Made by a program: the position numbers and the translations under genes
The notes under the pieces: generated by a model
Seen by the model: the letters and a program-made list of their open reading frames with translations, nothing else
Told to the model about the DNA's origin: nothing
Database searches by the model: none
Shown here: one piece after another, positions 1 through 64,000 of the stretch
How the letters are laid out: each line of letters starts with the position of its first letter
Numbering within the stretch: the first letter of the stretch is position 1
Assembly (NCBI GenBank): GCA_021325435.1
Contig: JAJPHE010000118.1
Location: forward strand, 1-64,000
Source of the DNA: Actinomycetota bacterium
GTDB lineage: Bacteria; Actinomycetota; Acidimicrobiia; Acidimicrobiales; JAJPHE01
Direction of reading: 5' to 3'
Length of the DNA stretch: 64,000 nucleotides

Positions 1-2
1 AC

Positions 3-368
3 GGATGGGTCCGGGCCCAGCCGGCCGGCGGCGTCGAGGCGCCCGCCGAGCTGCTCGGCGAGCTGGCCGGCCTGGACCGGGCGACCGCCGTCGGGGCCCT
101 CGAGGGCGCCGGCGTGGCCGCCGCCCCCGCCCGGCGCGTCGGGGAGCTGACCGCCGACCCCGAGGTGACCGCCTACCGGGTGGTCGAACCGCATCCGTCG
201 CGGCCGGGGTGGTGGACGACCGGGCCGCCGGCCCGCTTCTCGCGCACATCGCTACCCACGCTCGAACCCGCCTCGGACCTGGCCCAGCACACCGACGACG
301 TGCTGGCCGAGCACGGCCTCTCGGAAGGGGAGAGGGCGGCGCTGCGCGACGCCGGCGTGATCAAGTAG
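3..368 (+). CDS. CaiB/BaiF family CoA-transferase, C-terminal part (5' truncated by window edge)
   Basis: This is the last 121 codons of a class III (CaiB/BaiF) CoA-transferase, which moves CoA between acyl groups in the cytoplasm. The reading frame is open to the window edge, so the N-terminus and catalytic Asp are not seen. The recognisable part is the family's C-terminal signature: a P-x-P/R-tract followed by HTDDVLAEHGLSEGERAALR and a terminal GVIK. The last residues match the usual 'H-T-x-x-VL-x-E-x-G-x-x-xx-I-x-xL-xxxGVI' ending closely, so the family call is safe; the substrate cannot be told. It is followed after 2 bp by a small gene, suggesting an operon. Confidence 0.8.
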   Translation, partial: GWVRAQPAGGVEAPAELLGELAGLDRATAVGALEGAGVAAAPARRVGELTADPEVTAYRVVEPHPSRPGWWTTGPPARFSRTSLPTLEPASDLAQHTDDVLAEHGLSEGERAALRDAGVIK

Positions 369-370
369 CG

Positions 371-631
371 GTGTCGCTGTGGCTGGTCGAGGCCCGCCTG
401 CGGTCCCACCTCGGGATCGACCGGGCCCGGGTCGAGTGCATCGCCGCCGGCCTGACACCGCTGCGTCCACGGGTGCTGCGCCGCCGGCGGCTGCACGCCA
501 GCCTCCACCTGCTGGCCGAGGGCGACTCGGGGCTCGAGGCGACACGACGGGCCGACGCCGCCCTCGCCCGCGTCCTCGACCCGTTCTGGGAGATCGGATG
601 GGAGACCGAGGTGGTCGCCGACCTGGGCTGA
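371..631 (+). CDS. small hypothetical protein, 86 aa
   Basis: A GTG start lies 2 bp after the stop of the CoA-transferase, in an open frame with strong G/C third positions, so I take it as a real co-transcribed gene. The product is small, cytoplasmic-looking and Arg/Leu/Ala-rich (SLWLVEARLRSHLGIDRARV at the start, ending in WEIGWETEVVADLG). No signal peptide or membrane segment is visible and I do not recognise the family. No clear ribosome binding site precedes it; translational coupling to the upstream gene would explain that. A longer reading of this frame from position 5 overlaps the CoA-transferase and is not believed. Confidence 0.5.
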   Translation: MSLWLVEARLRSHLGIDRARVECIAAGLTPLRPRVLRRRRLHASLHLLAEGDSGLEATRRADAALARVLDPFWEIGWETEVVADLG

Positions 632-729
632 CGGTGCGCTCGGCCGGCGCGCTCGTCACGCGACTGTTCAGGGCCGGCCGCTCCTAGCCGATTGAGGTGG
701 GACCCTGCGGTGCCGGAGGGTCGAGACCC

Positions 730-2397
730 ATGCTCGAAACAGTCACCACCACCCCGGCCGGCTCCGCTGCCGACCCCCCGCAAGACCAACCGGCCACAAC
801 CAAGCCGTCGCGGCTGTGGGTGCTGGCGAGCGTCGGGTGGGCGCTGGCCCCCCTTCTGCTGGCGTTGCCAGCCGGCCCCTTCTTCGGCTGGGCGGCGTGG
901 CGACTCCGCAGCAGGGTGGTGGCCGTGGAGGCGGCCCTGTACGGCTCGGCCACTGTCGCCTTCTTCGCCCTGACCAGCCAGCCGTCCGGAACGGTCCAGA
1001 ACGTCGGCGTCGTGGTCGGTCTCGGGGTCATGGTTGTGGCCACGGTCCGGGCCTTCGTGTTGCGGGCCCGGGTCTTCCGGCTCCGGTCACCGGCGACAGG
1101 GACCGAGACGGGAGGGACGGATTGCCCTCCGCCACCCGGCTGGACGCCGGTGTTCCCGGCGTCGTCCGTGGGCGCGCCCGACCCGGACCGGCCCGCCACC
1201 TGGATCGCCCCACTCGCCTGCAACGGTCGCGACCAGCACCTCGTGAGCCTGCCCGCGTGGCGCACCATCGGCTACGTGTTCGGTGGCGCCAGCCTGATCG
1301 CCGTCCAGCTGTACCTGCACGTCTACGGACGGGGGCTCGGCATCGGGATCGGGCTGCTGCTGACCCCGCTGTTCGTGGTCCTGTTCAGCCGGCGGCTCGA
1401 TGGACCGGTGCTCTACTACCGCAACTGGGGGGTTCGCCGGGCGGTCCGACTGGACCGGGTCAGCGCGGTCGCGACCACGGCGGCGGCCCGCTACGCCACC
1501 CTCCTTCTCTCCGCACAAGGTGTGCGCCGCCCGGTGCGGGTGAGCCTGCGCTCCACCGGCTACGTCGCCCCTCCCGCGGTCGCCGATCACCTGCGAGGCT
1601 GGCTCGAACGCCCCGGCGTCCAGATCACCCCGGCCGCCTCCGCCGTGCTCAGCGGCGAGTTTCTCACCGCCCACCCGAGCAAGCGGCCGAGTCGGCTGTA
1701 CCGGGCCCTGGCGGTCCTGCTCGGGGTGGTCCTTCCCCTGTCATCCCTCGGCCTTGGAGTGTGGCTGAGCCACCAGCGCCAAGCCGAGCTGCGCATCCCC
1801 GGCGCCCCCGGCTACTCCACCTTCGGAGGACCCCATGGCAAACCGTTGGCCGTGGGCCGGCCCTGGGGCCGGCCCTGCCAGCCGGTCCGGTTTACCGTCG
1901 AACAGGACGTCCCCGACTGGGTCTACAACCAGGTGGCGGCGGTGGTGGCCGAAGCCCGGGCCGACGGCATCGACGTAACGGTCGAGACGCGCAACTTCTA
2001 CTGGACCCCGTCGAGCCTCTACTACCCGGCGGGACAGACGCCGGAGACGGTGGTCCGCGTTCCGGTCTTCTCCGACGACGCCACCCCTCCCCGGCTCCGA
2101 GACGGCCAGCCGGAGCGGATCCTTCTCGGGTGGGACGCGGCGGTGGACCCCGACGGAACGCACGAGGACGTCACCTCGGAGCAGGGCGTCCTGCATCTCG
2201 CCGCCCTGAACGGCGACCTGCCAGCCACCCGCCGGGCCATCCGCCAGCTGGTTGCTCTCAGCCAGGGCATCGAAGCCAGCACCTCGCCTGAGTCGGGCAT
2301 CCGTCAAGGGTCCACTCAGGACCGTTTCACCCCCGCAGACGTCAATGCGATGAGAACGATGTCCGGCTGCGGCGCTGCCTACCCGTCAGCTCCGTAG
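730..2397 (+). CDS. polytopic membrane protein with C-terminal matrixin-like domain lacking HExxH
   Basis: 555 aa. The ATG at 730 is chosen because GGAGGG (715-720) sits 9 nt upstream; an in-frame GTG at 697 has no such signal. The N-terminal ~220 residues hold about five hydrophobic segments (e.g. around residues 28-57, 80-120, 180-225). A soluble stretch follows, then another membrane segment near 323-346. The last ~180 residues (from GRPWGRPCQPVRFTV, ~residue 375) look like the actinobacterial matrixin-like metalloprotease fold: a starting 'PC-x-P-[IV]-x-[FY]-x-V' strand, an alternating helix (VAAVVAEARADGIDV), an ILLGWDAAVDPDG strand and the closing DRFTPADVNAMRTMSGCG. The zinc-binding HExxHxxGxxH is replaced by AIRQLVALSQGI, so it is predicted non-catalytic. 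The fold assignment is my inference from pattern. Confidence 0.65.
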   Translation: MLETVTTTPAGSAADPPQDQPATTKPSRLWVLASVGWALAPLLLALPAGPFFGWAAWRLRSRVVAVEAALYGSATVAFFALTSQPSGTVQNVGVVVGLGVMVVATVRAFVLRARVFRLRSPATGTETGGTDCPPPPGWTPVFPASSVGAPDPDRPATWIAPLACNGRDQHLVSLPAWRTIGYVFGGASLIAVQLYLHVYGRGLGIGIGLLLTPLFVVLFSRRLDGPVLYYRNWGVRRAVRLDRVSAVATTAAARYATLLLSAQGVRRPVRVSLRSTGYVAPPAVADHLRGWLERPGVQITPAASAVLSGEFLTAHPSKRPSRLYRALAVLLGVVLPLSSLGLGVWLSHQRQAELRIPGAPGYSTFGGPHGKPLAVGRPWGRPCQPVRFTVEQDVPDWVYNQVAAVVAEARADGIDVTVETRNFYWTPSSLYYPAGQTPETVVRVPVFSDDATPPRLRDGQPERILLGWDAAVDPDGTHEDVTSEQGVLHLAALNGDLPATRRAIRQLVALSQGIEASTSPESGIRQGSTQDRFTPADVNAMRTMSGCGAAYPSAP

Positions 2398-2420
2398 ACC
2401 TGCCGGTTCTCCCCGAGCGT

Positions 2421-2804
2421 CTACTTGGCGTTGTGGAACTCGACCCGCCAGCGCCACTCGCTGCCGTCCTCGGCGTTCCACCACGACAGCAGGATGCCGA
2501 CCTCGCCGCCGGGGAGGATCACGGGCCGGCCGATGTCAGACTCGTCGGGCCACACCTGGCGGCGGGTGACGCTCGCGCCCTCGATGGAGAGCCGGGCCAT
2601 GGGGGTGGCGCCCTCGGCGCTCAGCCCCTCGGCCTTGGCCACCACCTGACCCGACGGGTCGCGCACCTCGACGTCCACCCGCTCCGAGATCGAGTGGGCC
2701 AGCACGCAGTCGGTCGCCGCCAACACCGCCCGGGCCACCTCGAGCCCGAGCATGCCCCCGTCGGGGTTGCGGATCTCCCAGATGTGGTCGCCTTGGGACA
2801 CCAT
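2421..2804 (-). CDS. conserved hypothetical protein, 127 aa
   Basis: Soluble protein with an N-terminal MVSQGDHIWEIRNPDGG and a beta-rich core ending in GILLSWWNAEDGSEWRWRVEF. The alternating hydrophobic pattern and the Trp-rich end suggest a small beta-sandwich or barrel, but I do not recognise the family. The ATG at 2804 is preferred over an in-frame GTG at 2813; the ribosome binding site is weak for both. It is divergent from an acyl-CoA dehydrogenase gene with about 25 bp between the starts, so the two must share a very compact promoter region or one is transcribed from inside the other. Confidence 0.6.
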   Translation of the reverse strand: MVSQGDHIWEIRNPDGGMLGLEVARAVLAATDCVLAHSISERVDVEVRDPSGQVVAKAEGLSAEGATPMARLSIEGASVTRRQVWPDESDIGRPVILPGGEVGILLSWWNAEDGSEWRWRVEFHNAK

Positions 2805-2829
2805 GGAGGACACCTACCCAGGAGGCGGC

Positions 2830-4119
2830 ATGAACCCGACCTACAGCCCCGAAGCCGAGGCCTACCGCCAGACCGTGCGCCGGTTCCTCGCCAACAAGCT
2901 GCCGGCCGACTGGAAGGGGCTGTCGGCCATGGCGCCCGACGAGCGCCAGGAGTGGTTGCGGCAGTGGCGCCAGGTCCTCGCCGACGCCGGCCTGATCGCC
3001 CTGTCCTGGCCCAAGGAGTACGGCGGCGCCGGCCTCTCCCAGCTGGAGCAGGTGATCCTGGCCGAGGAGTTCACCAACGCCGGCGTGCCCACCGCCGTCG
3101 CCAACGACAACTTCGGCACCGGCATGGTCGGGCCCACCATCATCGTGTGGGGCACCGAGGAGCAGAAGTCCTACTTCCTGCCCCGCATCATCTCCGGCGA
3201 GCACCGTTGGTGCCAGGGCTACTCCGAGCCGGAGGCCGGCTCCGACCTGGCCGGCCTGGGCACCCGGGCCGTGCTCGACGGCGACGAGTGGGTGATCAAC
3301 GGCCAGAAGATCTGGACCTCGGCGGCCCGCACGGCCAACTGGATCTTCGTGCTGGCCCGCACGGACCCCGACGCCCCGAAGCACAAGGGCATCACGTTCC
3401 TCCTCGTTCCGATGGACCAGCCGGGCGTGGAGGTGCGCCCGATCCGCGAGATGACCGGCGAGGCGCTGTTCAACGAGGTGTTCTTCAGCGACGCCCGCAC
3501 GGCGCGGGCCAACGTGGTGGGCGAGGTGAACCAGGGCTGGACCGTCGCCAACACCCTCCTCGGGTTCGAGCGGGGCGGGCGGGCGACGATCATGCACATC
3601 GCCTACCGGCGCGAGCTGGAGCGGATCATCGACGCCGCCCGCCAACGGGGCAAGGCCGCCGACCCGCTCATCCGCCAGCGGCTGGCCGCCGCCCACACCG
3701 ACGTCGAGATTCTGCGCTATCTGGGCATGCGCTCGCTCACCCGGGCCCTGGCCGGTGAGCGGCCCGGCCCGGAGGCGTCGGTGTTCAAGCTGGCGTGGAG
3801 CCAGTACCACCAGCGGGTCACCGAGCTGGCCGTCGACATCCTGGGCATGGAGGCAGCGGCGCCGAGCGGCGAACGGGCCATGAGCTCGATCGGAGTCGAC
3901 CAGTCCGACACCGGGTCGCCGGCCGCCCTCGTCACCACGTTCCTCGGGGCCCGGGCCGGCACCATCTACGCCGGCACGTCGCAGGTGCAGCGCAACATCC
4001 TCGGCGAGCGGGTGCTCGGCCTTCCCCGGGAGCCGCGCAGCGACGACGGGCCGTGGAGTCGCACTCCCCGCCAGCCCGCCACCGAGGCGACCGCGGCGCC
4101 GGCGGGCGCCCGCGCCTAG
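2830..4119 (+). CDS. acyl-CoA dehydrogenase
   Basis: 429 aa, FAD flavoprotein of the acyl-CoA dehydrogenase superfamily, which removes two hydrogens from the alpha-beta bond of an acyl-CoA and passes electrons to ETF. Visible domains: N-terminal helical domain (~1-120), middle beta domain with the substrate/FAD motif CQGYSEPEAGSDLAGL and WVINGQKIWTSAARTANWI (~125-230), and C-terminal four-helix domain ending in YAGTSQVQRNILGERVLGLP. Length is normal. AGGAGG at 2820-2825 precedes the ATG at 2830 by 4 nt; an upstream ATG (2803) lacks this signal. The stop lies only 4 bp before the convergent amidase stop. The substrate is unknown; neighbours do not reveal it. Confidence 0.9.
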   Translation: MNPTYSPEAEAYRQTVRRFLANKLPADWKGLSAMAPDERQEWLRQWRQVLADAGLIALSWPKEYGGAGLSQLEQVILAEEFTNAGVPTAVANDNFGTGMVGPTIIVWGTEEQKSYFLPRIISGEHRWCQGYSEPEAGSDLAGLGTRAVLDGDEWVINGQKIWTSAARTANWIFVLARTDPDAPKHKGITFLLVPMDQPGVEVRPIREMTGEALFNEVFFSDARTARANVVGEVNQGWTVANTLLGFERGGRATIMHIAYRRELERIIDAARQRGKAADPLIRQRLAAAHTDVEILRYLGMRSLTRALAGERPGPEASVFKLAWSQYHQRVTELAVDILGMEAAAPSGERAMSSIGVDQSDTGSPAALVTTFLGARAGTIYAGTSQVQRNILGERVLGLPREPRSDDGPWSRTPRQPATEATAAPAGARA

Positions 4120-4123
4120 GCGA

Positions 4124-5236
4124 CTACCCGACGGCGGCCTCGACCGCGGCCCCCGCCGCCACCAGCGCCTCCTCGCCCCCGTGGGGCCCGATCAGCTGCA
4201 GGCTGGCCGGCAGGCCGCCGGGCCGGGGAACCGGCAGAGCCAGGGCCGGGTTGCCGGCGAAGTTCACCGGCGCGGTGAAGTTGGCCACCATGGCGTGGCC
4301 CCCGGCGTCGTCCAGCCGGGGCGGGGTGATCATCAACGTCGGGCAGGCGATCACCTCGACTCGACCGAGCACGTCGGCCATCGCCTTCCGCCAGGCGGCG
4401 GCGTCGGACCGGAGCTGTTGGAGCTGGGCGGAGTCCACCGCCGACCCCATGGACATGAAGAAGCTGCTTACGTCATCGCCGAGATCGTCGGGCTGCTCCT
4501 CCAGCAGCCGGCGGTTGTTGGCGTAGCCCTCGGCGCACATGAGCGAGATGCACTCGCCGAAGGCGTCGTTCCACCCGGGCAGCTCGACGTCGACCACCTC
4601 GAAGCCGGCGGCGCCCAGGGCGGCGTCGACGGCCTGGGCGATCTCCGCTTCGTGGGCGGGCACGCCGCGCAGCCGGCCGACGACGTGGGGCACCGAGCCG
4701 GGGGCGAAGCCGGGCTCGAGCAGCTGCATGCCGAGTACGACTCCGGCGACGTCGGCGGCCATGGGCCCCACCGTGTCGAGTGACTGGGCCAGTGGCCACA
4801 CGCCGTCGCAGGAGATGCGGCCGAAGGTGGTCTTGAGGCCCACGGTGCCGCAGCACGCCGAGGGGATCCGAACCGACCCGCCGGTGTCGGACCCGTAGGC
4901 AACGTCGGCTTCGTCTTCGGCAACGGCGACCGCCGATCCGCTGGACGAGCCGCCGGGTATGCGCTCGGGGTCGAGAGGGTTGGTCGGTGTTCCGTACCAC
5001 GGGTTGATGCCGGTGCCGCCGAAGGCCAGCTCGTGCAGGTTCACCTTGCCGACGATGCGGGCGCCGGCCCGGCGGGCGCTGACCACACAGGGGGCGTCGG
5101 CCGCGGCCGGTTGGGCCGAGCGGGCCACGGCCCGGCTGCCGGCCGTGGTGGGCACCCCCTCCACGTCGATGAGGTCCTTGACGGCGAGGCGGGGGCCGTC
5201 CCCGGAGGCGTCGAGGCGGGTGATGAAGGTGGCCAC
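4124..5236 (-). CDS. amidase (amidase signature family)
   Basis: 370 aa, amidase-signature hydrolase that cleaves an amide bond with a Ser-cisSer-Lys triad. The triad is readable: Lys in [12 protein letters not shown] (~residue 20), the cis-Ser in [14 protein letters not shown] (~95) and the nucleophile in [17 protein letters not shown] (~118). The protein is shorter than typical 450-500 aa amidases, lacking the extended C-terminal region, as in a known short subgroup. GTG start. It could be a GatA-like protein, but no gatB/gatC lies nearby, so a stand-alone catabolic amidase is more likely. It is divergent from nucS with 21 bp between starts. Confidence 0.85.
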
Positions 5237-5257
5237 GACCCGACACTACGCGCCGGT

Positions 5258-5929
5258 ATGGTCGACCGAGTGCGGCTGGTGATCGGGCGGTGCAGCGTGG
5301 AGTACTCCGGGCGCCTCGACGCCCGCCTCCCCGAGGCCGTGCGCCTGGTGATGGTCAAGGCCGACGGGTCGGTCTCCATCCATTCCGACGACCGGGCCTA
5401 CAAGCCGCTGAACTGGATGAGCCCTCCGGCCTATCTGATCGAGGAGGGGATGGTCTGGACGGTCACCGGCAAGGGAGGCGACCGGCTGGTCATCACCTTC
5501 ACCGAGCTGCTGTCCGACTCGCTCGTCGAGCTGGGCGCCGAGCCCGGCCTGGTGAAGGACGGGGTCGAGGCCGACCTGCAGGAGCTGCTGGCCGCCGACT
5601 GCTCGGTCATCGAGGACGGACTGGTGCTGGTGCGCCGCGAGTACCCGACGGCGATCGGGCCGGTGGACCTGTTGTGCCGCGACCGCCACGGCGCCACGGT
5701 GGCGGTCGAGATCAAGCGGAGAGGTGAGATCGACGGAGTGGAGCAGCTGACCCGCTACCTCGATCAGCTCCGCCTCGATCGCCGGCTGGGCCAGGTGCGC
5801 GGCGTCCTCGCCGCCCAGGAGATCCGCCCTCAGGCCAAGGTGCTGGCCGCCGGGCGCGACATCGCCTGTGTCGAGGTCGACTACGCCCGGCTCAAGGGGA
5901 CCGAGGTGGGCCCACCCACACTGTTCTGA
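5258..5929 (+). CDS. nucS: endonuclease NucS (EndoMS), mismatch-specific
   Basis: 223 aa. NucS/EndoMS cuts both strands at mismatched DNA and replaces MutSL mismatch repair in most actinobacteria; it works with the sliding clamp. The N-terminal DNA-binding/dimer domain carries [20 protein letters not shown] and [17 protein letters not shown]; the C-terminal PD-(D/E)xK nuclease domain carries GPVDLLCRD and [14 protein letters not shown], giving the catalytic Asp, Glu and Lys. The ATG start gives [10 protein letters not shown], matching the family's usual N-terminus. The C-terminus ends in GPPTLF, a plausible clamp-binding tail. The last 38 bp overlap the convergent MFS gene. Confidence 0.95.
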
Positions 5930-7151
5930 GCGCCGAGCGGTCGCCGGCGTCGACCCGCGAGCCGGCCGCCACCGCCACCGCCATAACCACCACCGCCGCC
6001 ACCAGCACGGCCCGGGCCCCGGCCGGCTCCCCGACCGCCGACCCGGCGACGGCCGCGCTGGCGGCGATGCTGCCCAAGTAGCGCACGGTCGAGAAGACCC
6101 CTCCGGCGGTGCCGGCAGCCGCCGCCGGCACCGCCTCCATGGCCGCCGCCTGCAGGCTGCCCACGGCGACGCCGGTGCCCGCCCCCACCACGGCCATGCC
6201 GGCGATGAACGCCCCCGGATGGGAGACGGCGGCCGCCATCACCGCCGCGCCCAGGGCCGCGGCGGCGAAGCCGCCCACCACCGGTGCCGAGCGTCCCCGG
6301 GTGTCGGCCAGCCGGCCGCCGACGGGCGGGAACAGGACCATGCCGGCGGTCATGGCGAACACGGCGGCGCCGATGGCGCCGGCATGCCAGTGGCGCCCGG
6401 ACAGCAGCAGGGGGGCGACCAGCAACACGCTGTACATGCAGAAGTTCGAGGTGGCTTGGGCGGCGCAGGCGGCCACGAAGCCCGGTCGGGCCAGCTCGGT
6501 CCAGCGGGCGGGGGCGGGCCCGGCCGCCAAGCCGCCCGTCGCCGCATCAGGGTCGGGCCGGTCGGCGGTCGCTCCGCCGAGCAGGAAGAGGGCCGCCAGG
6601 CAGATCGGCACGCTCACCGGCAGGAGGGCCCGCCATCCCCAGACGGCGACCAGCAGCCCACCGAGCAGGGGGCCGACGGCGGCCCCGGCGCCCACCCCGG
6701 CGGAGAAGGTGCCGAACACCCGGCCCCGTCGGTCGGCGGGGATGGCCCGGCGCAGGGTGGCCTGCAGGTTGGGGATGAGGGCGGCGCCGAACAACGCCTG
6801 GCCGCAGCGCCCGGCGAGAAGCAGGGCGAAGCTGGGGGCGGCCGCCGTGACCGCCGAGGTGACGGCGAACCCGGCCAACGCCCCCCGGGTGACGGCGGTG
6901 GCGCCCAAGCGGTCGCCGGCCCGTCCCCCCAGGGGCTGCAGCACCAGCATGGCGACGAGGTAGGCCGTCACCAGCACCGCCGTTGACGACTTCGACACGC
7001 CGAAGCTGTGGCCGATGTCGGCCAGGGCCACCACGATCATGGTGGAGTTGAGCGGCACCAGCGACCCGGCCAGCACCGAGCCGGTGACGAGACGAACGTC
7101 GCGCCGGTCGTGGCCCACGCCGGTCCGCTCCGCCGGCGGGTCGCCCGGCAC
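5892..7151 (-). CDS. MFS transporter (DHA2-like drug exporter)
   Basis: 419 aa, about 12 predicted membrane helices. Motif C-like start region [18 protein letters not shown] and motif [17 protein letters not shown] identify a major facilitator of the multidrug/proton antiport group. It begins with GTG at 7151, directly abutting the stop of the upstream gene at 7152-7154, so the two are probably co-transcribed and translationally coupled. The 3' end (VGPPRSP) overlaps nucS on the other strand by 38 bp. Substrate unknown. Confidence 0.85.
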
Positions 7152-8780
7152 TTAGAGGATCGTCACCTCTCCCGTGTTGCCGTCCACGGCCACACTGTCG
7201 CCGTCGGTGATGCGGGCGGTGGCGTGCACGGTGCCCACGACCGACGGGATGCCGAACTCGCGGGCGGTGATGGCGGCGTGGGAGAGCGGACCGCCGTGGT
7301 CGGTCACCACCGCTCCCGCTTCGGCCAGGGCGACGTTGAACGCCGCGCTGGTGCAGGTGGTGACGAGCACGTCGCCGCTGCGCAGCCGCGACAGGTCCTC
7401 GGGTGAGCGGATCACCCGGGCCTTACCGGCGTGGAACCCCGGGCTCCCCGGGATGCCGCGCAGGACCGAGGGATCGTCCGCCTCAGCCGTGGCGAACAGC
7501 AGGCCCATGGCGGTCATCATCGCCCGCATGGCCCGGGCGGCCGGCGGGGGCAGCATCTCCAACGGCGGGGGAGGCGACGGCGGGTCGCCCAGGTGCTCCG
7601 GCACACCGGTGTCGTCGAGATGCGAGGCGGCCCGCACGCTCAGCTCGGCGCTGGACGGGCCCTCACCCGTGCGCAGCAGCGAGGCCAGCTCGTGGCGGGA
7701 CGCCTCCACCGCCAGCCCGGGCGAGTCCAGCAGGCCGCGCTCGGCCAGCTTGCGCCCGGCACCGATCATGGCCCGCCGCATGACGCCGGCGGCCAGCAGG
7801 TCGCTGTAGAGGCCCCGCTCGTCGCGTAGGCGGTAGACGGCGCCCACGTCGGCGTAGATCTGGTCGAACTCCGCTCGGTGCTCCTCGGGGACCAACTGGC
7901 GCACGGCCGCGACCGCGGCGGTGGGGTCCGGCGCCGGGGGCCGGCCCAGGGCCCGGCGCACGGTGTCGACCAGGTGGCCGGGCTGCTCGAGGGCGGTCGG
8001 GAACCACACGTCGAAGCCGTCGACCAGCCGGTGCCCGGCGATATCGAGCCACGCCCGGGTGGCGGACCCGACCGGATCTGCGGCCGCGGCCAGCTGGTCG
8101 AGGACGAGGCCCGGCTCGAGGTCGGAGTCCTGCAGCAGGGCCCGGGCGCCGGGGTCGGCGTCGAGGGCGTCCACCAGGGCGCCCAGCTCGGGGCAGTCCC
8201 CCGACGAGGCGGGGGAGAGGCCGCTGAGCAGACCGAGCAGGTCATTGGGGGTCATCCCCGTCCACTCCGCCGTATTGGCCAACAGCTCGCCGACGGGGAT
8301 GACGCAGCTGGCAGTGAACACGTGGTGCTGGGTGATCATGGCGGCGTGGTGGGCGGCGCAGTCGGCCAGGTAGGCGATGAGGGCCTCGTCGTCGAGGGAG
8401 GCGGGGTCGACCGCTACCAGCTCGGCGTGGCGGGCGAGGGTCGCCGGCTTGTCCTGCTCGTCCCAGCGGGCCAGGTCGGCCCGCCACTGGCGCTCGGCGA
8501 AGGCCCGGGCGGCCTGCTCGATGCGGGCGGCGAACTGATCGGGACCGACCGGTCGCAGGCTGGCGTACATCCACCCGTTGACCACCTCCATGCGGATGCC
8601 CTCGAGCAACAGCCCGTAGCGGGCGGCGCTGTCGGTGAAACCGGCCCAGAAGGCGTCGGCCAGGACCTCGGCGGCGTGGCGGCTCATCCGGTAGGGCATG
8701 TGGGTGCGCTCGCGTTCCCAGGACCCGGGGCCGGGCGGTCGGAAGTCGAGCTCCTCGACGCGGGTGTTGACGACGGCCAT
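7152..8780 (-). CDS. PEP-utilising enzyme mobile-domain protein without ATP-grasp
   Basis: 542 aa. The C-terminal ~90 residues are the swivelling phosphohistidine domain of PEP synthase / PPDK-type enzymes: SGDVLVTTCTSAAFNVALAE followed by TDHGGPLSHAAITAREFGIP, where the His after LS is the phospho-acceptor, and the closing GDSVAVDGNTGEVTIL. The first ~440 residues are helical and match no ATP-grasp (no Gly-rich phosphate loop is visible), so it cannot be a complete synthase alone. It may act with a separate kinase subunit or use another phospho-donor. ATG at 8780 is chosen from AGGAGGGGG just upstream; an in-frame start at 8939 has none. First gene of a unit with the MFS transporter. Confidence 0.8.
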   Translation of the reverse strand: MAVVNTRVEELDFRPPGPGSWERERTHMPYRMSRHAAEVLADAFWAGFTDSAARYGLLLEGIRMEVVNGWMYASLRPVGPDQFAARIEQAARAFAERQWRADLARWDEQDKPATLARHAELVAVDPASLDDEALIAYLADCAAHHAAMITQHHVFTASCVIPVGELLANTAEWTGMTPNDLLGLLSGLSPASSGDCPELGALVDALDADPGARALLQDSDLEPGLVLDQLAAAADPVGSATRAWLDIAGHRLVDGFDVWFPTALEQPGHLVDTVRRALGRPPAPDPTAAVAAVRQLVPEEHRAEFDQIYADVGAVYRLRDERGLYSDLLAAGVMRRAMIGAGRKLAERGLLDSPGLAVEASRHELASLLRTGEGPSSAELSVRAASHLDDTGVPEHLGDPPSPPPPLEMLPPPAARAMRAMMTAMGLLFATAEADDPSVLRGIPGSPGFHAGKARVIRSPEDLSRLRSGDVLVTTCTSAAFNVALAEAGAVVTDHGGPLSHAAITAREFGIPSVVGTVHATARITDGDSVAVDGNTGEVTIL

Positions 8781-8962
8781 GGGTCCCCCCTCCTGCGGGC
8801 GCAACGAACAGCGCGCCACCGCCTGCCCCACCGTGACTGGCGTTCGCCCATCGTTAACCGCTAGTTCGCCGCCGGGCAACGATGTGAATGCCGCGTAGGG
8901 AGCATCCGGGATGTTCCTCGCCAAGGACGCGGTCGGCACCTGGCGGTAGCGTCGGGCCCGCC

Positions 8963-10507
8963 ATGTACCCGGGGACCCGCGCCAAGGAGAACCCGGACCG
9001 CCCGGCGGTGATCATGGGCGGCTCGGGGGAGATCGTCACCTTCGCCGAGCTGGACCAGCGCTCCAACCGGCTGGCCCACCTCCTGCGGGCGGCCGGCCTG
9101 CGCCGGGGCGACCACCTCGCTCTGTTCATGGAGAACCACCCCCGCTTCCTCGAGGTGGTGTGGGCCGGGTTGCGCTCCGGGCTGTACGTGACGGCGATCA
9201 ACAGTCACCTCACCCCGCCCGAGGTCTCCTACATCGTCCAGGACTGTGAGGCCCGGGCCCTGGTGACCTCGCTGGCCAAGGCCGAGGTGGCCTCCGAGCT
9301 GGACGCCGGCGCCACCAAGAACCTGGCCACCCGCCTGATGGTCGACGGGACAACCGACGGCTTCGAGGCCTACGAGAGCGCCGTGGCCGGCTTGCCCGGC
9401 ACCCCGGTGCAAGACGAATCCTCGGGCACGACGATGCTGTACTCGTCGGGCACCACCGGGCGGCCCAAGGGGGTGCTTCGCCCGCTGCCCCAGGAGGCCC
9501 CGTGGGAGCCGGACCGACGCCTGGCCGGCCTCGGTCCGCTCTACAAGTTCCGCGACGGGATGGTGTACCTGTCGCCGGCGCCCATGTACCACGCCGCCCC
9601 GCTGGCGTTCTCGGTGTCGGCCCAGCGCTTCGGCGGCACGGTCGTGATCATGGAGCACTTCGACCCGGCCGGGGCCCTGGCGCTGATCGAACGACACCGG
9701 GTGACCCACAGCCAGTGGGTGCCGACGATGTTCGTGCGGCTGCTGCGCCTGCCCGACGAGGAGCGCGGCCGCCACGACCTGTCGTCCCACGAGGTCGCCA
9801 TCCACGCCGCCGCCCCCTGCCCGGTGGCGGTGAAGCGCTCGATGATCGAGTGGTGGGGCCCCATCCTGTACGAGTACTACGCCGGCACCGAGGGAAACGG
9901 GTCCACCTACATCACCAGCGAGCAGTGGCTCGAGCATCCCGGCTCGGTCGGCCAGCCGATGGTCGCCAAGGTCCACATCATCGGCGAGGACGGGCGCGAG
10001 CTCGGCCCCGGCCAGGAGGGCACCATCTACTTCTCGGGCGGCGGCCAGTTCGAGTACCACAAGGACCCGGACAAGACGGCCCAGGCCCGGCTGCCGGGCG
10101 GGCTCAGCACCCTCGGCGACGTGGGCTACCTCGACGAGGAGGGCTGGCTCTACCTCACCGACCGCAAGGCCTACATGATCATCTCGGGCGGGGTGAACAT
10201 CTACCCCCGCGAGGTGGAAGACGTTCTCATCCAACATCCGTCGGTCGCCGACGTGGCCGTGTTCGGCGTGCCCCACGACGACCTGGGTGAGGAGGTGAAG
10301 GCGGTGGTGCAGCCCGTGGCCGGGGCGGACCCCGGCCCCGACCTCGAGCGCGAGCTGCTCGGTTTCGCCCGCACCCAGCTGGCCGGGTTCAAGTGCCCCC
10401 GCTCGGTCGACTTCGAGGCCGAGCTGCCGCGGCTGCCGACCGGCAAGCTGTACAAACGCCTGCTGCGCGACCGCTACTGGGGCAAAGCCGACTCGCGCAT
10501 CGTGTGA
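8963..10507 (+). CDS. acyl-CoA synthetase (AMP-binding, FadD-like)
   Basis: 514 aa, ANL superfamily ligase that activates a carboxylic acid to its acyl-AMP and then acyl-CoA. P-loop-like core motif TTMLYSSGTTGRPKGV (~residues 155-170), the adenine-binding motif YEYYAGTEGNGSTYI, the hinge motif YLTDRKAYMIISGGVNIYP, and the catalytic Lys region LPTGKLYKRLLRDRYW are all present. Start ATG at 8963; the upstream GTG-range extension to 8888 is not conserved-looking. A 182 bp divergent region separates it from the PEP-utilising gene. Substrate is probably a fatty or related carboxylic acid (family inference). Confidence 0.92.
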   Translation: MYPGTRAKENPDRPAVIMGGSGEIVTFAELDQRSNRLAHLLRAAGLRRGDHLALFMENHPRFLEVVWAGLRSGLYVTAINSHLTPPEVSYIVQDCEARALVTSLAKAEVASELDAGATKNLATRLMVDGTTDGFEAYESAVAGLPGTPVQDESSGTTMLYSSGTTGRPKGVLRPLPQEAPWEPDRRLAGLGPLYKFRDGMVYLSPAPMYHAAPLAFSVSAQRFGGTVVIMEHFDPAGALALIERHRVTHSQWVPTMFVRLLRLPDEERGRHDLSSHEVAIHAAAPCPVAVKRSMIEWWGPILYEYYAGTEGNGSTYITSEQWLEHPGSVGQPMVAKVHIIGEDGRELGPGQEGTIYFSGGGQFEYHKDPDKTAQARLPGGLSTLGDVGYLDEEGWLYLTDRKAYMIISGGVNIYPREVEDVLIQHPSVADVAVFGVPHDDLGEEVKAVVQPVAGADPGPDLERELLGFARTQLAGFKCPRSVDFEAELPRLPTGKLYKRLLRDRYWGKADSRIV

Positions 10508-10604
10508 GCGGCTAGGGCAACAAGTCCCTACCTATCCCCGACCCTTCCTGCTTACCGTGGCGGGCGTGGGCGGCGTTCGCCGGCCACGGGCGAAGGAGGA
10601 CGCG

Positions 10605-10871
10605 ATGGCCGTCAAGGCGGTGCTGGACGTCACCCTGGTGCTGGAGGAGGACGAGGACCACACCATGGCCGAGGCCCGGCTGCGCATGCGCGGCTCCACC
10701 TACGTGGCCAGGGGGCGGGCCCGGCGCAATCCGGTCGACCCGTCGGTCCCTCGCATCGGCGAGGAGCTGGCCGTGGGGCGGGCCCTGTCGGAGCTGGCCC
10801 ACCAGCTGGTGGAGGCCGCGGCGGAGGAGATCACCGAGCGCGAGGGCCGCCCCGCTCACCTGTTCGCCTGA
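10605..10871 (+). CDS. DUF1876 domain protein
   Basis: 88 aa. The pattern of VxLxLEEDEDHTMAEARLRM, the ARRNPVDPSVPRIGEELAVG block and the final helix ALSELAHQLVEAAAEEI is that of the actinobacterial DUF1876 family, a small cytoplasmic domain of unknown function. AAGGAGGA at 10593-10600 lies 4 nt before the ATG; the frame extends upstream without a better start. The preceding 97 bp contain the short inverted repeat TAGGG-N8-CCCTA (10513-10530), which could be a weak operator or terminator. Confidence 0.88.
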   Translation: MAVKAVLDVTLVLEEDEDHTMAEARLRMRGSTYVARGRARRNPVDPSVPRIGEELAVGRALSELAHQLVEAAAEEITEREGRPAHLFA

Positions 10872-10907
10872 GCTCCCCTGGATGGGGCAGCTACCGGGCG
10901 GCGGCGC

Positions 10908-11616
10908 TCAGCCGGCGCCGTAGAAGCCGGCGTCCCCGAAGCTGAACACGCCTCCGTCGGCCCCGACGAGCAGGTAGCCCCGCCCGTCGGGGCTCGCCGA
11001 CATGCCGACGACCGGCGCATTGAGGCTCTTGCCGGCCATCGACCCGTAGAAGTGGGCGTCCCCGAAGGCGAACACGCCCCCGTCGTCGCCCACCAGCCAG
11101 TAGCCGCCGCCGTCGGGGGTCGATGCCATGCCGACGATCGGCGCGGCGAGCCGCTGACCCCCCATCGACCCGAAGAAGCCGGCGTCGCCGTAGCAGAAGA
11201 CGCCGCCGTCCGAGGCGGCGAGGCGGTAGCCGCCCCCGTCGACGGAGGAGTTGACGGCGACGACGGGGCGGGCCAGACGCAGCCCGCCGGCCGACCCGTG
11301 GAAGGTGGCATCGCCGAAGGTGAACACCCCCCCGTCGGCGCCGGCGAGCAGATATCCGCCGCTGTCGGGGGTGGCGGCCATGCCCACCATGGGGGCCGCC
11401 AGCGGCTTGCCGCCCATCGAGCCGTGGAAGCCGGCGTCGCCGAAGCTGAACACCCCGCCGTCGGTCGCCGTCATCCAGTAGCCCCCGCCGGTGGCGTCCC
11501 CGGCCCCGCCCACCACCAGCTGGGCCAGGTTCATCGAGGCGGCCGAGCCGTGGTCCACGGCGGCGCCCCGGACCTCGGTGGCGCCCAGGCCGGTGAGGAT
11601 GGTGTAGCCGAGCCCG
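10908..11616 (-). repeat. six 42-residue propeller-type repeats (coding, VanY protein)
   Basis: Five clear and one degenerate copies of a 126 bp coding unit. Consensus core is DGGVFxFGDAxFxGS. The same unit occurs six times in the FG-GAP protein at 25549-26298. The copies here have diverged at the DNA level, unlike copies 3 and 4 there. Confidence 0.8.
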
Positions 11617-12281
11617 CCCGGAGCCGGCAGCAGCGACACCACGTCGGCCCGGATGGGCGGGTCGCCCTGGACGCCGCCGTCCCCGACCCACTCGAAGTGC
11701 CACGCCTCGGGGCAGGCGCTGCCGCCGGGCATGGCCCACCCGGGCCGGTTCCACCCGAAGTCGCCGGCGTTGGCGGCCAGCCAGGCGTACTGGGGGTCGC
11801 CGAACCCGAGGGCGGCGTCGAAGGTGCCGGTGTTGAAGTCGACAGCCTTGCCCCACCCGTGCATCGAGGTGCCGGTGGGCTGGCCGGTCGGGCTGGTGGT
11901 CACCGGGGCGGCGCAGGCGCTGTTGCCCGCCGCCGTCCACTGGGCCGACGCCGCCTGCTCGCCGGCCAGGGACCGGTAGCACTGGTCCGTCCCGAGCGAC
12001 ACCCCCTCGTCGCGGGCGGTGGCGAGGAGCAGGCCGAGGCTGGGGGCCGCCGCCCGGTAGGCGGTGCAGTGGGGGGCCACCCCGATCAGGTCGGAGGCGG
12101 GCAGCTCCCCGTTGGTGGCCCCGGGCACGGGCGTGGGCTTGTTCGACGGGTTGATCGCCGGCCCGCCCAGGGCGCCGGCCCCGGTGGGCACCGCAAGCGG
12201 CAGCAGGAAGGCGGCGGCGATCACCGCCGGCCGGCCAGCGAGGAGCAGGTGGGAGCGGGGGGAGCGGTCCGCCGGTCGCAT
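10908..12281 (-). CDS. secreted VanY-type D-alanyl-D-alanine carboxypeptidase with C-terminal six-repeat domain
   Basis: 457 aa. A signal peptide (LLLAGRPAVIAAAFLLPLAV, cleavage near GAGA-LG) precedes a peptidase M15B domain (~60-215): QCYRSLAGEQAA, the zinc motif GTSMHGWGKAVDFN (His and Asp ligands) and PEAWHFEWVG (third His). This family trims the terminal D-Ala from peptidoglycan stems. Residues ~220-457 are six copies of a 42-residue repeat of form GGYWLVxxDGGVFxFGDAxFxGSxGxxxLxxPVVGMxxxPD. The first (from GLGYTILTG) is degenerate and the last stops at GDAGFYGAG. The start ATG at 12281 gives a proper signal peptide; upstream in-frame starts do not. It is divergent from the ECF sigma gene. 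Confidence 0.85.
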   Translation of the reverse strand: MRPADRSPRSHLLLAGRPAVIAAAFLLPLAVPTGAGALGGPAINPSNKPTPVPGATNGELPASDLIGVAPHCTAYRAAAPSLGLLLATARDEGVSLGTDQCYRSLAGEQAASAQWTAAGNSACAAPVTTSPTGQPTGTSMHGWGKAVDFNTGTFDAALGFGDPQYAWLAANAGDFGWNRPGWAMPGGSACPEAWHFEWVGDGGVQGDPPIRADVVSLLPAPGGLGYTILTGLGATEVRGAAVDHGSAASMNLAQLVVGGAGDATGGGYWMTATDGGVFSFGDAGFHGSMGGKPLAAPMVGMAATPDSGGYLLAGADGGVFTFGDATFHGSAGGLRLARPVVAVNSSVDGGGYRLAASDGGVFCYGDAGFFGSMGGQRLAAPIVGMASTPDGGGYWLVGDDGGVFAFGDAHFYGSMAGKSLNAPVVGMSASPDGRGYLLVGADGGVFSFGDAGFYGAG

Positions 12282-12360
12282 CGGATCAGTCAACCACGGA
12301 TGCCGGATCCGGACGGGAAGCTCGGGAGGGGGCGAACCCCTGCCGATATGGACCTCCGGT

Positions 12361-13041
12361 ATGTTGCACCGACATCGGGACCAGTCCGGGGGGCCGCCCA
12401 TCGCCACGGAGCCGGCGGTTGTGAGCCGGGGCCCCGAGCCGGAGCCGCGGCCCGGGCGCCACGCCGGCGCCGGGCCGGCCGAGCAGCCCGACCAGGAGTT
12501 CCTCGCCGCCCTCGAGGCCGCCCAGGCCGGCCAGGACTGGGCCGTCGCCGTTTTGTTCCGCCGGCACAACCCCCGCCTCCTGCGCTACCTGCGGGCTCAG
12601 GCGCCGGAGGTGGCCGAGGACCTGGCCTCCGAGGTGTGGATGGCCATGGCCCGCCAGCTGGTGGGCTTCGAAGGGGACGAAAGGGCCTTTCGGGCCTGGA
12701 TGTTCACCATCGCCCGCCGGCGGGTGATCCAGCACTGGCGCCAGAAGGGCCGCCGGCGCACCAGCCCGGCCCCCAACGAGGTCTTCTTCGACCGGGCCGC
12801 CCCTGACGACCCCTCCACCGAGGGCCTCCAGGCGCTGTCGGCCCAGGACGCGGTGGCCGCCCTGGCCGCCCACCTGCCCCCCGACCAGGTCGAGGTCGTC
12901 CTGCTCAGGGTGGTCGCCGGCCTCTCCGTTGAAGAGGTGGCCGAGATGGTGGGCAAGAGCCCCGGGGCGGTCCGGGTCACCCAGCACCGGGCCCTGCGCC
13001 GCCTGGCTGAGCATTTCTCCCCGGAGGCTGTAACGGGATGA
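12361..13041 (+). CDS. ECF-type RNA polymerase sigma factor
   Basis: 226 aa. Sigma region 2 is LFRRHNPRLLRYLRAQAPEVAEDLASEVWMAMARQL with the core FRAWMFTIARRRVIQHWRQ (~60-125). Region 4 is LPPDQVEVVLLRVVAGLSVEEVAEMVGKSPGAVRVTQHRALRRLA (~175-220). The N-terminal ~45 residues are Pro/Glu-rich and unstructured. ATG at 12361 is the only ATG; a GTG at 12421 (MSRGPEPEP) is an alternative, and no strong ribosome site decides it. The stop overlaps the start of the anti-sigma-like gene by 4 bp (ATGA), showing co-translation. Confidence 0.88.
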   Translation: MLHRHRDQSGGPPIATEPAVVSRGPEPEPRPGRHAGAGPAEQPDQEFLAALEAAQAGQDWAVAVLFRRHNPRLLRYLRAQAPEVAEDLASEVWMAMARQLVGFEGDERAFRAWMFTIARRRVIQHWRQKGRRRTSPAPNEVFFDRAAPDDPSTEGLQALSAQDAVAALAAHLPPDQVEVVLLRVVAGLSVEEVAEMVGKSPGAVRVTQHRALRRLAEHFSPEAVTG

Positions 13042-13943
13042 GCCCGAAGCGCGATTCGGATGACGAGATGTCCCGGTTCCCCTTCGACGACGACACCGCC
13101 GACCGGCTCCTGTCCGGCGAGCTCGCCCCTGGCGACGCTCCCCCGGGCTACGCCCGCCTGGCCGAGGTGGTCAGGGCCGCTCAGGGCCCCGCCTCTCGGT
13201 CCGAGCTGGCCATGGAGGCGTCCGTGGTGGCGGCGGTGGGGGAAGCGGTGAGGTCGATCCCCGGCATACGTCCCAGCCCGAATCGGAGAAAGTCCATGCT
13301 CGGCAAGTTGGCCTCGGCCAAGATCGCGGCCATCGCCGCCACGACGGTCCTCGGCGGCGCCGTCGCCGCCGCCGCCACCGGCAGCCTGCCGGCCCCGGCC
13401 CAGCACGCCGCCTCCGTGGCCCTGTCCCAGGTCGGCATCAACGTGTCCGACGGCAGCCACGGCCACGGCAAGGGGCACACCCACGGCACCGCCCCCGGCC
13501 TGGTCGGCAACAAGCACGCCGAGTACGGCCTGTGCCAGGCCTACGAGGCCCACGTCTCCGCCGGCACCCTGGCCACTGGAGGCTGGCTGAACTCGACCGC
13601 CTTCCAGACTCTCGCCACCGAGGCCACCGGCGGTCAGGCCGGCCTCGGCGCCTTCTGCACCAACCTGTTGGCCTCGGCGCCGACCGCCAGCAACGACGCC
13701 GGCGAGTCGGGTGCCGACCACGGCAAGCCGGCGAACCCCGGGAAGTCCCACAAGCCGTCCAGCGCCGGCACCAAGGCGGACGACAACGGCACTACCGAGC
13801 CGTCCGAACCGTCCGAGAGCGACAACGGCAGCGTCCCGGCCCAGGGCGAGACCCACGCCACCGCCGGCGCCCACAACTCGTCGGTCGGCACCGGCGCCGC
13901 CTCCACGGCCACCGCCGGCGTGACCCATTCCGGGCGACCCTGA
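13038..13943 (+). CDS. membrane-anchored anti-sigma factor candidate (RsdA-like)
   Basis: 301 aa, translated from an ATGA overlap with the sigma gene. The N-terminal part (DDDTADRLLSGELAPGDAPP, then YARLAEVVRAAQ) resembles the sigma-binding region of RsdA-type anti-sigma factors, which hold an ECF sigma at the membrane. A single membrane segment follows (IAAIAATTVLGGAVAAAATG, ~residues 94-114). Beyond it is an exported region with a His/Gly stretch (GSHGHGKGHTHGTAPG), a short Cys-bearing segment (YGLCQAYEAH ... AFCTNLL), and a Thr/Ser/Gly-rich, low-complexity tail. No zinc-finger HxxxCxxC motif is present. The role is inferred from position and layout. Confidence 0.7.
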   Translation: MSPKRDSDDEMSRFPFDDDTADRLLSGELAPGDAPPGYARLAEVVRAAQGPASRSELAMEASVVAAVGEAVRSIPGIRPSPNRRKSMLGKLASAKIAAIAATTVLGGAVAAAATGSLPAPAQHAASVALSQVGINVSDGSHGHGKGHTHGTAPGLVGNKHAEYGLCQAYEAHVSAGTLATGGWLNSTAFQTLATEATGGQAGLGAFCTNLLASAPTASNDAGESGADHGKPANPGKSHKPSSAGTKADDNGTTEPSEPSESDNGSVPAQGETHATAGAHNSSVGTGAASTATAGVTHSGRP

Positions 13944-13986
13944 CACCCACAGCCTGACGACCCAGCAACAACACGGCATACCCGGA

Positions 13987-14021
13987 GCGACGGCGCGGGT
14001 CCCAGGGGCCCGCTCCGTCGC
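13987..14021. terminator. bidirectional terminator hairpin between convergent genes
   Basis: Near-perfect inverted repeat (GCGACGGCGCGGGTCC / GGCCCGCTCCGTCGC, two mismatches) in the gap between the convergent anti-sigma and HisKA genes. GC-rich without a T-tract, as is usual in this genome. Confidence 0.65.
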
Positions 14022-14022
14022 G

Positions 14023-14331
14023 TTAGCCCCGGCTGGCTTGCTGGCGGCGCTCGGCCTCCACGCCGAGCCCGTCGAGCAGGACCGTCGCCTCCCCGGGGAG
14101 TCCCCGGACCAGGTCCTTCAGGACCTCACCGGTGAAGCGTGAGCGGTCGAGGATCACCTGGAGGAAGTAGCGGCGCTCGTCCTCGGCGATCTCGTCCCAG
14201 CGCTCGAGCAGGAGCTGGGAGGCGAAGGTGATCGAGGTGATGGGACCGAGCAGCCCGTGGGCGGTCACCGCCAGCAGGGCGTCGTCATAGTCCCCGCTGC
14301 CGGCGCCGGGTGCTGTGTGGTAATCGCTCAT
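14023..14331 (-). CDS. stand-alone histidine-kinase dimerisation (HisKA-like) protein
   Basis: 102 aa. The central part, LLAVTAHGLLGPITSITFAS, followed by a second long helix (RRYFLQVILDRSRFTGEVLKDLV), reads like the two-helix HisKA dimerisation/phospho-acceptor domain of sensor kinases. The HATPase domain is absent and the frame stops, so this is a separate small protein, not a fragment reading on. The acidic residue that normally follows the phospho-His (H-E/D-x-x-x-P) is Gly here (HGLLGP). It could be a phosphotransfer partner or a dominant dimerisation partner of a kinase elsewhere. The 118 bp upstream hold TAGAAT on the coding strand as a possible -10 element. Confidence 0.6.
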   Translation of the reverse strand: MSDYHTAPGAGSGDYDDALLAVTAHGLLGPITSITFASQLLLERWDEIAEDERRYFLQVILDRSRFTGEVLKDLVRGLPGEATVLLDGLGVEAERRQQASRG

Positions 14332-14449
14332 GTCGCCAAGCGTCTCCCGGCGTCAGCCGCCATTGCGCCCCACCGCTCGGCCGGCGTGACGGGTCATGAA
14401 TTCTACTTGAGGTCTCTAACTTCCTGGTGATCCGACCCGGAAGCTTCTG

Positions 14450-15322
14450 TCAGCCGGTACCGGAACCGTTGCCGGATCCCTTGCCCGCACCGGCCCCCGC
14501 CGGTTCCTCGGCTGTTCCGCGCAGCCGCTTGATCATCTCGGCTCGGGCCTCGTCGCCCAGCCGGCCGATCTCCTCGATCTCGTCGTCGCTGAACCCGGCC
14601 AGCTGGCGGAACCGGCGCGACAAGATGATCGGGCTGTCCTCGCTGTTGCTGCGCCCGCCGTTGAAGCTGAACAGCTTGTCGATGGTGCGCTGGAACTCGA
14701 GGGCCCGCTCGCGCCGCTCGGGGTCGTTGGCGGTGAGCTGGCGCAGCCAGTCCGATCCCATCTTCACGTGGGTCACCTCGTCGGCCAGCATCCAGTCCTC
14801 GCAGAAGGCGAGCACCGGGTCACCGGAGCGCTCCCCGAAGTCGCGCATGGTGTTGAACACGTCGATGGCGAGACCTTCGAGGCCCCGGTTCACTCCGGTG
14901 AGCCGCAGCACCGGGTCGGGGCTGCAGGCCGCCTGGTACAAGAAGCGCGACTCGGCGAACTCGCCGATCTCCGTGCCCATCCAGTCCGACAGCTTCACCG
15001 AGATCTCCACGTGGCGGGCCTCGTCCCAGCACTGGCGGGCCATGTCCAGCTTCAAGGCGTAGGGCGCTTCGGCCTCGTCGAAGTCCCAGCAGGTACGCCC
15101 GGCGCCCTCGAGGGCCTGGACCTCACCCATGAAGATGCCGTGCATGAGCGCCCGGGCCCGGTCGGGTGAGGTCGGGTCCTCGGGTGACATCCGCCCCGGA
15201 GCCTGGTAGTTGCCCGAGTTGACCTGCTGGCCGATGCGCGGGTCGTTGAACCTCGCCCGCTGGTCGACCTCAACGAAGCGACCGTCTCGGGCGAGCCTGT
15301 CAGCCGGCCAGATCTGCCTCAT
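14450..15322 (-). CDS. DUF455-like ferritin-fold di-iron protein
   Basis: 290 aa. Four-helix ferritin-like protein with carboxylate/His metal ligands spaced as in di-iron proteins: MGEVQALEGAGRTCWDF, CWDEARHVEI, RGLEGLAIDVFNTM and LADEVTHVKMG (E...ExxH twice). This matches the DUF455 family, whose reaction is not established. A Gly/Lys-rich tail (GAGAGKGSGNGSGTG) ends the protein. ATG at 15322 has AGGGGGA upstream. It is the last gene of a three-gene unit behind the D-aminoacylase-like and amidohydrolase genes (gap 38 bp), so a role in oxidising or sensing their substrate is possible. Confidence 0.75.
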   Translation of the reverse strand: MRQIWPADRLARDGRFVEVDQRARFNDPRIGQQVNSGNYQAPGRMSPEDPTSPDRARALMHGIFMGEVQALEGAGRTCWDFDEAEAPYALKLDMARQCWDEARHVEISVKLSDWMGTEIGEFAESRFLYQAACSPDPVLRLTGVNRGLEGLAIDVFNTMRDFGERSGDPVLAFCEDWMLADEVTHVKMGSDWLRQLTANDPERRERALEFQRTIDKLFSFNGGRSNSEDSPIILSRRFRQLAGFSDDEIEEIGRLGDEARAEMIKRLRGTAEEPAGAGAGKGSGNGSGTG

Positions 15323-15360
15323 CGCTGTCCCCCTGACGCGATCGTTGCCGTGGCCAGACG

Positions 15361-17076
15361 CTACACCGGCGCCGGCTGGGCCCCCCGCACCAGCTGGCCG
15401 GGCAGGGCGCCGGTCGGCTGGCCCTCGGCCAGCACGACCTCCCCGGCGACCACCGTGGCGACGTAGCCCTCGGCCCGCTGGACCAGGCGGCGCCCGCCCG
15501 CGGGCAGGTCGTGGACGATGCGCGGGGCCCGGATGGTCAGCCGGTCCACGTCGATCAGGTTCAGGTCGGCTTTCATGCCCTCGGCGACGACGCCCCGGTC
15601 GTTCAGCCCGACGAGGGCGGCGGTGTCGTGCGCCTGCGCCTTCACCACCCACTCGAGGCTGAGCCGCTCGCCCCGGGCCCGGTCGCGGGTCCAGTGGGTG
15701 ACGAGGTAGGTGGGGAAGCTGCCGTCGCAGATCACCCCGCAGTGGGCCCCGCCGTCGGAGAGGCCGGGCACGGTGAGGGGGTGGGTGAGCATCTGGTAGG
15801 CGACGTCGAGGTTGCCCTCGGCGTAGTTGAGGGCGGGGTAGTACAGCAGGGCGTGGCCGTCGTCGCCGAGCAGCAGGTCGTAGGCGAGGTCCTCGGCGTC
15901 GCGCCCCATGGCCGCGGCCCGGGCCGCCACGCTCGACTCCGGCGCCGGCTCGTAGTCGGGGGGATCGCCGAGCTCGAACATCCGGTCGAACGGCGCCCCC
16001 ACCGCCCCGAACATGCCCCGGCCCTCGGGGCGCTCGGCGAGGATCGCCGCCTTCACCGCGGGCTCGCGCAGGGCCGCCACTCGGTCGGCCAGGGCCAGGT
16101 CGGCCAAGCGCCGGTAGGTAGGCCGGGTGAGGAACGGGTGCAGCGAGCCCTCGAGCCCGAACAACAGCCCGATGGCCCGGGCCGGCACCTGGGCCCGCAT
16201 CGGCACCCCGTCGGCGTCGGCCTTCTCCATCAGCTCCAGCACCCGGCGCCACTGGTCGGGCCACAGCGGGGACTGGGCCAGCGAGATCGACATCGGCCGG
16301 CCGCTGGTCTCGACCATGGCCCGCAGCAGGGCGAACTCCTCGTCGACGTCGCGGAAGTCGGCGACGAACTCGAACACGCCGGCGCCGGCATCACCCAACC
16401 CGGTGGCGATGCCGAGCAGCTCCCCCGATCCGGCGGTGAGGCTCGGCGTCAGGGCGCCATCGCGGGTGCGGTGGTTGCGGGTGCGTGACGACGTGAACCC
16501 GAGGGCCCCGGCCTCGATCGCCTCGCGCACCAGCCGGCGCATGACGGCGATCTCCTCGGCTGTGGGAGCCTCCTCGTGGTCGGCGCCCCGCTCGCCCATG
16601 ACGTAGGCCCGCAGCGCTCCGTGGGGTAGCTGGGCGGCCACGTCGATGGCCCGGCCCCCGGTGTCGATGGTGTCGAGGTACTCGGGGAAGCTCTCCCACC
16701 CCCAGGTGATCCCCTCGGCCAGCGCCGTTCCGGGTATGTCCTCCACGCCCTCCATCAGGCTGATCAACCAGTCATGGCGCGCGGGGTCGGCGGGGGCGAA
16801 GCCCACTCCGCAGTTGCCCATCACCACCGTGGTGACCCCGTGCCACGAGCTGGGCGTCATCAGCGGGTCCCAACTCACCTGGCCGTCGTAGTGGGTGTGG
16901 ATGTCGACGAAGCCGGGAGCGACGATCAGCCCGTCGGCGTCGAGCTGGCGCCGCCCCGAGCCGTCCACCTCGCCCACCGCCGTGATGCGCCCGTCGTCGA
17001 CGGCCACGTCGGCCCGGTAGCGCTGGCGTCCGGTTCCGTCCACGACCGTTCCGCCGCGGATCACCAAGTCGTGCAA
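15361..17076 (-). CDS. N-acyl-D-amino-acid deacylase-like amidohydrolase
   Basis: 571 aa, amidohydrolase superfamily (D-aminoacylase / amidohydrolase_3). N-terminal beta-sandwich LVIRGGTVVDGTGRQRYRAD, then the metal motif VAPGFVDIHTHYDGQ (HxH) of the TIM barrel, NCGVGFAP with the Cys seen in D-aminoacylases, and the late SDGGAHCGVICDG holding the catalytic Asp. It removes an acyl group from an N-acyl-D-amino acid or similar ring/amide. The start is a TTG at 17076, 5 nt after GGAGGT, and only 1 bp after the upstream TGA, so translation is coupled. ATG/GTG codons further upstream lie inside the neighbour. Confidence 0.88.
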   Translation of the reverse strand: MHDLVIRGGTVVDGTGRQRYRADVAVDDGRITAVGEVDGSGRRQLDADGLIVAPGFVDIHTHYDGQVSWDPLMTPSSWHGVTTVVMGNCGVGFAPADPARHDWLISLMEGVEDIPGTALAEGITWGWESFPEYLDTIDTGGRAIDVAAQLPHGALRAYVMGERGADHEEAPTAEEIAVMRRLVREAIEAGALGFTSSRTRNHRTRDGALTPSLTAGSGELLGIATGLGDAGAGVFEFVADFRDVDEEFALLRAMVETSGRPMSISLAQSPLWPDQWRRVLELMEKADADGVPMRAQVPARAIGLLFGLEGSLHPFLTRPTYRRLADLALADRVAALREPAVKAAILAERPEGRGMFGAVGAPFDRMFELGDPPDYEPAPESSVAARAAAMGRDAEDLAYDLLLGDDGHALLYYPALNYAEGNLDVAYQMLTHPLTVPGLSDGGAHCGVICDGSFPTYLVTHWTRDRARGERLSLEWVVKAQAHDTAALVGLNDRGVVAEGMKADLNLIDVDRLTIRAPRIVHDLPAGGRRLVQRAEGYVATVVAGEVVLAEGQPTGALPGQLVRGAQPAPV

Positions 17077-17077
17077 C

Positions 17078-18196
17078 TCACACCTCCTGCAGGGCGGGCA
17101 CGGGCAGGCCGTACAGCTCGACCACGTTGTCATGGAGGATGCGGCGCCGCTCGTGCTCGGTCAGCTCGCCGGTGTGCTCCTCGAGCATCTGGCGCGACCA
17201 CGGCCACGTCGAGTCCGAGTGGGGGAAGTCGTTGGCCCACATCAGCCGCTCGACGTTGAGCAGATCGGCCACCTGGAACGCCACCCAGTCGTCCTGGAAG
17301 GTGGTGTACACGTTGTCGCGGAAGTACTCGCTGGGCAGCCGCGACAGGGCGCCGGCCGTCAGCCAGTGGCGGTGCCGCTTGAAGGCGTGGTCCATCCGGT
17401 ACATGAAGTGCGGCACCCAGCCGGCGTCGGCCTCGACGCACACCACTTTCAGCGCCGGGTGGCGCTCGAACACCCCGGAGAAGATGAGGGTGCCGATCAC
17501 GTCCTGGTTGGCCCGGATGATGCTCATGAAGCTGTTGAGGCGGGGCCCGCGCGTCGGTGCCGTCTCGCGGGTGGTGAGCACGTGGAACGAGAGCGGCATG
17601 CCGATCTCGACCGCCGCGGCCCACAGCCGGTCGTAGGCGGGACTGTCGTAGTCCTCCACCCCGGGGTTGCCCGGCAGCATGACGCCCCGCAGCCCTAGCT
17701 CGTGGATGCGAACCAGGTCCTGCACCGCCTCCTCCGGCGTGCGCACCGCCGTCTGGCCCACCCCGAAGAGCCGGTCCGGGTGGGCGGCGCAGTACTCGGC
17801 CATCCAGAGGTTGTAGGCGTCGAAGCAGGCCCGCTTGAAGTCGAGGTCGCGGTGGTTGCAGATCTGCATGCCGACCGTCGGGTAGATGATCTCGCCGGCG
17901 ACGCCGTCACGGTCCTGGTCGGCGATGCGGGCGTCGGGGTCCCAGCCACCCCGGTGCAGTTCCTCGAACCGGGTGCCGAGCACCCGGATCTCCTCCGCCG
18001 GCTTGCCCGCCGCCGCCACCAGGCCCATCGGCACCGGGCTCTTCATCCCCGGTATGACGTAGAGATCGCCGTGCTCCTCGTCGCTCACCAGATGGGGCGC
18101 CTGGTCGGCGAAGCGCCGGTCGATCCGCTCGATGTAGGTGTCGGGCGGCTCGGTGACGTGCGAATCGGCCGAGATGATCCGGCTCGGCAGGCTCAC
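17078..18196 (-). CDS. amidohydrolase (ACMSD / amidohydrolase_2 family)
   Basis: 372 aa, TIM-barrel metal hydrolase or decarboxylase. N-terminal IISADSHVTEPPDTYIERI gives the D-S-H/E metal motif, the middle has MPLSFHVLTTRE, and the C-terminal part has MWANDFPHSDSTWP with the conserved Asp/His. These are typical of amidohydrolase_2 proteins such as aminocarboxymuconate decarboxylase relatives, many of unknown substrate. GTG at 18196 follows AAAGGAG by 5 nt. It is the first gene of a three-gene unit with the D-aminoacylase-like gene and DUF455 protein. Confidence 0.85.
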   Translation of the reverse strand: MSLPSRIISADSHVTEPPDTYIERIDRRFADQAPHLVSDEEHGDLYVIPGMKSPVPMGLVAAAGKPAEEIRVLGTRFEELHRGGWDPDARIADQDRDGVAGEIIYPTVGMQICNHRDLDFKRACFDAYNLWMAEYCAAHPDRLFGVGQTAVRTPEEAVQDLVRIHELGLRGVMLPGNPGVEDYDSPAYDRLWAAAVEIGMPLSFHVLTTRETAPTRGPRLNSFMSIIRANQDVIGTLIFSGVFERHPALKVVCVEADAGWVPHFMYRMDHAFKRHRHWLTAGALSRLPSEYFRDNVYTTFQDDWVAFQVADLLNVERLMWANDFPHSDSTWPWSRQMLEEHTGELTEHERRRILHDNVVELYGLPVPALQEV

Positions 18197-18362
18197 TGGC
18201 GCTCCTTTCGGCCCGGGAGAAAGCCCCCAGCCCCCGCCGCGAGTCTCACACCGGAGGGCGCCACCCGCCACACGAGCCGGCAGGGATCCGTTGCCCGACT
18301 GACGAATCTGGGTAGCGACGGACTGAGGCGGGCGGGTGCCCGCCCCCGGGAGGTCGCAGGGC

Positions 18363-19214
18363 ATGGGAGCAGGTCGACGACTGGCGGCTCTGGCGGGGGC
18401 TGCCGCCCTGGTCGGCATGGCCGTGGCCCACGCCCCCTGGGCCTCGGCCCGGCCCGTCCTCGGCCACGGCTCCTTTGTCCATCCCGTCGGAGCGGTCGAC
18501 TCCGGAGCCCTCAAGGTCGCCGCCCCGACCATGACGTCCAACAACTGGTTCGGCTACGACCAGGGCAGCATCGCCCGGGGCGGGGTGACCTTCCACTCGA
18601 TCTCGGCCCAGTGGACGGTCCCCCGGGCCAGCGCCCACCAGGCCGGCCAGGCCGAGTACTCGGCCACGTGGATCGGCATCGGCGGCGGCTGCATCGACTC
18701 GGGATGCACCTCGACGGACTCCACCCTCATCCAGGCCGGCACCGAGCAGGACATCAACACCGGCGGAAGCTCCTACTACGCCTGGTGGGAAACGATCCCC
18801 GGTCCGTCGGTCGGCCTGTTCCCCGTCAGCCCCGGCGACCACATGTACGTGTCCATCGCCGAGGGCGCCCCCGAGGTGTGGGCGATCACCGTGGCAGACC
18901 TGACCAACGGCCAGCACCAGACCCTGAGCGTGCCCTACAGCTCGAGCTACCTGACGGCGGAGTGGATCGAGGAGACGCCCGTCGTCCTCGGAGGCAGCAG
19001 CACCGGGCTGGCGCCGCTGCCCAACCTGACGACGGTCAACCTCGACCACGCCACCGTCAACGGACGGGGCGCCGGGCTGGCCTCCACCCAGCGCATGGAG
19101 CTGGTCAACCTGTCCGGGGCTCCCATCGCCACCCCCTCCAACCCCGACGCCTCCGCCGACGGCTTCAACGCCTGCACCTGGTCGACGTCCTGCCCCACCC
19201 CCAAGGGCAGCTGA
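18363..19214 (+). CDS. secreted glutamic (G1/eqolisin-like) peptidase, paralogue 1
   Basis: 283 aa. Signal peptide LAALAGAAALVGMAVAHAPWASA, then the G1 fold: NNWFGYDQGSI, HSISAQWTVPRAS, SATWIGIGGGC, TLIQAGTEQD and AEWIEETPVV. In the eqolisin family a Gln and a Glu form the catalytic pair; here the Gln of LIQAGTEQD and the Glu of AEWIEE fit these positions (family knowledge plus alignment by eye). These enzymes work at acid pH outside the cell. ATG at 18363 has GGGAGGT upstream. It has four Cys, probably disulfide-bonded. It has a paralogue at 22656-23555. Confidence 0.82.
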   Translation: MGAGRRLAALAGAAALVGMAVAHAPWASARPVLGHGSFVHPVGAVDSGALKVAAPTMTSNNWFGYDQGSIARGGVTFHSISAQWTVPRASAHQAGQAEYSATWIGIGGGCIDSGCTSTDSTLIQAGTEQDINTGGSSYYAWWETIPGPSVGLFPVSPGDHMYVSIAEGAPEVWAITVADLTNGQHQTLSVPYSSSYLTAEWIEETPVVLGGSSTGLAPLPNLTTVNLDHATVNGRGAGLASTQRMELVNLSGAPIATPSNPDASADGFNACTWSTSCPTPKGS

Positions 19215-19221
19215 ATCGCCT

Positions 19222-19248
19222 GGCGGCCCAGCCCGAGCCGGGGCCGCC
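19222..19248 (+). terminator. hairpin after G1 peptidase gene
   Basis: Inverted repeat GGCGGCCC / GGGCCGCC with an 11 nt loop, 8 nt after the stop codon. Likely terminator. Confidence 0.5.
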
Positions 19249-19262
19249 CCAGAATGTGACAG

Positions 19263-19289
19263 CCTAAAGCGCCGTTCGTCCGATTTAGG
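19263..19289 (+). promoter_or_regulatory. CCTAAA / TTTAGG inverted pair upstream of CWB2 gene
   Basis: CCTAAA (19263-19268) and TTTAGG (19284-19289) form 6 bp arms 15 nt apart, about 70-90 nt before the GTG of the CWB2 gene. The same hexamer recurs upstream of other exported-protein genes. It may be an operator or part of a promoter; function is inferred. Confidence 0.35.
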
Positions 19290-19354
19290 AAGATCGACGA
19301 GGATCCGCCGCCGCCCGGTCGGGCCCGGCGGACCCGGCTGCTGGGGAGGCTCTC

Positions 19355-21457
19355 GTGGGAAAACGGTGGCGTAGGACCGTCGGCCTGGCGGCGGTGCTCG
19401 GACTACTGCCGGCTCTCGGCCTGGTCGACCTGGCCCTGCCGGCGGCCAGGGCCAACAGCTCCTTCTCGTTCACCCGGCTGGCGGGCACCGACCGCTACGA
19501 CACCGCCCGGCTCGCGGCCGAGACAGCCTTCCCCTCCGGCTCGGCCCGGGTCCTACTGGCCAACGGCAGCTTGGCCCACTTCCCGGACGCCCTGGCCGGC
19601 AGCTACCTGGCCGGCTTCGACCAAGCACCGATCCTCCTGACCGACGCCACCACCATTCCCGCCGCCACGACCCAGGCGCTCAAGGAGCTCAAGGCGAACG
19701 ACGTGGTGATCCTCGGTGGCCCGGCGGCCGTCGCCGACTCCGAGGCCAGCACCCTGGTGTCCTCCGGGTACCGGGTGAACCGCATCTACAACCAGGACGG
19801 TTGCACCAGCTCCTGCAGCCGCTACGACACCATGAAGTCGGTCGCCGAGACCCCGCCGGCCGCCAACGTCGGCCATGGGGGCGCCGGCGTGCCCACCGCC
19901 ATCGTGGCCAGCGGCACCAACTTCCCCGACGCCCTGGTCTCCGGGCCGATCGGTTTCGCCGACGCCCTGCCCGTCCTCATCACCGACCCCAACACGCTCA
20001 GCTCCCAGACCCAAGCGGCCCTCACCGACCTCGGCATCAAGTACGTCTACATCCCTGGGGGCACGGCGGCGGTGTCGACGGCGGTGGAGACCCAGATCCA
20101 GGCCATGGGCATCACCACCCGGCGCTTCGCCGGCCAGGACCGCACCGACACCGCGGCCCAGGTGGCCAACTACGCCATCCAAAAGCTGGGCTTCACCGAC
20201 ACCGCCGTCGGCCTCGCCCGAGGCGACGACCCGGCCGACTCGCTGGCCAGCGCGGCGTCCAACGGCCGTTACAAGACGCCGCTGCTCCTCACCGAGAACC
20301 CCACCATCCTCGGTTCCTACTCGGCCAACTACCTGACCTCCCACGCCGGCACTCTGGCCACGGGGGTCATCTACGGCGGCACCAGCGCCGTCTCCCAGTC
20401 CGTGCAGGACCAGGCCACGGCGGACGCCCGCACCGCCGCCGGCGTGCCCCTCCTCACCGCCGTGTGGGCCATCCCGAAGGACACGGTCATCACCCTCTAT
20501 TACAACGAGCCCATCGATTGCGCCTCGGTGGACGCCAACGGGTCCGACTACAAGGTCACCTACTCGTCGAACGCGGTGGGCGTCACCAAGCTGTCGAGCT
20601 GCCAGAACAGCAATTCCAACGGCGTCGGACAGGTCGACCTCCAGATGGCGTCCAACCCGTCGCAGGGCCAGACGGTCACGGTGACGGCCCAGAAGGGTGC
20701 CGACGGCAACACCGTGCTCGACCCGACCGACACCATGGCCGAGCCGGCCGGCGACCAGTCCTCCACCACCCTGAGCCCGACGTTCCAGAGCGCGGCCGCC
20801 GCCGGCAGCTACCCGACGATGACCGTCACCTACAACGAGAACATCACCTGCTCGAGCGTCGACAGCGACGGCTCGGACTACCGGGTGACGCTCGGCACGG
20901 GCCCGGGCGTGGTCGACCAGGTCACCGCGGCCAGCTGCGTGGCGCCGCAGGTGCCGGGCACGGGCAGCAACCAGGTCCAGCTCACCCTGGCCACTCCACC
21001 GACGAACGGGGACACCGTCAGCGTCTACGCCCAGGTGGGCACCGACAAGGACACTGTCACGGACTCGTCGGGCAACTCCCAGCCCATCGGCGACTGGACC
21101 CAGACCTCGGCGACCAACACCGGCCAGCCCCACTTCACCGCGTCCACCTCGACCATCGGCAAGACGACGGTCACCGTCACCTACGACCATCCGATCGTGT
21201 GCTCGTCGGTCGACAGGGCCGCCCCGTTCGACTACGTCGTGACCGACAACGGCACCGCCGACCAGGTGACCGGGGTCAGCTGCTCGGGCACCTACGCCAC
21301 CACCGTCACCATCACGGTGGCCACCGCCCCCTCCGCCCCCAGCGACTCGGTGAAGGTCACCGCCCAACAGGGAGGGGACGGCAACACCGTGCTGGACTCC
21401 CAGGGCCAGTCCCAGCCCATCGGCGACTCCACCACGTCCAACCCCGGGCTCACCTGA
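19355..21457 (+). CDS. secreted CWB2 cell-wall-binding protein with three Cys-paired Ig-like modules
   Basis: 700 aa. Signal peptide LAAVLGLLPALGLVDLALPAARA. Residues ~40-350 are three cell-wall-binding repeat 2 (CWB2) units, each with RLAGTDRYDTA-like start, FPDALAGSYLA-like middle and VVILGGPAAV-like end; this trimer anchors proteins non-covalently to wall polymers. Residues ~369-700 are three ~105-residue beta modules. Each has a Cys in C-[AS]-SVD-x-x-[GA] and a second Cys in an [SA]SC turn, then GDGNTVLD and QPIGD. They resemble SwmB-type Ig domains. GTG start at 19355, GGGGAGG 5 nt upstream. The ligand or activity of the Ig part is unknown. Confidence 0.85.
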   Translation: MGKRWRRTVGLAAVLGLLPALGLVDLALPAARANSSFSFTRLAGTDRYDTARLAAETAFPSGSARVLLANGSLAHFPDALAGSYLAGFDQAPILLTDATTIPAATTQALKELKANDVVILGGPAAVADSEASTLVSSGYRVNRIYNQDGCTSSCSRYDTMKSVAETPPAANVGHGGAGVPTAIVASGTNFPDALVSGPIGFADALPVLITDPNTLSSQTQAALTDLGIKYVYIPGGTAAVSTAVETQIQAMGITTRRFAGQDRTDTAAQVANYAIQKLGFTDTAVGLARGDDPADSLASAASNGRYKTPLLLTENPTILGSYSANYLTSHAGTLATGVIYGGTSAVSQSVQDQATADARTAAGVPLLTAVWAIPKDTVITLYYNEPIDCASVDANGSDYKVTYSSNAVGVTKLSSCQNSNSNGVGQVDLQMASNPSQGQTVTVTAQKGADGNTVLDPTDTMAEPAGDQSSTTLSPTFQSAAAAGSYPTMTVTYNENITCSSVDSDGSDYRVTLGTGPGVVDQVTAASCVAPQVPGTGSNQVQLTLATPPTNGDTVSVYAQVGTDKDTVTDSSGNSQPIGDWTQTSATNTGQPHFTASTSTIGKTTVTVTYDHPIVCSSVDRAAPFDYVVTDNGTADQVTGVSCSGTYATTVTITVATAPSAPSDSVKVTAQQGGDGNTVLDSQGQSQPIGDSTTSNPGLT

Positions 21458-21497
21458 CCGCCCTGGGCGGCTGCCCTCCGTCAAATGACGGTGACTG

Positions 21498-21516
21498 ACT
21501 GGTAAGTTCGACCAGT
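21498..21516. promoter_or_regulatory. palindromic operator candidate at hydrolase start
   Basis: ACTGGT-N7-ACCAGT, perfect 6 bp arms, overlapping the start codon region of the alpha/beta hydrolase gene. This geometry is typical of TetR-family operators, but no regulator gene lies beside it. Confidence 0.45.
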
Positions 21517-21517
21517 G

Positions 21518-22498
21518 ATGGAGTGGTCGACGACAGACCCGGGTACTGCTGACGACGTGGTCAGTGCCTCGGCGCTGGGGTCCGCGACGGCCAGGGAGCA
21601 CCGTCTCGACCAGGAGATGGCTGCTCTGGGCTGGCGGGTGCCGGCCGGTCGCCACCTCGACCTTCCCGGCCGGGGGACCACGTTCATCCGCGACACCCCG
21701 GGGCCCTCCGAGCACGCCCCCACCGTGCTCCTGCTGCACGGCTTGGCCGCCACCGGAGGCCTCAACTGGTACCCGGTCTTCGGGGAGCTCAGCCGCCACT
21801 TCCGGGTGGTGGCCATCGACCACCGGGGCCATGGCCGGGGGCTGCGCTCCCACGAGCGCTTTCGCCTGGCCCACTGCGCCGACGACGCCGTGGCGGTGGC
21901 CGACGCCCTCGGGGTCGAGCGGTTCATACCGGTCGGCTACTCGATGGGGGGCCCCATCGCCCAGCTTGTCTGGCACCGGCACCGCCGCCGGGTCGATGCC
22001 TTGGTCCTGTGCGCCACCAGCCGCAACTTCCGGGGCCGGGTCCGCGAGCGGGTGCAGTTCATGGGCCTCGGCATGCTGGTCGCCGGCAAGTGGGGAGGCG
22101 ACCCGGTGAACCGGATCACCCGGATGATCGAGGAGCTGCTGGTTCCCTCGATGGGTCAGCCCGAGCTGCGGCGTTGGGCCCTGCGTGAGCTGAACGGCCA
22201 CGACATCCGCAAGGTGGTCGAGGCCGCCGAGGCTCTCGGCCGCTACTCCTCCCACGACTGGATCGGCGACATCGACGTCCCCGTGTCGGTGGTGGTGCCG
22301 ACCAGCGACCGCCTGGTACCCGTCCGCCGCCAGGTGAAGCTGGCCCGGTCGATACCTTCCGCCGTTCTCTTCCCGGTGGAGGGAACCCACCTGGTCTCCG
22401 CCGTGGAGCCCGACGAGTTCGCCTCGGTGGTCGCCGACGCCTGCCTGCTGGCCGCCGACCGGGCGGCCCGGCACGGGCGCCCCGGCGCGCGGCGCTAG
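21518..22498 (+). CDS. alpha/beta hydrolase
   Basis: 326 aa, alpha/beta-hydrolase fold enzyme. Oxyanion-hole motif LLLHGLAATGG, the strand VVAIDHRGHGRG, the nucleophile elbow VGYSMGGPIAQ (Ser), the acid in VVVPTSDRLVPVRRQ and the His in GTHLVSAVEP complete the triad. No signal peptide, so it is cytoplasmic. ATG at 21518 is chosen; GTG 21515 directly before it is equally possible. The substrate is unknown. It stands alone between two surface-protein genes and has its own palindromic operator candidate. Confidence 0.87.
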   Translation: MEWSTTDPGTADDVVSASALGSATAREHRLDQEMAALGWRVPAGRHLDLPGRGTTFIRDTPGPSEHAPTVLLLHGLAATGGLNWYPVFGELSRHFRVVAIDHRGHGRGLRSHERFRLAHCADDAVAVADALGVERFIPVGYSMGGPIAQLVWHRHRRRVDALVLCATSRNFRGRVRERVQFMGLGMLVAGKWGGDPVNRITRMIEELLVPSMGQPELRRWALRELNGHDIRKVVEAAEALGRYSSHDWIGDIDVPVSVVVPTSDRLVPVRRQVKLARSIPSAVLFPVEGTHLVSAVEPDEFASVVADACLLAADRAARHGRPGARR

Positions 22499-22596
22499 TC
22501 CGCTCACCACCCACCCCGGTAGTAGCCGCCGCCCCCCACCAACCGAGTGCTGGCGCCGGCCTTTCAGGCTTTAAGTTCGGTTCAGGACGAGTCGGG

Positions 22597-22602
22597 TAGA
22601 AT
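22597..22602 (+). promoter_or_regulatory. possible -10 element (TAGAAT) for the second G1 peptidase gene
   Basis: TAGAAT matches the actinobacterial housekeeping -10 form TANNNT and lies about 55 nt before the start codon. No convincing -35 at the right distance; the TTAAGTTCGGTTCAGG segment just upstream is the only AT-richer stretch. Confidence 0.3.
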
Positions 22603-22655
22603 GGGGGCCCTAACGCGGACGCCGGCGGCGGCCGGCCGGCATGAGGAGGCTGGGG

Positions 22656-23555
22656 ATGAGAGTGGCGGTTCTTCGTTGGGCGCGCCCGCCCCGGGCCGGC
22701 GTCGTCGTCGGGGCCTGTCTGCTCAGCGTGGCGGCCTGGGCTGCCGCCCCGGCGGTGGCCGCCAGCACTCACGCCGAGTCGGCGCGGCCCGCCGTCCACA
22801 CCTGGCACGGCCGCCCCGTCGTCGAGGTGGGCGCCAACCAGTCGAACAACTGGTCGGGCTACAACCAGGGCAACCTCGAGACCGGCAAGAGCGGGGGCTT
22901 CCACTCGATCACCGGTGACTGGATCGTGCCCACCGCGTCGCCCCACAAGCCGATGGAGTCCGAGTACTCGGCGACCTGGGTCGGCATCGGCGGCGGGTGC
23001 CTAGACACCGCCTGCTCGCAGACCGACAACACCCTGATCCAGGCCGGCACCGAGCAGGACGTCAACTACGACCCGATCGCCGGCACCAGCGAGAGCTACA
23101 GCGCCTGGTACGAGCTGATTCCCAACACGTCCATCACGGTCAACCTGACCGTCAAGCCCGGTGACCACATCCACGTGGACATCCACGAGAACCAGATCAA
23201 CAGCGAGAACTGGTCGATCACCATCCAGGACGTGAGCAGCGGCCAGAGCTGGTCGGACACCAACATCAGCTACCAGTCCACCTACGCCACCGCCGAGTGG
23301 ATCGAGGAGACCCCCGTCGTCGTGGCCGTTTCGGTGCCCCCGACGGTCGGCTTCGTCCCCCTGCCCAACCTCGGCACCGTCACCTTCGACCCGGGCACGG
23401 TCAACGGCGCCAGTCCGGGCCTAGTCCCCGCCGAGGCGCAGCAGCTGGTCGACCTGACGGGCAGCCCGGAGGCGACCGCTTCGGCTCCCGACTCGGATAC
23501 CGACGGGTTCAACGACTGCAGCTACGCCAGCAGCTGCACCGCGCCCGCCAGCTGA
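22656..23555 (+). CDS. secreted glutamic (G1/eqolisin-like) peptidase, paralogue 2
   Basis: 299 aa. Signal peptide with a long basic start (MRVAVLRWARPPRAGV) and hydrophobic core. The mature part parallels the 18363-19214 protein: NNWSGYNQGNL, HSITGDWIVPTAS, SATWVGIGGGC, TLIQAGTEQDVN and TAEWIEETPVV. The candidate catalytic Gln (IQAGTEQD) and Glu (AEWIEE) are both kept. ATG at 22656 sits 6 nt after AGGAGG; the ATG at 22641 overlaps that signal and is not chosen. It ends with DSDTDGFNDCSYASSC, a Ca-type acidic loop shared with its paralogue. It is probably a tandem-duplicate pair separated by the CWB2 and hydrolase genes. Confidence 0.82.
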   Translation: MRVAVLRWARPPRAGVVVGACLLSVAAWAAAPAVAASTHAESARPAVHTWHGRPVVEVGANQSNNWSGYNQGNLETGKSGGFHSITGDWIVPTASPHKPMESEYSATWVGIGGGCLDTACSQTDNTLIQAGTEQDVNYDPIAGTSESYSAWYELIPNTSITVNLTVKPGDHIHVDIHENQINSENWSITIQDVSSGQSWSDTNISYQSTYATAEWIEETPVVVAVSVPPTVGFVPLPNLGTVTFDPGTVNGASPGLVPAEAQQLVDLTGSPEATASAPDSDTDGFNDCSYASSCTAPAS

Positions 23556-23600
23556 CCGGGGGCGCCGGCGCCCGACGCCGGTACCCCGCTGGGCCCGACC

Positions 23601-24002
23601 TCACCCGGTGAGAAAGCTGAGACGCAACCGCCGGCGGTTGTTGTCGCGGTTCAGGTCGATAAAGGCCACGCTCTGCCACGTGCCGAGCACCGGCTCCCCG
23701 CCGATCACCGGCAGGGTGAGGGTCGGGCTCACCAGCACCGGCAGGAGATGGTCGGCGCCGTGGCCAGGCGCGCCGTGGCTGTGCCGGTAGGAGCGGTCGC
23801 GGGGGAGGAGGGCCCCGAGGACGCTCTCGAGGTCGGTCTCGGAGCCTGAGCCCAGCTCCATGAGGGCCAGGCCGGCGGTGGCATGGGGGGCCAGGGCGTT
23901 CACCAGGCCGTCGCCCTTGTCGGCGCAGAACCGGGCCAGCTCCCCGGTCACGTCGACGATCCGTCGCCGCGACGTGTCCAGCTCGATCTCGGTCCACTCC
24001 AT
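23601..24002 (-). CDS. YjbQ/UPF0047 family protein
   Basis: 133 aa. The conserved UPF0047 pattern is visible: IVDVTGELARFCADKGDGLVN, APHATAGLALMELGSG, SYRHSHGAPGHGADHLLPVL and GTWQSVAFIDLNRDNNRR. The family is a trimeric beta fold with weak thiamine-phosphate-synthase-like activity reported for some members; the true role is unclear. ATG at 24002 is preceded by AGGAGGGG. It is divergent from the FG-GAP gene and convergent with the G1 peptidase gene, so a single-gene unit. Confidence 0.88.
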   Translation of the reverse strand: MEWTEIELDTSRRRIVDVTGELARFCADKGDGLVNALAPHATAGLALMELGSGSETDLESVLGALLPRDRSYRHSHGAPGHGADHLLPVLVSPTLTLPVIGGEPVLGTWQSVAFIDLNRDNNRRRLRLSFLTG

Positions 24003-24072
24003 GACCCCTCCTGTGCCGGCTGCGGGCAATGATGTCCGCCGGCGGGGCCTGCGAGCCCCGAAAGGAGGACAA

Positions 24073-26298
24073 ATGAGGATCGCTCGCCGCCGTCGCTTGT
24101 TGTCGGCCGCCGCCGTCACCCTGGCCGGTACCGGCGCTGCCGTCGTGGGGATGCCGACCTCCTCCTCACCTCTCGGCGCCCGCCCGGCGGCCGCCGCCAC
24201 CGTCACGCCCCGGCTGGTGTGGTCCAAGACGATCCCCGGTGCGGCGATCCGAGAGTCGTCGCCCACGGTGGCCACCCTCGACTCCGGCGGACCGGCCATG
24301 GTGGTCGGCTCGCTCAATCACAACGTGTACGCCTTCCACCTGGCCGACGGCTCGGCGGTCGCCGGCTGGCCGGTCTCGACCAGCAACGAGGTCGACTCCT
24401 CGCCGTCGGTCGCCGACGTCGACGGCAGCGGCCAGCCCGAGGTGTTCGTCGGCAGCGGCAGCTACGACACTCCGGGCGGCGCCTACTACTCGTTCACCCA
24501 CGACGGGCACCTCCGCTGGCGGTACCAGGGCAGCGACCCGAACCAGTCCAGCGAGGCGGTGTTCTCCACCATGGCCCTGGGCGACATCAACGCCGACGGG
24601 GCCCCCGACGCCACCGCCGGAGCCCTCGGGCTGCAGATGTACTCGCTCAACGCCATCAGCGGAGGGGTGAATCCGGGCTGGCCGTACTACACCGACGACA
24701 CCGTCTTTTCGTCTCCGGCGCTCACCGACCTCGACAACAACGGCCAGACCGAGGTGGTGATCGGCGGTGACTCCACCCCGGGTGGCACCATCGACCACCG
24801 CGGTGGCCTGGTCCGCGCCCTCGACGGCGCCGGCCACGTGATCTGGCAGTACTTCACCGACGAGATAGTCCGCTCATCGCCGTCGGTAGCCGACCTCGAC
24901 GGCAGCGGGTTCCCCGAGATCGCCTTCGGCACCGGCGCCTACTGGGTCAACCAGCCCGGGGGGGCCATCGACTCGACCTACCTCTTCCTCCTCAACCACG
25001 ACGGCAGCCTGCGCTGGAAGCACAACCTGAACGGCTACACCCTGGCTTCGCCCGCCCTGGCCGACTTGACCGGGTCGGGCCAGCTGGACGTCGTGGAGCC
25101 CACCGCCGGCCCCGGCACCACCGGCCAGGTGTGGGCCCTCGACCCCAACGGCAACGTGCTCCCCGGCTTTCCGGTCAACCCCGGCGTCGGCATCATCGTC
25201 GGCGGGGTGGCCACCGCCGACCTGACCGGCGGTGGCGCCCAGGACATCCTGGTCGGCACCGGCGCCGGCCTGTTCGCCTACGACGGGCACGGCAACCAGC
25301 TGTTCAGCGAGCTCCCCGGCAACTTCGGGCTCCAGAACACGCCGCTGGTCACCCAGGACCCCAACGGCACCATCGGGATAACGGTGGCCGGCTCGGACCA
25401 CACCGGCGACGGGGTGATCTTCCACTACGAGATCACCACCGGTAAGGGGATGGGCGCCCTGTCGTGGCCGATGTTCCGCCACGACCCCCGGCGCACCGGC
25501 TCGTTCACCAACCCGCCACTGGCCCGCAGCTACTGCCCAGCCAACGGCACCGGCGGATACCGGTTCGTCGCCTCCGACGGGGGCGTGTTCGCCTTCTGCG
25601 GCGCCTCTTTCTACGGCTCGATGGGCGGCCACCCCTTGGCCGCTCCCATCGTCGGCATGGCCTCCACCCCTGACGACCGGGGCTACTGGCTCGTCGCCTC
25701 CGACGGGGGGATCTTCACCTTCGGCGACGCCGTGTTCAGAGGTTCGACCGGATCCCTTCATCTGGCCGCGCCCATAGTCGGCATGGCACGAACACCCGAC
25801 GGGGGTGGTTACTGGCTGGTGGCGTCGGACGGGGGCATCTTCACCTTCGGCGACGCGGTGTTCCGCGGCTCGACCGGGGCGATCCACCTCAACCAGCCGA
25901 TCGTGGGCATGGCTCCCACGCCCGACGGTGGGGGCTACTGGCTGGTCGCCCGCGATGGCGGCATCTTCTCCTTCGGCGACGCGGTGTTCCGCGGCTCGAC
26001 CGGGGCGATCCACCTCAACCAGCCGATCGTGGGCATGGCCTCTACGCCCGACGGTGGCGGCTACTGGCTGGTCGCCTCCGATGGCGGCATCTTCTCCTTC
26101 GGCGACGCCGGGTTCCACGGGTCTGCCGGGGCCATCCGGCTGGCCAAGCCGGTGGTGGGCATGGCGGCCACATCCACCGGCCAGGGCTACTGGCTGGTGG
26201 CCTCCGACGGGGGCATCTTCACCTACGGCGACGCCGTCTTCTACGGATCGACCGGCGCCTTGGCCCTCGCCGCTCCCATCGTCGGCATGGCCCGATAG
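24073..26298 (+). CDS. secreted FG-GAP/VCBS propeller protein with C-terminal six-repeat domain
   Basis: 741 aa. N-terminus MRIARRRRLLSAAAV suggests a Tat-type signal peptide ending near ARPAAAA. Residues ~50-470 hold about seven FG-GAP-like blades with Ca-binding loops such as DVDGSGQPEVFVG, DINADGAPDATAG, DLDNNGQTEVVIG, DLDGSGFPEIAFG and DLTGGGAQDILVG, as in integrin-like seven-bladed propellers. Residues ~492-741 are six copies of the 42-residue GGYWLVASDGGIFxFGDAxF repeat also found in the VanY protein. The AAAGGAGG at 24061-24068 fixes the ATG at 24073. Extracellular binding or scaffold role is inferred; no catalytic motif is seen. Confidence 0.82.
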   Translation: MRIARRRRLLSAAAVTLAGTGAAVVGMPTSSSPLGARPAAAATVTPRLVWSKTIPGAAIRESSPTVATLDSGGPAMVVGSLNHNVYAFHLADGSAVAGWPVSTSNEVDSSPSVADVDGSGQPEVFVGSGSYDTPGGAYYSFTHDGHLRWRYQGSDPNQSSEAVFSTMALGDINADGAPDATAGALGLQMYSLNAISGGVNPGWPYYTDDTVFSSPALTDLDNNGQTEVVIGGDSTPGGTIDHRGGLVRALDGAGHVIWQYFTDEIVRSSPSVADLDGSGFPEIAFGTGAYWVNQPGGAIDSTYLFLLNHDGSLRWKHNLNGYTLASPALADLTGSGQLDVVEPTAGPGTTGQVWALDPNGNVLPGFPVNPGVGIIVGGVATADLTGGGAQDILVGTGAGLFAYDGHGNQLFSELPGNFGLQNTPLVTQDPNGTIGITVAGSDHTGDGVIFHYEITTGKGMGALSWPMFRHDPRRTGSFTNPPLARSYCPANGTGGYRFVASDGGVFAFCGASFYGSMGGHPLAAPIVGMASTPDDRGYWLVASDGGIFTFGDAVFRGSTGSLHLAAPIVGMARTPDGGGYWLVASDGGIFTFGDAVFRGSTGAIHLNQPIVGMAPTPDGGGYWLVARDGGIFSFGDAVFRGSTGAIHLNQPIVGMASTPDGGGYWLVASDGGIFSFGDAGFHGSAGAIRLAKPVVGMAATSTGQGYWLVASDGGIFTYGDAVFYGSTGALALAAPIVGMAR
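25549..26298 (+). repeat. six tandem 126 bp coding repeats (42-residue propeller-type unit)
   Basis: Six tandem units. The units beginning near 25849 and 25975 are almost identical, with about 70 bp matching base for base (around 25842-25913 versus 25968-26039), pointing to recent duplication or gene conversion. Confidence 0.85.
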
Positions 26299-26301
26299 CG
26301 G

Positions 26302-27120
26302 GTGGTCCCCGCTCGGCGGCCGCCCGGGCTGGCGGGGGCCCTGGCCGGTCGCCCGGTGGCGGGGATCGACCTGGCCTGGGGCCGGCGCAACCGCACCGGT
26401 CTGTGCGCCGTCCGACCCGACGGGACGGTGATCTCCTCGGCCAGCGTGCTCAGCGACGACGAGATCGTCGAGTGGATCCTGAAGCACTCGGCCAGCCCGG
26501 CGGTGGTGGGGTTCGACGCGCCGATCGTGGTCGACAACCCGACCGGCCGGCGCCCGTGCGAGACCCTGGTCAGCCGGGCCTTCGGGGCCCAGAAAGCCGG
26601 CTGCCACTCCTCCAACCGGTCCATGGCGGTCTTCGCCGACGGAGGTCGGGCCCGGGCGCTGGCGAGGAGGCTCGACCTGTGCCTGGACCCGAACGGTTGC
26701 ACTCAGGAGGTGGGTCTGGCCGCCGAGGTCTACCCCCACGCCGCCGTGGTCGCCCTCTTCGGGCTGGCCGAGCGCATCCCCTACAAGGCGGGGAGGGGTC
26801 GCAGCCTCGAGGACCGCCGGGCCGCCCTCGGCCACCTCGTCACTCTCGTCGAGTCGCTGGTCGATGGCGACCCGCCGCTCGATGTCCCGTCCTCGCCCCG
26901 GTGGGCCGGGCTGCTGGCCGCCGTCGACGGGGCGGCCACCCACCGGGCCCTGGACGAGGCGGAGGACGAGATCGACGCCTATGTCTGCGCCTATGTCGCC
27001 CTCTGCCTCGCGTCAGACCTCGGCGATGGCGGCCGCCGGGTAGATGTGATGGGCGAATGGGCTGCCGGTGCCATAGTGACGCCGGCAGCCCGTCGTCAGC
27101 TGGCCGTGACGGTCAGGTGA
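26302..27120 (+). CDS. DUF429 family protein
   Basis: 272 aa. The start of the fold, VAGIDLAWGRRNRTGLCAV, with a strand-DxxW motif, then VVGFDAPIVVDNPTGRRPCE, the HSSNRSMA loop and EVYPHAAVVALFGL are typical of DUF429, a predicted RNase H-like-fold family with unproven function. The C-terminal acidic helix DEAEDEIDAYVCAYVAL fits the family's closing Asp. GTG at 26302 is used; a GTG at 26356 (MAGIDLAWG) is an alternative. It begins 3 bp after the FG-GAP stop, so it may be co-transcribed. Its 3' end overlaps the convergent CWB2 gene by 25 bp. Confidence 0.82.
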   Translation: MVPARRPPGLAGALAGRPVAGIDLAWGRRNRTGLCAVRPDGTVISSASVLSDDEIVEWILKHSASPAVVGFDAPIVVDNPTGRRPCETLVSRAFGAQKAGCHSSNRSMAVFADGGRARALARRLDLCLDPNGCTQEVGLAAEVYPHAAVVALFGLAERIPYKAGRGRSLEDRRAALGHLVTLVESLVDGDPPLDVPSSPRWAGLLAAVDGAATHRALDEAEDEIDAYVCAYVALCLASDLGDGGRRVDVMGEWAAGAIVTPAARRQLAVTVR

Positions 27121-30074
27121 TCCCCGCTCGACTCACACGTGTTGTTGTTCGGCGCCGCCTGGGTGCACACGGTGTCGTTGTCGGTGCCCACCCGCGAGGT
27201 GACCGTCACCGTGTCGCCCGCGGCGAAGGAGCCCGAGGGCAGGGTGAGCGTCACCGTCGGTGAGTAGCCGCCGCTGCCCGAGCAGGTGATCGAAGTGATC
27301 GTTGGCGTCGTGCTCGGGCCCGACGCAGGCGTGACCGTGACCGTGTAGTCCGTCGCCGTCGCCGAAGCCGGGTCGACCGTGGCGCAGGCGATGGGCTCGT
27401 CGTAGTCGACGACCGCCTGCTGGTTGGTGGACGACGTGCTGATGGTCAGCCTGGTCATCCGCGGCTGGCCGGGCGCCGACGCCACCAGGGAGGCGGTCTG
27501 GCTCTCCTGGCCGATCGAGTTGTCCTGGCCGAGGCTGTTGGCCGCCGTCCCCGGGCTGGAGCCGTTGCTCTCGGTGAACAGGTACGCCGTACCGCTGGTG
27601 AAGGTCACCGGCGACGAGGCGGCGGTCGGAACGGCGCTCTGGTAGGGGTGGTTCGGGCCCGATCCGCACGGCGCCGAGGCCAGCAGCGTCCCGCTGGTGT
27701 TGTAAATGTTGAGCCAGCTGCTGCTCGGGTCGCTGCACTTGTAGGTGACCATGTTCGCCGTCGGCCCCGTTCCGCTGGCGATCAGTGAGAACACCCCGGG
27801 GGCGGCCGGAAGATCATTGTTGGCGGTGGCCGGTGTCGGGCTATCGAACACCCGACTCAGGGTCGCCGGGGTGCCGGCGTTGCCGGGGGCCAACGGGCCG
27901 GTCGTCACCCCGCTGCCGGGAAGGTTCCAGGACTGGCCGGCGCCGTTGGTGATGCCCGACGCCGACAGCACCTCGAGGTCCTTGGCCGTGAGCGGCGTCT
28001 GCGACGGCAGAGGCGTGTTGAGGGTGAAGGTGACCGTCTTGTTGCCGTTGCTGAGAGCGGCCGACGAGTCCAGCGGGTTGAGCTGGGACTGGTTGTCCTT
28101 GCAGGTGTCGGGCGTGCCGCCGTTGGTGCACTGATCGGCGAGGATCACCGTGTAGTTGCTGCCCACCGACACCGCCTGGTCGAAGTTGACGATCAGCTGG
28201 TCGCCCTGGCTGACGGTGGTCGACGAGGCGCTGGCGGGCACGTACGACGTGCTGATGCTGCGGGGCGCCGACGACGTCGACGGGGCCCCGGCCGCCACCG
28301 GGGCCGGCTGGCTGGGCTGCAACTGGTTGGCGCCGGCGGGCTGCGCCGTGCCGACCTGGGTGCCGCCCGCCGCGTTCGGCGACTCCGACGACACCGCATA
28401 GCAGTAGTCGGAGCCGGTCACCGTGGCGGTGTCGTTGTAGGAGGTCGACCCGCCCGACCCTGAGCCGCCCACGTCGGAAGCCACCGCCTTGTAGGGCGAA
28501 GGGGGGGTGTTCTGCGGAGAGGAGCCTGGGGCGGTCGAGTAGGCCGCCGGGCAGGTGTCACTGCCCCCCGGGATCGACGACGGCGTGGCCGGAGCCCGCC
28601 ACACCGTGTAGCCGGTGACGTTGTCGGTGCCGGCCGTCGATGGGGCCGACCACGTAACCGTCACCCCTCCGGTCGTCGAGTTCGACGTGGTCGTCACCGA
28701 CGACGGCGGATGCGGGGCTACGTCGTTGAGGCAGAAGGTCGACGTCTTGCCTGGCTGGTAATTACCGGAGACGGAGTCGCCGTTGGACAGGCGGGCCTGG
28801 AAGTCGGAGAAGGTGTCCGACACGCAGGAAGCCGAGCCTCCGGGCGACGAGGACTGCTGGACGATCTGGTAGGTGTCGGACGGGCCGTAGGTGTAGGCCA
28901 GGCCGCCCTCGGTGAAGGTGCTCGACGACTCTGAGTCGACCACCGGAGTCGTGCCTGCAGCCGTGCCAAAGGTGCCGGCCGAGGCCGGCTTGGACCCCGG
29001 ACCCTGCCCCGCCGCCTGAATGGCCGACATCTGCGAATCCGGAACTGCCGACGTCCCGCCGAACACGTAGGAGGTTCCGGCCAGGGTCGACTGATGCTCC
29101 GTGGCAAAGGCCGTCGTGGAACCGGCGTCGGTCGGCGAGTTGGTGACGACCGTGGGCCACCCCTTCACCCCGGCCAGGGCGGCCCCGGCCAGGGCGTCGG
29201 CCCCATCGTCGCCCCGGGCCACGGTGAGGTTGGTGTTGGCCAGCCAGCCCTTCTGGATCCCGTAGTCGGCCAGGACCTTGGAGGTGGCAGAACGGTCACC
29301 GCCCGCCTCCACGTCCACTGTCGTGACCCCCGAGGGCGGCGGCGTGTACTCGGATGCCGGTATCGAAGCCGTGCCCCCGACGACGATCAGGTGCTTGATC
29401 CCCATATCGGAGATGACCTGCTGGGCCTCGGGCTGGAGGCCAGGACCCGAGGAGTTGGTGAGGATGATGGGGAACTTCCGGGAATAGGCGAGGCCGCCGG
29501 CGGCCAGGGCGTCGACGAGGTGCTTGTCCTCGCCCGAGGCGAGTATGGCGGTGGGATTCCCGGACCCGTCCGTTCCGGCGCCGCCCATCGACTCGTCGAC
29601 CATCTTCATCGTCTGGTAGCGGGTCGTGCCCTGGTAAGGCGTGGATACCTGGTAGCCGGCGGACTGCAAGGCGCTGATCTGCGCCTGGGAAACGGCTCCA
29701 GTCCCTCCTAGCACGACGATCTTGGAGACCTTGTTGGCTTGCAGGGCAGCAGTGGTGGAGCTGGGAACGGTGTTGGTGTTGTCGGTTAGCAGGACGCCGA
29801 GGCCGTAGGACCCCTCCACCCCGGCAGCGGACAGGGCATCGGACTGGTGACCGGGCACGCCGTCGGCCAGGAGGGCGGTCGGCTCGCCGGACGGGAACGC
29901 CGCTTGGTCCACCGCGCCAGCGGTCGCGTAGCGGTCTGACCCAGCGATCCGCTGGAGCGTGAAGCTGGCGGTGGCCGATGCCGCGGTCGGCATCATCGCT
30001 ACGGCTCCCGAGAGAGTCAGCAGCAGAGCTACTGCCCCGGTCAGCCGGGCGCGGACCTCACTGACACGTCGCAT
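27096..30074 (-). CDS. large secreted CWB2 cell-wall-binding protein with FnIII and Ig-like modules
   Basis: 992 aa. Signal peptide LTGAVALLLTLSGAVAMMPTAASA. Residues ~40-340 are three CWB2 repeats (RIAGSDRYATAGAVDQAAF; KIVVLGGTGAVSQAQ; HLIVVGGTASIPA and so on) for wall anchoring. A fibronectin-III-like module lies at ~455-560 (PPSSVTTTSNSTTGGVTVTW). A central beta region with low complexity follows. The last ~115 residues are one copy of the Cys-paired Ig-like module of the 19355 protein (IACATVD ... ITCSGSG). ATG at 30074 follows TTGGAGGA. The leader 30075-30150 can fold strongly. Probable surface-layer or adhesin-type protein; function inferred from domains. Confidence 0.82.
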   Translation of the reverse strand: MRRVSEVRARLTGAVALLLTLSGAVAMMPTAASATASFTLQRIAGSDRYATAGAVDQAAFPSGEPTALLADGVPGHQSDALSAAGVEGSYGLGVLLTDNTNTVPSSTTAALQANKVSKIVVLGGTGAVSQAQISALQSAGYQVSTPYQGTTRYQTMKMVDESMGGAGTDGSGNPTAILASGEDKHLVDALAAGGLAYSRKFPIILTNSSGPGLQPEAQQVISDMGIKHLIVVGGTASIPASEYTPPPSGVTTVDVEAGGDRSATSKVLADYGIQKGWLANTNLTVARGDDGADALAGAALAGVKGWPTVVTNSPTDAGSTTAFATEHQSTLAGTSYVFGGTSAVPDSQMSAIQAAGQGPGSKPASAGTFGTAAGTTPVVDSESSSTFTEGGLAYTYGPSDTYQIVQQSSSPGGSASCVSDTFSDFQARLSNGDSVSGNYQPGKTSTFCLNDVAPHPPSSVTTTSNSTTGGVTVTWSAPSTAGTDNVTGYTVWRAPATPSSIPGGSDTCPAAYSTAPGSSPQNTPPSPYKAVASDVGGSGSGGSTSYNDTATVTGSDYCYAVSSESPNAAGGTQVGTAQPAGANQLQPSQPAPVAAGAPSTSSAPRSISTSYVPASASSTTVSQGDQLIVNFDQAVSVGSNYTVILADQCTNGGTPDTCKDNQSQLNPLDSSAALSNGNKTVTFTLNTPLPSQTPLTAKDLEVLSASGITNGAGQSWNLPGSGVTTGPLAPGNAGTPATLSRVFDSPTPATANNDLPAAPGVFSLIASGTGPTANMVTYKCSDPSSSWLNIYNTSGTLLASAPCGSGPNHPYQSAVPTAASSPVTFTSGTAYLFTESNGSSPGTAANSLGQDNSIGQESQTASLVASAPGQPRMTRLTISTSSTNQQAVVDYDEPIACATVDPASATATDYTVTVTPASGPSTTPTITSITCSGSGGYSPTVTLTLPSGSFAAGDTVTVTSRVGTDNDTVCTQAAPNNNTCESSGDHLTVTAS

Positions 30075-30095
30075 GCTTCCTCCAAGGCCGTAAGC

Positions 30096-30140
30096 CGGGG
30101 CGACGGTAGCCAATCCGAAGGGTTGGCGTCGGTACCCCCG
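30096..30140. promoter_or_regulatory. structured leader element upstream of the large CWB2 gene
   Basis: Nested inverted repeats: CGGGG (30096-30100) pairs with CCCCG, CGACG (30101-30105) with CGTCG (30127-30131), and CCAATCC with GGGTTGG around a GAA loop (30110-30125). It lies 22-66 nt before the start codon. It matches no riboswitch class I can name; an operator, attenuator or RNA leader are all possible. Confidence 0.35.
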
Positions 30141-30202
30141 CGAGCAGTGAGAACGACTGTGTTCCGGACCTTTCGTCACATCCGGGCGGAAGGCCGACGC
30201 GC

Positions 30203-30230
30203 GAGGAGGGGCCTCGGAAGGCCCCTCCTC
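30203..30230 (-). terminator. perfect 12 bp hairpin after small secreted gene A
   Basis: GAGGAGGGGCCT and AGGCCCCTCCTC with a 4 nt loop, 22 nt downstream of the stop codon at 30252. No T-tract follows. Confidence 0.75.
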
Positions 30231-30251
30231 GGCACTTCTGGTAGCTACTGG

Positions 30252-30623
30252 TTACGGGGCGGTGACGCCCTGGCCCCCTCCGGAGAGGCAGGCGCTCGGC
30301 GCGTTGCCCACGTTGAGGTAACCGTTGGGGCCTGCCTGCCCCGTGGGCGTGGCCGCGGTGTAGGCGCCCTGCACGCTTCCACCGCTTGTCGGGCTGCCCG
30401 AGGCGTAGAGGTAGCCGCTGGTGCCGGTGATTCCCGCGTCGCCGCCGCTTGCGCTGCCGTTGGCCCAGACCGTGCTGCCATCCGGCAACCCCGTCTGTGT
30501 GCCGCCCGCGGTCGGGGCGGTGGTGGTGCAGGAACTGGTGGGGGCCACGGCCAGCGCCGGGATGGTCCCAAGGGCGGCGAGGCCGAGCACGCCACCCGCT
30601 ACAGCCATGGTGCGGATCTTCAA
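30252..30623 (-). CDS. small secreted Gly/Ser/Thr-rich protein A, 123 aa
   Basis: The start is a TTG at 30623 with GGAGGAC 3 nt upstream, giving MKIRTMAVAGGVLGLAALGT, a clean signal peptide cut near ALA-VAP; the frame also runs upstream through implausible Pro-rich sequence. The ~98-residue mature part is rich in Gly, Ser and Thr with two Cys (SSCTTT and SACLS), likely a disulfide. A segment GYLYASGSPTSGGSVQGAY matches GYVVADGSPSNSGALSGYI of protein B, so A and B are paralogues. No catalytic motif is seen. It has a 180 nt leader with a hairpin beside the ribosome site and a terminator hairpin downstream. Confidence 0.7.
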   Translation of the reverse strand: MKIRTMAVAGGVLGLAALGTIPALAVAPTSSCTTTAPTAGGTQTGLPDGSTVWANGSASGGDAGITGTSGYLYASGSPTSGGSVQGAYTAATPTGQAGPNGYLNVGNAPSACLSGGGQGVTAP

Positions 30624-30643
30624 GTTGTCCTCCGTCTTGGTTG

Positions 30644-30660
30644 CCGCGGACCGTCCGCGG
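30644..30660 (-). promoter_or_regulatory. perfect 8 bp inverted repeat beside the ribosome binding site of gene A
   Basis: CCGCGGAC-C-GTCCGCGG with one central base, about 10 nt upstream of the Shine-Dalgarno of gene A. The near-zero loop suits a protein-binding dyad better than an RNA hairpin, but either could control the gene. Confidence 0.4.
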
Positions 30661-30854
30661 GTGATGCTGGGGGCACCAGGCAGGAGGGGGTTGAGTGAAG
30701 GCGGCGGCGGTTCTGCCCGGACACCCGGGGCGTTACGCGCCATGGATTCGTCACCCGGGGTGGCGGTTCCTGCTGTTCTGGGAAGAAAACTCTTTACCGG
30801 GCCGCTTAGGCGCTTCTAGACCGACACCCCCCGGTTTCGGTGGTTATGGCGGGC

Positions 30855-31754
30855 TCAGGAGGGTTTGCCGGCCAGGGCGACGTCGAAGTTCACCGGCCGG
30901 CTCGAGCTGTCCTTGAAGCTGGCTAGAAGCCGGGTGGGGACGGCCCCGGCGCGGGCGTAAGTGAAAACGCCGGTCGGTCGGCTTGTGCTGGTGAAAATTC
31001 CCTGCCCGGTCTCGCTGGCTCCGTTCTGGGTGACGAGGGAGGTCTGCTGGAGGGCAATGGAGGCGCTGCCCGAGGCGGCGCCCAGCCCGACCAGGGCGGC
31101 GGTGGCCTGCCCGTAGGAGAGAACGAAGGCTACCGACAGGGTCACCTGCCCTTGGGTCTGCTGGGCTCCTTCCGGGGTGAAGGCCATCGGGGCGCCGTCA
31201 TACCGGAAGTCGGACACCTGCCAGGCCCCGTGGACCGAGATCAGCTGGATCGGCCCGCTCAGGGTGCTGGTAGAGACCTGGTCGCCCTGGGATCCCTTCA
31301 CCTCGGTCCGCAGCTGAACCGTGCCCGACAAGGTCACAGCCCCGGCCGAGACCGACGATGGGCTGACCGACTCGCTGGTGACGGCCACGGTGGTGGTGCC
31401 GCCCCGGGCCTGGTTCACCTGCGCCACGGTCAGGCGGACGGAGCCGAGCCCAGCGGCCGCCCCCGTCGAGTACCTCAGCATCTGTGCCGAGTCCCGGTTG
31501 GCGATTCCTTGCAGATAGAGGTCGAGAGCCGCCATGGCCGCGGTGGCGTCGGAGCCGGGCCCGGGCTGGCTAGCCGGACTGGTGGGTCGGGTGGCGGGCG
31601 GGGTGGGCGCAGTGGTGGCGCCGGTGGTCGTGGAGGTGCTGGTGCTAGCTCGGTTCTGGCGCCCCGGCGGGACCGCCTGCTTCGGCGCGCTGGCTGCGCA
31701 TCCCGACGTCAGGAGCACAACGGCGACCAGGACGGACGACCGACGACGCAGCAC
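30855..31754 (-). CDS. predicted lipoprotein, 299 aa
   Basis: The GTG at 31754 gives MLRRRSSVLVAVVLLTSGCA: a lipobox (LLTSGC) at residue ~18, so the product is probably lipid-anchored outside the membrane. A Ser/Thr/Pro/Ala linker follows (residues ~30-75). Then comes a single folded domain with helix AAMAALDLYLQGIANRD, a Ser-rich beta region, and a closing beta part (FTYARAGAVPTRLLASF). It resembles the NTF2-like or 'DUF4878'-like lipoproteins in outline only; I cannot name the family. The GTG has a weak ribosome site. It lies downstream of gene B and its hairpin, so it may be partly served by read-through. Confidence 0.65.
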   Translation of the reverse strand: MLRRRSSVLVAVVLLTSGCAASAPKQAVPPGRQNRASTSTSTTTGATTAPTPPATRPTSPASQPGPGSDATAAMAALDLYLQGIANRDSAQMLRYSTGAAAGLGSVRLTVAQVNQARGGTTTVAVTSESVSPSSVSAGAVTLSGTVQLRTEVKGSQGDQVSTSTLSGPIQLISVHGAWQVSDFRYDGAPMAFTPEGAQQTQGQVTLSVAFVLSYGQATAALVGLGAASGSASIALQQTSLVTQNGASETGQGIFTSTSRPTGVFTYARAGAVPTRLLASFKDSSSRPVNFDVALAGKPS

Positions 31755-31776
31755 GGGGCGGAATGTAGCGATGAAG

Positions 31777-31807
31777 TTCGAGGGGGCCCCGGAGGGGCCC
31801 CCTCGAA
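31777..31807 (-). terminator. perfect 14 bp hairpin after small secreted gene B
   Basis: TTCGAGGGGGCCCC and GGGGCCCCCTCGAA with a 3 nt loop, 30 nt downstream of the stop of gene B. Confidence 0.75.
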
Positions 31808-31836
31808 AGGTTGCTGGTTGCTTGTTGGTTTGCCGA

Positions 31837-32280
31837 CTACGGCGCCGAGACGGCGCAGGGGCCCGAGGAGCCCGGGGCCGGTGCCCCGGTCGGGTTGCTG
31901 AACAGCAGGATGGCATTGTTCTGGCCGGAGGCCGGGGTGTACGAGTCGGTGGCGCCGGGGGTGTAGTCACCCGAGGAGCAGCCGACGATGCCCTTGTTGT
32001 CGGCGCCGATGTAGCCGGAAAGGGCCCCGGAGTTGGACGGGCTTCCGTCGGCCACGACGTAGCCGGTCGCAGTCGAGGCGCTGCCGGCGGCGGTCACAGT
32101 GCCCTGGACGGGGGTGCCGTTGGTGCAGACTTGAACGCCGCTGTTGCCGGCGGCGTCCGTGTAGCTGGGGTTCACGCCGGCGCTGCCGCAGCTCGAGTTG
32201 GCGCCGGCGACGCCGGCCGACAGTGCCAGGCCGCCCACCACGACCGCCCCGACCAGGGTCGAGGTCAGGATCTTCCGCAT
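31837..32280 (-). CDS. small secreted Gly/Ser-rich protein B, 147 aa
   Basis: ATG at 32280 preceded by AGGAGGAGATA. Signal peptide MRKILTSTLVGAVVVGGLAL, cut near VAGA-NSS. The mature ~120 residues carry four Cys (NSSCG, VQVCTN, VGCSSG, GPCAVS), which could form two disulfides, and many Gly, Ser and Thr. It shares GYxxAxGSPxxxGxxxGY with protein A. No membrane segment after the signal, so secreted or wall-attached. Possible roles are matrix component, pilin-like or ligand of the CWB2 proteins; none is proven. Confidence 0.7.
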   Translation of the reverse strand: MRKILTSTLVGAVVVGGLALSAGVAGANSSCGSAGVNPSYTDAAGNSGVQVCTNGTPVQGTVTAAGSASTATGYVVADGSPSNSGALSGYIGADNKGIVGCSSGDYTPGATDSYTPASGQNNAILLFSNPTGAPAPGSSGPCAVSAP

Positions 32281-32407
32281 TATCTCCTCCTGTTGTCAGG
32301 CAGGGATCACGGGCCTTCCGTGCCCCCCCTCTGGCGTCGGCGGCTGGTGGTGATGGCCACGAACCCGGATAGATCAGCCGATGCCGGCCGGAGGTTCGTT
32401 AAACGCC

Positions 32408-32413
32408 TTTAGG
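32408..32413 (-). promoter_or_regulatory. CCTAAA box upstream of gene B
   Basis: On the minus strand GGAATCCTAAAGGCGTTT lies about 125 nt upstream of gene B. The hexamer recurs upstream of other exported-protein genes. A second copy (CCTAAA, plus strand, 32479-32484) sits beside the gene C terminator. Confidence 0.35.
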
Positions 32414-32485
32414 ATTCCTTCACCAGAAAGAGGATTTTTTTATCTGGCCGGCAGCAGGGGCTTGTACCGGCGATACCGCCTAAAC

Positions 32486-32522
32486 GGTGCTGGGGGAGCC
32501 CAGTAGGGGCTCCCCCAGCACC
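32486..32522 (-). terminator. perfect 16 bp hairpin after small secreted gene C
   Basis: GGTGCTGGGGGAGCCC and GGGCTCCCCCAGCACC with a 5 nt loop, 20 nt downstream of the stop of gene C. The longest perfect stem in the window. Confidence 0.78.
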
Positions 32523-32541
32523 TGACGGGCGAGGCAAAGGG

Positions 32542-32910
32542 CTACCCGGTCGGGCTGCCCACCACCACCGAGCCGTCCCCGGAGACGCTGCAGTAGGGGA
32601 AGTCCCCGGCCGGTATTCCGGTCTGGCTCGCGAAGGGCCCGGGGGCGGAGATGGTGGCCACGATCGTGGGTGTGCCTCCGGCCGTGGTGGTGTAGCCGAC
32701 CTGGATCGAGCCCGAGGCCAGGGTCCCCGCCCAGCCGCCGGCGGCGGTGTCAGCTGTGGTCGCCGAGTCGGTCGGTTGCGCCCCGGTGGCGCAGGCGGCA
32801 CCGTTCGGCCCGGTGGCGTGAGCCGCCGGCCCCGTCAACAGCACGCCTGCCGCCGGGCCGGCCACCAGAGAAGCCCCCAGCGCCAGACGAGTGATCGTCT
32901 TCCTTCTCAT
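32542..32910 (-). CDS. small secreted protein C, 122 aa
   Basis: ATG at 32910 with AAGGAC upstream. Signal peptide MRRKTITRLALGASLVAG..., cut near AAHA-TGP. The ~91-residue mature part is Thr/Ala/Gly-rich with two Cys (GAACAT and FPYCSV). It is similar in size, composition, Cys number and gene layout to A, but sequence similarity to A and B is faint. The AT-rich stretch around 33050-33078 in its leader is unusual for this genome and may be its promoter. Function unknown. Confidence 0.68.
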   Translation of the reverse strand: MRRKTITRLALGASLVAGPAAGVLLTGPAAHATGPNGAACATGAQPTDSATTADTAAGGWAGTLASGSIQVGYTTTAGGTPTIVATISAPGPFASQTGIPAGDFPYCSVSGDGSVVVGSPTG

Positions 32911-33096
32911 GAGTCCTTGGTCTCCTTGCCTGTCGGGTTCCACGAGAGCTGGCGAGCCGCGGCCCTCCAGCGGGGCGGACGACGGGTACCGAGAGGCTCG
33001 AGACCGTCCGCCTCGACCAGGATTCGGCAATCGGCAGTTTCGGTCCTTCTGGATATAAGGAAGCTTTTTCTTAAATTGCCCTAACGATGTCGCGGG

Positions 33097-35684
33097 TCAG
33101 GGCGCCTCAGCCAGCGCCACCTCGATCCGCTCCTCGCCGGTGTCGAGGTCGAGCGACGAGATCGATCCGGCCTCCCGTAGGTCGTCGGCCGCCGCCCGGA
33201 TGAGGGCGACCCGTTCGGGGGTGTCGACCACCCGGACCCGCTCCACCGGGGCCCTCATCGACACCGACGACTCGGTCTTGGCCTTGCGCACCCGGGCCAG
33301 CACAGTCGACACCGCATCGAGGATCTCGGGGTCGCTGCCCGCGGCCCCTGTCCATCCGCCGGCTGGTGTCAGGTCGCTCGAGGAAGGCCACGCCGACCGG
33401 TGGATCGACCCCTCCTGCCACCACGACCACACCTCCTCGGTGACGAAGGGCAGGAACGGAGCGAAGAGTCTGAGGATGGTCGACAGGGCGGCGGCCAGCG
33501 CCGCCTGGGCCGAGGCGGCCCGCTCCGGGCCGCCCGAGCCGTAGGCCCGGGCCTTCACCAGCTCGAGATAGTTGTCGCAGAACGACCAGAAGAACGACTC
33601 GGTTCGCTCCAGGGCCCGGCTGTGGTCGTAGGCCTCGAGCGCCTCGGTCGCCTCCGCCGCCACCTGGGCGAGGTGCGAGAGCATGGACCGGTCGAGCGGT
33701 TCGGTGACCGCGGCCAGGTCGTAGGTGGAGTCCTCGACCCGCGACAGGGCGAACTTCGACGCGTTGAGCAGCTTGATGGCAATCGTCGCCCTACCCGCAT
33801 CTGGGCGGTGTCGAAGGTGGTGTCGGCGCCCAGCCGCCCGCTGGCCGACCAGTAGCGGAAGCCGTCGCTGCCGAACTCCTCGAGCAGGTCGATGGGGGTC
33901 ACGGCATTGCCCTTCGACTTTGACATCTTCTTGCGGTCGGGGTCGTAGATGAACCCGGAGATCGCCGCGTCCGACCACGGCAGGCTGCCGTGCTCGAAGT
34001 GGGCCCGCACCACGGTGGCGAAGAGCCAGGTGCGGATGATGTCGTGGGCCTGCGGGCGCAGGTCCATGGGGAAGACGCGGGCGAAGAGATCCGGGTCGTC
34101 CTCCCAGAAGCCCCCGATCTGAGGGGTGACCGAGGAGGTGGCCCAGGTGTCCATGACGTCGGGGTCGGCGGCGAAGCCGCCTGGCTGGTTGCGCTGGTCC
34201 TCGGTGTAGCCGTCAGGCACGTCGGTAGTCGGGTCGATGGGAAGGCGGACCTCGTCAGGGATCAGCGGTCGCGCGTAGTCGACGGACCCGTCCCCGGCGA
34301 TCCGGTACCACAGCGGGAAGGGGACGCCGAAGAAGCGCTGTCGGCTGATCAGCCAGTCCCCCGTCAGGCCGTTCACCCAGTCCTCGTAGCGGACCCGCAT
34401 GAAGTCGGGGTGCCACCGCAGCTCCTTGCCTCGGGCGATGAGCGCCTCGCGCAGGGCGGCGTCGCGGCCCCCGTTGCGGATGTACCACTGGCGGCTGGTG
34501 ACGATCTCGAGGGGCCGGTCGCCCTTCTCGAAGTACTTGACCGGATGGGTGATGGGCTTCGGATCGCCGACCAGCTCACCGGAGTCGCGCAGGAGCTCAA
34601 CGATGCGGGCCTGGGCCTGGCGCACCGTCTTGCCGGCGAGCTCGTCGTAGGCCCGCTGGGCGGCGGCGGGGTCGTCGCTGGGCGCCCAGGCCGGGTCCGA
34701 CCAGTCCACCGTCCGCAGCCGGCCGTCGTGGCCGACGACGCCCCGGACCGGTAGTTGCAGCTCGCGCCACCAGGTGACGTCGGTCAGGTCGCCGAAGGTG
34801 CAGATCATGGCGATCCCCGAGCCCTTCTCGGGGTCGGCCAGGGTATGGGCGACGACCGGAACGCGCGCCCGGAACAGGGGCGTAAGCACCTCCGAGCCGA
34901 ACAGCGGCTGGTAGCGCGAGTCCTCGGGGTGGGCGACCAGCGCGACACAGGCGGGGATCAGCTCGGGTCGGGTGGTCTCGATCTCCACCGGGGGGCCGTC
35001 GCCGGAGGCCCGGGGGAACCGCAGCCGGTGGTAGGCGCCCGGCACCTCGCGGTCCTCCAGCTCGGCCTGGGCGACGGCGGTGCGGAAGTCGACGTCCCAG
35101 AGGGTCGGCGCCTCGGCCTGATAGGCCTCGCCCCGGGCCAGGTTGCGCAGGAACGCCCGCTGGGAGGCCCGCTGGGACCGGGCGTCGATGGTGGCGTAGT
35201 TGAGGGACCAGTCGACCGACAGCCCGAGTCGCCGCCAGACCGCCTCAAAGGCCTGCTCGTCCTCGGCCGTCAGCCGGTGGCACAGCTCGACGAAGTTCGG
35301 CCGCGAGACGTGGACCGGCTGCTTGCCCGGCTTCTCCGGTGGGCGGAAGTCCGGGTCGTAGGGCAGGGAGGGGTCGCACAGGACCCCGTAGTGGTTCTGC
35401 ACCCGGCGCTCGGTGGGCAAGCCGTTGTCGTCCCAGCCCATCGGGTAGTACACCTCCTGGCCCCGCATCCGGCGGAAGCGGGCGACCAGGTCGGTGTGGG
35501 TGTAGGAGTAGGCGCTGCCGACATGCAGGGTGCCGCTGACCGTGGGGGGCGGGGTGTCGATGGCGAAGATCTCCTGCCGGGTTCGAGTCCGGTCGAACCG
35601 GAACGTGGACTGTTCCTCCCAGCGGGCCGTCCACTTCTCTTCGAGGCCCTCCAAGGCTGGCTTATCGGGCACGGTCGGTCGCAT
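33097..35684 (-). pseudogene. valS: valine--tRNA ligase, interrupted by a one-base frameshift
   Basis: Valyl-tRNA synthetase charges tRNA-Val with valine. The N-terminal reading frame (35684 to ~33780) holds DTPPPTVSGTLHVGSAYSYT (the HIGH region, here HVGS), the CP1 editing domain (EIETTRPELIPACVALVAHP) and KKMSKSKGNAVTP. At 33780 the frame must shift by one base to continue as AIKLLNASKFALSR, the anticodon-binding domain, to the stop at 33097. One base, most simply a G in TTGGCC, is missing. Together the parts make a full-length protein of about 862 aa. As valS is normally essential and single-copy, a sequence error is as likely as a real mutation. Divergent from cysS; start ATG 35684. Confidence 0.88.
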
Positions 35685-35704
35685 CGTCCGGTTACGGTAC
35701 CCGG

Positions 35705-37087
35705 GTGCTGCGGCTCCACGACACCGCATTGGGCGAGGTTGTCGACATCGAGCCGGCCCAGCCCGGCCGCTTCTCCATGTACGTCTGCGGCCTGACCGTC
35801 TACGACGTCCCCCACATCGGCCACGGCCGCGCCGCCCTCGTCTACGACCTGCTGCGTCGCTATCTCGAGTGGACCGGCGTCGACGTCCACCACGTCTCCA
35901 ACGTCACGGACATCGACGACAACATCATCCAGCGGGCCGAGCGCGAGGGACGCTCGTCCACCGAGGTGGCGGAGCAGTATGAGCGAGCCTGGTGGGACGC
36001 GGTCGACCGTCTGGGGGTGCTGAGGCCCCACGACATCCCCCACGCCACCGAGTACGTGGAGCGGATGGTCGAGCTGATCGGACAGCTGTTCGAGCGCGGT
36101 TACGCCTACCAGGCTCCCGACGGGGTGTACTTCGCCACCGAGGCTCTGGACGGCTACGGCCTGCTCGCCGGACAGCCGTTGGAGTCGTTGCGGGCCGGGG
36201 CCCGGGTCGAGTCCGACGAGTCCAAGCGCTCACCGACCGACTTCGCCCTCTGGAAGCTTTCCAAGCCGGGCGAGCCGTGGTGGGAGTCCCCGTGGGGCAA
36301 GGGCCGCCCCGGCTGGCACACCGAGTGCGTCGTCATGTCGCTCGACCTCCTGGGCGACGGGTTCGACCTGCACGCCGGCGGCCTCGACCTGAAGTTCCCC
36401 CACCACGAGAACGAACGGGCCCAGGCCGTCGCCCTGGGCAAGAAGTTCACCCGGCACTGGATGCACCACGCCTTCGTGGAGGTGGCCGGGGAGAAGATGT
36501 CCAAGTCACTCGGCAACTTCACCTCTCTCACTGACCTCCTGGCCCGCACCGACGCCCGGGCCTACCGGCTACTCGTCCTGCAGTCCCATTACCGGTCTCC
36601 GATGGAGGTGACGGTGTCGACCGTCGACCAGGCGGTGCGGGGGCTCACCGGCCTCGACACGTTCGCCCTCCGGTTTCGCGACGCGTTCGACGACGCCGAC
36701 GCCGCGGCCCTCGCCAGTCGCGCCGACGCCGAGGAGTTGGCCCGCTTCCGCCAGCGGATGGACGACGACCTCGACACGCCTCCGGTCACCGGACAGCTGT
36801 TCGATCTGATCCGACGGGGGAACGCGGCCGCCGACACCGGCGGCGGGGAAGACGCGGAGCGGATCGCCGCCACCGTGGCGACCGTGGCCGGCGCCCTCGG
36901 GCTGGCGCCCTATCTGACCGGGGACGTTCCGGCGGACGTGGTGGCCGCCTGCGCCCGCATCGACGAGGCCCGGGCCCAGCGCGACTTCGCCACCGCCGAC
37001 GCCATCCGGGCCGAGCTTTCCGCCGGCGGGTGGATCGTGGAGAACAGCCCGACGGGAACGCGCGTCAGGCAGGCTCCGACGCCCTGA
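35705..37087 (+). CDS. cysS: cysteine--tRNA ligase
   Basis: 460 aa, class I aminoacyl-tRNA synthetase charging tRNA-Cys. Zinc-binding and catalytic motifs are complete: YVCGLTVYDVPHIGHGRAAL (first Cys ligand and HIGH), GWHTECVVMS (second Cys), HAGGLDLKFPHHENE (His/Glu ligands) and GEKMSKSLGNF (KMSKS). The C-terminal helical domain ends with FATADAIRAELSAGGW. Length is standard. GTG start at 35705, divergent from valS with 20 bp between. A MshC homologue was considered, but the C-terminal DALR-type domain is present, as in true CysS. Confidence 0.96.
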   Translation: MLRLHDTALGEVVDIEPAQPGRFSMYVCGLTVYDVPHIGHGRAALVYDLLRRYLEWTGVDVHHVSNVTDIDDNIIQRAEREGRSSTEVAEQYERAWWDAVDRLGVLRPHDIPHATEYVERMVELIGQLFERGYAYQAPDGVYFATEALDGYGLLAGQPLESLRAGARVESDESKRSPTDFALWKLSKPGEPWWESPWGKGRPGWHTECVVMSLDLLGDGFDLHAGGLDLKFPHHENERAQAVALGKKFTRHWMHHAFVEVAGEKMSKSLGNFTSLTDLLARTDARAYRLLVLQSHYRSPMEVTVSTVDQAVRGLTGLDTFALRFRDAFDDADAAALASRADAEELARFRQRMDDDLDTPPVTGQLFDLIRRGNAAADTGGGEDAERIAATVATVAGALGLAPYLTGDVPADVVAACARIDEARAQRDFATADAIRAELSAGGWIVENSPTGTRVRQAPTP

Positions 37088-37106
37088 GCCCGTCGGGGAC
37101 GGCCCC

Positions 37107-38567
37107 CTAGGGGAGGGGAGCGTTAAGCGACGTCGTGCCGGTGGCCTGGGTCGACACCGAGACGGTCACCCCGGGACTAGTGGTGGTGGGGGGGGTGCTC
37201 CCCACACCGGCGCCACCAACCGATGCACCTACGGTCGAGCCGGTTCCGGCACCGGCCGACACCGTGGCGGTGGGGGCCGGAGCGAGGTCGGCAGAGGTCG
37301 TCACCTGGGCGATCGGGGTCGTGGACCCGCCCGTCGACCCTCCGCCCGATCCGAGGGGAAGCGGGAGAGGGAGCGGCAGGCTGCTCAGGGGAGTCGTCGA
37401 CGCCGCCGGGGCGTTCACCGGGGCTACCGGAGGCGCCGGCTGGCTGGCCACGGGAGCAGCCACCTGGGCGGGCGGAGCGGTGGCGGGCTCCGGTGTGGCG
37501 ACCGGTGCAGGCGGGGGCGCCAGCGCGATCGGCAGGGCGGGTGCGGCCGGGTTGGCCTTGGCCGCCGTCTCCTGGACCACGACCGGCTTGCCCACCGGGG
37601 CGGCGGCCGCCGGCCGGCTGGCGCCCGATCCGAAGGGGGGCTGGCCCACGATGGTGGCCCCGATGATGCCGAGGCCGAGGAGACCGACGCTGGCGCCCAT
37701 CAGCGCCCGCTGGCCGGGCAGGGACACGACCTTGCGGGCCCGGTGAGCGGCGAGGGTGCCGGTCGAGACCTTGTGCCAGTGATCCCAGGCCAGGGCGCCG
37801 AGGGCCAGCGGCAACGGCAGAACTGCCCGGCGCAGCGTGCCGCCCAGGTCCTCGAGCTCGGCCAGGCGGGCCCGGCACTCCTCGCAACCGGCGAGATGCT
37901 GGTCGACCTTGGCGATGTCGCGGGGAGCCAGGCCGCCGCCGACGTAGGCGCCCAAGCGCTCCACGGTGTAGCGGCAGTCGTCGTGGACCTCGGTGCGGAG
38001 GTGGGCCTGCAGGTAGCGCTGGCGCAGCCCGGCGCGGGCCCGCACGGCCAGCTGGGCGGCGCCGTTCGGCGAAACCCCGAGCAGGCCGGCGGCCTCGGAC
38101 GGGGCCAGCCCCTCGACCTCGGTCAGCCAGAGCACGGAACGCCACCGCTCGGGCAGGCTGCGGAAGGCCGCGGCCACCAGCGAGGCGTCGAGCTTGTCGA
38201 CCAGCCGGTCGGACGAATCGACGCTGCCGGGCTCGCTATGGGGCAGCTCGTCCACCGGGCGGACCCGTCCCCCCCGCCGCAGCACGTCGATGGCGGCGTT
38301 GCGGGTGGTAGCCAGCAGGTAAGGCCGGAACCGCTCCATGTCAGCCAGACGGCCGGCGGTCAGGGCGGTGAAGACCCTGGTGAACGCCTCGGCGACGGCG
38401 TCGGCGGCGTCGTCTCGGTTGGACGTGACGGCGTAGGCCACCCGCCACGCCGCCTCGGCGTGGCGGCGGTACAGCTCGTCGAATGATGTGGAATCACCGG
38501 CGGCGGCGGCTCTCGCCAACTCGTCGTCGGCGATCGCTGCGCCGGTCAGATCGACCCTCTGCGCCAT
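37107..38567 (-). CDS. ECF sigma factor fused to zinc-finger anti-sigma domain, membrane segment and Pro-rich tail
   Basis: 486 aa. Sigma region 2 (FDELYRRHAEAAWRVAYAVT ... FRPYLLATTRNAAIDVLRR) and region 4 (LPERWRSVLWLTEVEGLAPS with GVSPNGAAQLAVRARAGLR) occupy residues ~25-185. A zinc-finger anti-sigma-like motif follows: YTVERLGAYVGGGL then VDQHLAGCEEC (HxxxCxxC, ~205-225). A membrane helix lies at ~280-305 (MGASVGLLGLGIIGATIVG), and ~180 residues rich in Pro, Ala, Thr, Ser and Gly end the protein. It thus carries its own regulator and, if the tail is exported, an outside sensor. ATG at 38567, GAGGAGG upstream. Confidence 0.85.
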   Translation of the reverse strand: MAQRVDLTGAAIADDELARAAAAGDSTSFDELYRRHAEAAWRVAYAVTSNRDDAADAVAEAFTRVFTALTAGRLADMERFRPYLLATTRNAAIDVLRRGGRVRPVDELPHSEPGSVDSSDRLVDKLDASLVAAAFRSLPERWRSVLWLTEVEGLAPSEAAGLLGVSPNGAAQLAVRARAGLRQRYLQAHLRTEVHDDCRYTVERLGAYVGGGLAPRDIAKVDQHLAGCEECRARLAELEDLGGTLRRAVLPLPLALGALAWDHWHKVSTGTLAAHRARKVVSLPGQRALMGASVGLLGLGIIGATIVGQPPFGSGASRPAAAAPVGKPVVVQETAAKANPAAPALPIALAPPPAPVATPEPATAPPAQVAAPVASQPAPPVAPVNAPAASTTPLSSLPLPLPLPLGSGGGSTGGSTTPIAQVTTSADLAPAPTATVSAGAGTGSTVGASVGGAGVGSTPPTTTSPGVTVSVSTQATGTTSLNAPLP

Positions 38568-38879
38568 GCCGCCTCCTCGGGTAAACGACCCCAGCTCCGC
38601 CGTTTAGATTCTTCGTACCCCGCGGCAGTTCCTGCCCGCTTCACGGCCCGGCTACTCGTGTGATCGGCGGCTGAGGCCATTTCGTGAGCTTTCCGGAGGA
38701 TCTGTCCGGTGTGAGGTGACAGCAGGGACCGGCGACCGCGGGGACCGCGCCGGGGTCGCCAGCCCTCCTTAGAGCTTCGGCACCGTCCACGCCCCACTTG
38801 ACGGGGCAGTCAGCCGTCCATGACGGGATTCCGATCGAGAAATCGCGCCCGGGTGTGGTGGCGGCTCGCCGGAACGACC
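38568..38879. other. intergenic region, about 310 bp, no gene seen
   Basis: Divergent region between the fused sigma gene and the acyl-CoA dehydrogenase gene. The only signals I find are a CTAAA box (minus strand TCTAAACGG, near 38603-38609), 36 nt before the sigma start, and the palindrome at 38880. Short open frames here have no ribosome sites or coding bias. Confidence 0.5.
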
Positions 38880-38897
38880 AGTTACCATCCGGTAACT
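38880..38897. promoter_or_regulatory. palindromic operator upstream of acyl-CoA dehydrogenase
   Basis: AGTTACC-ATCC-GGTAACT, perfect 7 bp arms with a 4 bp centre, ending 19 nt before the ATG at 38917. The form and place suit a TetR- or FadR-type repressor of lipid-degradation genes. No regulator gene is adjacent. Confidence 0.65.
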
Positions 38898-38916
38898 CCG
38901 GCCGAGAGGTGCGCGA

Positions 38917-40131
38917 ATGAGTCAGTTCTCCCTCGAGCTCAACGAGGATCAGCTCCAGATCCAGAAGTGGGTCCACGATTTCGCCGAGAACGTAATCCGC
39001 CCCGCCGCCCACGAATGGGACGAGCGGGAGGAGACCCCTTGGCCCATCATCGAAGAGGCCGCCAAGATCGGCATCTACTCCTTCGACTTCGTGGCCAACT
39101 GCTTCGGAGACCCGGCCGGACTGCTCATGTGCCTGGTCAATGAGGAGATGTCCTGGGGCGACGCGGGCATCGCCCTCGCCATCTTTGGCACCACCCTGGG
39201 GGTGGCCGGCATCTTCGCCAACGGCACCCCTGAGCAGATCGTGGAGTGGTGCCCCCAGTGCTTCGGCACCCCCGACGACATCAAGCTGGCCGCCTTCGCC
39301 GTGTCCGAGCCGGACGCCGGGTCCGACGTCAGTTCACTCCGCACCCGGGCCGTCTACGACGAGGCCAAGGACGAGTGGGTCCTCAACGGCACGAAGATCT
39401 GGATCACCAACGGGGGCATCGCCGACATCCACGTGGTGGTGGCCTCGGTGGAACCGGCGCTCGGATCCAGAGGGCAGGCCAGCTTCATAGTGCCGCCCAA
39501 CACGCCCGGCCTGTCGCTGGGCCAGAAGTTCAAGAAGCACGGGATCCGCGCCTCCCACACCGGCGAGGTGATCCTCGACGACGTCCGGGTGCCTGGCCGG
39601 TGCCTGCTCGGTGGCAAGGAGAAGCTCGACGAGCGGATCGCCAAGGCCCGCGAGGGGAAGCGGGCCAGCTCCCAGGCGGCCATGGCGACCTTCGAGGCCT
39701 CCCGTCCGGTCGTCGGCGCCCAGGCGGTAGGAATCGCCCGGGCCGCCTACGAGTACGCCCTCGAGTACGCCAAGGAGCGCAAGCAGTTTGGCCGGGCGAT
39801 CATCGAGAACCAGGGCATCGCCTTCAAGCTGGCCGACATGAAGATGCGCACCGACGCCGCCCGCCTGCTGGTCCATCGGGCCGCCTGGATGGGCCGCCAG
39901 GGGAAGCGCTTCGAGGCGGGCGAGGGCTCGATGTCCAAGCTCTACGCCGGCGAGACCGCGGTGTGGGTGACCGAGCAAGCCATCCAGATCCTCGGTGGCT
40001 ACGGGTATGTCCGCGAATACCCGGTCGAGCGCTGGCATCGCGACGCCAAGATCTACACGATCTTCGAGGGCACCTCGGAGATCCAGCGGCTCATCATCAG
40101 CCGGGCCATCAGCGGAATCCACATCCCCTAG
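38917..40131 (+). CDS. acyl-CoA dehydrogenase
   Basis: 404 aa. All three domains are present: N-terminal helices (~1-120), the beta domain with [20 protein letters not shown] and [14 protein letters not shown], and the C-terminal domain with [19 protein letters not shown] and the catalytic-base segment [17 protein letters not shown], in which the Glu of FEGTSE is the usual base. It is more classical than the 2830-4119 enzyme. FAD flavoprotein acting on acyl-CoA in beta-oxidation or a related path. A perfect palindrome lies just upstream, so expression is likely repressed until a ligand appears. Confidence 0.93.
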
Positions 40132-40170
40132 CTGCATCTCCAGACCGCGGCGCGCCATCATGGAGCGGTG

Positions 40171-41301
40171 ATGCCCTCGGTCGTCGAGCAGGCAGGAGAG
40201 CTGCGTTCGGCCCGGGTCGAGTCGCTCCGGGCGCTCGCCGCCCTCGGGGTGCTCGAGGGCCACGTCTACGGCGGAAACCTGAACTACGGGCCGGCGGCCT
40301 ACAGCAGCTGGTGGCACCGCAGCCTCCTCGGAGGCGGGTTCGGCGTCTACCTGTTTTTCTGCCTCTCCGGTTACCTGCTGTATCTGCCCTTTGCCCGCCG
40401 CAGCTTCGGGGGGGCGGGCCCGGTGGACCTTCGTCGCTACGCCCGCAACCGGGCTGTGCGCATCCTGCCGCTCTACTACGTGGTGGCCGTCACCTACCTG
40501 ATCGTCCTCCACGCCCCCGCCGGCGTGTGGGTGCGATTCTTGACCTTCACCGAGAACTTCTCCCACCGGACGGTCAGCCGCTACGACGGCCCCATGTGGT
40601 CCTTGGTGGTGGAGATCATGTTCTACCTCTTGCTCCCCCTCATCGCCCTGGTCATCAGCGGGCTGAGCCGGGGATCACTCGTCCGGGCTGGCGCCCTGCT
40701 CGTCCTCGCCGCCGGAGTGTTCGGCGCCTACCGCTGGGTCGCCTTCCTCCACTCCGCCCACCCCAGCCCCCTCGTCCAGTACAACCTGCCCGCCACCTTC
40801 TACTTCTTCATCCCCGGCATGATGCTCGCCCTCGTCCGGGTCGGCGCCGAGGCGCGGGGCACCGACTGGAGCGGGCAACTACTCGGCCGCAGCTGGGTCT
40901 GGGTGGCGGCGTCGGCTGCCTGCTGGGCGCTCATCTTCTACCGCTACCAGTGGGACCTGCTGGCGGGTGCGGCGTCGTTGCTGCTCCTGGGGGCGTGTGT
41001 CCTCCCCCTCGCCCGCTCACGTCTCGTGGGCGCATTGGGGTGGCGGCCGCTGGCGGCTCTCGGCATCGCCTCCTACAGCCTCTATCTGTGGCACATGCCG
41101 ATCGTCGACTACCTCGCCCGTCGCCACCTCGGGGGCTATCTCGGCCACCTCGCCGTCAGCGGGACCATCTGCATCGCCATCGCCGCCGTCAGCTACTGGG
41201 TGGTCGAGGCGCCTTTCCTCCGCCTGCGGCGCAGGTGGGGTGCCACCGCGGCATCCGATGCCGTGGGCCCGACTCAGTCCCGGCCGGCTTCGGCGGCGTG
41301 A
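40171..41301 (+). CDS. acyltransferase family 3 (OafA/YrhL-like), membrane
   Basis: 376 aa, about ten membrane helices. The N-terminal motif ESLRALAALGVLEGHVYGG has the R-x10-H of acyltransferase-3 proteins, which move acetyl or other acyl groups onto surface sugars. Other typical segments are FGVYLFFCLSGYLL and RRYARNRAVRILPLYY. The final helices (ALGIASYSLYLWHMPIVDYL) match the family end. ATG at 40171 follows GGAG at 40162; GTG 40168 is adjacent. It marks the start of the polysaccharide locus and probably decorates its product. Confidence 0.88.
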   Translation: MPSVVEQAGELRSARVESLRALAALGVLEGHVYGGNLNYGPAAYSSWWHRSLLGGGFGVYLFFCLSGYLLYLPFARRSFGGAGPVDLRRYARNRAVRILPLYYVVAVTYLIVLHAPAGVWVRFLTFTENFSHRTVSRYDGPMWSLVVEIMFYLLLPLIALVISGLSRGSLVRAGALLVLAAGVFGAYRWVAFLHSAHPSPLVQYNLPATFYFFIPGMMLALVRVGAEARGTDWSGQLLGRSWVWVAASAACWALIFYRYQWDLLAGAASLLLLGACVLPLARSRLVGALGWRPLAALGIASYSLYLWHMPIVDYLARRHLGGYLGHLAVSGTICIAIAAVSYWVVEAPFLRLRRRWGATAASDAVGPTQSRPASAA

Positions 41302-41330
41302 CGGGCCTGCCGTGAGACGCTGACCGGCCC

Positions 41331-42074
41331 GTGGCTGGCCCCGACAGCTACCGCCCTGCCGAATACTGGCGCGACCGGCTCACGCAGAACTTCAACCTGC
41401 GGGGGGTGGGTCACCTGGCCTACTCGGTCTCTTACAACCGCTGGCTGTACCGGGCCAAGGCCCGGGCCCTGCGCCAAGCGGTAAAGGCGGTGCCGAGGGC
41501 CGCCCCGGCCCTCGATCTCGGTAGTGGCACCGGTTGGGTCCTCGAGCAGCTGATCGGCCTGGGATTTTCCCCCGAGGGGTGCGACCTCGACCAGGAGCTG
41601 GTCGACCGATTGGCGCCGCTGCTCAGCCGCCCGATGCCGCTGTTCGCCTGCCACCTGGGTCGCGAGGCCGTTCCCAGACCGGACGCCACCTACGGCCTGG
41701 TCACCATGCTCGACGTCGCCTACCACATCACCGACGACACCGAGTGGCGTTACGCCGTGGCCGAGATCACCCGGGTTTTAGCTCCCGGCGGGGTGCTTGT
41801 TTGCTCTGACGGGTTCGGGCCGGCGACCGTGCAGGAGGCGGGCCACGTCCGGTTCCGCTCGTTGGGTCAGTGGCAGGCCGCCGCCGGGGAGGCCGGCTTG
41901 GCAGTGGAGACGGTCCAGCCCTACTTCCGCTGGCTCTCGCGCCCTAGGGGTGGGCCGTTGGCCCGGGTGCCCGGCTTCGTCCGGGGTCCGGTGGAGTACG
42001 CCCTCGAACGGACTGTTCCTCGGCCGCCCTATCTGCGTTACGCCGTGCTGCGCCGGCGGTCCGCTAGCCGGTGA
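41331..42074 (+). CDS. SAM-dependent methyltransferase
   Basis: 247 aa class I methyltransferase. Motif I APALDLGSGTGWVLEQL, motif II-like VTMLDVAYHITDD and the motif IV area ITRVLAPGGVLVCSDGF are clear. The N-terminus has a YWRDRLTQNFNLRGVGH pattern often seen in methyltransferases of sugar or polyketide clusters. GTG start at 41331. It lies 29 bp after the acyltransferase, in the same direction, and overlaps the next (opposite) methyltransferase by 11 bp. Target probably a sugar or lipid carrier (inference from context). Confidence 0.82.
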   Translation: MAGPDSYRPAEYWRDRLTQNFNLRGVGHLAYSVSYNRWLYRAKARALRQAVKAVPRAAPALDLGSGTGWVLEQLIGLGFSPEGCDLDQELVDRLAPLLSRPMPLFACHLGREAVPRPDATYGLVTMLDVAYHITDDTEWRYAVAEITRVLAPGGVLVCSDGFGPATVQEAGHVRFRSLGQWQAAAGEAGLAVETVQPYFRWLSRPRGGPLARVPGFVRGPVEYALERTVPRPPYLRYAVLRRRSASR

Positions 42075-42954
42075 CGAACCAGAAGGACCAGCCCCGGGTC
42101 TCCAGCCCCTGAATCTCCCGAGCGGTCAGCAAACCGTCGAGCGGCTGGCGCAGCTCGGGGCGGTTCGAGCAGTACCACGACGCCAGGACCGGCTTGATCC
42201 GGGCGGCGCCGCCGAGGATGTAGGCGGCCAGCAGGTACTGCTCGCTCAGGAAGTAGCCGGCCCAGTCCAGCGGGTAGTCGTCGGGCAGGAAGATGTCGTG
42301 GATTCCGACCAGCACCCCGGGACCGATCAAGGCCAGTGCGTCCAGGAAGAAGGTGACGACGTCGGAGTTCATGAACACCCGGTGGGAGTCGTCCACGAAG
42401 AGCATGTCGCCGGCCTCGAGGGCGCTGAACTGGGCGAGGTCAGTGCTCTCCAGCGGGCGGCGGATCAGGTGGTCGCAGAGGTGGTCCACGTCGGCCCGGG
42501 GGGCCGGGTCGACGGACACGATCTTCGTCGCCAGCTGACCGTCGCGGCGGGCCCGGGCCACGAACAGCGTCGAGTTGCCCGACCCCACCTCCAGGTACTG
42601 GCGGGGTCTCGTCGAGCGCACCAGCCCGTAAAGGACGGCGGCGTCGAACACGGGCAGGAACCCCTGATCCCACTGGGGCACCCCCGGCTCGCCCGAGGAC
42701 CGGGGGATGCGGAGTAGGTCGGGGACGGACTCCGCCACCGCGGCGATCGATCGTCGGTAGTCGTCGACATGCCCGGCGAGGTAGGAGTCGAGCCGCGGGT
42801 GGCTGGCCCGCCCGTGGCCCCAGCGAGGTCGGCTGGTCGCCGACGGCGGGCATTCGAGGGGGATGTACGAGGCGTACCTCCCTTCGAGGCGGTGGGCCAG
42901 GCCCACCAGTCCGCCGCCGGCGGCCCACCGCCACCGTGTCCGTCTCCTCACCAT
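42064..42954 (-). CDS. class I methyltransferase (Methyltransf_24-like)
   Basis: 296 aa. The centre has the SAM fold: YLEVGSGNSTLFVARA (motif I), TKIVSVDPAPRADVD, EAGDMLFVDDSHRVFMNSD and GPGVLVGIHDIFLPDDY. The 'VDDSH' and 'HDIF' motifs are typical of Methyltransf_24 proteins of exopolysaccharide clusters. N-terminal RYASYIPLECPPS and a helical region precede it. ATG at 42954. The product of the following gene is a glycosyltransferase, transcribed in the same direction with a 10 bp gap upstream, so they likely form a unit. Substrate unknown. Confidence 0.8.
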   Translation of the reverse strand: MVRRRTRWRWAAGGGLVGLAHRLEGRYASYIPLECPPSATSRPRWGHGRASHPRLDSYLAGHVDDYRRSIAAVAESVPDLLRIPRSSGEPGVPQWDQGFLPVFDAAVLYGLVRSTRPRQYLEVGSGNSTLFVARARRDGQLATKIVSVDPAPRADVDHLCDHLIRRPLESTDLAQFSALEAGDMLFVDDSHRVFMNSDVVTFFLDALALIGPGVLVGIHDIFLPDDYPLDWAGYFLSEQYLLAAYILGGAARIKPVLASWYCSNRPELRQPLDGLLTAREIQGLETRGWSFWFVTG

Positions 42955-42964
42955 CGGGACCTTT

Positions 42965-43894
42965 CTAGAGCAGGATCCTCCGTGCCCGCACGGAGCCTCG
43001 TAGCAGAGCGACCGAGGCCACCAGGTCGCCGAGGACCTGGCGGGGCATCCCCCGGGGCGGCCGGTTGCGGGCCAGCCACCACCAATAGGGCAGCGTGAGG
43101 AGCAGGGCGGCCCGTCGGCGGGGGGCCAGGACAAGGGACAGGACGAGTAGCTGGGCCAACGGGCTGTGGCGGCGCAGGAACCACGGGGGTCTGGCCATCC
43201 GCGGCCGTAGCTCTGGGATGAGGCGCACCAGGTCGGGGAACAGCCCGCGGCGCCACTCCGCTCTCACCAGGTCCCCCAACGACTGAGCGGAGACGTCGTG
43301 GCTGACGACGGCGTCGCTGTTGAACCGGCTCTCCCAACCGAGCCGCTTGACCCTCCAGGCCAGGTCCGTGTCCTCGCCGAACGGGCCGAACCGTCGGGTG
43401 AACGACTCGTCGAACCCGTCCACCTCCTGCAGCGCTGTGCGGCGGTAGGCGATGTTGCAGCTCTCGTACAGCCCGGTCTCCGTCTCCACCGAGATTGACC
43501 GTTCTCCCACGTCCAGCGCCCGGGCGGGTCGGGTACGCCCCTGCACCAGGCCGACCCGCGGATCGTCGAAGGGCGCTAGGAGCCGGCTGAGCCAGTCGGC
43601 GTCGGGGACGCAGTCGTCGTCGAGGAATGCGATCAGGTCGCCTTCGGTCGCCTTCCAGCCGGCGTTGCGGGCGCCGGCGGAGCCGACCCCGGAGGTGCGC
43701 ACCAGTCTGATCGGCAGCGTCTCGACCAGCTCGTCGGTCCCGTCGGTGGATCCGTCCGACACCACCACGATCTCGTCCGGAGGACGCGACTGCCCCCGCA
43801 GGCCGCCGAGGGCCTGACCCAGCAGGTGGCGACGATTCCGCGTCGGCACGACGACGGCCACCCGGCTCGTTATGGCACGGTCCGGATCGGCCAC
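42965..43894 (-). CDS. glycosyltransferase family 2
   Basis: 309 aa, inverting GT-A enzyme. RVAVVVPTRNRRHLLGQAL opens the nucleotide-binding fold; the metal-binding DDD is in LIAFLDDDCVPDADWL; acceptor-side ESCNIAYRRTALQEVDGFDE and GEDTDLAWRVKRLGWES (with the ED base) follow. A hydrophobic C-terminus (LLVLSLVLAPRRRAALLLTL) suggests membrane attachment. GTG at 43894 is used; there is no strong ribosome site. It is divergent from the GT4 gene at 43919. Similar in layout to the GT2 at 50362. Confidence 0.87.
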   Translation of the reverse strand: MADPDRAITSRVAVVVPTRNRRHLLGQALGGLRGQSRPPDEIVVVSDGSTDGTDELVETLPIRLVRTSGVGSAGARNAGWKATEGDLIAFLDDDCVPDADWLSRLLAPFDDPRVGLVQGRTRPARALDVGERSISVETETGLYESCNIAYRRTALQEVDGFDESFTRRFGPFGEDTDLAWRVKRLGWESRFNSDAVVSHDVSAQSLGDLVRAEWRRGLFPDLVRLIPELRPRMARPPWFLRRHSPLAQLLVLSLVLAPRRRAALLLTLPYWWWLARNRPPRGMPRQVLGDLVASVALLRGSVRARRILL

Positions 43895-43918
43895 CGGGCG
43901 ACAACGTACCGTGTGCCC

Positions 43919-45025
43919 GTGCCTCGTCTCGGCTTCGCGTGCCAGTGGGACGAGGACGCGCCCGCCACCTGGTCCCACATCCCGTGGAACTTCCGCGCCG
44001 CCCTCGTGGAGGCTGGGGAGCTGGTCGACGTCGGCGTCGAGCTGCCTGGCTGGCTGCGCTCCACTTTGCGGGTGACCCACGTCCGGCGGTGGCACGGGCG
44101 GTGGCGCTCGAGCTGGAACCAGTCGCGGGCCCTCGCCGAGCTGGACGCCCGCATCATCGAACGGCGGGCGGCGGCGGCCGGCGCCGACGCGGTCCTTCAG
44201 GTGCTGGACATGGCGGTGGTTCGCCGCCCGTATCTGGTGTTCATCGACTTGAGCATGGACCTGCTGCTCGATTACTGGGAGCACGGGGCGGCCCCGTATC
44301 TGCCCGAGGTGCCCCGGCGGGTCGTGCAGCAGTTCCGCGATCGTCAGAACCGCATCCTCGAGTCGGCGGCCGGCGTCCTGGCCATGAGCCACTGGCTGGC
44401 CCGTCACTTGCGCGACCACACCATCGACGGGGCCCGGGTTCACACCGTCCACCCTGGGGTCAACACGCCCCCTCCTACGGCGCCGCCGCGCCGGCGATGG
44501 GAGCGAGAGCGCAGGAAGCTTCTGTTCGTGGGGAAGGTGTTTCGGCCCAAAGGGGGGGACCTGGTGGTCGAGGCGGTCAAGCTCCTCCGGGCGCGCCACG
44601 TCGACGTCTCCGTCACCGTCGTTGGACCCCGCCAATGGCCCTACCCCGAGCCGCCTCCCCCCGGAGTGGACTTCCGCGGGCGCCTCCCTCTCGCGTCTGT
44701 CGGCCCCCTGTACGACGAGCATGACCTGTTCCTGATGCCGTCCCGCTTCGAGGCTCTCGGCATCGTCTTCGCCGAGGCCCTGGCACGCGGACTGCCGTGC
44801 GTTGCCCGCAACGCCTGCGCCATGCCCGAGCTGGTGGAGCCGGGACGCAACGGGGCGCTGGTTGACAGTGACGATCCCGAGGAGCTCGCCGACAAGATCG
44901 TCGATTGCCTGAACGACGAGTCGCTGTACCGGCGCACTTGGGACGAGGCCGCCAGCGCGGCGGCTTACTACTCGTGGGATCGGGCCGCCCGCCAGGTTTT
45001 CGAACTCGTCGACCGGCTGTCGTGA
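43919..45025 (+). CDS. glycosyltransferase family 4-type (paralogue of 57946-59064)
   Basis: 368 aa, retaining GT-B enzyme. C-terminal half has KLLFVGKVFRPKGGDLVVEA (donor domain) and SRFEALGIVFAEALARGLP with the E-x7-E donor motif. The N-terminal VPRLGFACQWDEDAPATWS and ADAVLQVLDMAVVRRPYLVF match RIGFACLWAQDRARTWS and ADAVLQMMDVAGVRSLPYFV of the 57946 gene; both end with YYSWDRAAR. GTG at 43919 gives the shared N-terminus. First gene of a tight four-gene unit (overlaps of 4, 1 and 4 bp). Confidence 0.87.
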   Translation: MPRLGFACQWDEDAPATWSHIPWNFRAALVEAGELVDVGVELPGWLRSTLRVTHVRRWHGRWRSSWNQSRALAELDARIIERRAAAAGADAVLQVLDMAVVRRPYLVFIDLSMDLLLDYWEHGAAPYLPEVPRRVVQQFRDRQNRILESAAGVLAMSHWLARHLRDHTIDGARVHTVHPGVNTPPPTAPPRRRWERERRKLLFVGKVFRPKGGDLVVEAVKLLRARHVDVSVTVVGPRQWPYPEPPPPGVDFRGRLPLASVGPLYDEHDLFLMPSRFEALGIVFAEALARGLPCVARNACAMPELVEPGRNGALVDSDDPEELADKIVDCLNDESLYRRTWDEAASAAAYYSWDRAARQVFELVDRLS

Positions 45026-46122
45026 CCGGCTCTTTGCGCGTCGCCCTGGTCTCCTCCGCCCGCTGGTCCAGCTTCCGGCTGAGCAAGCACTTCGTAGCCC
45101 TCGCTCTGGCCAACCTTGGACACGACGTGTTGTATGTGGAGCCTCCGGTGAGCCCCTTGTCCCTCGTCCGCCACCGGCAGCGTTGGGCGGATCTGCGCCA
45201 CCCCCGCGACGAGCAGGTGCAGGACCGGCTCTGGGTGTGGGGGCCTCGCGTCCTGCCCGGCCAGAACTCCGCCGCCGGCCAGCGGGCGAACGCAGTCTTC
45301 CTGGCCCGGGGGGTCAGATCGCGGCTGGGGCGGCCCGATGTCGTAATCGCCTTCTCCCTCGAGGCCCGCGGCGTGGTGGCGGCTCTGGACGAGCCGACCG
45401 TCTACCACTGCACCGACAGCCAGGAGGATCTGCCTGGCATTGCGGTCGAGGCGGCACAACGCCGAGAGAGGGAGCTGTGCCGTCTCTCCCAGGGGGTGGC
45501 GGCCTGCTCCCTGCCCCTCACCCAGCAGCTGGTGGGGCGTGGCGTCGAGGCGGCCTACATCCCCCACGGGTGTGACGCCGAGTTCGCCGGGGCCACAGCC
45601 CGCGCCGAGTTCCTCGCCGGGCCCCGGCCCTGGGTCGGCTTCATCGGCAGCGTCAATTTCAGGCTCGACGCCGACCTTCTGGCCCGGACCGCCGCCTCCC
45701 ACCCCGGCACGACATTTGTTGTCGGAGCCCGGTTTGGCGGGGCCCCCGAACCCGGCCTGCGCTCGGCCCTGGCCCATCCCCGCCTCGTGGCCCTGGGCCA
45801 GCAGCCTCCATCCAGCCTGCCCGGGCTCATGGCATCGCTCGACGTGGGTGTCGTTCCCTACCGAGAGATCCCGTTCAACCGGAAGTCCTTCCCGATCAAG
45901 ATCCCCCAGCATCTCGCCACCGGAGTCCCGGTCGTCTCCACCGCCAACGGCGCCACCGACGAGTTCGGCGGTCTCACCCACCTCGCCTCGGTGGGCGACT
46001 GGGAAGACGTGATGGAAAAGGCCCTGGCGCTGAACGGTTCCGGCGCCGCTGAACGACGTGAGGCCGGGGGCCGCCGGAGCTGGGAGCAGGTGGCCCAGGA
46101 GCTGCTGGGCCTGGTGACCTGA
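45022..46122 (+). CDS. glycosyltransferase (GT-B, TuaH-like)
   Basis: 366 aa, GTG start overlapping the previous stop (GTGA). N-terminal LRVALVSSARWSSFRLSKHF, YHCTDSQEDLPGIA and IPHGCDAEFA, then WVGFIGSVNFRLDADLL and the donor-site region VPYREIPFNRKSFPIKIPQH, LATGVPVVST. It lacks the classical E-x7-E and instead has the P-x-K-x-x-[EQ]-x-LA-x-G pattern seen in TuaH/WsaE-like enzymes. It probably adds a hexose or uronic acid to a growing chain (inference). Confidence 0.82.
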   Translation: MTGSLRVALVSSARWSSFRLSKHFVALALANLGHDVLYVEPPVSPLSLVRHRQRWADLRHPRDEQVQDRLWVWGPRVLPGQNSAAGQRANAVFLARGVRSRLGRPDVVIAFSLEARGVVAALDEPTVYHCTDSQEDLPGIAVEAAQRRERELCRLSQGVAACSLPLTQQLVGRGVEAAYIPHGCDAEFAGATARAEFLAGPRPWVGFIGSVNFRLDADLLARTAASHPGTTFVVGARFGGAPEPGLRSALAHPRLVALGQQPPSSLPGLMASLDVGVVPYREIPFNRKSFPIKIPQHLATGVPVVSTANGATDEFGGLTHLASVGDWEDVMEKALALNGSGAAERREAGGRRSWEQVAQELLGLVT

Positions 46123-47240
46123 TGAACTCGGTCCTGCTCATCCATCCGAACGCCGAGCGCTACGGCGCCGACCGGGCCCTGCTGGTATTGGCCGGCGTCC
46201 TACTCGACCGTCGCCTGCGCGTGGCGGTGGTGTTGGGGCAGGACGGTCCCCTCCGCTCTGACCTCGAGCAGATGGGAGTGACGGTCGCCCTGCGCGAGGT
46301 CGGAGCCCTCCGCCGGGTCGAGGGGATGGCCGGCGTCGCTCGCCTCCTGCGCCGACTGCCGAGAGTGGTCAGGGAGCTATCCCCCCTGGCCGGCGACTAC
46401 GACCTGGTCCACGTCAACAGCTCGGTGGTGGTGGGCGGGGTGCTGGCCGGGGCCGCCGCCCGCAAGCCAGTGGTCGTCCACGTGCGCGAGTCCTACGCCG
46501 GGCGCCGGTGGATGTGGTGGGCGTGGTGCCTGGTGCTTTCGGTCGTCGCCCGGCGGGTGGTGGCCGTGTCCGAGGCCATCCGGGCCGAGGCGCCCCCCTG
46601 GCTGCGCCGTCGGACTGTGGTGGTGGCCGACTGCCCGTCGCTTCCCGCCGAGCAGGCGGAGGGGGGCGAGGGGATTGTCTGCATCGGGCGGATCAACGAC
46701 TGGAAGGGACAGGACGTCCTGGTCCGGGCGCTGGCTGACTCGTCCCTCCGGGCCCTTCGGCCGGCGGTCACGTTCGTCGGCGACGTCTATCCGGGCGGCG
46801 AGGGATACCGCCGTCAGCTCCAGGAGCTGGTCGCCCAGCTGGGTCTGGAGGATCGGGTCACCTTCGCCGGATACACCGACGCTCCCGCCACCATCGCCCG
46901 CCGGGCCGGCATCGCCGTGTTCCCGTCCCGCCGGCCCGAGCCGTTCGGCTTCGCCCTCGTCGAGTGCATGGCAATGGGCCACGCCTGCATCGCCACCGGG
47001 GCAGGAGGACCGGCCGACATCGTTGACCACGGCGTCACCGGTCTGCTCGTGCCCCCCGACGACGCCGCCGCCCTCGCCCGCTCGATCGCCTGTCTCATCC
47101 GCGATCCGGCCCTCCGGGCCCGCATCGGCGCCGCCGCCCGCACTCACGTGCGAGAGCGTTACCGGCCTGACCGACACGGCGACGCCATCGCCGACGTCTA
47201 TCGGCAGGCCCTGCGCGCTGGGCGAAAGGGCGCCGCTTGA
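46122..47240 (+). CDS. glycosyltransferase family 4
   Basis: 372 aa. Starts with ATG sharing one base with the previous stop. N-domain: NSVLLIHPNAERYGADRALL, DLVHVNSSVVVGG, RKPVVVHVRESYAGR. C-domain: GIVCIGRINDWKGQDVLVRA, RVTFAGYTDAPATIAR, and RRPEPFGFALVECMAMGHAC with the E-x7-E motif. Length and motifs are standard for GT4. Third gene of the four-gene unit. Confidence 0.9.
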   Translation: MNSVLLIHPNAERYGADRALLVLAGVLLDRRLRVAVVLGQDGPLRSDLEQMGVTVALREVGALRRVEGMAGVARLLRRLPRVVRELSPLAGDYDLVHVNSSVVVGGVLAGAAARKPVVVHVRESYAGRRWMWWAWCLVLSVVARRVVAVSEAIRAEAPPWLRRRTVVVADCPSLPAEQAEGGEGIVCIGRINDWKGQDVLVRALADSSLRALRPAVTFVGDVYPGGEGYRRQLQELVAQLGLEDRVTFAGYTDAPATIARRAGIAVFPSRRPEPFGFALVECMAMGHACIATGAGGPADIVDHGVTGLLVPPDDAAALARSIACLIRDPALRARIGAAARTHVRERYRPDRHGDAIADVYRQALRAGRKGAA

Positions 47241-48337
47241 AGCAGACGGCCGTTCCCGTCACCGGCGGGGAGCTCGGCCCCGAGCCGGGCGGGTCGAGGG
47301 TCGACTGGGACCGCCGCTTCCTATACGAGTGCCTAATCAGGTGGGGCGGGGGGTCGGTCGTTCCCTCGACGGGGATGGCCGGGTGGCACGAGACGGCGGC
47401 CACCGCGACCCGGGGGGCTTCTCGCCTCCTCTCCCGGGCGCCGGCCGGCCGGTCGAGCCGCCTCAACCGCCGCCTGCGCGACGTCGCCCAGGTGAGGCGG
47501 GTGAGGGTGCCGCCCGGCACCCAGGTCCTCTACGGCAACATCACCTTCCCCCTCTCCCGACCCCGCCTACCGGTGGTGTGGAGCACCCAGGGCATCCTCG
47601 ACGACCGCCCTGGAATGTGGTTCCCGCGACGGTCCGCCGAGACCCACCGCCGGTTCATCGACGCGTCGGCGCTCACGCAGTGCTGGTCCAACAAGGGTCG
47701 GGCCGGGCTTCAGGAGTGGCTAGGCGAGGAGCACATGGCCAAGGTGGAGGTGGTGCCACCCCTCGTCTATGTCGACCTTCCCGCCCCGTGGTCCCGGACC
47801 GCCGGCGATATCACCGCCGTCTTCGTCGGAGCCTACGGCTGGCTCAAGAACCTGCCCGCCGCCCTGGAGGCCATGCGACATGTCGATCCCGGGCTGGCTC
47901 TCGAGGTGATCACGGCGGACCCCCCGCCCCCCGACCTGCCCAGCAACGTCCACTGGCTGGGACCGCGACCCCGCCCCGAAGTCCTGGCCCGACTCCGCTC
48001 GGCCGACGTCCACCTGTTCCCGAGCTCCACCGAGTCCTTCGGCATGGCGGGCATCGAGGCCATGGCGGCGGGCGTGGCCCAGATCGTGCACCGTGGGGGG
48101 GTGCCGGCGGAGTGTGCCGCTGGCACCGCTCTGGAGGTCGATGGCTCGGACCCAGAGCAGGTGGCGGCGGCCCTCATCCGGTTGGCCGGCGACGACGACC
48201 TTCGCTCCACCCTGGCGACCCGGGGTCACCGCCGCTGGGTGGACCACTTCAGCCCGGAGGCGGTCGGTCCCCGCCTCGCCGAGCTCATCGACCGGGCGGC
48301 GGATGCGGGCCGGTCAGACGGTCGCCGGATTCCGTAG
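47237..48337 (+). CDS. glycosyltransferase family 4-type
   Basis: 366 aa; TTG start in a TTGA overlap with the upstream stop. N-terminal part is unusual: DWDRRFLYECLIRWGGGSVV and VLYGNITFPLSRPRLPVVWS. The GT4 C-domain is clear: ITAVFVGAYGWLKNLPAALE, and FPSSTESFGMAGIEAMAAGV with E-x7-E. Its N-domain motif resembles the enzyme at 49192 (PVDWDVAFYASFLDN and LPWLWSTNGVIPE), so these two form a paralogous pair. Its 3' end overlaps the convergent GT2 gene by 24 bp. Confidence 0.85.
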   Translation: MKQTAVPVTGGELGPEPGGSRVDWDRRFLYECLIRWGGGSVVPSTGMAGWHETAATATRGASRLLSRAPAGRSSRLNRRLRDVAQVRRVRVPPGTQVLYGNITFPLSRPRLPVVWSTQGILDDRPGMWFPRRSAETHRRFIDASALTQCWSNKGRAGLQEWLGEEHMAKVEVVPPLVYVDLPAPWSRTAGDITAVFVGAYGWLKNLPAALEAMRHVDPGLALEVITADPPPPDLPSNVHWLGPRPRPEVLARLRSADVHLFPSSTESFGMAGIEAMAAGVAQIVHRGGVPAECAAGTALEVDGSDPEQVAAALIRLAGDDDLRSTLATRGHRRWVDHFSPEAVGPRLAELIDRAADAGRSDGRRIP

Positions 48338-49195
48338 CGCCCGCAGTCCCCGCCGTAGCGCCCTCCACTCCCGGCGGCGCTGGCCCGCCCGGCCCGGCCA
48401 GGGGGCCCACAGCACCACCCGCAGGGCGGCGCCCACCACGGTGGCGACCCGGTGGCTCACCAGGGCCCGCCGTCCCTCGTGGATGCGGACGAACAGCTCG
48501 GCCGACCTCATGAAGTGCTCAAAAACGAGGTCGCTGGCGCCGCCGGCGCTCCCGCCCACCCGGTGGACGGCTTTGGCCTCGTCCACCAGCCTGACGGTCC
48601 ACCCGGAGTCCCATGCCCGGCGGCACAGGTCGGTCTCCTCGCCGTAGAGCCAGTAGCGCCGGTCGAACCCGCCGAGCTGGTCCCACGCCACCCGTCGCAC
48701 CATGAAGGCGGCGCCCACGATGCTCTCCACCGTGCCGTCGGGGTGCCTCTCGACGGGCCGCCAGTGTGAGATCCCGATGGCGTGCCGCCAGCTTCGGCGC
48801 GCCGATGGGAAGGGCCACCACGATCGCTGCTCGCCTCCTCCCGGGTAGGAGAGGCGGGCCCCGGCGATGGCGAGGCGAGGCTCGGCGTCGAATGCGGACC
48901 GCAGGGCCGCTACCGCGCCGGGGCCAAGGATCGCATCCGGGTTGACCAACAGCAGGAACGGCTCGGTCAGGCGGGCCGCCCCCAGGTTGGCGGCCGCCCC
49001 GAACCCGAGGTTCTGACCGGTCGGCACGCAGCTGACTCCGGCCGCCTCAGCCACCGACAGCGTCTCGTCGACCGAGCCGTTGTCCACAATCAGCACCGAC
49101 GAGCAGGGCGGCAGGGAGCGCAGACAGCCGGCCAGGTCCTCGGCGGAGTTGAACGTGACTATCACCACGCCGACGTCGGCGCTGGCCCGGCTCAC
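48314..49195 (-). CDS. glycosyltransferase family 2 (rhamnosyltransferase-like)
   Basis: 293 aa. GT-A fold: VGVVIVTFNSAEDLAGCL, LIVDNGSVDETLSVAEA, GQNLGFGAAANLGAARL and FLLLVNPDAILGPGAV (the N-x-D form of the metal motif). The acceptor region is GAAFMVRRVAWDQLGGFDRR followed by YGEETDLCRRAWDSGW. These are typical of WbbL-like rhamnosyltransferases, though the sugar is not certain. GTG start overlaps the upstream stop by 4 bp (GTGA), so it is translated with the 49192 gene. Confidence 0.88.
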   Translation of the reverse strand: MSRASADVGVVIVTFNSAEDLAGCLRSLPPCSSVLIVDNGSVDETLSVAEAAGVSCVPTGQNLGFGAAANLGAARLTEPFLLLVNPDAILGPGAVAALRSAFDAEPRLAIAGARLSYPGGGEQRSWWPFPSARRSWRHAIGISHWRPVERHPDGTVESIVGAAFMVRRVAWDQLGGFDRRYWLYGEETDLCRRAWDSGWTVRLVDEAKAVHRVGGSAGGASDLVFEHFMRSAELFVRIHEGRRALVSHRVATVVGAALRVVLWAPWPGRAGQRRREWRALRRGLRALRNPATV

Positions 49196-50334
49196 CCGAA
49201 GGCCTCGCGGAACACCGGTTCCCAGGTGCGGAGGGCGACGTCCGGCGCGAAGTTGTCGAGGTAGCGCTGCCGTCCCCGGTCCGCCAGCTTCCGTCGGGTT
49301 TCCGGGTCGCCCAACACCCGTTCCACGGCGGGGACGAGGTCGTCGAGCTGGCCCGGCGCGACGAGGACCCCAGCGTCGCCGACCACCTCGGTGACGGTGC
49401 CGAGCGCCGACGCCACGATCGGCACCCCTGCCCGCATGGCCTCGAGGTAGGTGACCCCGTACGTCTCGTAGACGGCCGGCATCAGGAGGAGATCGGAACC
49501 GGCGAGGAGATCAGCCGCCCGGGAGGGAGGCAGGGGCCCGTGCCACAGTGTGCCCGGCGGGGGCTGGGGTGGGGGCGGGGGCCCGACCACGTGAAGGGTG
49601 AACCCTCCGAGTCTGCGGTGGGCTTCGAGAGCGAGGCCGAGCCCCTTGAGCCGGGCTAGCCCGGCGATGAACACCGCTGCGGGCTCGTCGGCCTCGGACC
49701 TCGCTGCTGTCGGGGCCGCGCTCAGGCCGAAGGGCGGAACGACGGTGCGCACCCGTTCGGCGGGGATGCCGGCCATCTCGACCAGGTGGTCGGCACCATA
49801 GTGGGTCCAGCAGGCGATCAGGCTGGCCCGGCGGCCGATGTCGTGGTGCAGACGCACGTGCTCGTCCCTGACGCGCTCCCGCTCGGGGCCGGAGCGCCAG
49901 TTCCAGATCTCGGGGATCACGCCGTTGGTGCTCCACAGCCATGGCAGCCGGGCCGCCGAAACCGGCATACGGAGATGGCTCAGAACCCCGCGCACTCCGC
50001 CGGACGGTGCCACCACGTCGATGGCCTGGGCCAGGCGTCCCTGGCGCCGCCACCAAGGAGGAGGCCCCGGGTCGGACTGGTCGGGCGCCGGAATCGGGGG
50101 GACGTCGTAGTCGGGGGCCGCCGGGGCTTCGCCGGCCAGCGCCCGCCGGGCCCGCTGCAGCCGGGCGCCCACTGGGCGCGAGCTCCACCGCCTTCCCCGG
50201 TCGAGCGGCTCGACGTCAAATCCGGCCAATCCGTTGTCGAGGAAGGACGCGTAGAACGCCACGTCCCAGTCAACCGGTCCGCGGCGGGCGAGCTCTACGT
50301 CGCGGCGCGTCGCGTTCACGACGACCCTCGTCAT
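49192..50334 (-). CDS. glycosyltransferase family 4
   Basis: 380 aa. ATG at 50334 gives MTRVVVNATRRDVELARRGP. The N-domain has WDVAFYASFLDNGLAGFDVE and RLPWLWSTNGVIPEIWNW; the C-domain has AAVFIAGLARLKGLGLALEA, PPPPGTLWHGPLP-type loop and MPAVYETYGVTYLEAMRAG with E-x7-E. Its N-domain is like that of the 47237 enzyme. It is the first gene of a two-gene unit with the GT2 at 48314. The upstream gap to the divergent GT2 at 50362 is about 27 bp, which must hold both promoters or none. Confidence 0.87.
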   Translation of the reverse strand: MTRVVVNATRRDVELARRGPVDWDVAFYASFLDNGLAGFDVEPLDRGRRWSSRPVGARLQRARRALAGEAPAAPDYDVPPIPAPDQSDPGPPPWWRRQGRLAQAIDVVAPSGGVRGVLSHLRMPVSAARLPWLWSTNGVIPEIWNWRSGPERERVRDEHVRLHHDIGRRASLIACWTHYGADHLVEMAGIPAERVRTVVPPFGLSAAPTAARSEADEPAAVFIAGLARLKGLGLALEAHRRLGGFTLHVVGPPPPPQPPPGTLWHGPLPPSRAADLLAGSDLLLMPAVYETYGVTYLEAMRAGVPIVASALGTVTEVVGDAGVLVAPGQLDDLVPAVERVLGDPETRRKLADRGRQRYLDNFAPDVALRTWEPVFREAFG

Positions 50335-50361
50335 TCTGTGAGTATCGCCTACCGTGGGGGA

Positions 50362-51333
50362 GTGTCGGGACCCGCTCCCACCGTCTCGGTGTGCATCCCA
50401 ACCTTCAACCGCCCTGCCCAACTGGCCAAGGCGCTGGCGGCCGTCTTGGCCCAGGACCCTCCCGCGGGGGGCTTCGAAGTGGTGGTCGCCGACGACGGCT
50501 CGCCGGACGAGGACGCCGTGGCCGAAGTCGTGCGGAAGTGCTCGGCTAACACGGGCACGCCGGTTCGACTGGTCAGGCTGCGACCGAACCGCGGCCCAGC
50601 GGCAGCCCGCAACGCGGCCTGGCGGGCCGCGGCGGCGACGTGGATCGCCTTCACCGACGACGACTGCGCCCCCGAACCGGGCTGGCTGCGCGGCCTGCTC
50701 GCCGTGGCCGACGCCGAACGGGTCGCGGCGGTGCAGGGAAGGACCATCCCCGACCCGGAGCTCGCCCACCTGCTGGGGAGACCCTTCGTCCGCTCTCTGA
50801 CCGTTGATAGCCCGTCGCGTTTCTACGCCACCTGCAACATGCTCTACCGCCGCCAGCTGCTCGACCGCCTCGGCGGTTTCGACGAATCGTTTCGGATGGC
50901 CCTGGGCGAGGACACCGACCTAGGCTGGCGGGCGGAAGCGGATGGGGAGCGAATCGCCTTCGCCCCCGAGGCGGTCGTCCGTCACGACGTCGTGGTCGGC
51001 ACGTGGAGATCCGAGCTGCGGTCACGGCGCCGGTGGGGGGACGTGGTCCGGGTGGTGCGGATGCACCCGGGCGTCCGCGGCATCATCTGGCGGCCCTACC
51101 TGCACCGTCCCTCGCACGTGGTGCCGCTGATCCTGTTGGGGCTCTTGCCGACATTGCTGCTACGCCCGCTCCGGGGGGTGTGGCCGACCGCCGTCGCTGC
51201 GGTGGTGGCCCGCGACTTGCTCAGAGACGGCGCCGGGCGTCCCACCGATAGGGTGATGGCCCGCCTGGTGGACAGCTACGAGACCCTGGTGGTGCTCAGG
51301 GCGAACCTACGGGAGCGCACGCTGCTCCTGTGA
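50362..51333 (+). CDS. glycosyltransferase family 2
   Basis: 323 aa. TVSVCIPTFNRPAQLAKALA, VVVADDGSPDEDAVAEVV, TWIAFTDDDCAPEPGWL (DDD metal site), FYATCNMLYRRQLLDRLGGF and GEDTDLGWRAEADGERIAF are a full GT2 set, close in order to the 42965 enzyme. Hydrophobic C-terminal segments (VVPLILLGLLPTLLLRPLRG) suggest membrane contact. GTG 50362 is used; GTG 50338 is an alternative. Its stop overlaps the flippase start (GTGA). Confidence 0.87.
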   Translation: MSGPAPTVSVCIPTFNRPAQLAKALAAVLAQDPPAGGFEVVVADDGSPDEDAVAEVVRKCSANTGTPVRLVRLRPNRGPAAARNAAWRAAAATWIAFTDDDCAPEPGWLRGLLAVADAERVAAVQGRTIPDPELAHLLGRPFVRSLTVDSPSRFYATCNMLYRRQLLDRLGGFDESFRMALGEDTDLGWRAEADGERIAFAPEAVVRHDVVVGTWRSELRSRRRWGDVVRVVRMHPGVRGIIWRPYLHRPSHVVPLILLGLLPTLLLRPLRGVWPTAVAAVVARDLLRDGAGRPTDRVMARLVDSYETLVVLRANLRERTLLL

Positions 51334-52811
51334 CCTCCATCCCGCCCGTCCCGGGCCCAGACATGGTCTCCTCCTCGAGCGCGGAGCTCGCCCCCCTCGT
51401 CGCCCGCGGGGCGGTTATCAACCTGGTGGCCACGGCGGTGCTGACCGCCTGCTCCATCGCCCAGGCGATCATCGTCCCCCGTTTGCTGGGCCCATCGACG
51501 ATCGGCGTGTTCGGGGTGGCGATGGGCGGCGTCATGATCGGCGTGACCATCAAGACGATCGATCTGCCGACCAAGCTCGTCCAAGAGCGGGAGGTCGATC
51601 TGGCCACCGCCTACCGGGTGGCGTTCACCCTCGAGATCATCCTGGCCAGCATCTTCTTCCTGGTCATCCAGGGGGTGGCGCCCTTGCTGGCCTGGGCCTA
51701 CCACCGCCCGATCCTGTGGCCGGTGACGTCCCTGCTGGGCCTGGCCGTGTTCTCCGCCGCGTTCACCGAACTCCCTGCTGCCGTCCCGTTCCGCCAGATG
51801 CGCTATCTGCGGCGCCGGCTGATCTCCTCCACGTCTCCCCTCGTGAGCTTCGGCGTGACGGTCGGCGCCGCCTTCGCCGGCCTGCAGATATGGAGCCTGG
51901 TGGCGGGCACCCTGGCCGGGGTGGCCGCCTCGGCTGTCGTGATGCTGGTTGCCGTCCCCGTCCGCCCCGGCCTGGCGTGGGAGCGGCCAGTGGTCCGGCG
52001 CTTCCTCGGATTTGGCTGGCCGATCTGGGCCGGTGGCATCGTGTCGGCCAGCGCCGGATGGTCGGGGGTGATGGTCGTGTCGGCCACCACCGGCATGTCG
52101 GGTGTCGGCTACTGGGACCTGGCCCAGGGTTGGGCGGCGCGGGCGTTGCAGGTCGACGGGATGATCTCCGACGCCGTTTTCCCCGCCCTGTGCCGGATGC
52201 AGGACGCCCTTCCGGCGCTGCGCTCCGCCTTCGTGCGCATGTGCCGTATCTCGGTGCTCTACGCCGCCCCGGTCGGCCTCGGCATCGTGCTGTTCAGCCG
52301 ACCCGCCCTCGTCCTGGTGCTGGGCGCCCGGTGGGACCGGGCGACCGTCCTGGTGCGGGCCGAGGGGGCGGCAGCGGTGGTCAACGCCATCGGTTACAGC
52401 TGGGATGTCTTCCTGGCCGCCCGCGGGGTGACCCGCCCGCAGCTGACGGCCAGCGTGGTGGCGGCGGTGTGGATCGTCACGATCGTCATCCCGCTGCTGC
52501 TGGTCTGGGGGCTCAACGGGGCGGCGGCGTCGCTGGTGGTACTGGCGGCCGCCTTCTACGTGGTCCGCCAGCGGTACATGACCCGGCTGTTCGGGCCGCT
52601 CAACCTTGCGGCCCTAGTGTGGCGCGAGCTGGCGGGGGCCGGTGCCGCCGCTGTGGTGATGGAGCTGCTACGTCACGCCGGCTGGCGCAGCTCGACGTTG
52701 CCCGGCCTGGTCGCCCAGGGCTTCACCTATCTGGCCCTGGTCGGCGCCGCCTACGCCCTCACCAGCCGGCGCTTCGTGTTCGAGACCTGCGGGATGCTGC
52801 GGCGCCGCTGA
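51330..52811 (+). CDS. polysaccharide flippase (Wzx/MOP superfamily)
   Basis: 493 aa, about 12-14 membrane helices. It starts with the characteristic ARGAVINLVATAVLTACSIA, then VPRLLGPSTIGVFGVAMGGV and FLGFGWPIWAGGIVSASAGW. This family flips undecaprenyl-linked oligosaccharide repeat units across the membrane. GTG start in a GTGA overlap with the GT2 gene, so the two are co-translated. It is the only flippase candidate in the window and pairs logically with the Wzy-like protein at 60040. Confidence 0.87.
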   Translation: MTSIPPVPGPDMVSSSSAELAPLVARGAVINLVATAVLTACSIAQAIIVPRLLGPSTIGVFGVAMGGVMIGVTIKTIDLPTKLVQEREVDLATAYRVAFTLEIILASIFFLVIQGVAPLLAWAYHRPILWPVTSLLGLAVFSAAFTELPAAVPFRQMRYLRRRLISSTSPLVSFGVTVGAAFAGLQIWSLVAGTLAGVAASAVVMLVAVPVRPGLAWERPVVRRFLGFGWPIWAGGIVSASAGWSGVMVVSATTGMSGVGYWDLAQGWAARALQVDGMISDAVFPALCRMQDALPALRSAFVRMCRISVLYAAPVGLGIVLFSRPALVLVLGARWDRATVLVRAEGAAAVVNAIGYSWDVFLAARGVTRPQLTASVVAAVWIVTIVIPLLLVWGLNGAAASLVVLAAAFYVVRQRYMTRLFGPLNLAALVWRELAGAGAAAVVMELLRHAGWRSSTLPGLVAQGFTYLALVGAAYALTSRRFVFETCGMLRRR

Positions 52812-52813
52812 GG

Positions 52814-54016
52814 TCACGACCCGATGGCGGCGTAGCGCCGGGCCAGCTCCACCGCCCCCGCCCTTTCGTTGAACCGTTCGATGACGACGGCCCGGCCGGC
52901 GCGGCCCATGCGGTGCCGTTCGGCGAGTGTCATGTCGAGGATGCGGGCCACGGCCTGCGACAAGGCATCGGGGTCGTCGCGGGGCACGAGGATGCCCGTC
53001 TCTGGTTCGACCATCTCGGGTATGCCGAAGTCGGCGCTGGCCACCACCGGCAGCTCCATGGCCATCGCCTCCTTGACGACCACTGGCATGCTGTCGCGGT
53101 CGCCCCAGCCGGCCAGGGTGGACGGGCACACGAGCACATCGGCCCGCTCCATCTCCTGGCGTATCTGCTCCGGCGGCAGCCAGCCGGGAAGCTCGACGGC
53201 GGCCTCAAGGCCCAGGCTCCGGATACGTTCTTCCAGCTCCGGTCGCTGGTCGCCCTCGCCGACGATGAGGCAGGTTGTGTTCCGGCCCTCGGCCCGTAGC
53301 CGTCCGAGCGCCTCGAGCAGCACCGGGAACCCCTTCTTGTCCACCAGCCGACCGATGGAAAGGACCCGGTCGTGGGTTCGTTCTGCCGGCGGGGACGACC
53401 GCCGGAACAACTGAGGATCGACCCCGGCGTACTTGACCATGAGCTTTCCCGGGTCGACGTCCGGGCACCGCTGGACGATCTGGTCGATGTTGTAACGGCA
53501 GACCGTCACCGTCAGCGCCGCGTGACGTATCTCGCGGCACAACATCCTGCAGTTGTAGATGTCGGTGGCGTGAATGGTCAGGCTGTAGGGGATGCCGCTC
53601 ACCAGTGAGGCGAAGAAGGCCATCTCCCCAGCGGTGTCGGCAAAATGGGCGTGGAGGAGATCGAACCCCCGCCGGGTCGCCTCGGCCGCCAGCACCAACC
53701 CGTAAAACAGGTTGGCGAGGCACAGGCGGCTTTTCTGGCGCAGGGCGAGCAGAGTCGCCCTCAGCCCCGCGATCGGGTGACGCACCAGCACCCCTCCGGC
53801 CAATCGCAGCTGGTGCCGACGACCCATCTGGTCCAGCCACGTGGCCCGGCCGCGCATCGGCTCCGCCCGAGGATTCACGACTGGCTCGCCCGCGTCGCTG
53901 CGGGCCAGGATCGACACGATCAGGCCTGCCTCGGCCAAGGCGGCGATCTCCTCCACGATGAAGGTCTCCGACAGCTTCGGGAAGTAGCGCAGGATGTAGG
54001 CCACCCGTCGTGCCAT
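52814..54016 (-). CDS. glycosyltransferase family 4 (WcaL/colanic-acid type)
   Basis: 400 aa. VAYILRYFPKLSETFIVEEI is the N-terminal signature of WcaL-like and related exopolysaccharide transferases. DLLHAHFADTAGEMAFFASL, TIHATDIYNCRMLC and the donor domain VLSIGRLVDKKGFPVLLEAL follow. The donor motif is DSMPVVVKEAMAMELP, with Asp in place of the first Glu, as is common in this subgroup. ATG at 54016. The 3' ends of this and the flippase gene are 2 bp apart. Confidence 0.9.
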   Translation of the reverse strand: MARRVAYILRYFPKLSETFIVEEIAALAEAGLIVSILARSDAGEPVVNPRAEPMRGRATWLDQMGRRHQLRLAGGVLVRHPIAGLRATLLALRQKSRLCLANLFYGLVLAAEATRRGFDLLHAHFADTAGEMAFFASLVSGIPYSLTIHATDIYNCRMLCREIRHAALTVTVCRYNIDQIVQRCPDVDPGKLMVKYAGVDPQLFRRSSPPAERTHDRVLSIGRLVDKKGFPVLLEALGRLRAEGRNTTCLIVGEGDQRPELEERIRSLGLEAAVELPGWLPPEQIRQEMERADVLVCPSTLAGWGDRDSMPVVVKEAMAMELPVVASADFGIPEMVEPETGILVPRDDPDALSQAVARILDMTLAERHRMGRAGRAVVIERFNERAGAVELARRYAAIGS

Positions 54017-54048
54017 GGCGCCGATCGTAAGCTGCCTAACCTTTGGTG

Positions 54049-55236
54049 ATGGTCCTCCGGGTGCGCTTCGTGGTGCACACGGCTCAGCGTTCGGGGGCCC
54101 CGATGGGCGCCCTGCGCCTCGTCCGCTGGCTGGTGGACACCGGCCGGGCCCGGCCCTCGGTCGTGCTGCGTGAGGGTGGCCCACTCGCCTCGTCGTTCGC
54201 CTCATTGGCCCCCACCGCGGTGATCCACGACGTCGGCCGGGCACGGGTGCGGACCGCCGAACGGGGCCTCGCCTCCCTCGGCCTGAATCGCGGCGCCGCC
54301 TTCGTTACCCGCACCCGGGTCAGCCGGGCCGTCGCCCACCTGCCCCCGGCCGATGTGGTCTATCTGAACGGGGTGGGCGCCGCCTCGTCCGTCGCCAGCC
54401 TGCGCCCGGCGGGGCCGGTCGTCACCCACGTGCACGAGCTGGCTCTCGCCATGGACACCTGCTCCACCCCGGCCGAGCGGGCCCGACTGGTCGACGTCAC
54501 CGATCGGTTCCTCGCCGTGTCCGAGGGGGTGGCGGCCGTGCTGCGGGACGACTGGGGGGTGGCAGCGGAGCGGATCGAGGTGGTTCCGGCGCCGATCGAC
54601 CGGCCTCCCCCCACCGGCGGCGAGGCGGACCGCCGCTCGCAGCGGCGGAGCCTCGGCCTGCCGCCCGACCGGCCGCTGCTCCTGGCCAGCGGCATCCCCT
54701 ACTGGTTGAAGGGTCCCGACCTGTTCGTCCAGGTGGCGGCCCGGGCCCTCCGGCTCGGCGCCGGCGCCACCTTCTGCTGGGTGGGAGGGCTCCCGTCGGA
54801 TTGGACCCGGGACGTGCTGTCCCGCGACGCCCGGCTGGTCGGCTTCGAGGACCGCATCCGCTTCGTCGCCGAGGTGCCGGACCTGTCCCCCTGGCTGCAG
54901 GCGGCCACCATGGCCCTGGTCACCTCGCGCGAGGAGGCGTTTCCCCTCTTCGCGGTGGAGGCGGCGGCCCACGGGGTGCCGGTCCTCACCTTCGCGGTGG
55001 GCGGAACACCGGAGCTGGTCGAGCGGGGCTGCGGGGCGGTCGTTCCCTACCTCGACGTCGAGGCAATGGCCCGCAGAATCTGCGAGCTACTGGAGGATCC
55101 GGCCGCCGTCTCCCGCCTCGGGGCCCGGGGCCGACAGCTGGCCCCGGAGTTCACCGTCGAACAAGTCGGTCCCCGCGCCCTGGAGGCCCTGGAGCGGGCC
55201 ACCGGATCGGCGCCCGATCACAGCACCCGTCGGTAG
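54049..55236 (+). CDS. glycosyltransferase family 4
   Basis: 395 aa. N-domain: VRFVVHTAQRSGAPMGALRL, VVYLNGVGAASSVASLRPA, VVTHVHELALAMDTCS. C-domain: PLLLASGIPYWLKGPDLFVQ and SREEAFPLFAVEAAAHGVP with E-x7-E. TTG, GTG and ATG start codons are consecutive here (54043-54051); the ATG at 54049 is chosen. It is divergent from the 52814 gene with about 32 bp between. Its last 19 bp overlap the convergent 55218 gene. Confidence 0.87.
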   Translation: MVLRVRFVVHTAQRSGAPMGALRLVRWLVDTGRARPSVVLREGGPLASSFASLAPTAVIHDVGRARVRTAERGLASLGLNRGAAFVTRTRVSRAVAHLPPADVVYLNGVGAASSVASLRPAGPVVTHVHELALAMDTCSTPAERARLVDVTDRFLAVSEGVAAVLRDDWGVAAERIEVVPAPIDRPPPTGGEADRRSQRRSLGLPPDRPLLLASGIPYWLKGPDLFVQVAARALRLGAGATFCWVGGLPSDWTRDVLSRDARLVGFEDRIRFVAEVPDLSPWLQAATMALVTSREEAFPLFAVEAAAHGVPVLTFAVGGTPELVERGCGAVVPYLDVEAMARRICELLEDPAAVSRLGARGRQLAPEFTVEQVGPRALEALERATGSAPDHSTRR

Positions 55237-56369
55237 GCCTCCAACCACTGCGGTCCCACCACCGACCAGTCGAACGAGGCTGCCCGGCGCCGGCACGCCT
55301 CCGCCATGGTGTCGTCGGAGTTGGACCGGATGACGTCCACCAGCGCTCGGGCCAGGGCACCGGCGTCGCCCGCCGGGAACGTCCGCCCCACCTCCGCCGT
55401 CACCAGCTCGGGCAGGGCACCGTGGTCGGCCACCACCATGGGGGTGCCGGCGGCCAGGGCCTCGATGACGACCAGCCCGAAGGCCTCGTAGATGCTGGCC
55501 AAGCAACTCACCGACGCCGTCAGATATTCGATCTTCAGTTCTTCCTGGCCCATCTCTCCAAGGAACGACACCCGCTCGGCGACCTCGGTGGGGACACCGG
55601 CCAGCAGCTCGGCCCGCCGCCGTGAGTCGACCGGCCCGGCCAGGCGGAGGTGGGCGTCGGGGACCTGTTCGACGACCATCGGAAGCGCCTCGATCAGCAG
55701 GTCGACCCGCTTGCGATGGTCGCCGGGGGCAGCCGCACAGACGATCCGCCCGCCCACCGCCGCCCGTTCCCCCGAGAAGAAGCTGGCGTCGACGGCATAG
55801 GGGATCACCTCGGCGTCGATGGCGAAGGTGTCGCGCAGGTGCCGGCGCACGGCTTGGCTCGGGCAGGTCACGAGGCGCGCTCCGGTGCTCGCCCAGCTGA
55901 ACAGCCAACGGTTGAGCGGCTTGCCCCGAAAGCTGGCGGGTAGCGGCATGCCGGCGTAGGTGACGAGGTAGGGGACCCGGGCCCCCCGGGCGGCGGCGGC
56001 GTCCTGGTACAGGAGGCTGTGGACCAGGTCGGGCCGGTCGCGGGCGAGCCTGGCGGCCATCGGCGGGGCGAAGGTGAGGTCCGGACCCAGCTCGCGCCAC
56101 AACCGCCCCATGTCGGGGGCCCGGGTCGTGCGGATGGGGACTCCCTCGAGCTCGTAGGCGGCTGACCGGGGTCCCCCTGCCATCAGGCTGGCGTCCACCC
56201 CGTGCGAACGCAGCCAACCGACCAGGCCCATCGCCAAACGTTCGGATCCCCGGTTGACCGCCGGCGGGGCGAACGGATTGGTCACCACCACCCGGCAACC
56301 GGCCGGCAGGCCGCTCGGCGGCAGGGGGTTCCCCGAGCCGGGTGACCCGCGCCACGAAGCACGGTTCAT
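55218..56369 (-). CDS. glycosyltransferase family 4
   Basis: 383 aa. RVVVTNPFAPPAVNRGSERL, LVHSLLYQDAAAARGARVPY and TCPSQAVRRHLRDTF mark the N-domain; RIVCAAAPGDHRKRVDLLIE and ASIYEAFGLVVIEALAAGTP with E-x7-E mark the donor domain. The use of 'CAAAPGDHRKRVDLL' is like 'FCPAAPDDPRKRVEVL' in the 62331 enzyme, so these two are related. ATG at 56369 chosen over a start at 56447 because the extra part has no coding look. Confidence 0.87.
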   Translation of the reverse strand: MNRASWRGSPGSGNPLPPSGLPAGCRVVVTNPFAPPAVNRGSERLAMGLVGWLRSHGVDASLMAGGPRSAAYELEGVPIRTTRAPDMGRLWRELGPDLTFAPPMAARLARDRPDLVHSLLYQDAAAARGARVPYLVTYAGMPLPASFRGKPLNRWLFSWASTGARLVTCPSQAVRRHLRDTFAIDAEVIPYAVDASFFSGERAAVGGRIVCAAAPGDHRKRVDLLIEALPMVVEQVPDAHLRLAGPVDSRRRAELLAGVPTEVAERVSFLGEMGQEELKIEYLTASVSCLASIYEAFGLVVIEALAAGTPMVVADHGALPELVTAEVGRTFPAGDAGALARALVDVIRSNSDDTMAEACRRRAASFDWSVVGPQWLEAYRRVL

Positions 56370-56421
56370 CGGGGGCCGCCCCCAGTGGGAGAAGCGTGCA
56401 GGAAATACCGTTCCAGGGTCG

Positions 56422-56460
56422 AAATCCCTAACCGGGGCAGGTAGCAAATCCCTAACCGGG
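56422..56460. repeat. 24 bp-period direct repeat in a promoter region
   Basis: AAATCCCTAACCGGG occurs at 56422-56436 and again, identically, at 56446-56460. It lies 40-80 nt upstream of the GTG of the secreted protein at 56501. The 24 bp period is slightly more than two helical turns. It may be a paired binding site; the inner CCTAAC resembles the CCTAAA boxes elsewhere. Confidence 0.6.
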
Positions 56461-56500
56461 ACAATCTGCCGTTCTGGGGCTCCAGAGGTGGAGGGCTGAG

Positions 56501-57949
56501 GTGAAAAGCCGCATTTGGAAGATTACGACCGGTCTGGCATTGGGGGCGTTGGTGGCCGTGGCGCCGGCCGTTACCCCGCAGGCCGGGGCCGTCTCCACCT
56601 ACCAGTCGGCACCATTCGCCACCCAAGGGGTGATCCAGAGTGTCCAGATGGCCCCCACCGGGGGCGTGGCCAGCTTCGTGCTGGGGTCCCTGAGCAACAC
56701 CAGCGGGAACATCGCTCCCGGCGAGGACTCCAACGGGAACATCACCGTCGACACCGATCCGAGCAGCGTCTACTACAGCTGCAACACCCAGACGAACACC
56801 TGCGCCAAGAGCACCGACACTGCCGTCATCGTCCAAGGTGACCTGGTGTACATCACCGGCCACTACTTCGCCGAGACGAGCCAATACCAGTTCGTCCTGA
56901 GCTACGCCTTCAACCCACCCGTGGCCCCGCCGGCGAGCTCCCCGACGTCCACGCCCCAGAACCCGCAGCCCTCGTCCCTGTCTGACTACACCGACAGCAG
57001 CCTCTTCTTCGTGACGGGCCAGACGACCTCTCCGGGCACGTACCTCCTGGAAGGGCAGCTGTGGAGCCAGGACTGGGGCTTCACCATGGGCAACTTCACC
57101 GACTACGGGTGCGGCACAGCCAGCACTTGCCGGGTCAAGCAGATCGCCCTGGCCCACGGGGCCACCTGGGACCCCACCACCTCCCAATGGGTCGGCGGGC
57201 ACCTGCTCATCGATCAGGACCCGATCAACACGACGATGTGGCTGAGCTCCGACGGCGGCTGCACGTACGCCAAGACAACCGACCGGTACTCGACGGTCAA
57301 CTGGGTGGGCAGCCAGCAGAGCCTCTACGTGAATGGTCACTACACCTGGGACGGGACGGACTGGCGCTTCCTGGCCACCAACATCTTCGCTCCCGCCCCG
57401 TCGACTAGCTGCCCGAGCTCCGGACCAAGTTACGGTCCCCTGAGCGCCGGGGGCGTCGTGGTGGAGAACCCCCCCAACCAGCCGGCGAGCGCCGCATCCT
57501 GCACGGCGGCCACCCCGTGTCCTATCACCTACACCGGCCAGATGGGGCCCAGTGGGCCGTTCAGCAACGGGCCCACCACCATGACCCTCAACTGGTCCTA
57601 CGACCCAACCGCCACCAACTGCGGCGGCACCCAAGTGTCCAACGGTTGTTGGAGCTTCACCGGCAACTGGACCGTCGCCGCCCAGTCGCCGTCGACCACC
57701 GAGCTGGCCGGCACGCTGAGCGGCACATCCACCGCGGCCCAGGCGCCACCGAGCCCGCCGACCGGGGTCGCCGAGGCGACGGTGACGGTCACCTGCGGGC
57801 GGGGCGGATATGCCGGCTACTCCGGTAGCGGCACCTGGAATGCCGACACGACCACCGACACGTCCGGTAGCGCCCCGTACCCCGCGCCGTACAACCTCGA
57901 CGGGACCTATCACTGGTCGATCGCCTGGACGCAGAGCGCCAGCTGCTAG
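56501..57949 (+). CDS. secreted beta-rich protein within the glycosyltransferase locus
   Basis: 482 aa, not recognised. GTG start at 56501 (GGAGGG upstream), signal peptide MKSRIWKITTGLALGALVAV cut near QAGA-VST. Two internal blocks repeat: DPSSVYYSCNTQTNTCAKST with VYITGHYFAETSQYQFVLSY, and DPINTTMWLSSDGGCTYAKT with LYVNGHYTWDGTDWRFLATN. The 'GHY...' part looks like a repeated beta sheet. A third region (NWSYDPTATNCGGTQVSNGC to the end) is Thr/Ser/Gly-rich with more Cys. It could bind or display the polysaccharide made by the surrounding genes. It carries an unusual direct repeat upstream. Confidence 0.7.
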   Translation: MKSRIWKITTGLALGALVAVAPAVTPQAGAVSTYQSAPFATQGVIQSVQMAPTGGVASFVLGSLSNTSGNIAPGEDSNGNITVDTDPSSVYYSCNTQTNTCAKSTDTAVIVQGDLVYITGHYFAETSQYQFVLSYAFNPPVAPPASSPTSTPQNPQPSSLSDYTDSSLFFVTGQTTSPGTYLLEGQLWSQDWGFTMGNFTDYGCGTASTCRVKQIALAHGATWDPTTSQWVGGHLLIDQDPINTTMWLSSDGGCTYAKTTDRYSTVNWVGSQQSLYVNGHYTWDGTDWRFLATNIFAPAPSTSCPSSGPSYGPLSAGGVVVENPPNQPASAASCTAATPCPITYTGQMGPSGPFSNGPTTMTLNWSYDPTATNCGGTQVSNGCWSFTGNWTVAAQSPSTTELAGTLSGTSTAAQAPPSPPTGVAEATVTVTCGRGGYAGYSGSGTWNADTTTDTSGSAPYPAPYNLDGTYHWSIAWTQSASC

Positions 57950-59064
57950 TTGTCCGGGGGCGGGCGGGAGATGATCTCGCCCAATTCCCGGGCTGCCCGG
58001 TCCCACGAGTAGTAGCGCCGGGCCTCGGGCTGGCCCGCCGCGCACCGCTCGTACAGGGCGTCATCGGCCAGGGCTGAGCCGATGACCGAGGCGAGGACTT
58101 CCCTGTCCGAGCTGGGGCTGAGAACCCCCGCTCCCCCGAGGATCTCGGGGGCGGCCCCCCGGTCCAGGGCCACGCTGGGCAGCCCGTGGCAGAGAGCCTC
58201 GGCGAAGACCAGGCCGAACGCGTCGAACGGTGACGGCATAACCAGCAGGTCGTGGTTGGCCATCAGCCCCGACACCTGGGCGGGGGCGGTCGGCCCCAGA
58301 TAGGTGACGCCTTCGGGGATGCCGTCCGGTAGTGCGGAGTCGGGTGGGCCGACGATGGTGAGGGTGACGCCCGGTTGGCTGAGCCTGAGCAACCTCAGCG
58401 CCCCGAGCACGTGGTCGCCTCCCTTGCCCCGCAAGGTCCGGCCCACGAACAGCAACCGGGTTCGCGGCGCCGAGCGGGGCTCGACCAGGTCGGGGGGGAG
58501 GGGCACGTTCACACCTGGAGGCACCACGTGCACCCGCGCAGGGTCGAGACCGGAGACGGAAACCAGGTGGTCGGCTACCCAGCGGCTCATGACGATGACC
58601 CCCGTCGCCGCCGCGAAGATCCGCCGCTGGCGGCGGCGGAGGCGCTCGAGGGTCGCCCGGGGCACCCCGGGATAGTTCGGCGCCGAGGCCAGGCCGTGTT
58701 CGTCGGTGAACTCGAGGAGCAGGTCCAGGCTCATGTCGTGGTACACGAAGTAAGGCAGCGAGCGCACCCCCGCCACGTCCATCATCTGCAGCACGGCATC
58801 CGCGCCGAGCCGCCGGGCCCGTCGCTCGATTTCGGTGCGGGCCCTGGTCTCGAGGCCGCCGGACAGATTCCACGCCGTGCGCCACCGCCCCGACCACCGC
58901 CGGGTGTAGGCGGCAGCGAAAAGCAGCCGCTCCCACTGGGCCAGGTCCACCCCGACGTCGACGACGTCAGCCCCTCGGCCCAATCCGTCCCTCATGCCCG
59001 CCGCTGTCCCCGACCAGGTGCGAGCCCGGTCCTGGGCCCACAGGCAAGCAAACCCGATCCTCAT
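57946..59064 (-). CDS. glycosyltransferase family 4-type (paralogue of 43919-45025)
   Basis: 372 aa. RIGFACLWAQDRARTWSGTA, ADAVLQMMDVAGVRSLPYFV and MSLDLLLEFTDEHGLASAPN parallel the 43919 enzyme, as does YYSWDRAARELGEII near the end. The donor domain has RLLFVGRTLRGKGGDHVLGA and MPSPFDAFGLVFAEALCHGL, in which the first Glu of E-x7-E is Asp. ATG at 59064. It overlaps the secreted protein gene by 4 bp at its 3' end, and is divergent from the GT2 at 59097 (32 bp). Confidence 0.87.
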   Translation of the reverse strand: MRIGFACLWAQDRARTWSGTAAGMRDGLGRGADVVDVGVDLAQWERLLFAAAYTRRWSGRWRTAWNLSGGLETRARTEIERRARRLGADAVLQMMDVAGVRSLPYFVYHDMSLDLLLEFTDEHGLASAPNYPGVPRATLERLRRRQRRIFAAATGVIVMSRWVADHLVSVSGLDPARVHVVPPGVNVPLPPDLVEPRSAPRTRLLFVGRTLRGKGGDHVLGALRLLRLSQPGVTLTIVGPPDSALPDGIPEGVTYLGPTAPAQVSGLMANHDLLVMPSPFDAFGLVFAEALCHGLPSVALDRGAAPEILGGAGVLSPSSDREVLASVIGSALADDALYERCAAGQPEARRYYSWDRAARELGEIISRPPPDN

Positions 59065-59096
59065 GCCCGGGACACCACGCTGCCAGACTGCCGAAT

Positions 59097-60059
59097 ATGA
59101 GCCTCCCCGGTACCGGCCGCGGGGATGCCGGTTCCGCTCCGGAGCTTCCCAGCCTGTCGGTGGTCATACCGGCATACGGCCGCTACGACCTGGTGGAGCA
59201 GGCGGTGAGCTCGGTGGACGTGGCAGCGGAGGTGATCGTCGTCGACGACTGCTCGCCCGGGGGGGTTCCCGACGGCGTCGAGAGCTGGTCGCCCGGCCTC
59301 CGTCTCATCCGGAACCCCGTGAACCTCGGTTTCGGTGCCACCGCCAACCGGGGTCTGGCCGCGGCCGGGGGCCAGGTTCGGGTGGTGCTGAACAGCGACG
59401 CCCGTCCTCGCCCCGGTGCCCTGTCGGCACTGTTGGAGGCGTTCAGGGGCGATCCGGCCGTCGGCATCGCCGGGCCCCGGCTGGTGTTCCCCGACGGCAG
59501 CCATCAGCTCTCGGCGGCTAGGGACCCGACGGCGGCCCGGGTACTGGCCGGCAGCTTCGCCCTCAACGACGCCGTCCGGGGGCTGTTCCCGGGTGTCCGC
59601 TTCCCGTGGGAGTTTGGCATGTCGCGCGTCGATCACGCTTCGTCCCACGACGTTGACTGGGTGATGGGTGCCTGCATCTGCATTAGGGACGTGGCGCTCG
59701 CCGACGTGGAAGGCTTCGACACTAACTACTACATGTACTTGGAGGAGGCGGACCTCTGCTACCGGGCCCGTCAGGGCGGATGGAAGATCCGCTACGTGGC
59801 CGAGGCGGTGGTTGAGCACGAGGGCCACGGCTCTGGCCGCGACCCGGCTGAGCACGCCCGCCGGCTCGTTAGCTCCGAGCGGCGCTATTTCGAGAAGACG
59901 TACGGGCCGGCCAGCCTACGGGGGTGGCGGCGCAGTCGCCTGCTCGGAAGCGTGCTGAAGATGGCGGCGTTTTCCGTGCCGGCGTTGCTGGACCGCCGCC
60001 TGCGCGACCGCTTCCGCTGGCACTGGGCGGCCGTACAGGTCATGCGGTCGGTGCCGTAG
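59097..60059 (+). CDS. glycosyltransferase family 2
   Basis: 320 aa. LSVVIPAYGRYDLVEQAVSS, VIVVDDCSPGGVPDGVES, NPVNLGFGATANRGLAAAGG and VRVVLNSDARPRPGALSAL (N-x-D metal motif) form the donor half; VMGACICIRDVALADVEGFD and LEEADLCYRARQGGWKIRYV the acceptor half. It is like the 48314 enzyme, so rhamnosyl- or similar transfer is plausible. A basic, hydrophobic C-terminus follows. ATG at 59097. Overlaps the Wzy-like gene by 20 bp at the 3' end. Confidence 0.88.
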   Translation: MSLPGTGRGDAGSAPELPSLSVVIPAYGRYDLVEQAVSSVDVAAEVIVVDDCSPGGVPDGVESWSPGLRLIRNPVNLGFGATANRGLAAAGGQVRVVLNSDARPRPGALSALLEAFRGDPAVGIAGPRLVFPDGSHQLSAARDPTAARVLAGSFALNDAVRGLFPGVRFPWEFGMSRVDHASSHDVDWVMGACICIRDVALADVEGFDTNYYMYLEEADLCYRARQGGWKIRYVAEAVVEHEGHGSGRDPAEHARRLVSSERRYFEKTYGPASLRGWRRSRLLGSVLKMAAFSVPALLDRRLRDRFRWHWAAVQVMRSVP

Positions 60060-61548
60060 CCGCCGCCGTCACCCGGAGGTCGTCGGCGGCCGGTCGCAGC
60101 CAGACGGGGGATTCGTCGGGCCAGCCGTCCTGGATCCTCCAGGTGGCGATCACCCCCAGCAGGATGAAGAACAGACGAGGTGGGGCGTTGAACGTGTACA
60201 CGTCGGCGACGGCGCTCATCAGCGCCCAGTTCACCACGGCGATGAGAAGGGCGGCCCGCAGGGCCCGCTGGCCGGGGTCGACCGCCCTGGTCCTCGAACG
60301 TCCGGCGCCGGTGGCGGCCACGACGAGGATGAGAATCAGCGAGAGCAGGCCGAGCAGGCCGCCTTCGCCGAGCTGGCCCAGGTAGGCGTCGTCGAGAATG
60401 GTGTTGGCCGGCGGCGGAAGCCGGTTGCTGAGCGCCAGCTCGTCGGACTCGAACGTCCGGGGTCCGTACCCGACCACCGGTCGACGGCCCACGGCCGCCA
60501 GGGTCGGGCCGATGTCGTGGAGGCGGTGCTCGAGACTGTTGTGCAGTTCGGTGCCCGGTCGGTTGTGGAAGGAACTGACCAGCTGGGTGCGGACGTTGGG
60601 CTGGATCACCGCCAGGGCGGTGACGCCCACCAGCATGAACACGATTTGCCACCCTGCCCGCCGCCAGTTCAGGGCGGCGGTCATGACCAACGACAGCAGG
60701 AGAAGCAGGTAGGTGGCCCGGGAAGCGGTGAACAGCATCCCGGCCATCATCACAAGGCCGGTAACCGACCATCCGAGCCTCGCCCGCCGGTCGCGGGCGT
60801 TGATGGCAAGTGCCAGGCCGATGGGGAGCATCAGCGCTTCGACCGTGCCGAAGATCAATGGCTGCTCGAACGTCGAATGAACGCGGAAGATGCCGGAGCG
60901 CACCAGGGTGCCGCTAGCGGTGAGCTGGTCGATGTACTGGTTCGTCGCAGCCGGCAGCACAGGGTGCAGGAACGTGAAGATGTTCCTGTGGGTGAAGAAC
61001 TCCACCACCGCGAGAACGCCGGTGAACCCTCCGAGGCCCGCCATCCACTCCAGCAGTGACCGGATGCGGTCGGGCCGTCGCCCCAGCAATCCCACGGTGA
61101 GCCAGAACGGGAGGAGGTAGTCCAAGCCGTCGGTCAGCACCCGCCTTATGGCTCCGCTCACCTCGTAGTTGGTGAGGGCGGTGATGTTCACCACCGCGGC
61201 CACGACAGTGATGGCCAGCCACAGCAGCAAGGGCAGGTCGAGCGGGTTCGGCGAGCGGAACGTCGGGCGCGGATGCCGGCGTGACTGGATCACCCATCCG
61301 GCCAACGCGGCGAAGAACACCAGACGGCCGGCGGTGAGAGTTGTGCCCCCGACATGGTACGAGAACGGCACCGGCACCAGGAACGTGGTAAGGACCACGA
61401 GGAGCAGCCCGGCCCACGGGCTACAGAGGCAGATGCCGACGGCCGCCAACCCGACCAGCACGGCCACCGGCAGGGACGGAGCGATGACCGCCAGCAGGGC
61501 GGCCACCATGGCCAGCAGTCCCACGGCGGCGGCGGTGCGAGCTTTCAC
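60040..61548 (-). CDS. O-antigen ligase / Wzy-type polymerase
   Basis: 502 aa, about 12 membrane helices (VGLLAMVAALLAVIAPSL, LLLVVLTTFLVPVPFSYHVG, LPLLLWLAITVVAAVVNI and others). It has the O-antigen ligase/Wzy_C pattern around AGMLFTASRATYLLLLLSLV and the loop before VGRRPVVGYGPRTFES, with the large external loop near FHNRPGTELHNSLEHRLH. It polymerises or transfers lipid-linked repeat units outside the membrane. GTG at 61548. It lies 13 bp after the Wzz-like gene in the same direction, forming a chain-length/polymerase pair. Confidence 0.87.
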   Translation of the reverse strand: MKARTAAAVGLLAMVAALLAVIAPSLPVAVLVGLAAVGICLCSPWAGLLLVVLTTFLVPVPFSYHVGGTTLTAGRLVFFAALAGWVIQSRRHPRPTFRSPNPLDLPLLLWLAITVVAAVVNITALTNYEVSGAIRRVLTDGLDYLLPFWLTVGLLGRRPDRIRSLLEWMAGLGGFTGVLAVVEFFTHRNIFTFLHPVLPAATNQYIDQLTASGTLVRSGIFRVHSTFEQPLIFGTVEALMLPIGLALAINARDRRARLGWSVTGLVMMAGMLFTASRATYLLLLLSLVMTAALNWRRAGWQIVFMLVGVTALAVIQPNVRTQLVSSFHNRPGTELHNSLEHRLHDIGPTLAAVGRRPVVGYGPRTFESDELALSNRLPPPANTILDDAYLGQLGEGGLLGLLSLILILVVAATGAGRSRTRAVDPGQRALRAALLIAVVNWALMSAVADVYTFNAPPRLFFILLGVIATWRIQDGWPDESPVWLRPAADDLRVTAAATAPTA

Positions 61549-61561
61549 CGGCTGTTCAGGG

Positions 61562-62182
61562 TCAGGCGCGGTCCACCGCGAAGGCGACCATGGCGGCCAG
61601 GCCGAATCCGAGGATGCCCGCCACGGTGAGGTTGCGGGTGGCGTGGCGCGAGTCGCGCACTGTCACTGGCGCCTGAAGCGTGCTCAGAACGATTTGTTCG
61701 TCAGCGGGGGCACCGGCGCCGCCGAAGGTGGCGAGCTGTCCCTGCAGGTTGGCGATAATCCCCTGGGCCACGGCTTGGGCGTCGGCACCGCTGCTGAGCT
61801 GGACGGCGATCTGAAGGTCGAGGGTGGCGGGGGGTACGGTGACAGTGACGTGGGTTCTCAGATCCTTCAGGGCCATACGGACGCCGGTCTGGTCCTCGAC
61901 CTGCTGGAGCACCTGATCACTCGTGGCCAGGCTGGCGAAGGTCGGCATCATCCCGTTGAGCTTGTTCACCGTCTGCTGGCCGAAGCCGGGGTCGATCAGG
62001 AATCGAGGCTGGTTGACGGTGACCACCGCGGTCGATGTCGATGTGACGGCGGCGGTGGCAGTGAGAGCAGCCGCCACACCCAGGCCGAGGACGGTACCGA
62101 TGAAGAGCAGCACCCACCACCGGCGCACCACTCCCCGGACGCGCTCCCAACCGATCCCGAGCTCTAGGGGGAGCAGGCTCAC
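61562..62182 (-). CDS. Wzz-like chain-length determinant (no kinase domain)
   Basis: 206 aa. Two membrane helices: VLLFIGTVLGLGVAAALTAT (~25-45) and LTVAGILGFGLAAMVAFAVD (~185-203), with an external, mainly helical part between (QVLQQVEDQTGVRMALKDLR, AQAVAQGIIANLQGQLATFG). This is the layout of Wzz/PCP proteins that set polymer length. There is no cytoplasmic Walker-motif tyrosine-kinase domain; the protein is shorter than typical PCP1 members. GTG at 62182 with a weak ribosome site. Likely co-transcribed with the Wzy-like gene. Confidence 0.8.
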   Translation of the reverse strand: MSLLPLELGIGWERVRGVVRRWWVLLFIGTVLGLGVAAALTATAAVTSTSTAVVTVNQPRFLIDPGFGQQTVNKLNGMMPTFASLATSDQVLQQVEDQTGVRMALKDLRTHVTVTVPPATLDLQIAVQLSSGADAQAVAQGIIANLQGQLATFGGAGAPADEQIVLSTLQAPVTVRDSRHATRNLTVAGILGFGLAAMVAFAVDRA

Positions 62183-62330
62183 TGATCGGCGCGCAGATAC
62201 GAGTGGTGGTGCACCGGCAGTGATGGTACGGCATCGTCCCCCGCCGCACGTGGAACGTCCGCATTCGACCGATACGACCTAGCCGCCTCGCGTCGTCGGT
62301 CGCCAGGGCGACCACGAGGCAGAATGGCCT

Positions 62331-63434
62331 GTGCGGATCCTTCTTACCAGCCCCTTCGCCCATCCGTACGTGCGGCGGGGCGTCGAGCGCTACGTCGGGG
62401 AGCTGGCCGACTGGCTCGCCGGGCAGGGCCATGAGGTGGTGCTGCTCACCACGGCGCCGGACCGCTCGAGAAGCGAGTCACGCCCGAGCGGGGCCCTCAC
62501 CGTGTTCGTCCGTTCCGGGGCGAGCGTCGGACGCGGGCGGCTCCGGGTCGACGAGCTGATCCGCACGACCGCGCCCATTCTGCGCGGACTGTTGCGACTG
62601 GGGTCATTCGACCGGGTCGAGGCCCATCACTATCCCGACGCCACCGCCCTGCGGTCGACGGCCTTGCCCCGGCGCGGCGGTTACGACTTCTGGCTTCCCG
62701 GGGTGCCGAGGCGCACCTCTTTCCTGGGGCGGCCGCTTCACCGGGCCGAGTTCGGTTGGGCCGTGGGAGGAGCGCGCCGACTGCTCGCTCTCAGCGAGCA
62801 TGCCGCCGCCGCCCTGCACGCCGAGTTCGGACACCAGGCTGTCGTCCTGCCGCCCGGTGTCGACACCTCGCGCTACGACGGCCCCCGCCCGTCCGACCCG
62901 GACCAGCAGCTCATCTTCTGCCCGGCGGCGCCTGACGACCCCCGCAAGAGGGTCGAAGTCCTGGTCCGCGCTCTGCCGCTGGTCAAGAAGCGGCGCCCCC
63001 ACGCCACCCTGCTGCTCGCTCCTCCCACCGAGGCGTCCGTGGTCGGGCTCCTCGCCAGCCTGGACGACGACCTCCGTGCCTACATCAAGGTGAGGGTCCC
63101 CGACAGCTCGGAGGAGCTGGCCGCCCTCTACCGACGCGCTCAAGTGACCGTACTGCCCTCGCTGGACGAGGCCTTCGGTCTCGTCCTTGTCGAGTCCCTG
63201 GCGGCCGGCACACCGGTGGTGGGCACAAACAGCGGCGGCATACCAGAGATCATCTCCGACCCGGCCATCGGACGCCTGGCCGCCGCCGACGACCCCGAAG
63301 ACCTGGCCGACGCCATCACCGCCTGTCTCGACCTGGGCTCCGACACCGACCTGTCCGAGCGGTGCCGCCGCTTCGCCCGGCGATGGGACTGGGACCAGGT
63401 GGGCCCGCGCTGGTTGGAACTGGATCAGCCCTGA
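62331..63434 (+). CDS. glycosyltransferase family 4
   Basis: 367 aa. RILLTSPFAHPYVRRGVERY, VVLPPGVDTSRYDGPRPSDP, LIFCPAAPDDPRKRVEVLVR and LPSLDEAFGLVLVESLAAGT (E-x7-E) are the GT4 landmarks. GTG start at 62331. The donor domain is close to the 55218 enzyme. It is divergent from the Wzz-like gene across a 148 bp region, the largest free gap in the locus and the best place for its main promoters. Confidence 0.88.
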   Translation: MRILLTSPFAHPYVRRGVERYVGELADWLAGQGHEVVLLTTAPDRSRSESRPSGALTVFVRSGASVGRGRLRVDELIRTTAPILRGLLRLGSFDRVEAHHYPDATALRSTALPRRGGYDFWLPGVPRRTSFLGRPLHRAEFGWAVGGARRLLALSEHAAAALHAEFGHQAVVLPPGVDTSRYDGPRPSDPDQQLIFCPAAPDDPRKRVEVLVRALPLVKKRRPHATLLLAPPTEASVVGLLASLDDDLRAYIKVRVPDSSEELAALYRRAQVTVLPSLDEAFGLVLVESLAAGTPVVGTNSGGIPEIISDPAIGRLAAADDPEDLADAITACLDLGSDTDLSERCRRFARRWDWDQVGPRWLELDQP

Positions 63435-63497
63435 CCTAGGGCATTTGCCGGGATCCTCCGATTCGCACAGTTTCTCAGGAGAGGGTCGGGGCAGCCG

Positions 63498-64000
63498 ATG
63501 CGTTGGTCCATGGGGATCAACTACATCTTCGGGCGCGGGCAATCGTTCAAGCGGCGCCGGACCGCCGGCAGGCTCATTGCCTCGGGCACACTCGGCGCAG
63601 CGGGCCTACTAATGGCTCCTCTACTGCAGGATTCGGTGGCCGCGTCAACACCGACGGCCACCCAATCCCAGGTGGCGGGCCCGACCGAGCTGGTGACGGT
63701 GGCCGGAGCGGTGTGCACCGGTCCGTCCGCCACCTCCACCGCCCTGGCACCCATGGGAGTGCTATGGGACGGCAGCGGCGGGTTCTACGTGTCGGTCTAC
63801 GACAAGGTCCACAGCGAGGTCTGCCACGTCGACGCCAGCGGCCATATATCGGTTGCCGCTGGGAATGGCACCCCCGGCTACCTGCCGACCGGCTGGGCCG
63901 ACGGGGTGGCCGCCACCAGCTCCGAGATCTACAACCCAGTTGGGCTGTCCCTGTCGGGCGGGAATCTCTATATCGCCGACAGCTGGAACGGCCGGGTGAG
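63498..64000 (+). CDS. secreted NHL/beta-propeller protein, N-terminal part (truncated by window edge)
   Basis: 167 codons open to the window end. The N-terminus is basic with a hydrophobic run (AGRLIASGTLGAAGLLMAPL) and an apparent cut near SVAA-STP, so exported. After a Thr-rich linker come TVAGAVCTGPSATSTALAPM, WDGSGGFYVSVYDKVHSEVC, SVAAGNGTPGYLPTGWADGV and NPVGLSLSGGNLYIADSWNG. The last is the NHL-repeat pattern (GL...LYIAD..N.RV). The ATG at 63498 is the first plausible start; no close ribosome site is seen. The rest of the propeller lies outside the window. Confidence 0.78.
   Translation, partial: MRWSMGINYIFGRGQSFKRRRTAGRLIASGTLGAAGLLMAPLLQDSVAASTPTATQSQVAGPTELVTVAGAVCTGPSATSTALAPMGVLWDGSGGFYVSVYDKVHSEVCHVDASGHISVAAGNGTPGYLPTGWADGVAATSSEIYNPVGLSLSGGNLYIADSWNGRV

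Follow-up and report, generated by a model that had tools for sequence, protein, structure and literature searches.

In Streptomyces, chaplins and rodlins form multi-gene families of small exported proteins under the control of ECF sigma factors, namely sigma-BldN and SCO4117 (PMC5826349, PMC5618241). S. coelicolor that lacks the ECF52 factor SCO4117 expresses chaplins and rodlins at a strongly reduced level (PMC5826349). As to the ends of transcripts in GC-rich actinobacteria, the structured 3′ ends of Streptomyces clavuligerus (72.5% GC) comprise 353 U-lacking vs. 182 U-rich cases, and the U-lacking ones were likened to I-shaped terminators or Rho-dependent ends (PMC8269248).

Here, we describe three genes, A, B and C, in a window of 64 kb, i.e., the whole stretch of DNA that was analyzed (64,000 nucleotides). 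The genome it belongs to, that of an uncultivated actinobacterium probably of the class Acidimicrobiia, comprises 4.0 Mb in 160 contigs and is 96% complete; about half of it (1.96 Mb) was analyzed gene by gene, with 1873 genes called by a simple purpose-written caller. We propose, with about even confidence, that A, B and C code for abundant exported proteins that most likely belong to the cell surface or extracellular matrix, the genes being transcribed separately but under common regulation. The genes, their hairpins, the recurring spaced element, the composition of the products and the conserved clusters, as reported below, were read from the DNA sequence. The features concerned are as follows:

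30252..30623, minus strand: gene A, 123 aa, exported, 2 Cys, TTG start after GGAGG (from translation)
31837..32280, minus strand: gene B, 147 aa, exported, 4 Cys, GYVVADGSP motif (from translation)
32542..32910, minus strand: gene C, 122 aa, exported, 2 Cys (from translation)
30855..31754, minus strand: gene D, lipoprotein-like, 299 aa, between A and B, lipobox LLTSGC (by eye)
30202..30231, minus strand: hairpin after A, perfect stem of 13 bp, no U-run, putative 3′ end or terminator
31777..31807, minus strand: hairpin after B, perfect stem of 14 bp, also directly 5′ of gene D
32486..32522, minus strand: hairpin after C, perfect stem of 16 bp
30746..30771, minus strand: promoter-like element of A, AGGA-N17-CGAAT, start codon 148 nt away
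32394..32419, minus strand: promoter-like element of B, AGGA-N17-CGAAC, start codon 139 nt away
33022..33047, minus strand: promoter-like element of C, AGGA-N17-CGAAT, start codon 137 nt away
30772..30816, minus strand: A/T-enriched tract upstream of the A element, 44% A+T
32420..32464, minus strand: A/T-enriched tract upstream of the B element, 49% A+T
33048..33092, minus strand: A/T-rich tract upstream of the C element, 62% A+T, the highest of 18
37107..38567, minus strand: candidate regulator, an ECF sigma factor fused to a zf-HC2 anti-sigma domain in an ECF52-like layout (Pfam PF04542, PF08281, PF13490)
12421..13041, plus strand: second candidate regulator, an ECF sigma factor whose best matches, the ShbA and BldN families, are below cut-offs

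On comparing the leaders of A, B and C and of the relatives' genes by eye, we noticed the element AGGA-N16/17-CGAA(T/C), which lies approximately 140 nt upstream of the start codons of A, B and C, counted from its first base, with a spacing of exactly N17 in all three. Given this promoter-like element, the leaders would be about 105–115 nt long, which supports the long leaders supposed in the initial annotation. Since the element had been spotted by eye in A, B and C, its count in the rest of the genome is the test that matters. With every spacing between 8 and 29 tallied over the 1.96 Mb, gene-upstream sites numbered 4 for N16 and 14 for N17, vs. 17 in total for the 20 other spacings (Poisson P ~4e-13). 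Fifteen of these 18 N16/17 sites belong to genes other than A, B and C; the new observation here is a promoter-like element common to the three genes and recurring before 15 others. In the whole genome, AGGA-N16/17-CGAAT occurs at 26 sites and the reversed pattern at 3; of the former, 19 are situated outside genes, about 36–190 nt upstream of a start codon. Two element sites are found 35 nt from the start codon, and none closer; the mRNAs of these two genes would be nearly leaderless.

Having two boxes, a fixed spacing and a spacing optimum at N16/17, the element is built like an ECF-type promoter, and a scan for sigma-70 promoters found none. Like the promoters of ECF sigma factors such as SigR (GGAAT-N18-19-GTT), it combines a GGA-type −35 box with a short −10 box at a fixed distance and has exported proteins among its targets. 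However, its −10 box, CGAAT, is unlike that of the SigR-type promoters, and the literature searched contained no known sigma group with the AGGA and CGAAT box pair. Judged by a crude purpose-made signal-peptide rule, 10 of the 18 genes behind the element look exported vs. 207 of 1873 overall (11%; p 4e-6), and the excess persists when A, B and C are removed (7 of 15, p 5e-4). The element also precedes genes that we named by eye as phosphoesterase-like, CAP-domain, glycosyl-hydrolase-like and ABC-binding protein genes, as well as genes that, likewise by eye, appear to encode polysaccharide synthesis/export proteins, an ABC exporter and a WhiB-like regulator. In terms of A+T content in the 45 nt upstream of the element, C, B and A rank 1, 2 and 4 of 18, the intergenic mean being 32%; such tracts appear to resemble a promoter boosted by an UP element.

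Among 59 relatives, the element counts were above the reversed control in many genomes. In 30 other genomes, where one site each was considered, the element lay inside genes in 17 of the 23 classified cases. The element is therefore not proposed as a promoter for the order at large, its use as such being supported here and in the relatives' clusters only. The three genes had been initially regarded as independently controlled. Separate transcription is borne out by the own element and own hairpin of each gene, while the independence is not: since A, B and C have one element in common, "separately transcribed but co-regulated" fits better.

The gene products are indeed short, exported and Cys-bearing, as first supposed: each has a signal-peptide-like N-terminus, beyond which A, B and C carry 2, 4 and 2 Cys, respectively. 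The GYxxAxGSP motif ascribed to A and B reads GYLYASGSP in A and GYVVADGSP in B, and the comparison of their profiles gave an hhalign probability of 74% (E 2.7e-5). By sequence, A, B and C had no match in Pfam, NCBIfam or PDB, and a Pfam search with members of the C family returned DUF5666 alone, below the threshold. AlphaFold gave poor models both for B on its own and for A with three sequences (mean pLDDT 40 and 46), so that no predicted fold backs a structural role. By the fraction of charged residues (K, R, D, E, H), mature A, B and C are the three lowest of 1783 proteins, A being the lowest of all with 2 charged residues in 98. As Lys and Arg together number 0, 1 and 0 in mature A, B and C, trypsin-based mass spectrometry of these proteins would probably fail.

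A matrix, pilus or sheath protein had been suggested initially. The prepilin motif GF(T/S)LxE before a hydrophobic helix is absent from A, B and C by eye, which leaves the pilus unsupported, whereas a matrix or sheath is plausible in view of the low charge, the co-regulation with exported-protein and polysaccharide genes, and the CWB2 neighbors. Gene A is followed by a gene for a 992-aa protein with three CWB2 cell-wall-binding repeats, and eight pilin-like genes are located elsewhere in the genome. It is possible, if rather unlikely, that A, B and C are secreted proteins of some other role (adhesins, inhibitors, antimicrobial or signaling proteins) strongly expressed within the same exported-protein regulon. 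The regulon behind the element is mixed, including enzymes, binding proteins, WhiB and polysaccharide genes, and 2–4 conserved Cys would suit small disulphide-stabilized proteins. However, a near-zero charge along with a content of Gly, Ala, Ser, Thr, Pro and Asn of 72–77% in the mature proteins is untypical of compact binding proteins; moreover, several divergent paralogues are clustered, and A, B and C match no toxin, immunity or enzyme family.

The surface or matrix reading also draws on the gene ends. Perfect stems of 12, 14 and 16 bp had been noted 20–30 nt after the stop codons of A, B and C; the lengths are right for B and C, the stem of A is 13 bp, and the distances as measured are 19–29 nt. 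These are the three longest perfect stems of the 64-kb window, in line with the original claim that nothing stronger is present there, and when the whole window was shuffled ten times (first-order Markov), a single 12-bp stem and none longer arose. The folding of the three 3′ regions yielded −33.5 to −47.5 kcal/mol (z −4.9 to −5.8). Among the gene-following hairpins of the 1.96 Mb, the A, B and C stems occupy the 4th, about the 10th and about the 17th ranks. Of the 30 stems of at least 13 bp, 28 lie between genes, and 32 of the 1873 genes, A, B and C among them, have such a stem behind them (one stem can serve two convergent genes). They are present behind 4 of 8 type IV pilin genes (Fisher p 5e-6) and also behind genes for CWB2-type secreted proteins, HU and Hsp20; when A, B and C are left out, long stems show only a weak association with exported proteins (p 0.12). 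The stems behind the pilin, HU and Hsp20 genes, together with the A/T tracts, give indirect support to the very abundant transcripts envisaged in the initial annotation.

A U-run terminator scan of the region found none, and the 8 nt that follow the three stems (CGCGTCGG, CTTCATCG and GTTTAGGC) contain no U-run. Thus, one part of a canonical intrinsic terminator, a stable GC hairpin near the stop codon, is present, and the other, a U-run after the stem, is absent. The pattern GGGGCC..GGCCCC, counted as a terminator, was not above its reversed control, so that one pattern cannot capture these hairpins. Rfam gave only sub-threshold matches, mostly on the palindromes, which speaks for no known riboswitch or leader RNA. 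Given that U-lacking structured ends predominate in Streptomyces clavuligerus, the A, B and C stems are best read, by analogy, as the 3′ ends of separate, probably abundant mRNAs. They share the long GC stem, the loop of 3–5 nt, the position 19–29 nt past the stop codon and the lack of a U-run with the "I-shaped" terminators of GC-rich bacteria (PMC8269248), but sit at the long extreme of this genome.

Gene D, omitted from the initial annotation, starts 23 nt beyond hairpin B, has no element in the 260 nt before its start and matched no known family; it may be transcribed by read-through of the hairpin. Its position and the lack of U-runs after the stems would agree with the hairpins being mainly RNA stabilizers or attenuators rather than terminators, hairpin B setting a fixed ratio of B to gene D. 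We consider this unlikely, as a U-run is dispensable for hairpin 3′ ends in a 72% GC actinobacterium (PMC8269248), and for B as well as A, a new promoter element lies beyond the end of the preceding gene. That the hairpins are mobile palindromic repeats is hardly credible: all three are GC-rich palindromes in intergenic DNA, but their sequences differ, and a whole-genome search with the region returned only their own reverse strands and two short weak matches. Taken together, the low charge, the export, the strongest-class hairpins and the common promoter element make A, B and C look like heavily made surface or matrix proteins, a plausible reading that now has independent support.

A search of relatives for the same layout, as envisaged at the outset, revealed clusters with hairpins in two other families of the order, where A and B homologues occur. 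Homologues of B were found in genomes G012 and G045, with a weaker one in G219, and those of A in G012 (two) and G040; a scan with the A profile gave two relatives only, both already found. Profile searches detected C-like proteins in G012 (two), G040 (two), G027 and G009. Contig 148 of G012 bears a tandem of four genes (C-like, A, B-like, C-like), three of which have 9–10 bp hairpins 14–24 nt past the stop codon, and contig 96 of G040 bears A plus a pair of C-like genes; hairpins of 11 and 14 bp lie downstream of A and of one member of that pair. A stem of at least 9 bp within 100 nt follows 7 of 11 of the relatives' genes vs. 15 of 81 predicted genes on the same contigs. The promoter element was present in 5 of 10 relatives' genes examined, and the low-charge composition is mostly common to the relatives' proteins. 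The families are rare in the order, with matches in 6–7 of about 397 genomes (E 0.001), several of them weak.

These data bear on whether A, B and C might be ordinary secreted genes with ordinary terminators, reflecting nothing beyond high G+C. Stems of at least 13 bp do follow 29 other genes, many of them non-exported. Yet such stems follow only 1.7% of genes and are found here after three adjacent ones, which have in common both the spaced element and the extreme composition, and the layout is found again in other families, making this explanation quite improbable.

Either of the two ECF sigma genes of the window is a candidate, and no more than that, for reading the element. The one at 37107–38567, about 4 kb upstream of gene C, encodes sigma regions 2 and 4 and the fused zinc finger, along with a hydrophobic segment near residues 288–308 and a Pro/Ala-rich tail recognized by eye; a carbohydrate-binding module was not found (Pfam, E 0.001). 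The one at 12421–13041 is followed by an anti-sigma-like gene (13038–13943). The exact element was not found upstream of either gene, and there was no sign of their autoregulation through it.

In the mechanism we infer, AGGA-N17-CGAAT would be read by an alternative sigma factor of the ECF type, the upstream A/T tracts aiding initiation of mRNAs with the leaders estimated above. The strong GC hairpins would terminate and protect each short mRNA. Signal peptides would export A, B and C, whose disulphides would probably form outside the cell, and the near-chargeless proteins rich in Gly, Ala, Ser, Thr and Asn would pack into an insoluble or fibrous layer. If this is right, uncultivated actinobacteria possess a surface or matrix protein system of no catalogued family. 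Tryptic metaproteomics would be blind to proteins of the A/B/C type because the mature forms are nearly devoid of Lys and Arg, and an abundant extracellular class could thus be missed. The promoter element, in turn, would offer a regulon of exported proteins open to testing in a lineage that lacks genetics.

A comparison with chaplins and rodlins reveals both differences and similarities. At the sensitivity used, A, B and C do not belong to the chaplin family: none of them matched the chaplin domain PF03777 in Pfam, even with E values up to 1 allowed. Chaplins were also absent from the results of a genome search, which by itself is uninformative because the control genomes were equally silent. 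The three proteins exceed the short chaplins in length and have no detectable sequence similarity to chaplins, and the motif proposed for SCO4117, CSGYN-17bp-SRHA, differs from AGGA-N17-CGAAT. At the same time, chaplins, which mostly have 2 Cys, resemble A, B and C as a multi-gene set of small exported proteins with signal-peptide-like N-termini, A and C having 2 Cys and B having 4. Furthermore, the ECF52-like and BldN/ShbA-like sigma genes of the window parallel the chaplin and rodlin regulators, the ECF52 factor SCO4117 and sigma-BldN. Tentatively, and with somewhat less than even confidence, we suggest an undescribed sheath or matrix system in an uncultivated actinobacterial order, in which clustered, near-uncharged, Cys-bearing exported proteins from families without known kin would be produced very abundantly, controlled by an ECF sigma factor of their own whose promoter also drives secreted enzymes and polysaccharide genes, i.e., a counterpart of chaplins and rodlins outside Streptomyces. 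By analogy, a fair working model is that A, B and C work like the chaplin/rodlin system.

The window has a region of secreted and surface protein genes, where two large exported proteins bearing CWB2 repeats lie around Peptidase A4 genes. The features of this region, and others noted alongside, are as follows.

18363-19214, +, Peptidase A4 gene
19355-21457, +, large exported protein with three CWB2 cell-wall-binding repeats
22656-23555, Peptidase A4 gene
24073-26298, +, exported protein that has matches to beta-propeller/FG-GAP and carries GYWLVASDGGIF repeats in tandem
27096-30074, -, large exported protein with three CWB2 cell-wall-binding repeats
33555-35684 and 33097-33978, -, frame pieces of a valyl-tRNA-synthetase-like gene (named by eye)
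L202:11738-12751 (elsewhere in the genome), gene for a secreted CWB2-like protein (name assigned by eye)

Fragments bearing repeats that resemble GYWLVASDGGIF are also present in another part of the genome (L207:8240-8467). The valyl-tRNA-synthetase-like gene (33097-35729) is shared by two frames, as if split by a frameshift near 33790, be it an assembly error or a real break.

Since GGA-N16-CGAAT, which is related to the AGGA-N17-CGAA(T/C) element of A, B and C, stands 79 nt upstream of the Peptidase A4 gene at 18363-19214, this gene may, judging from its upstream sequence, belong to the same regulon. In the relative's genome G040, the promoter of the A homologue is hidden, because an N run in L037 separates the C-like gene (ending near 3130) from the A homologue (starting at 3494).

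The longest perfect hairpin in the 1.96-Mb sample (18 bp) follows the CWB2-like gene in L202. A tandem array of three type IV pilin genes that resemble one another lies at L193:7103-9292; each is closed by a perfect hairpin of 12-13 bp, and this layout is the same as that of A, B and C.
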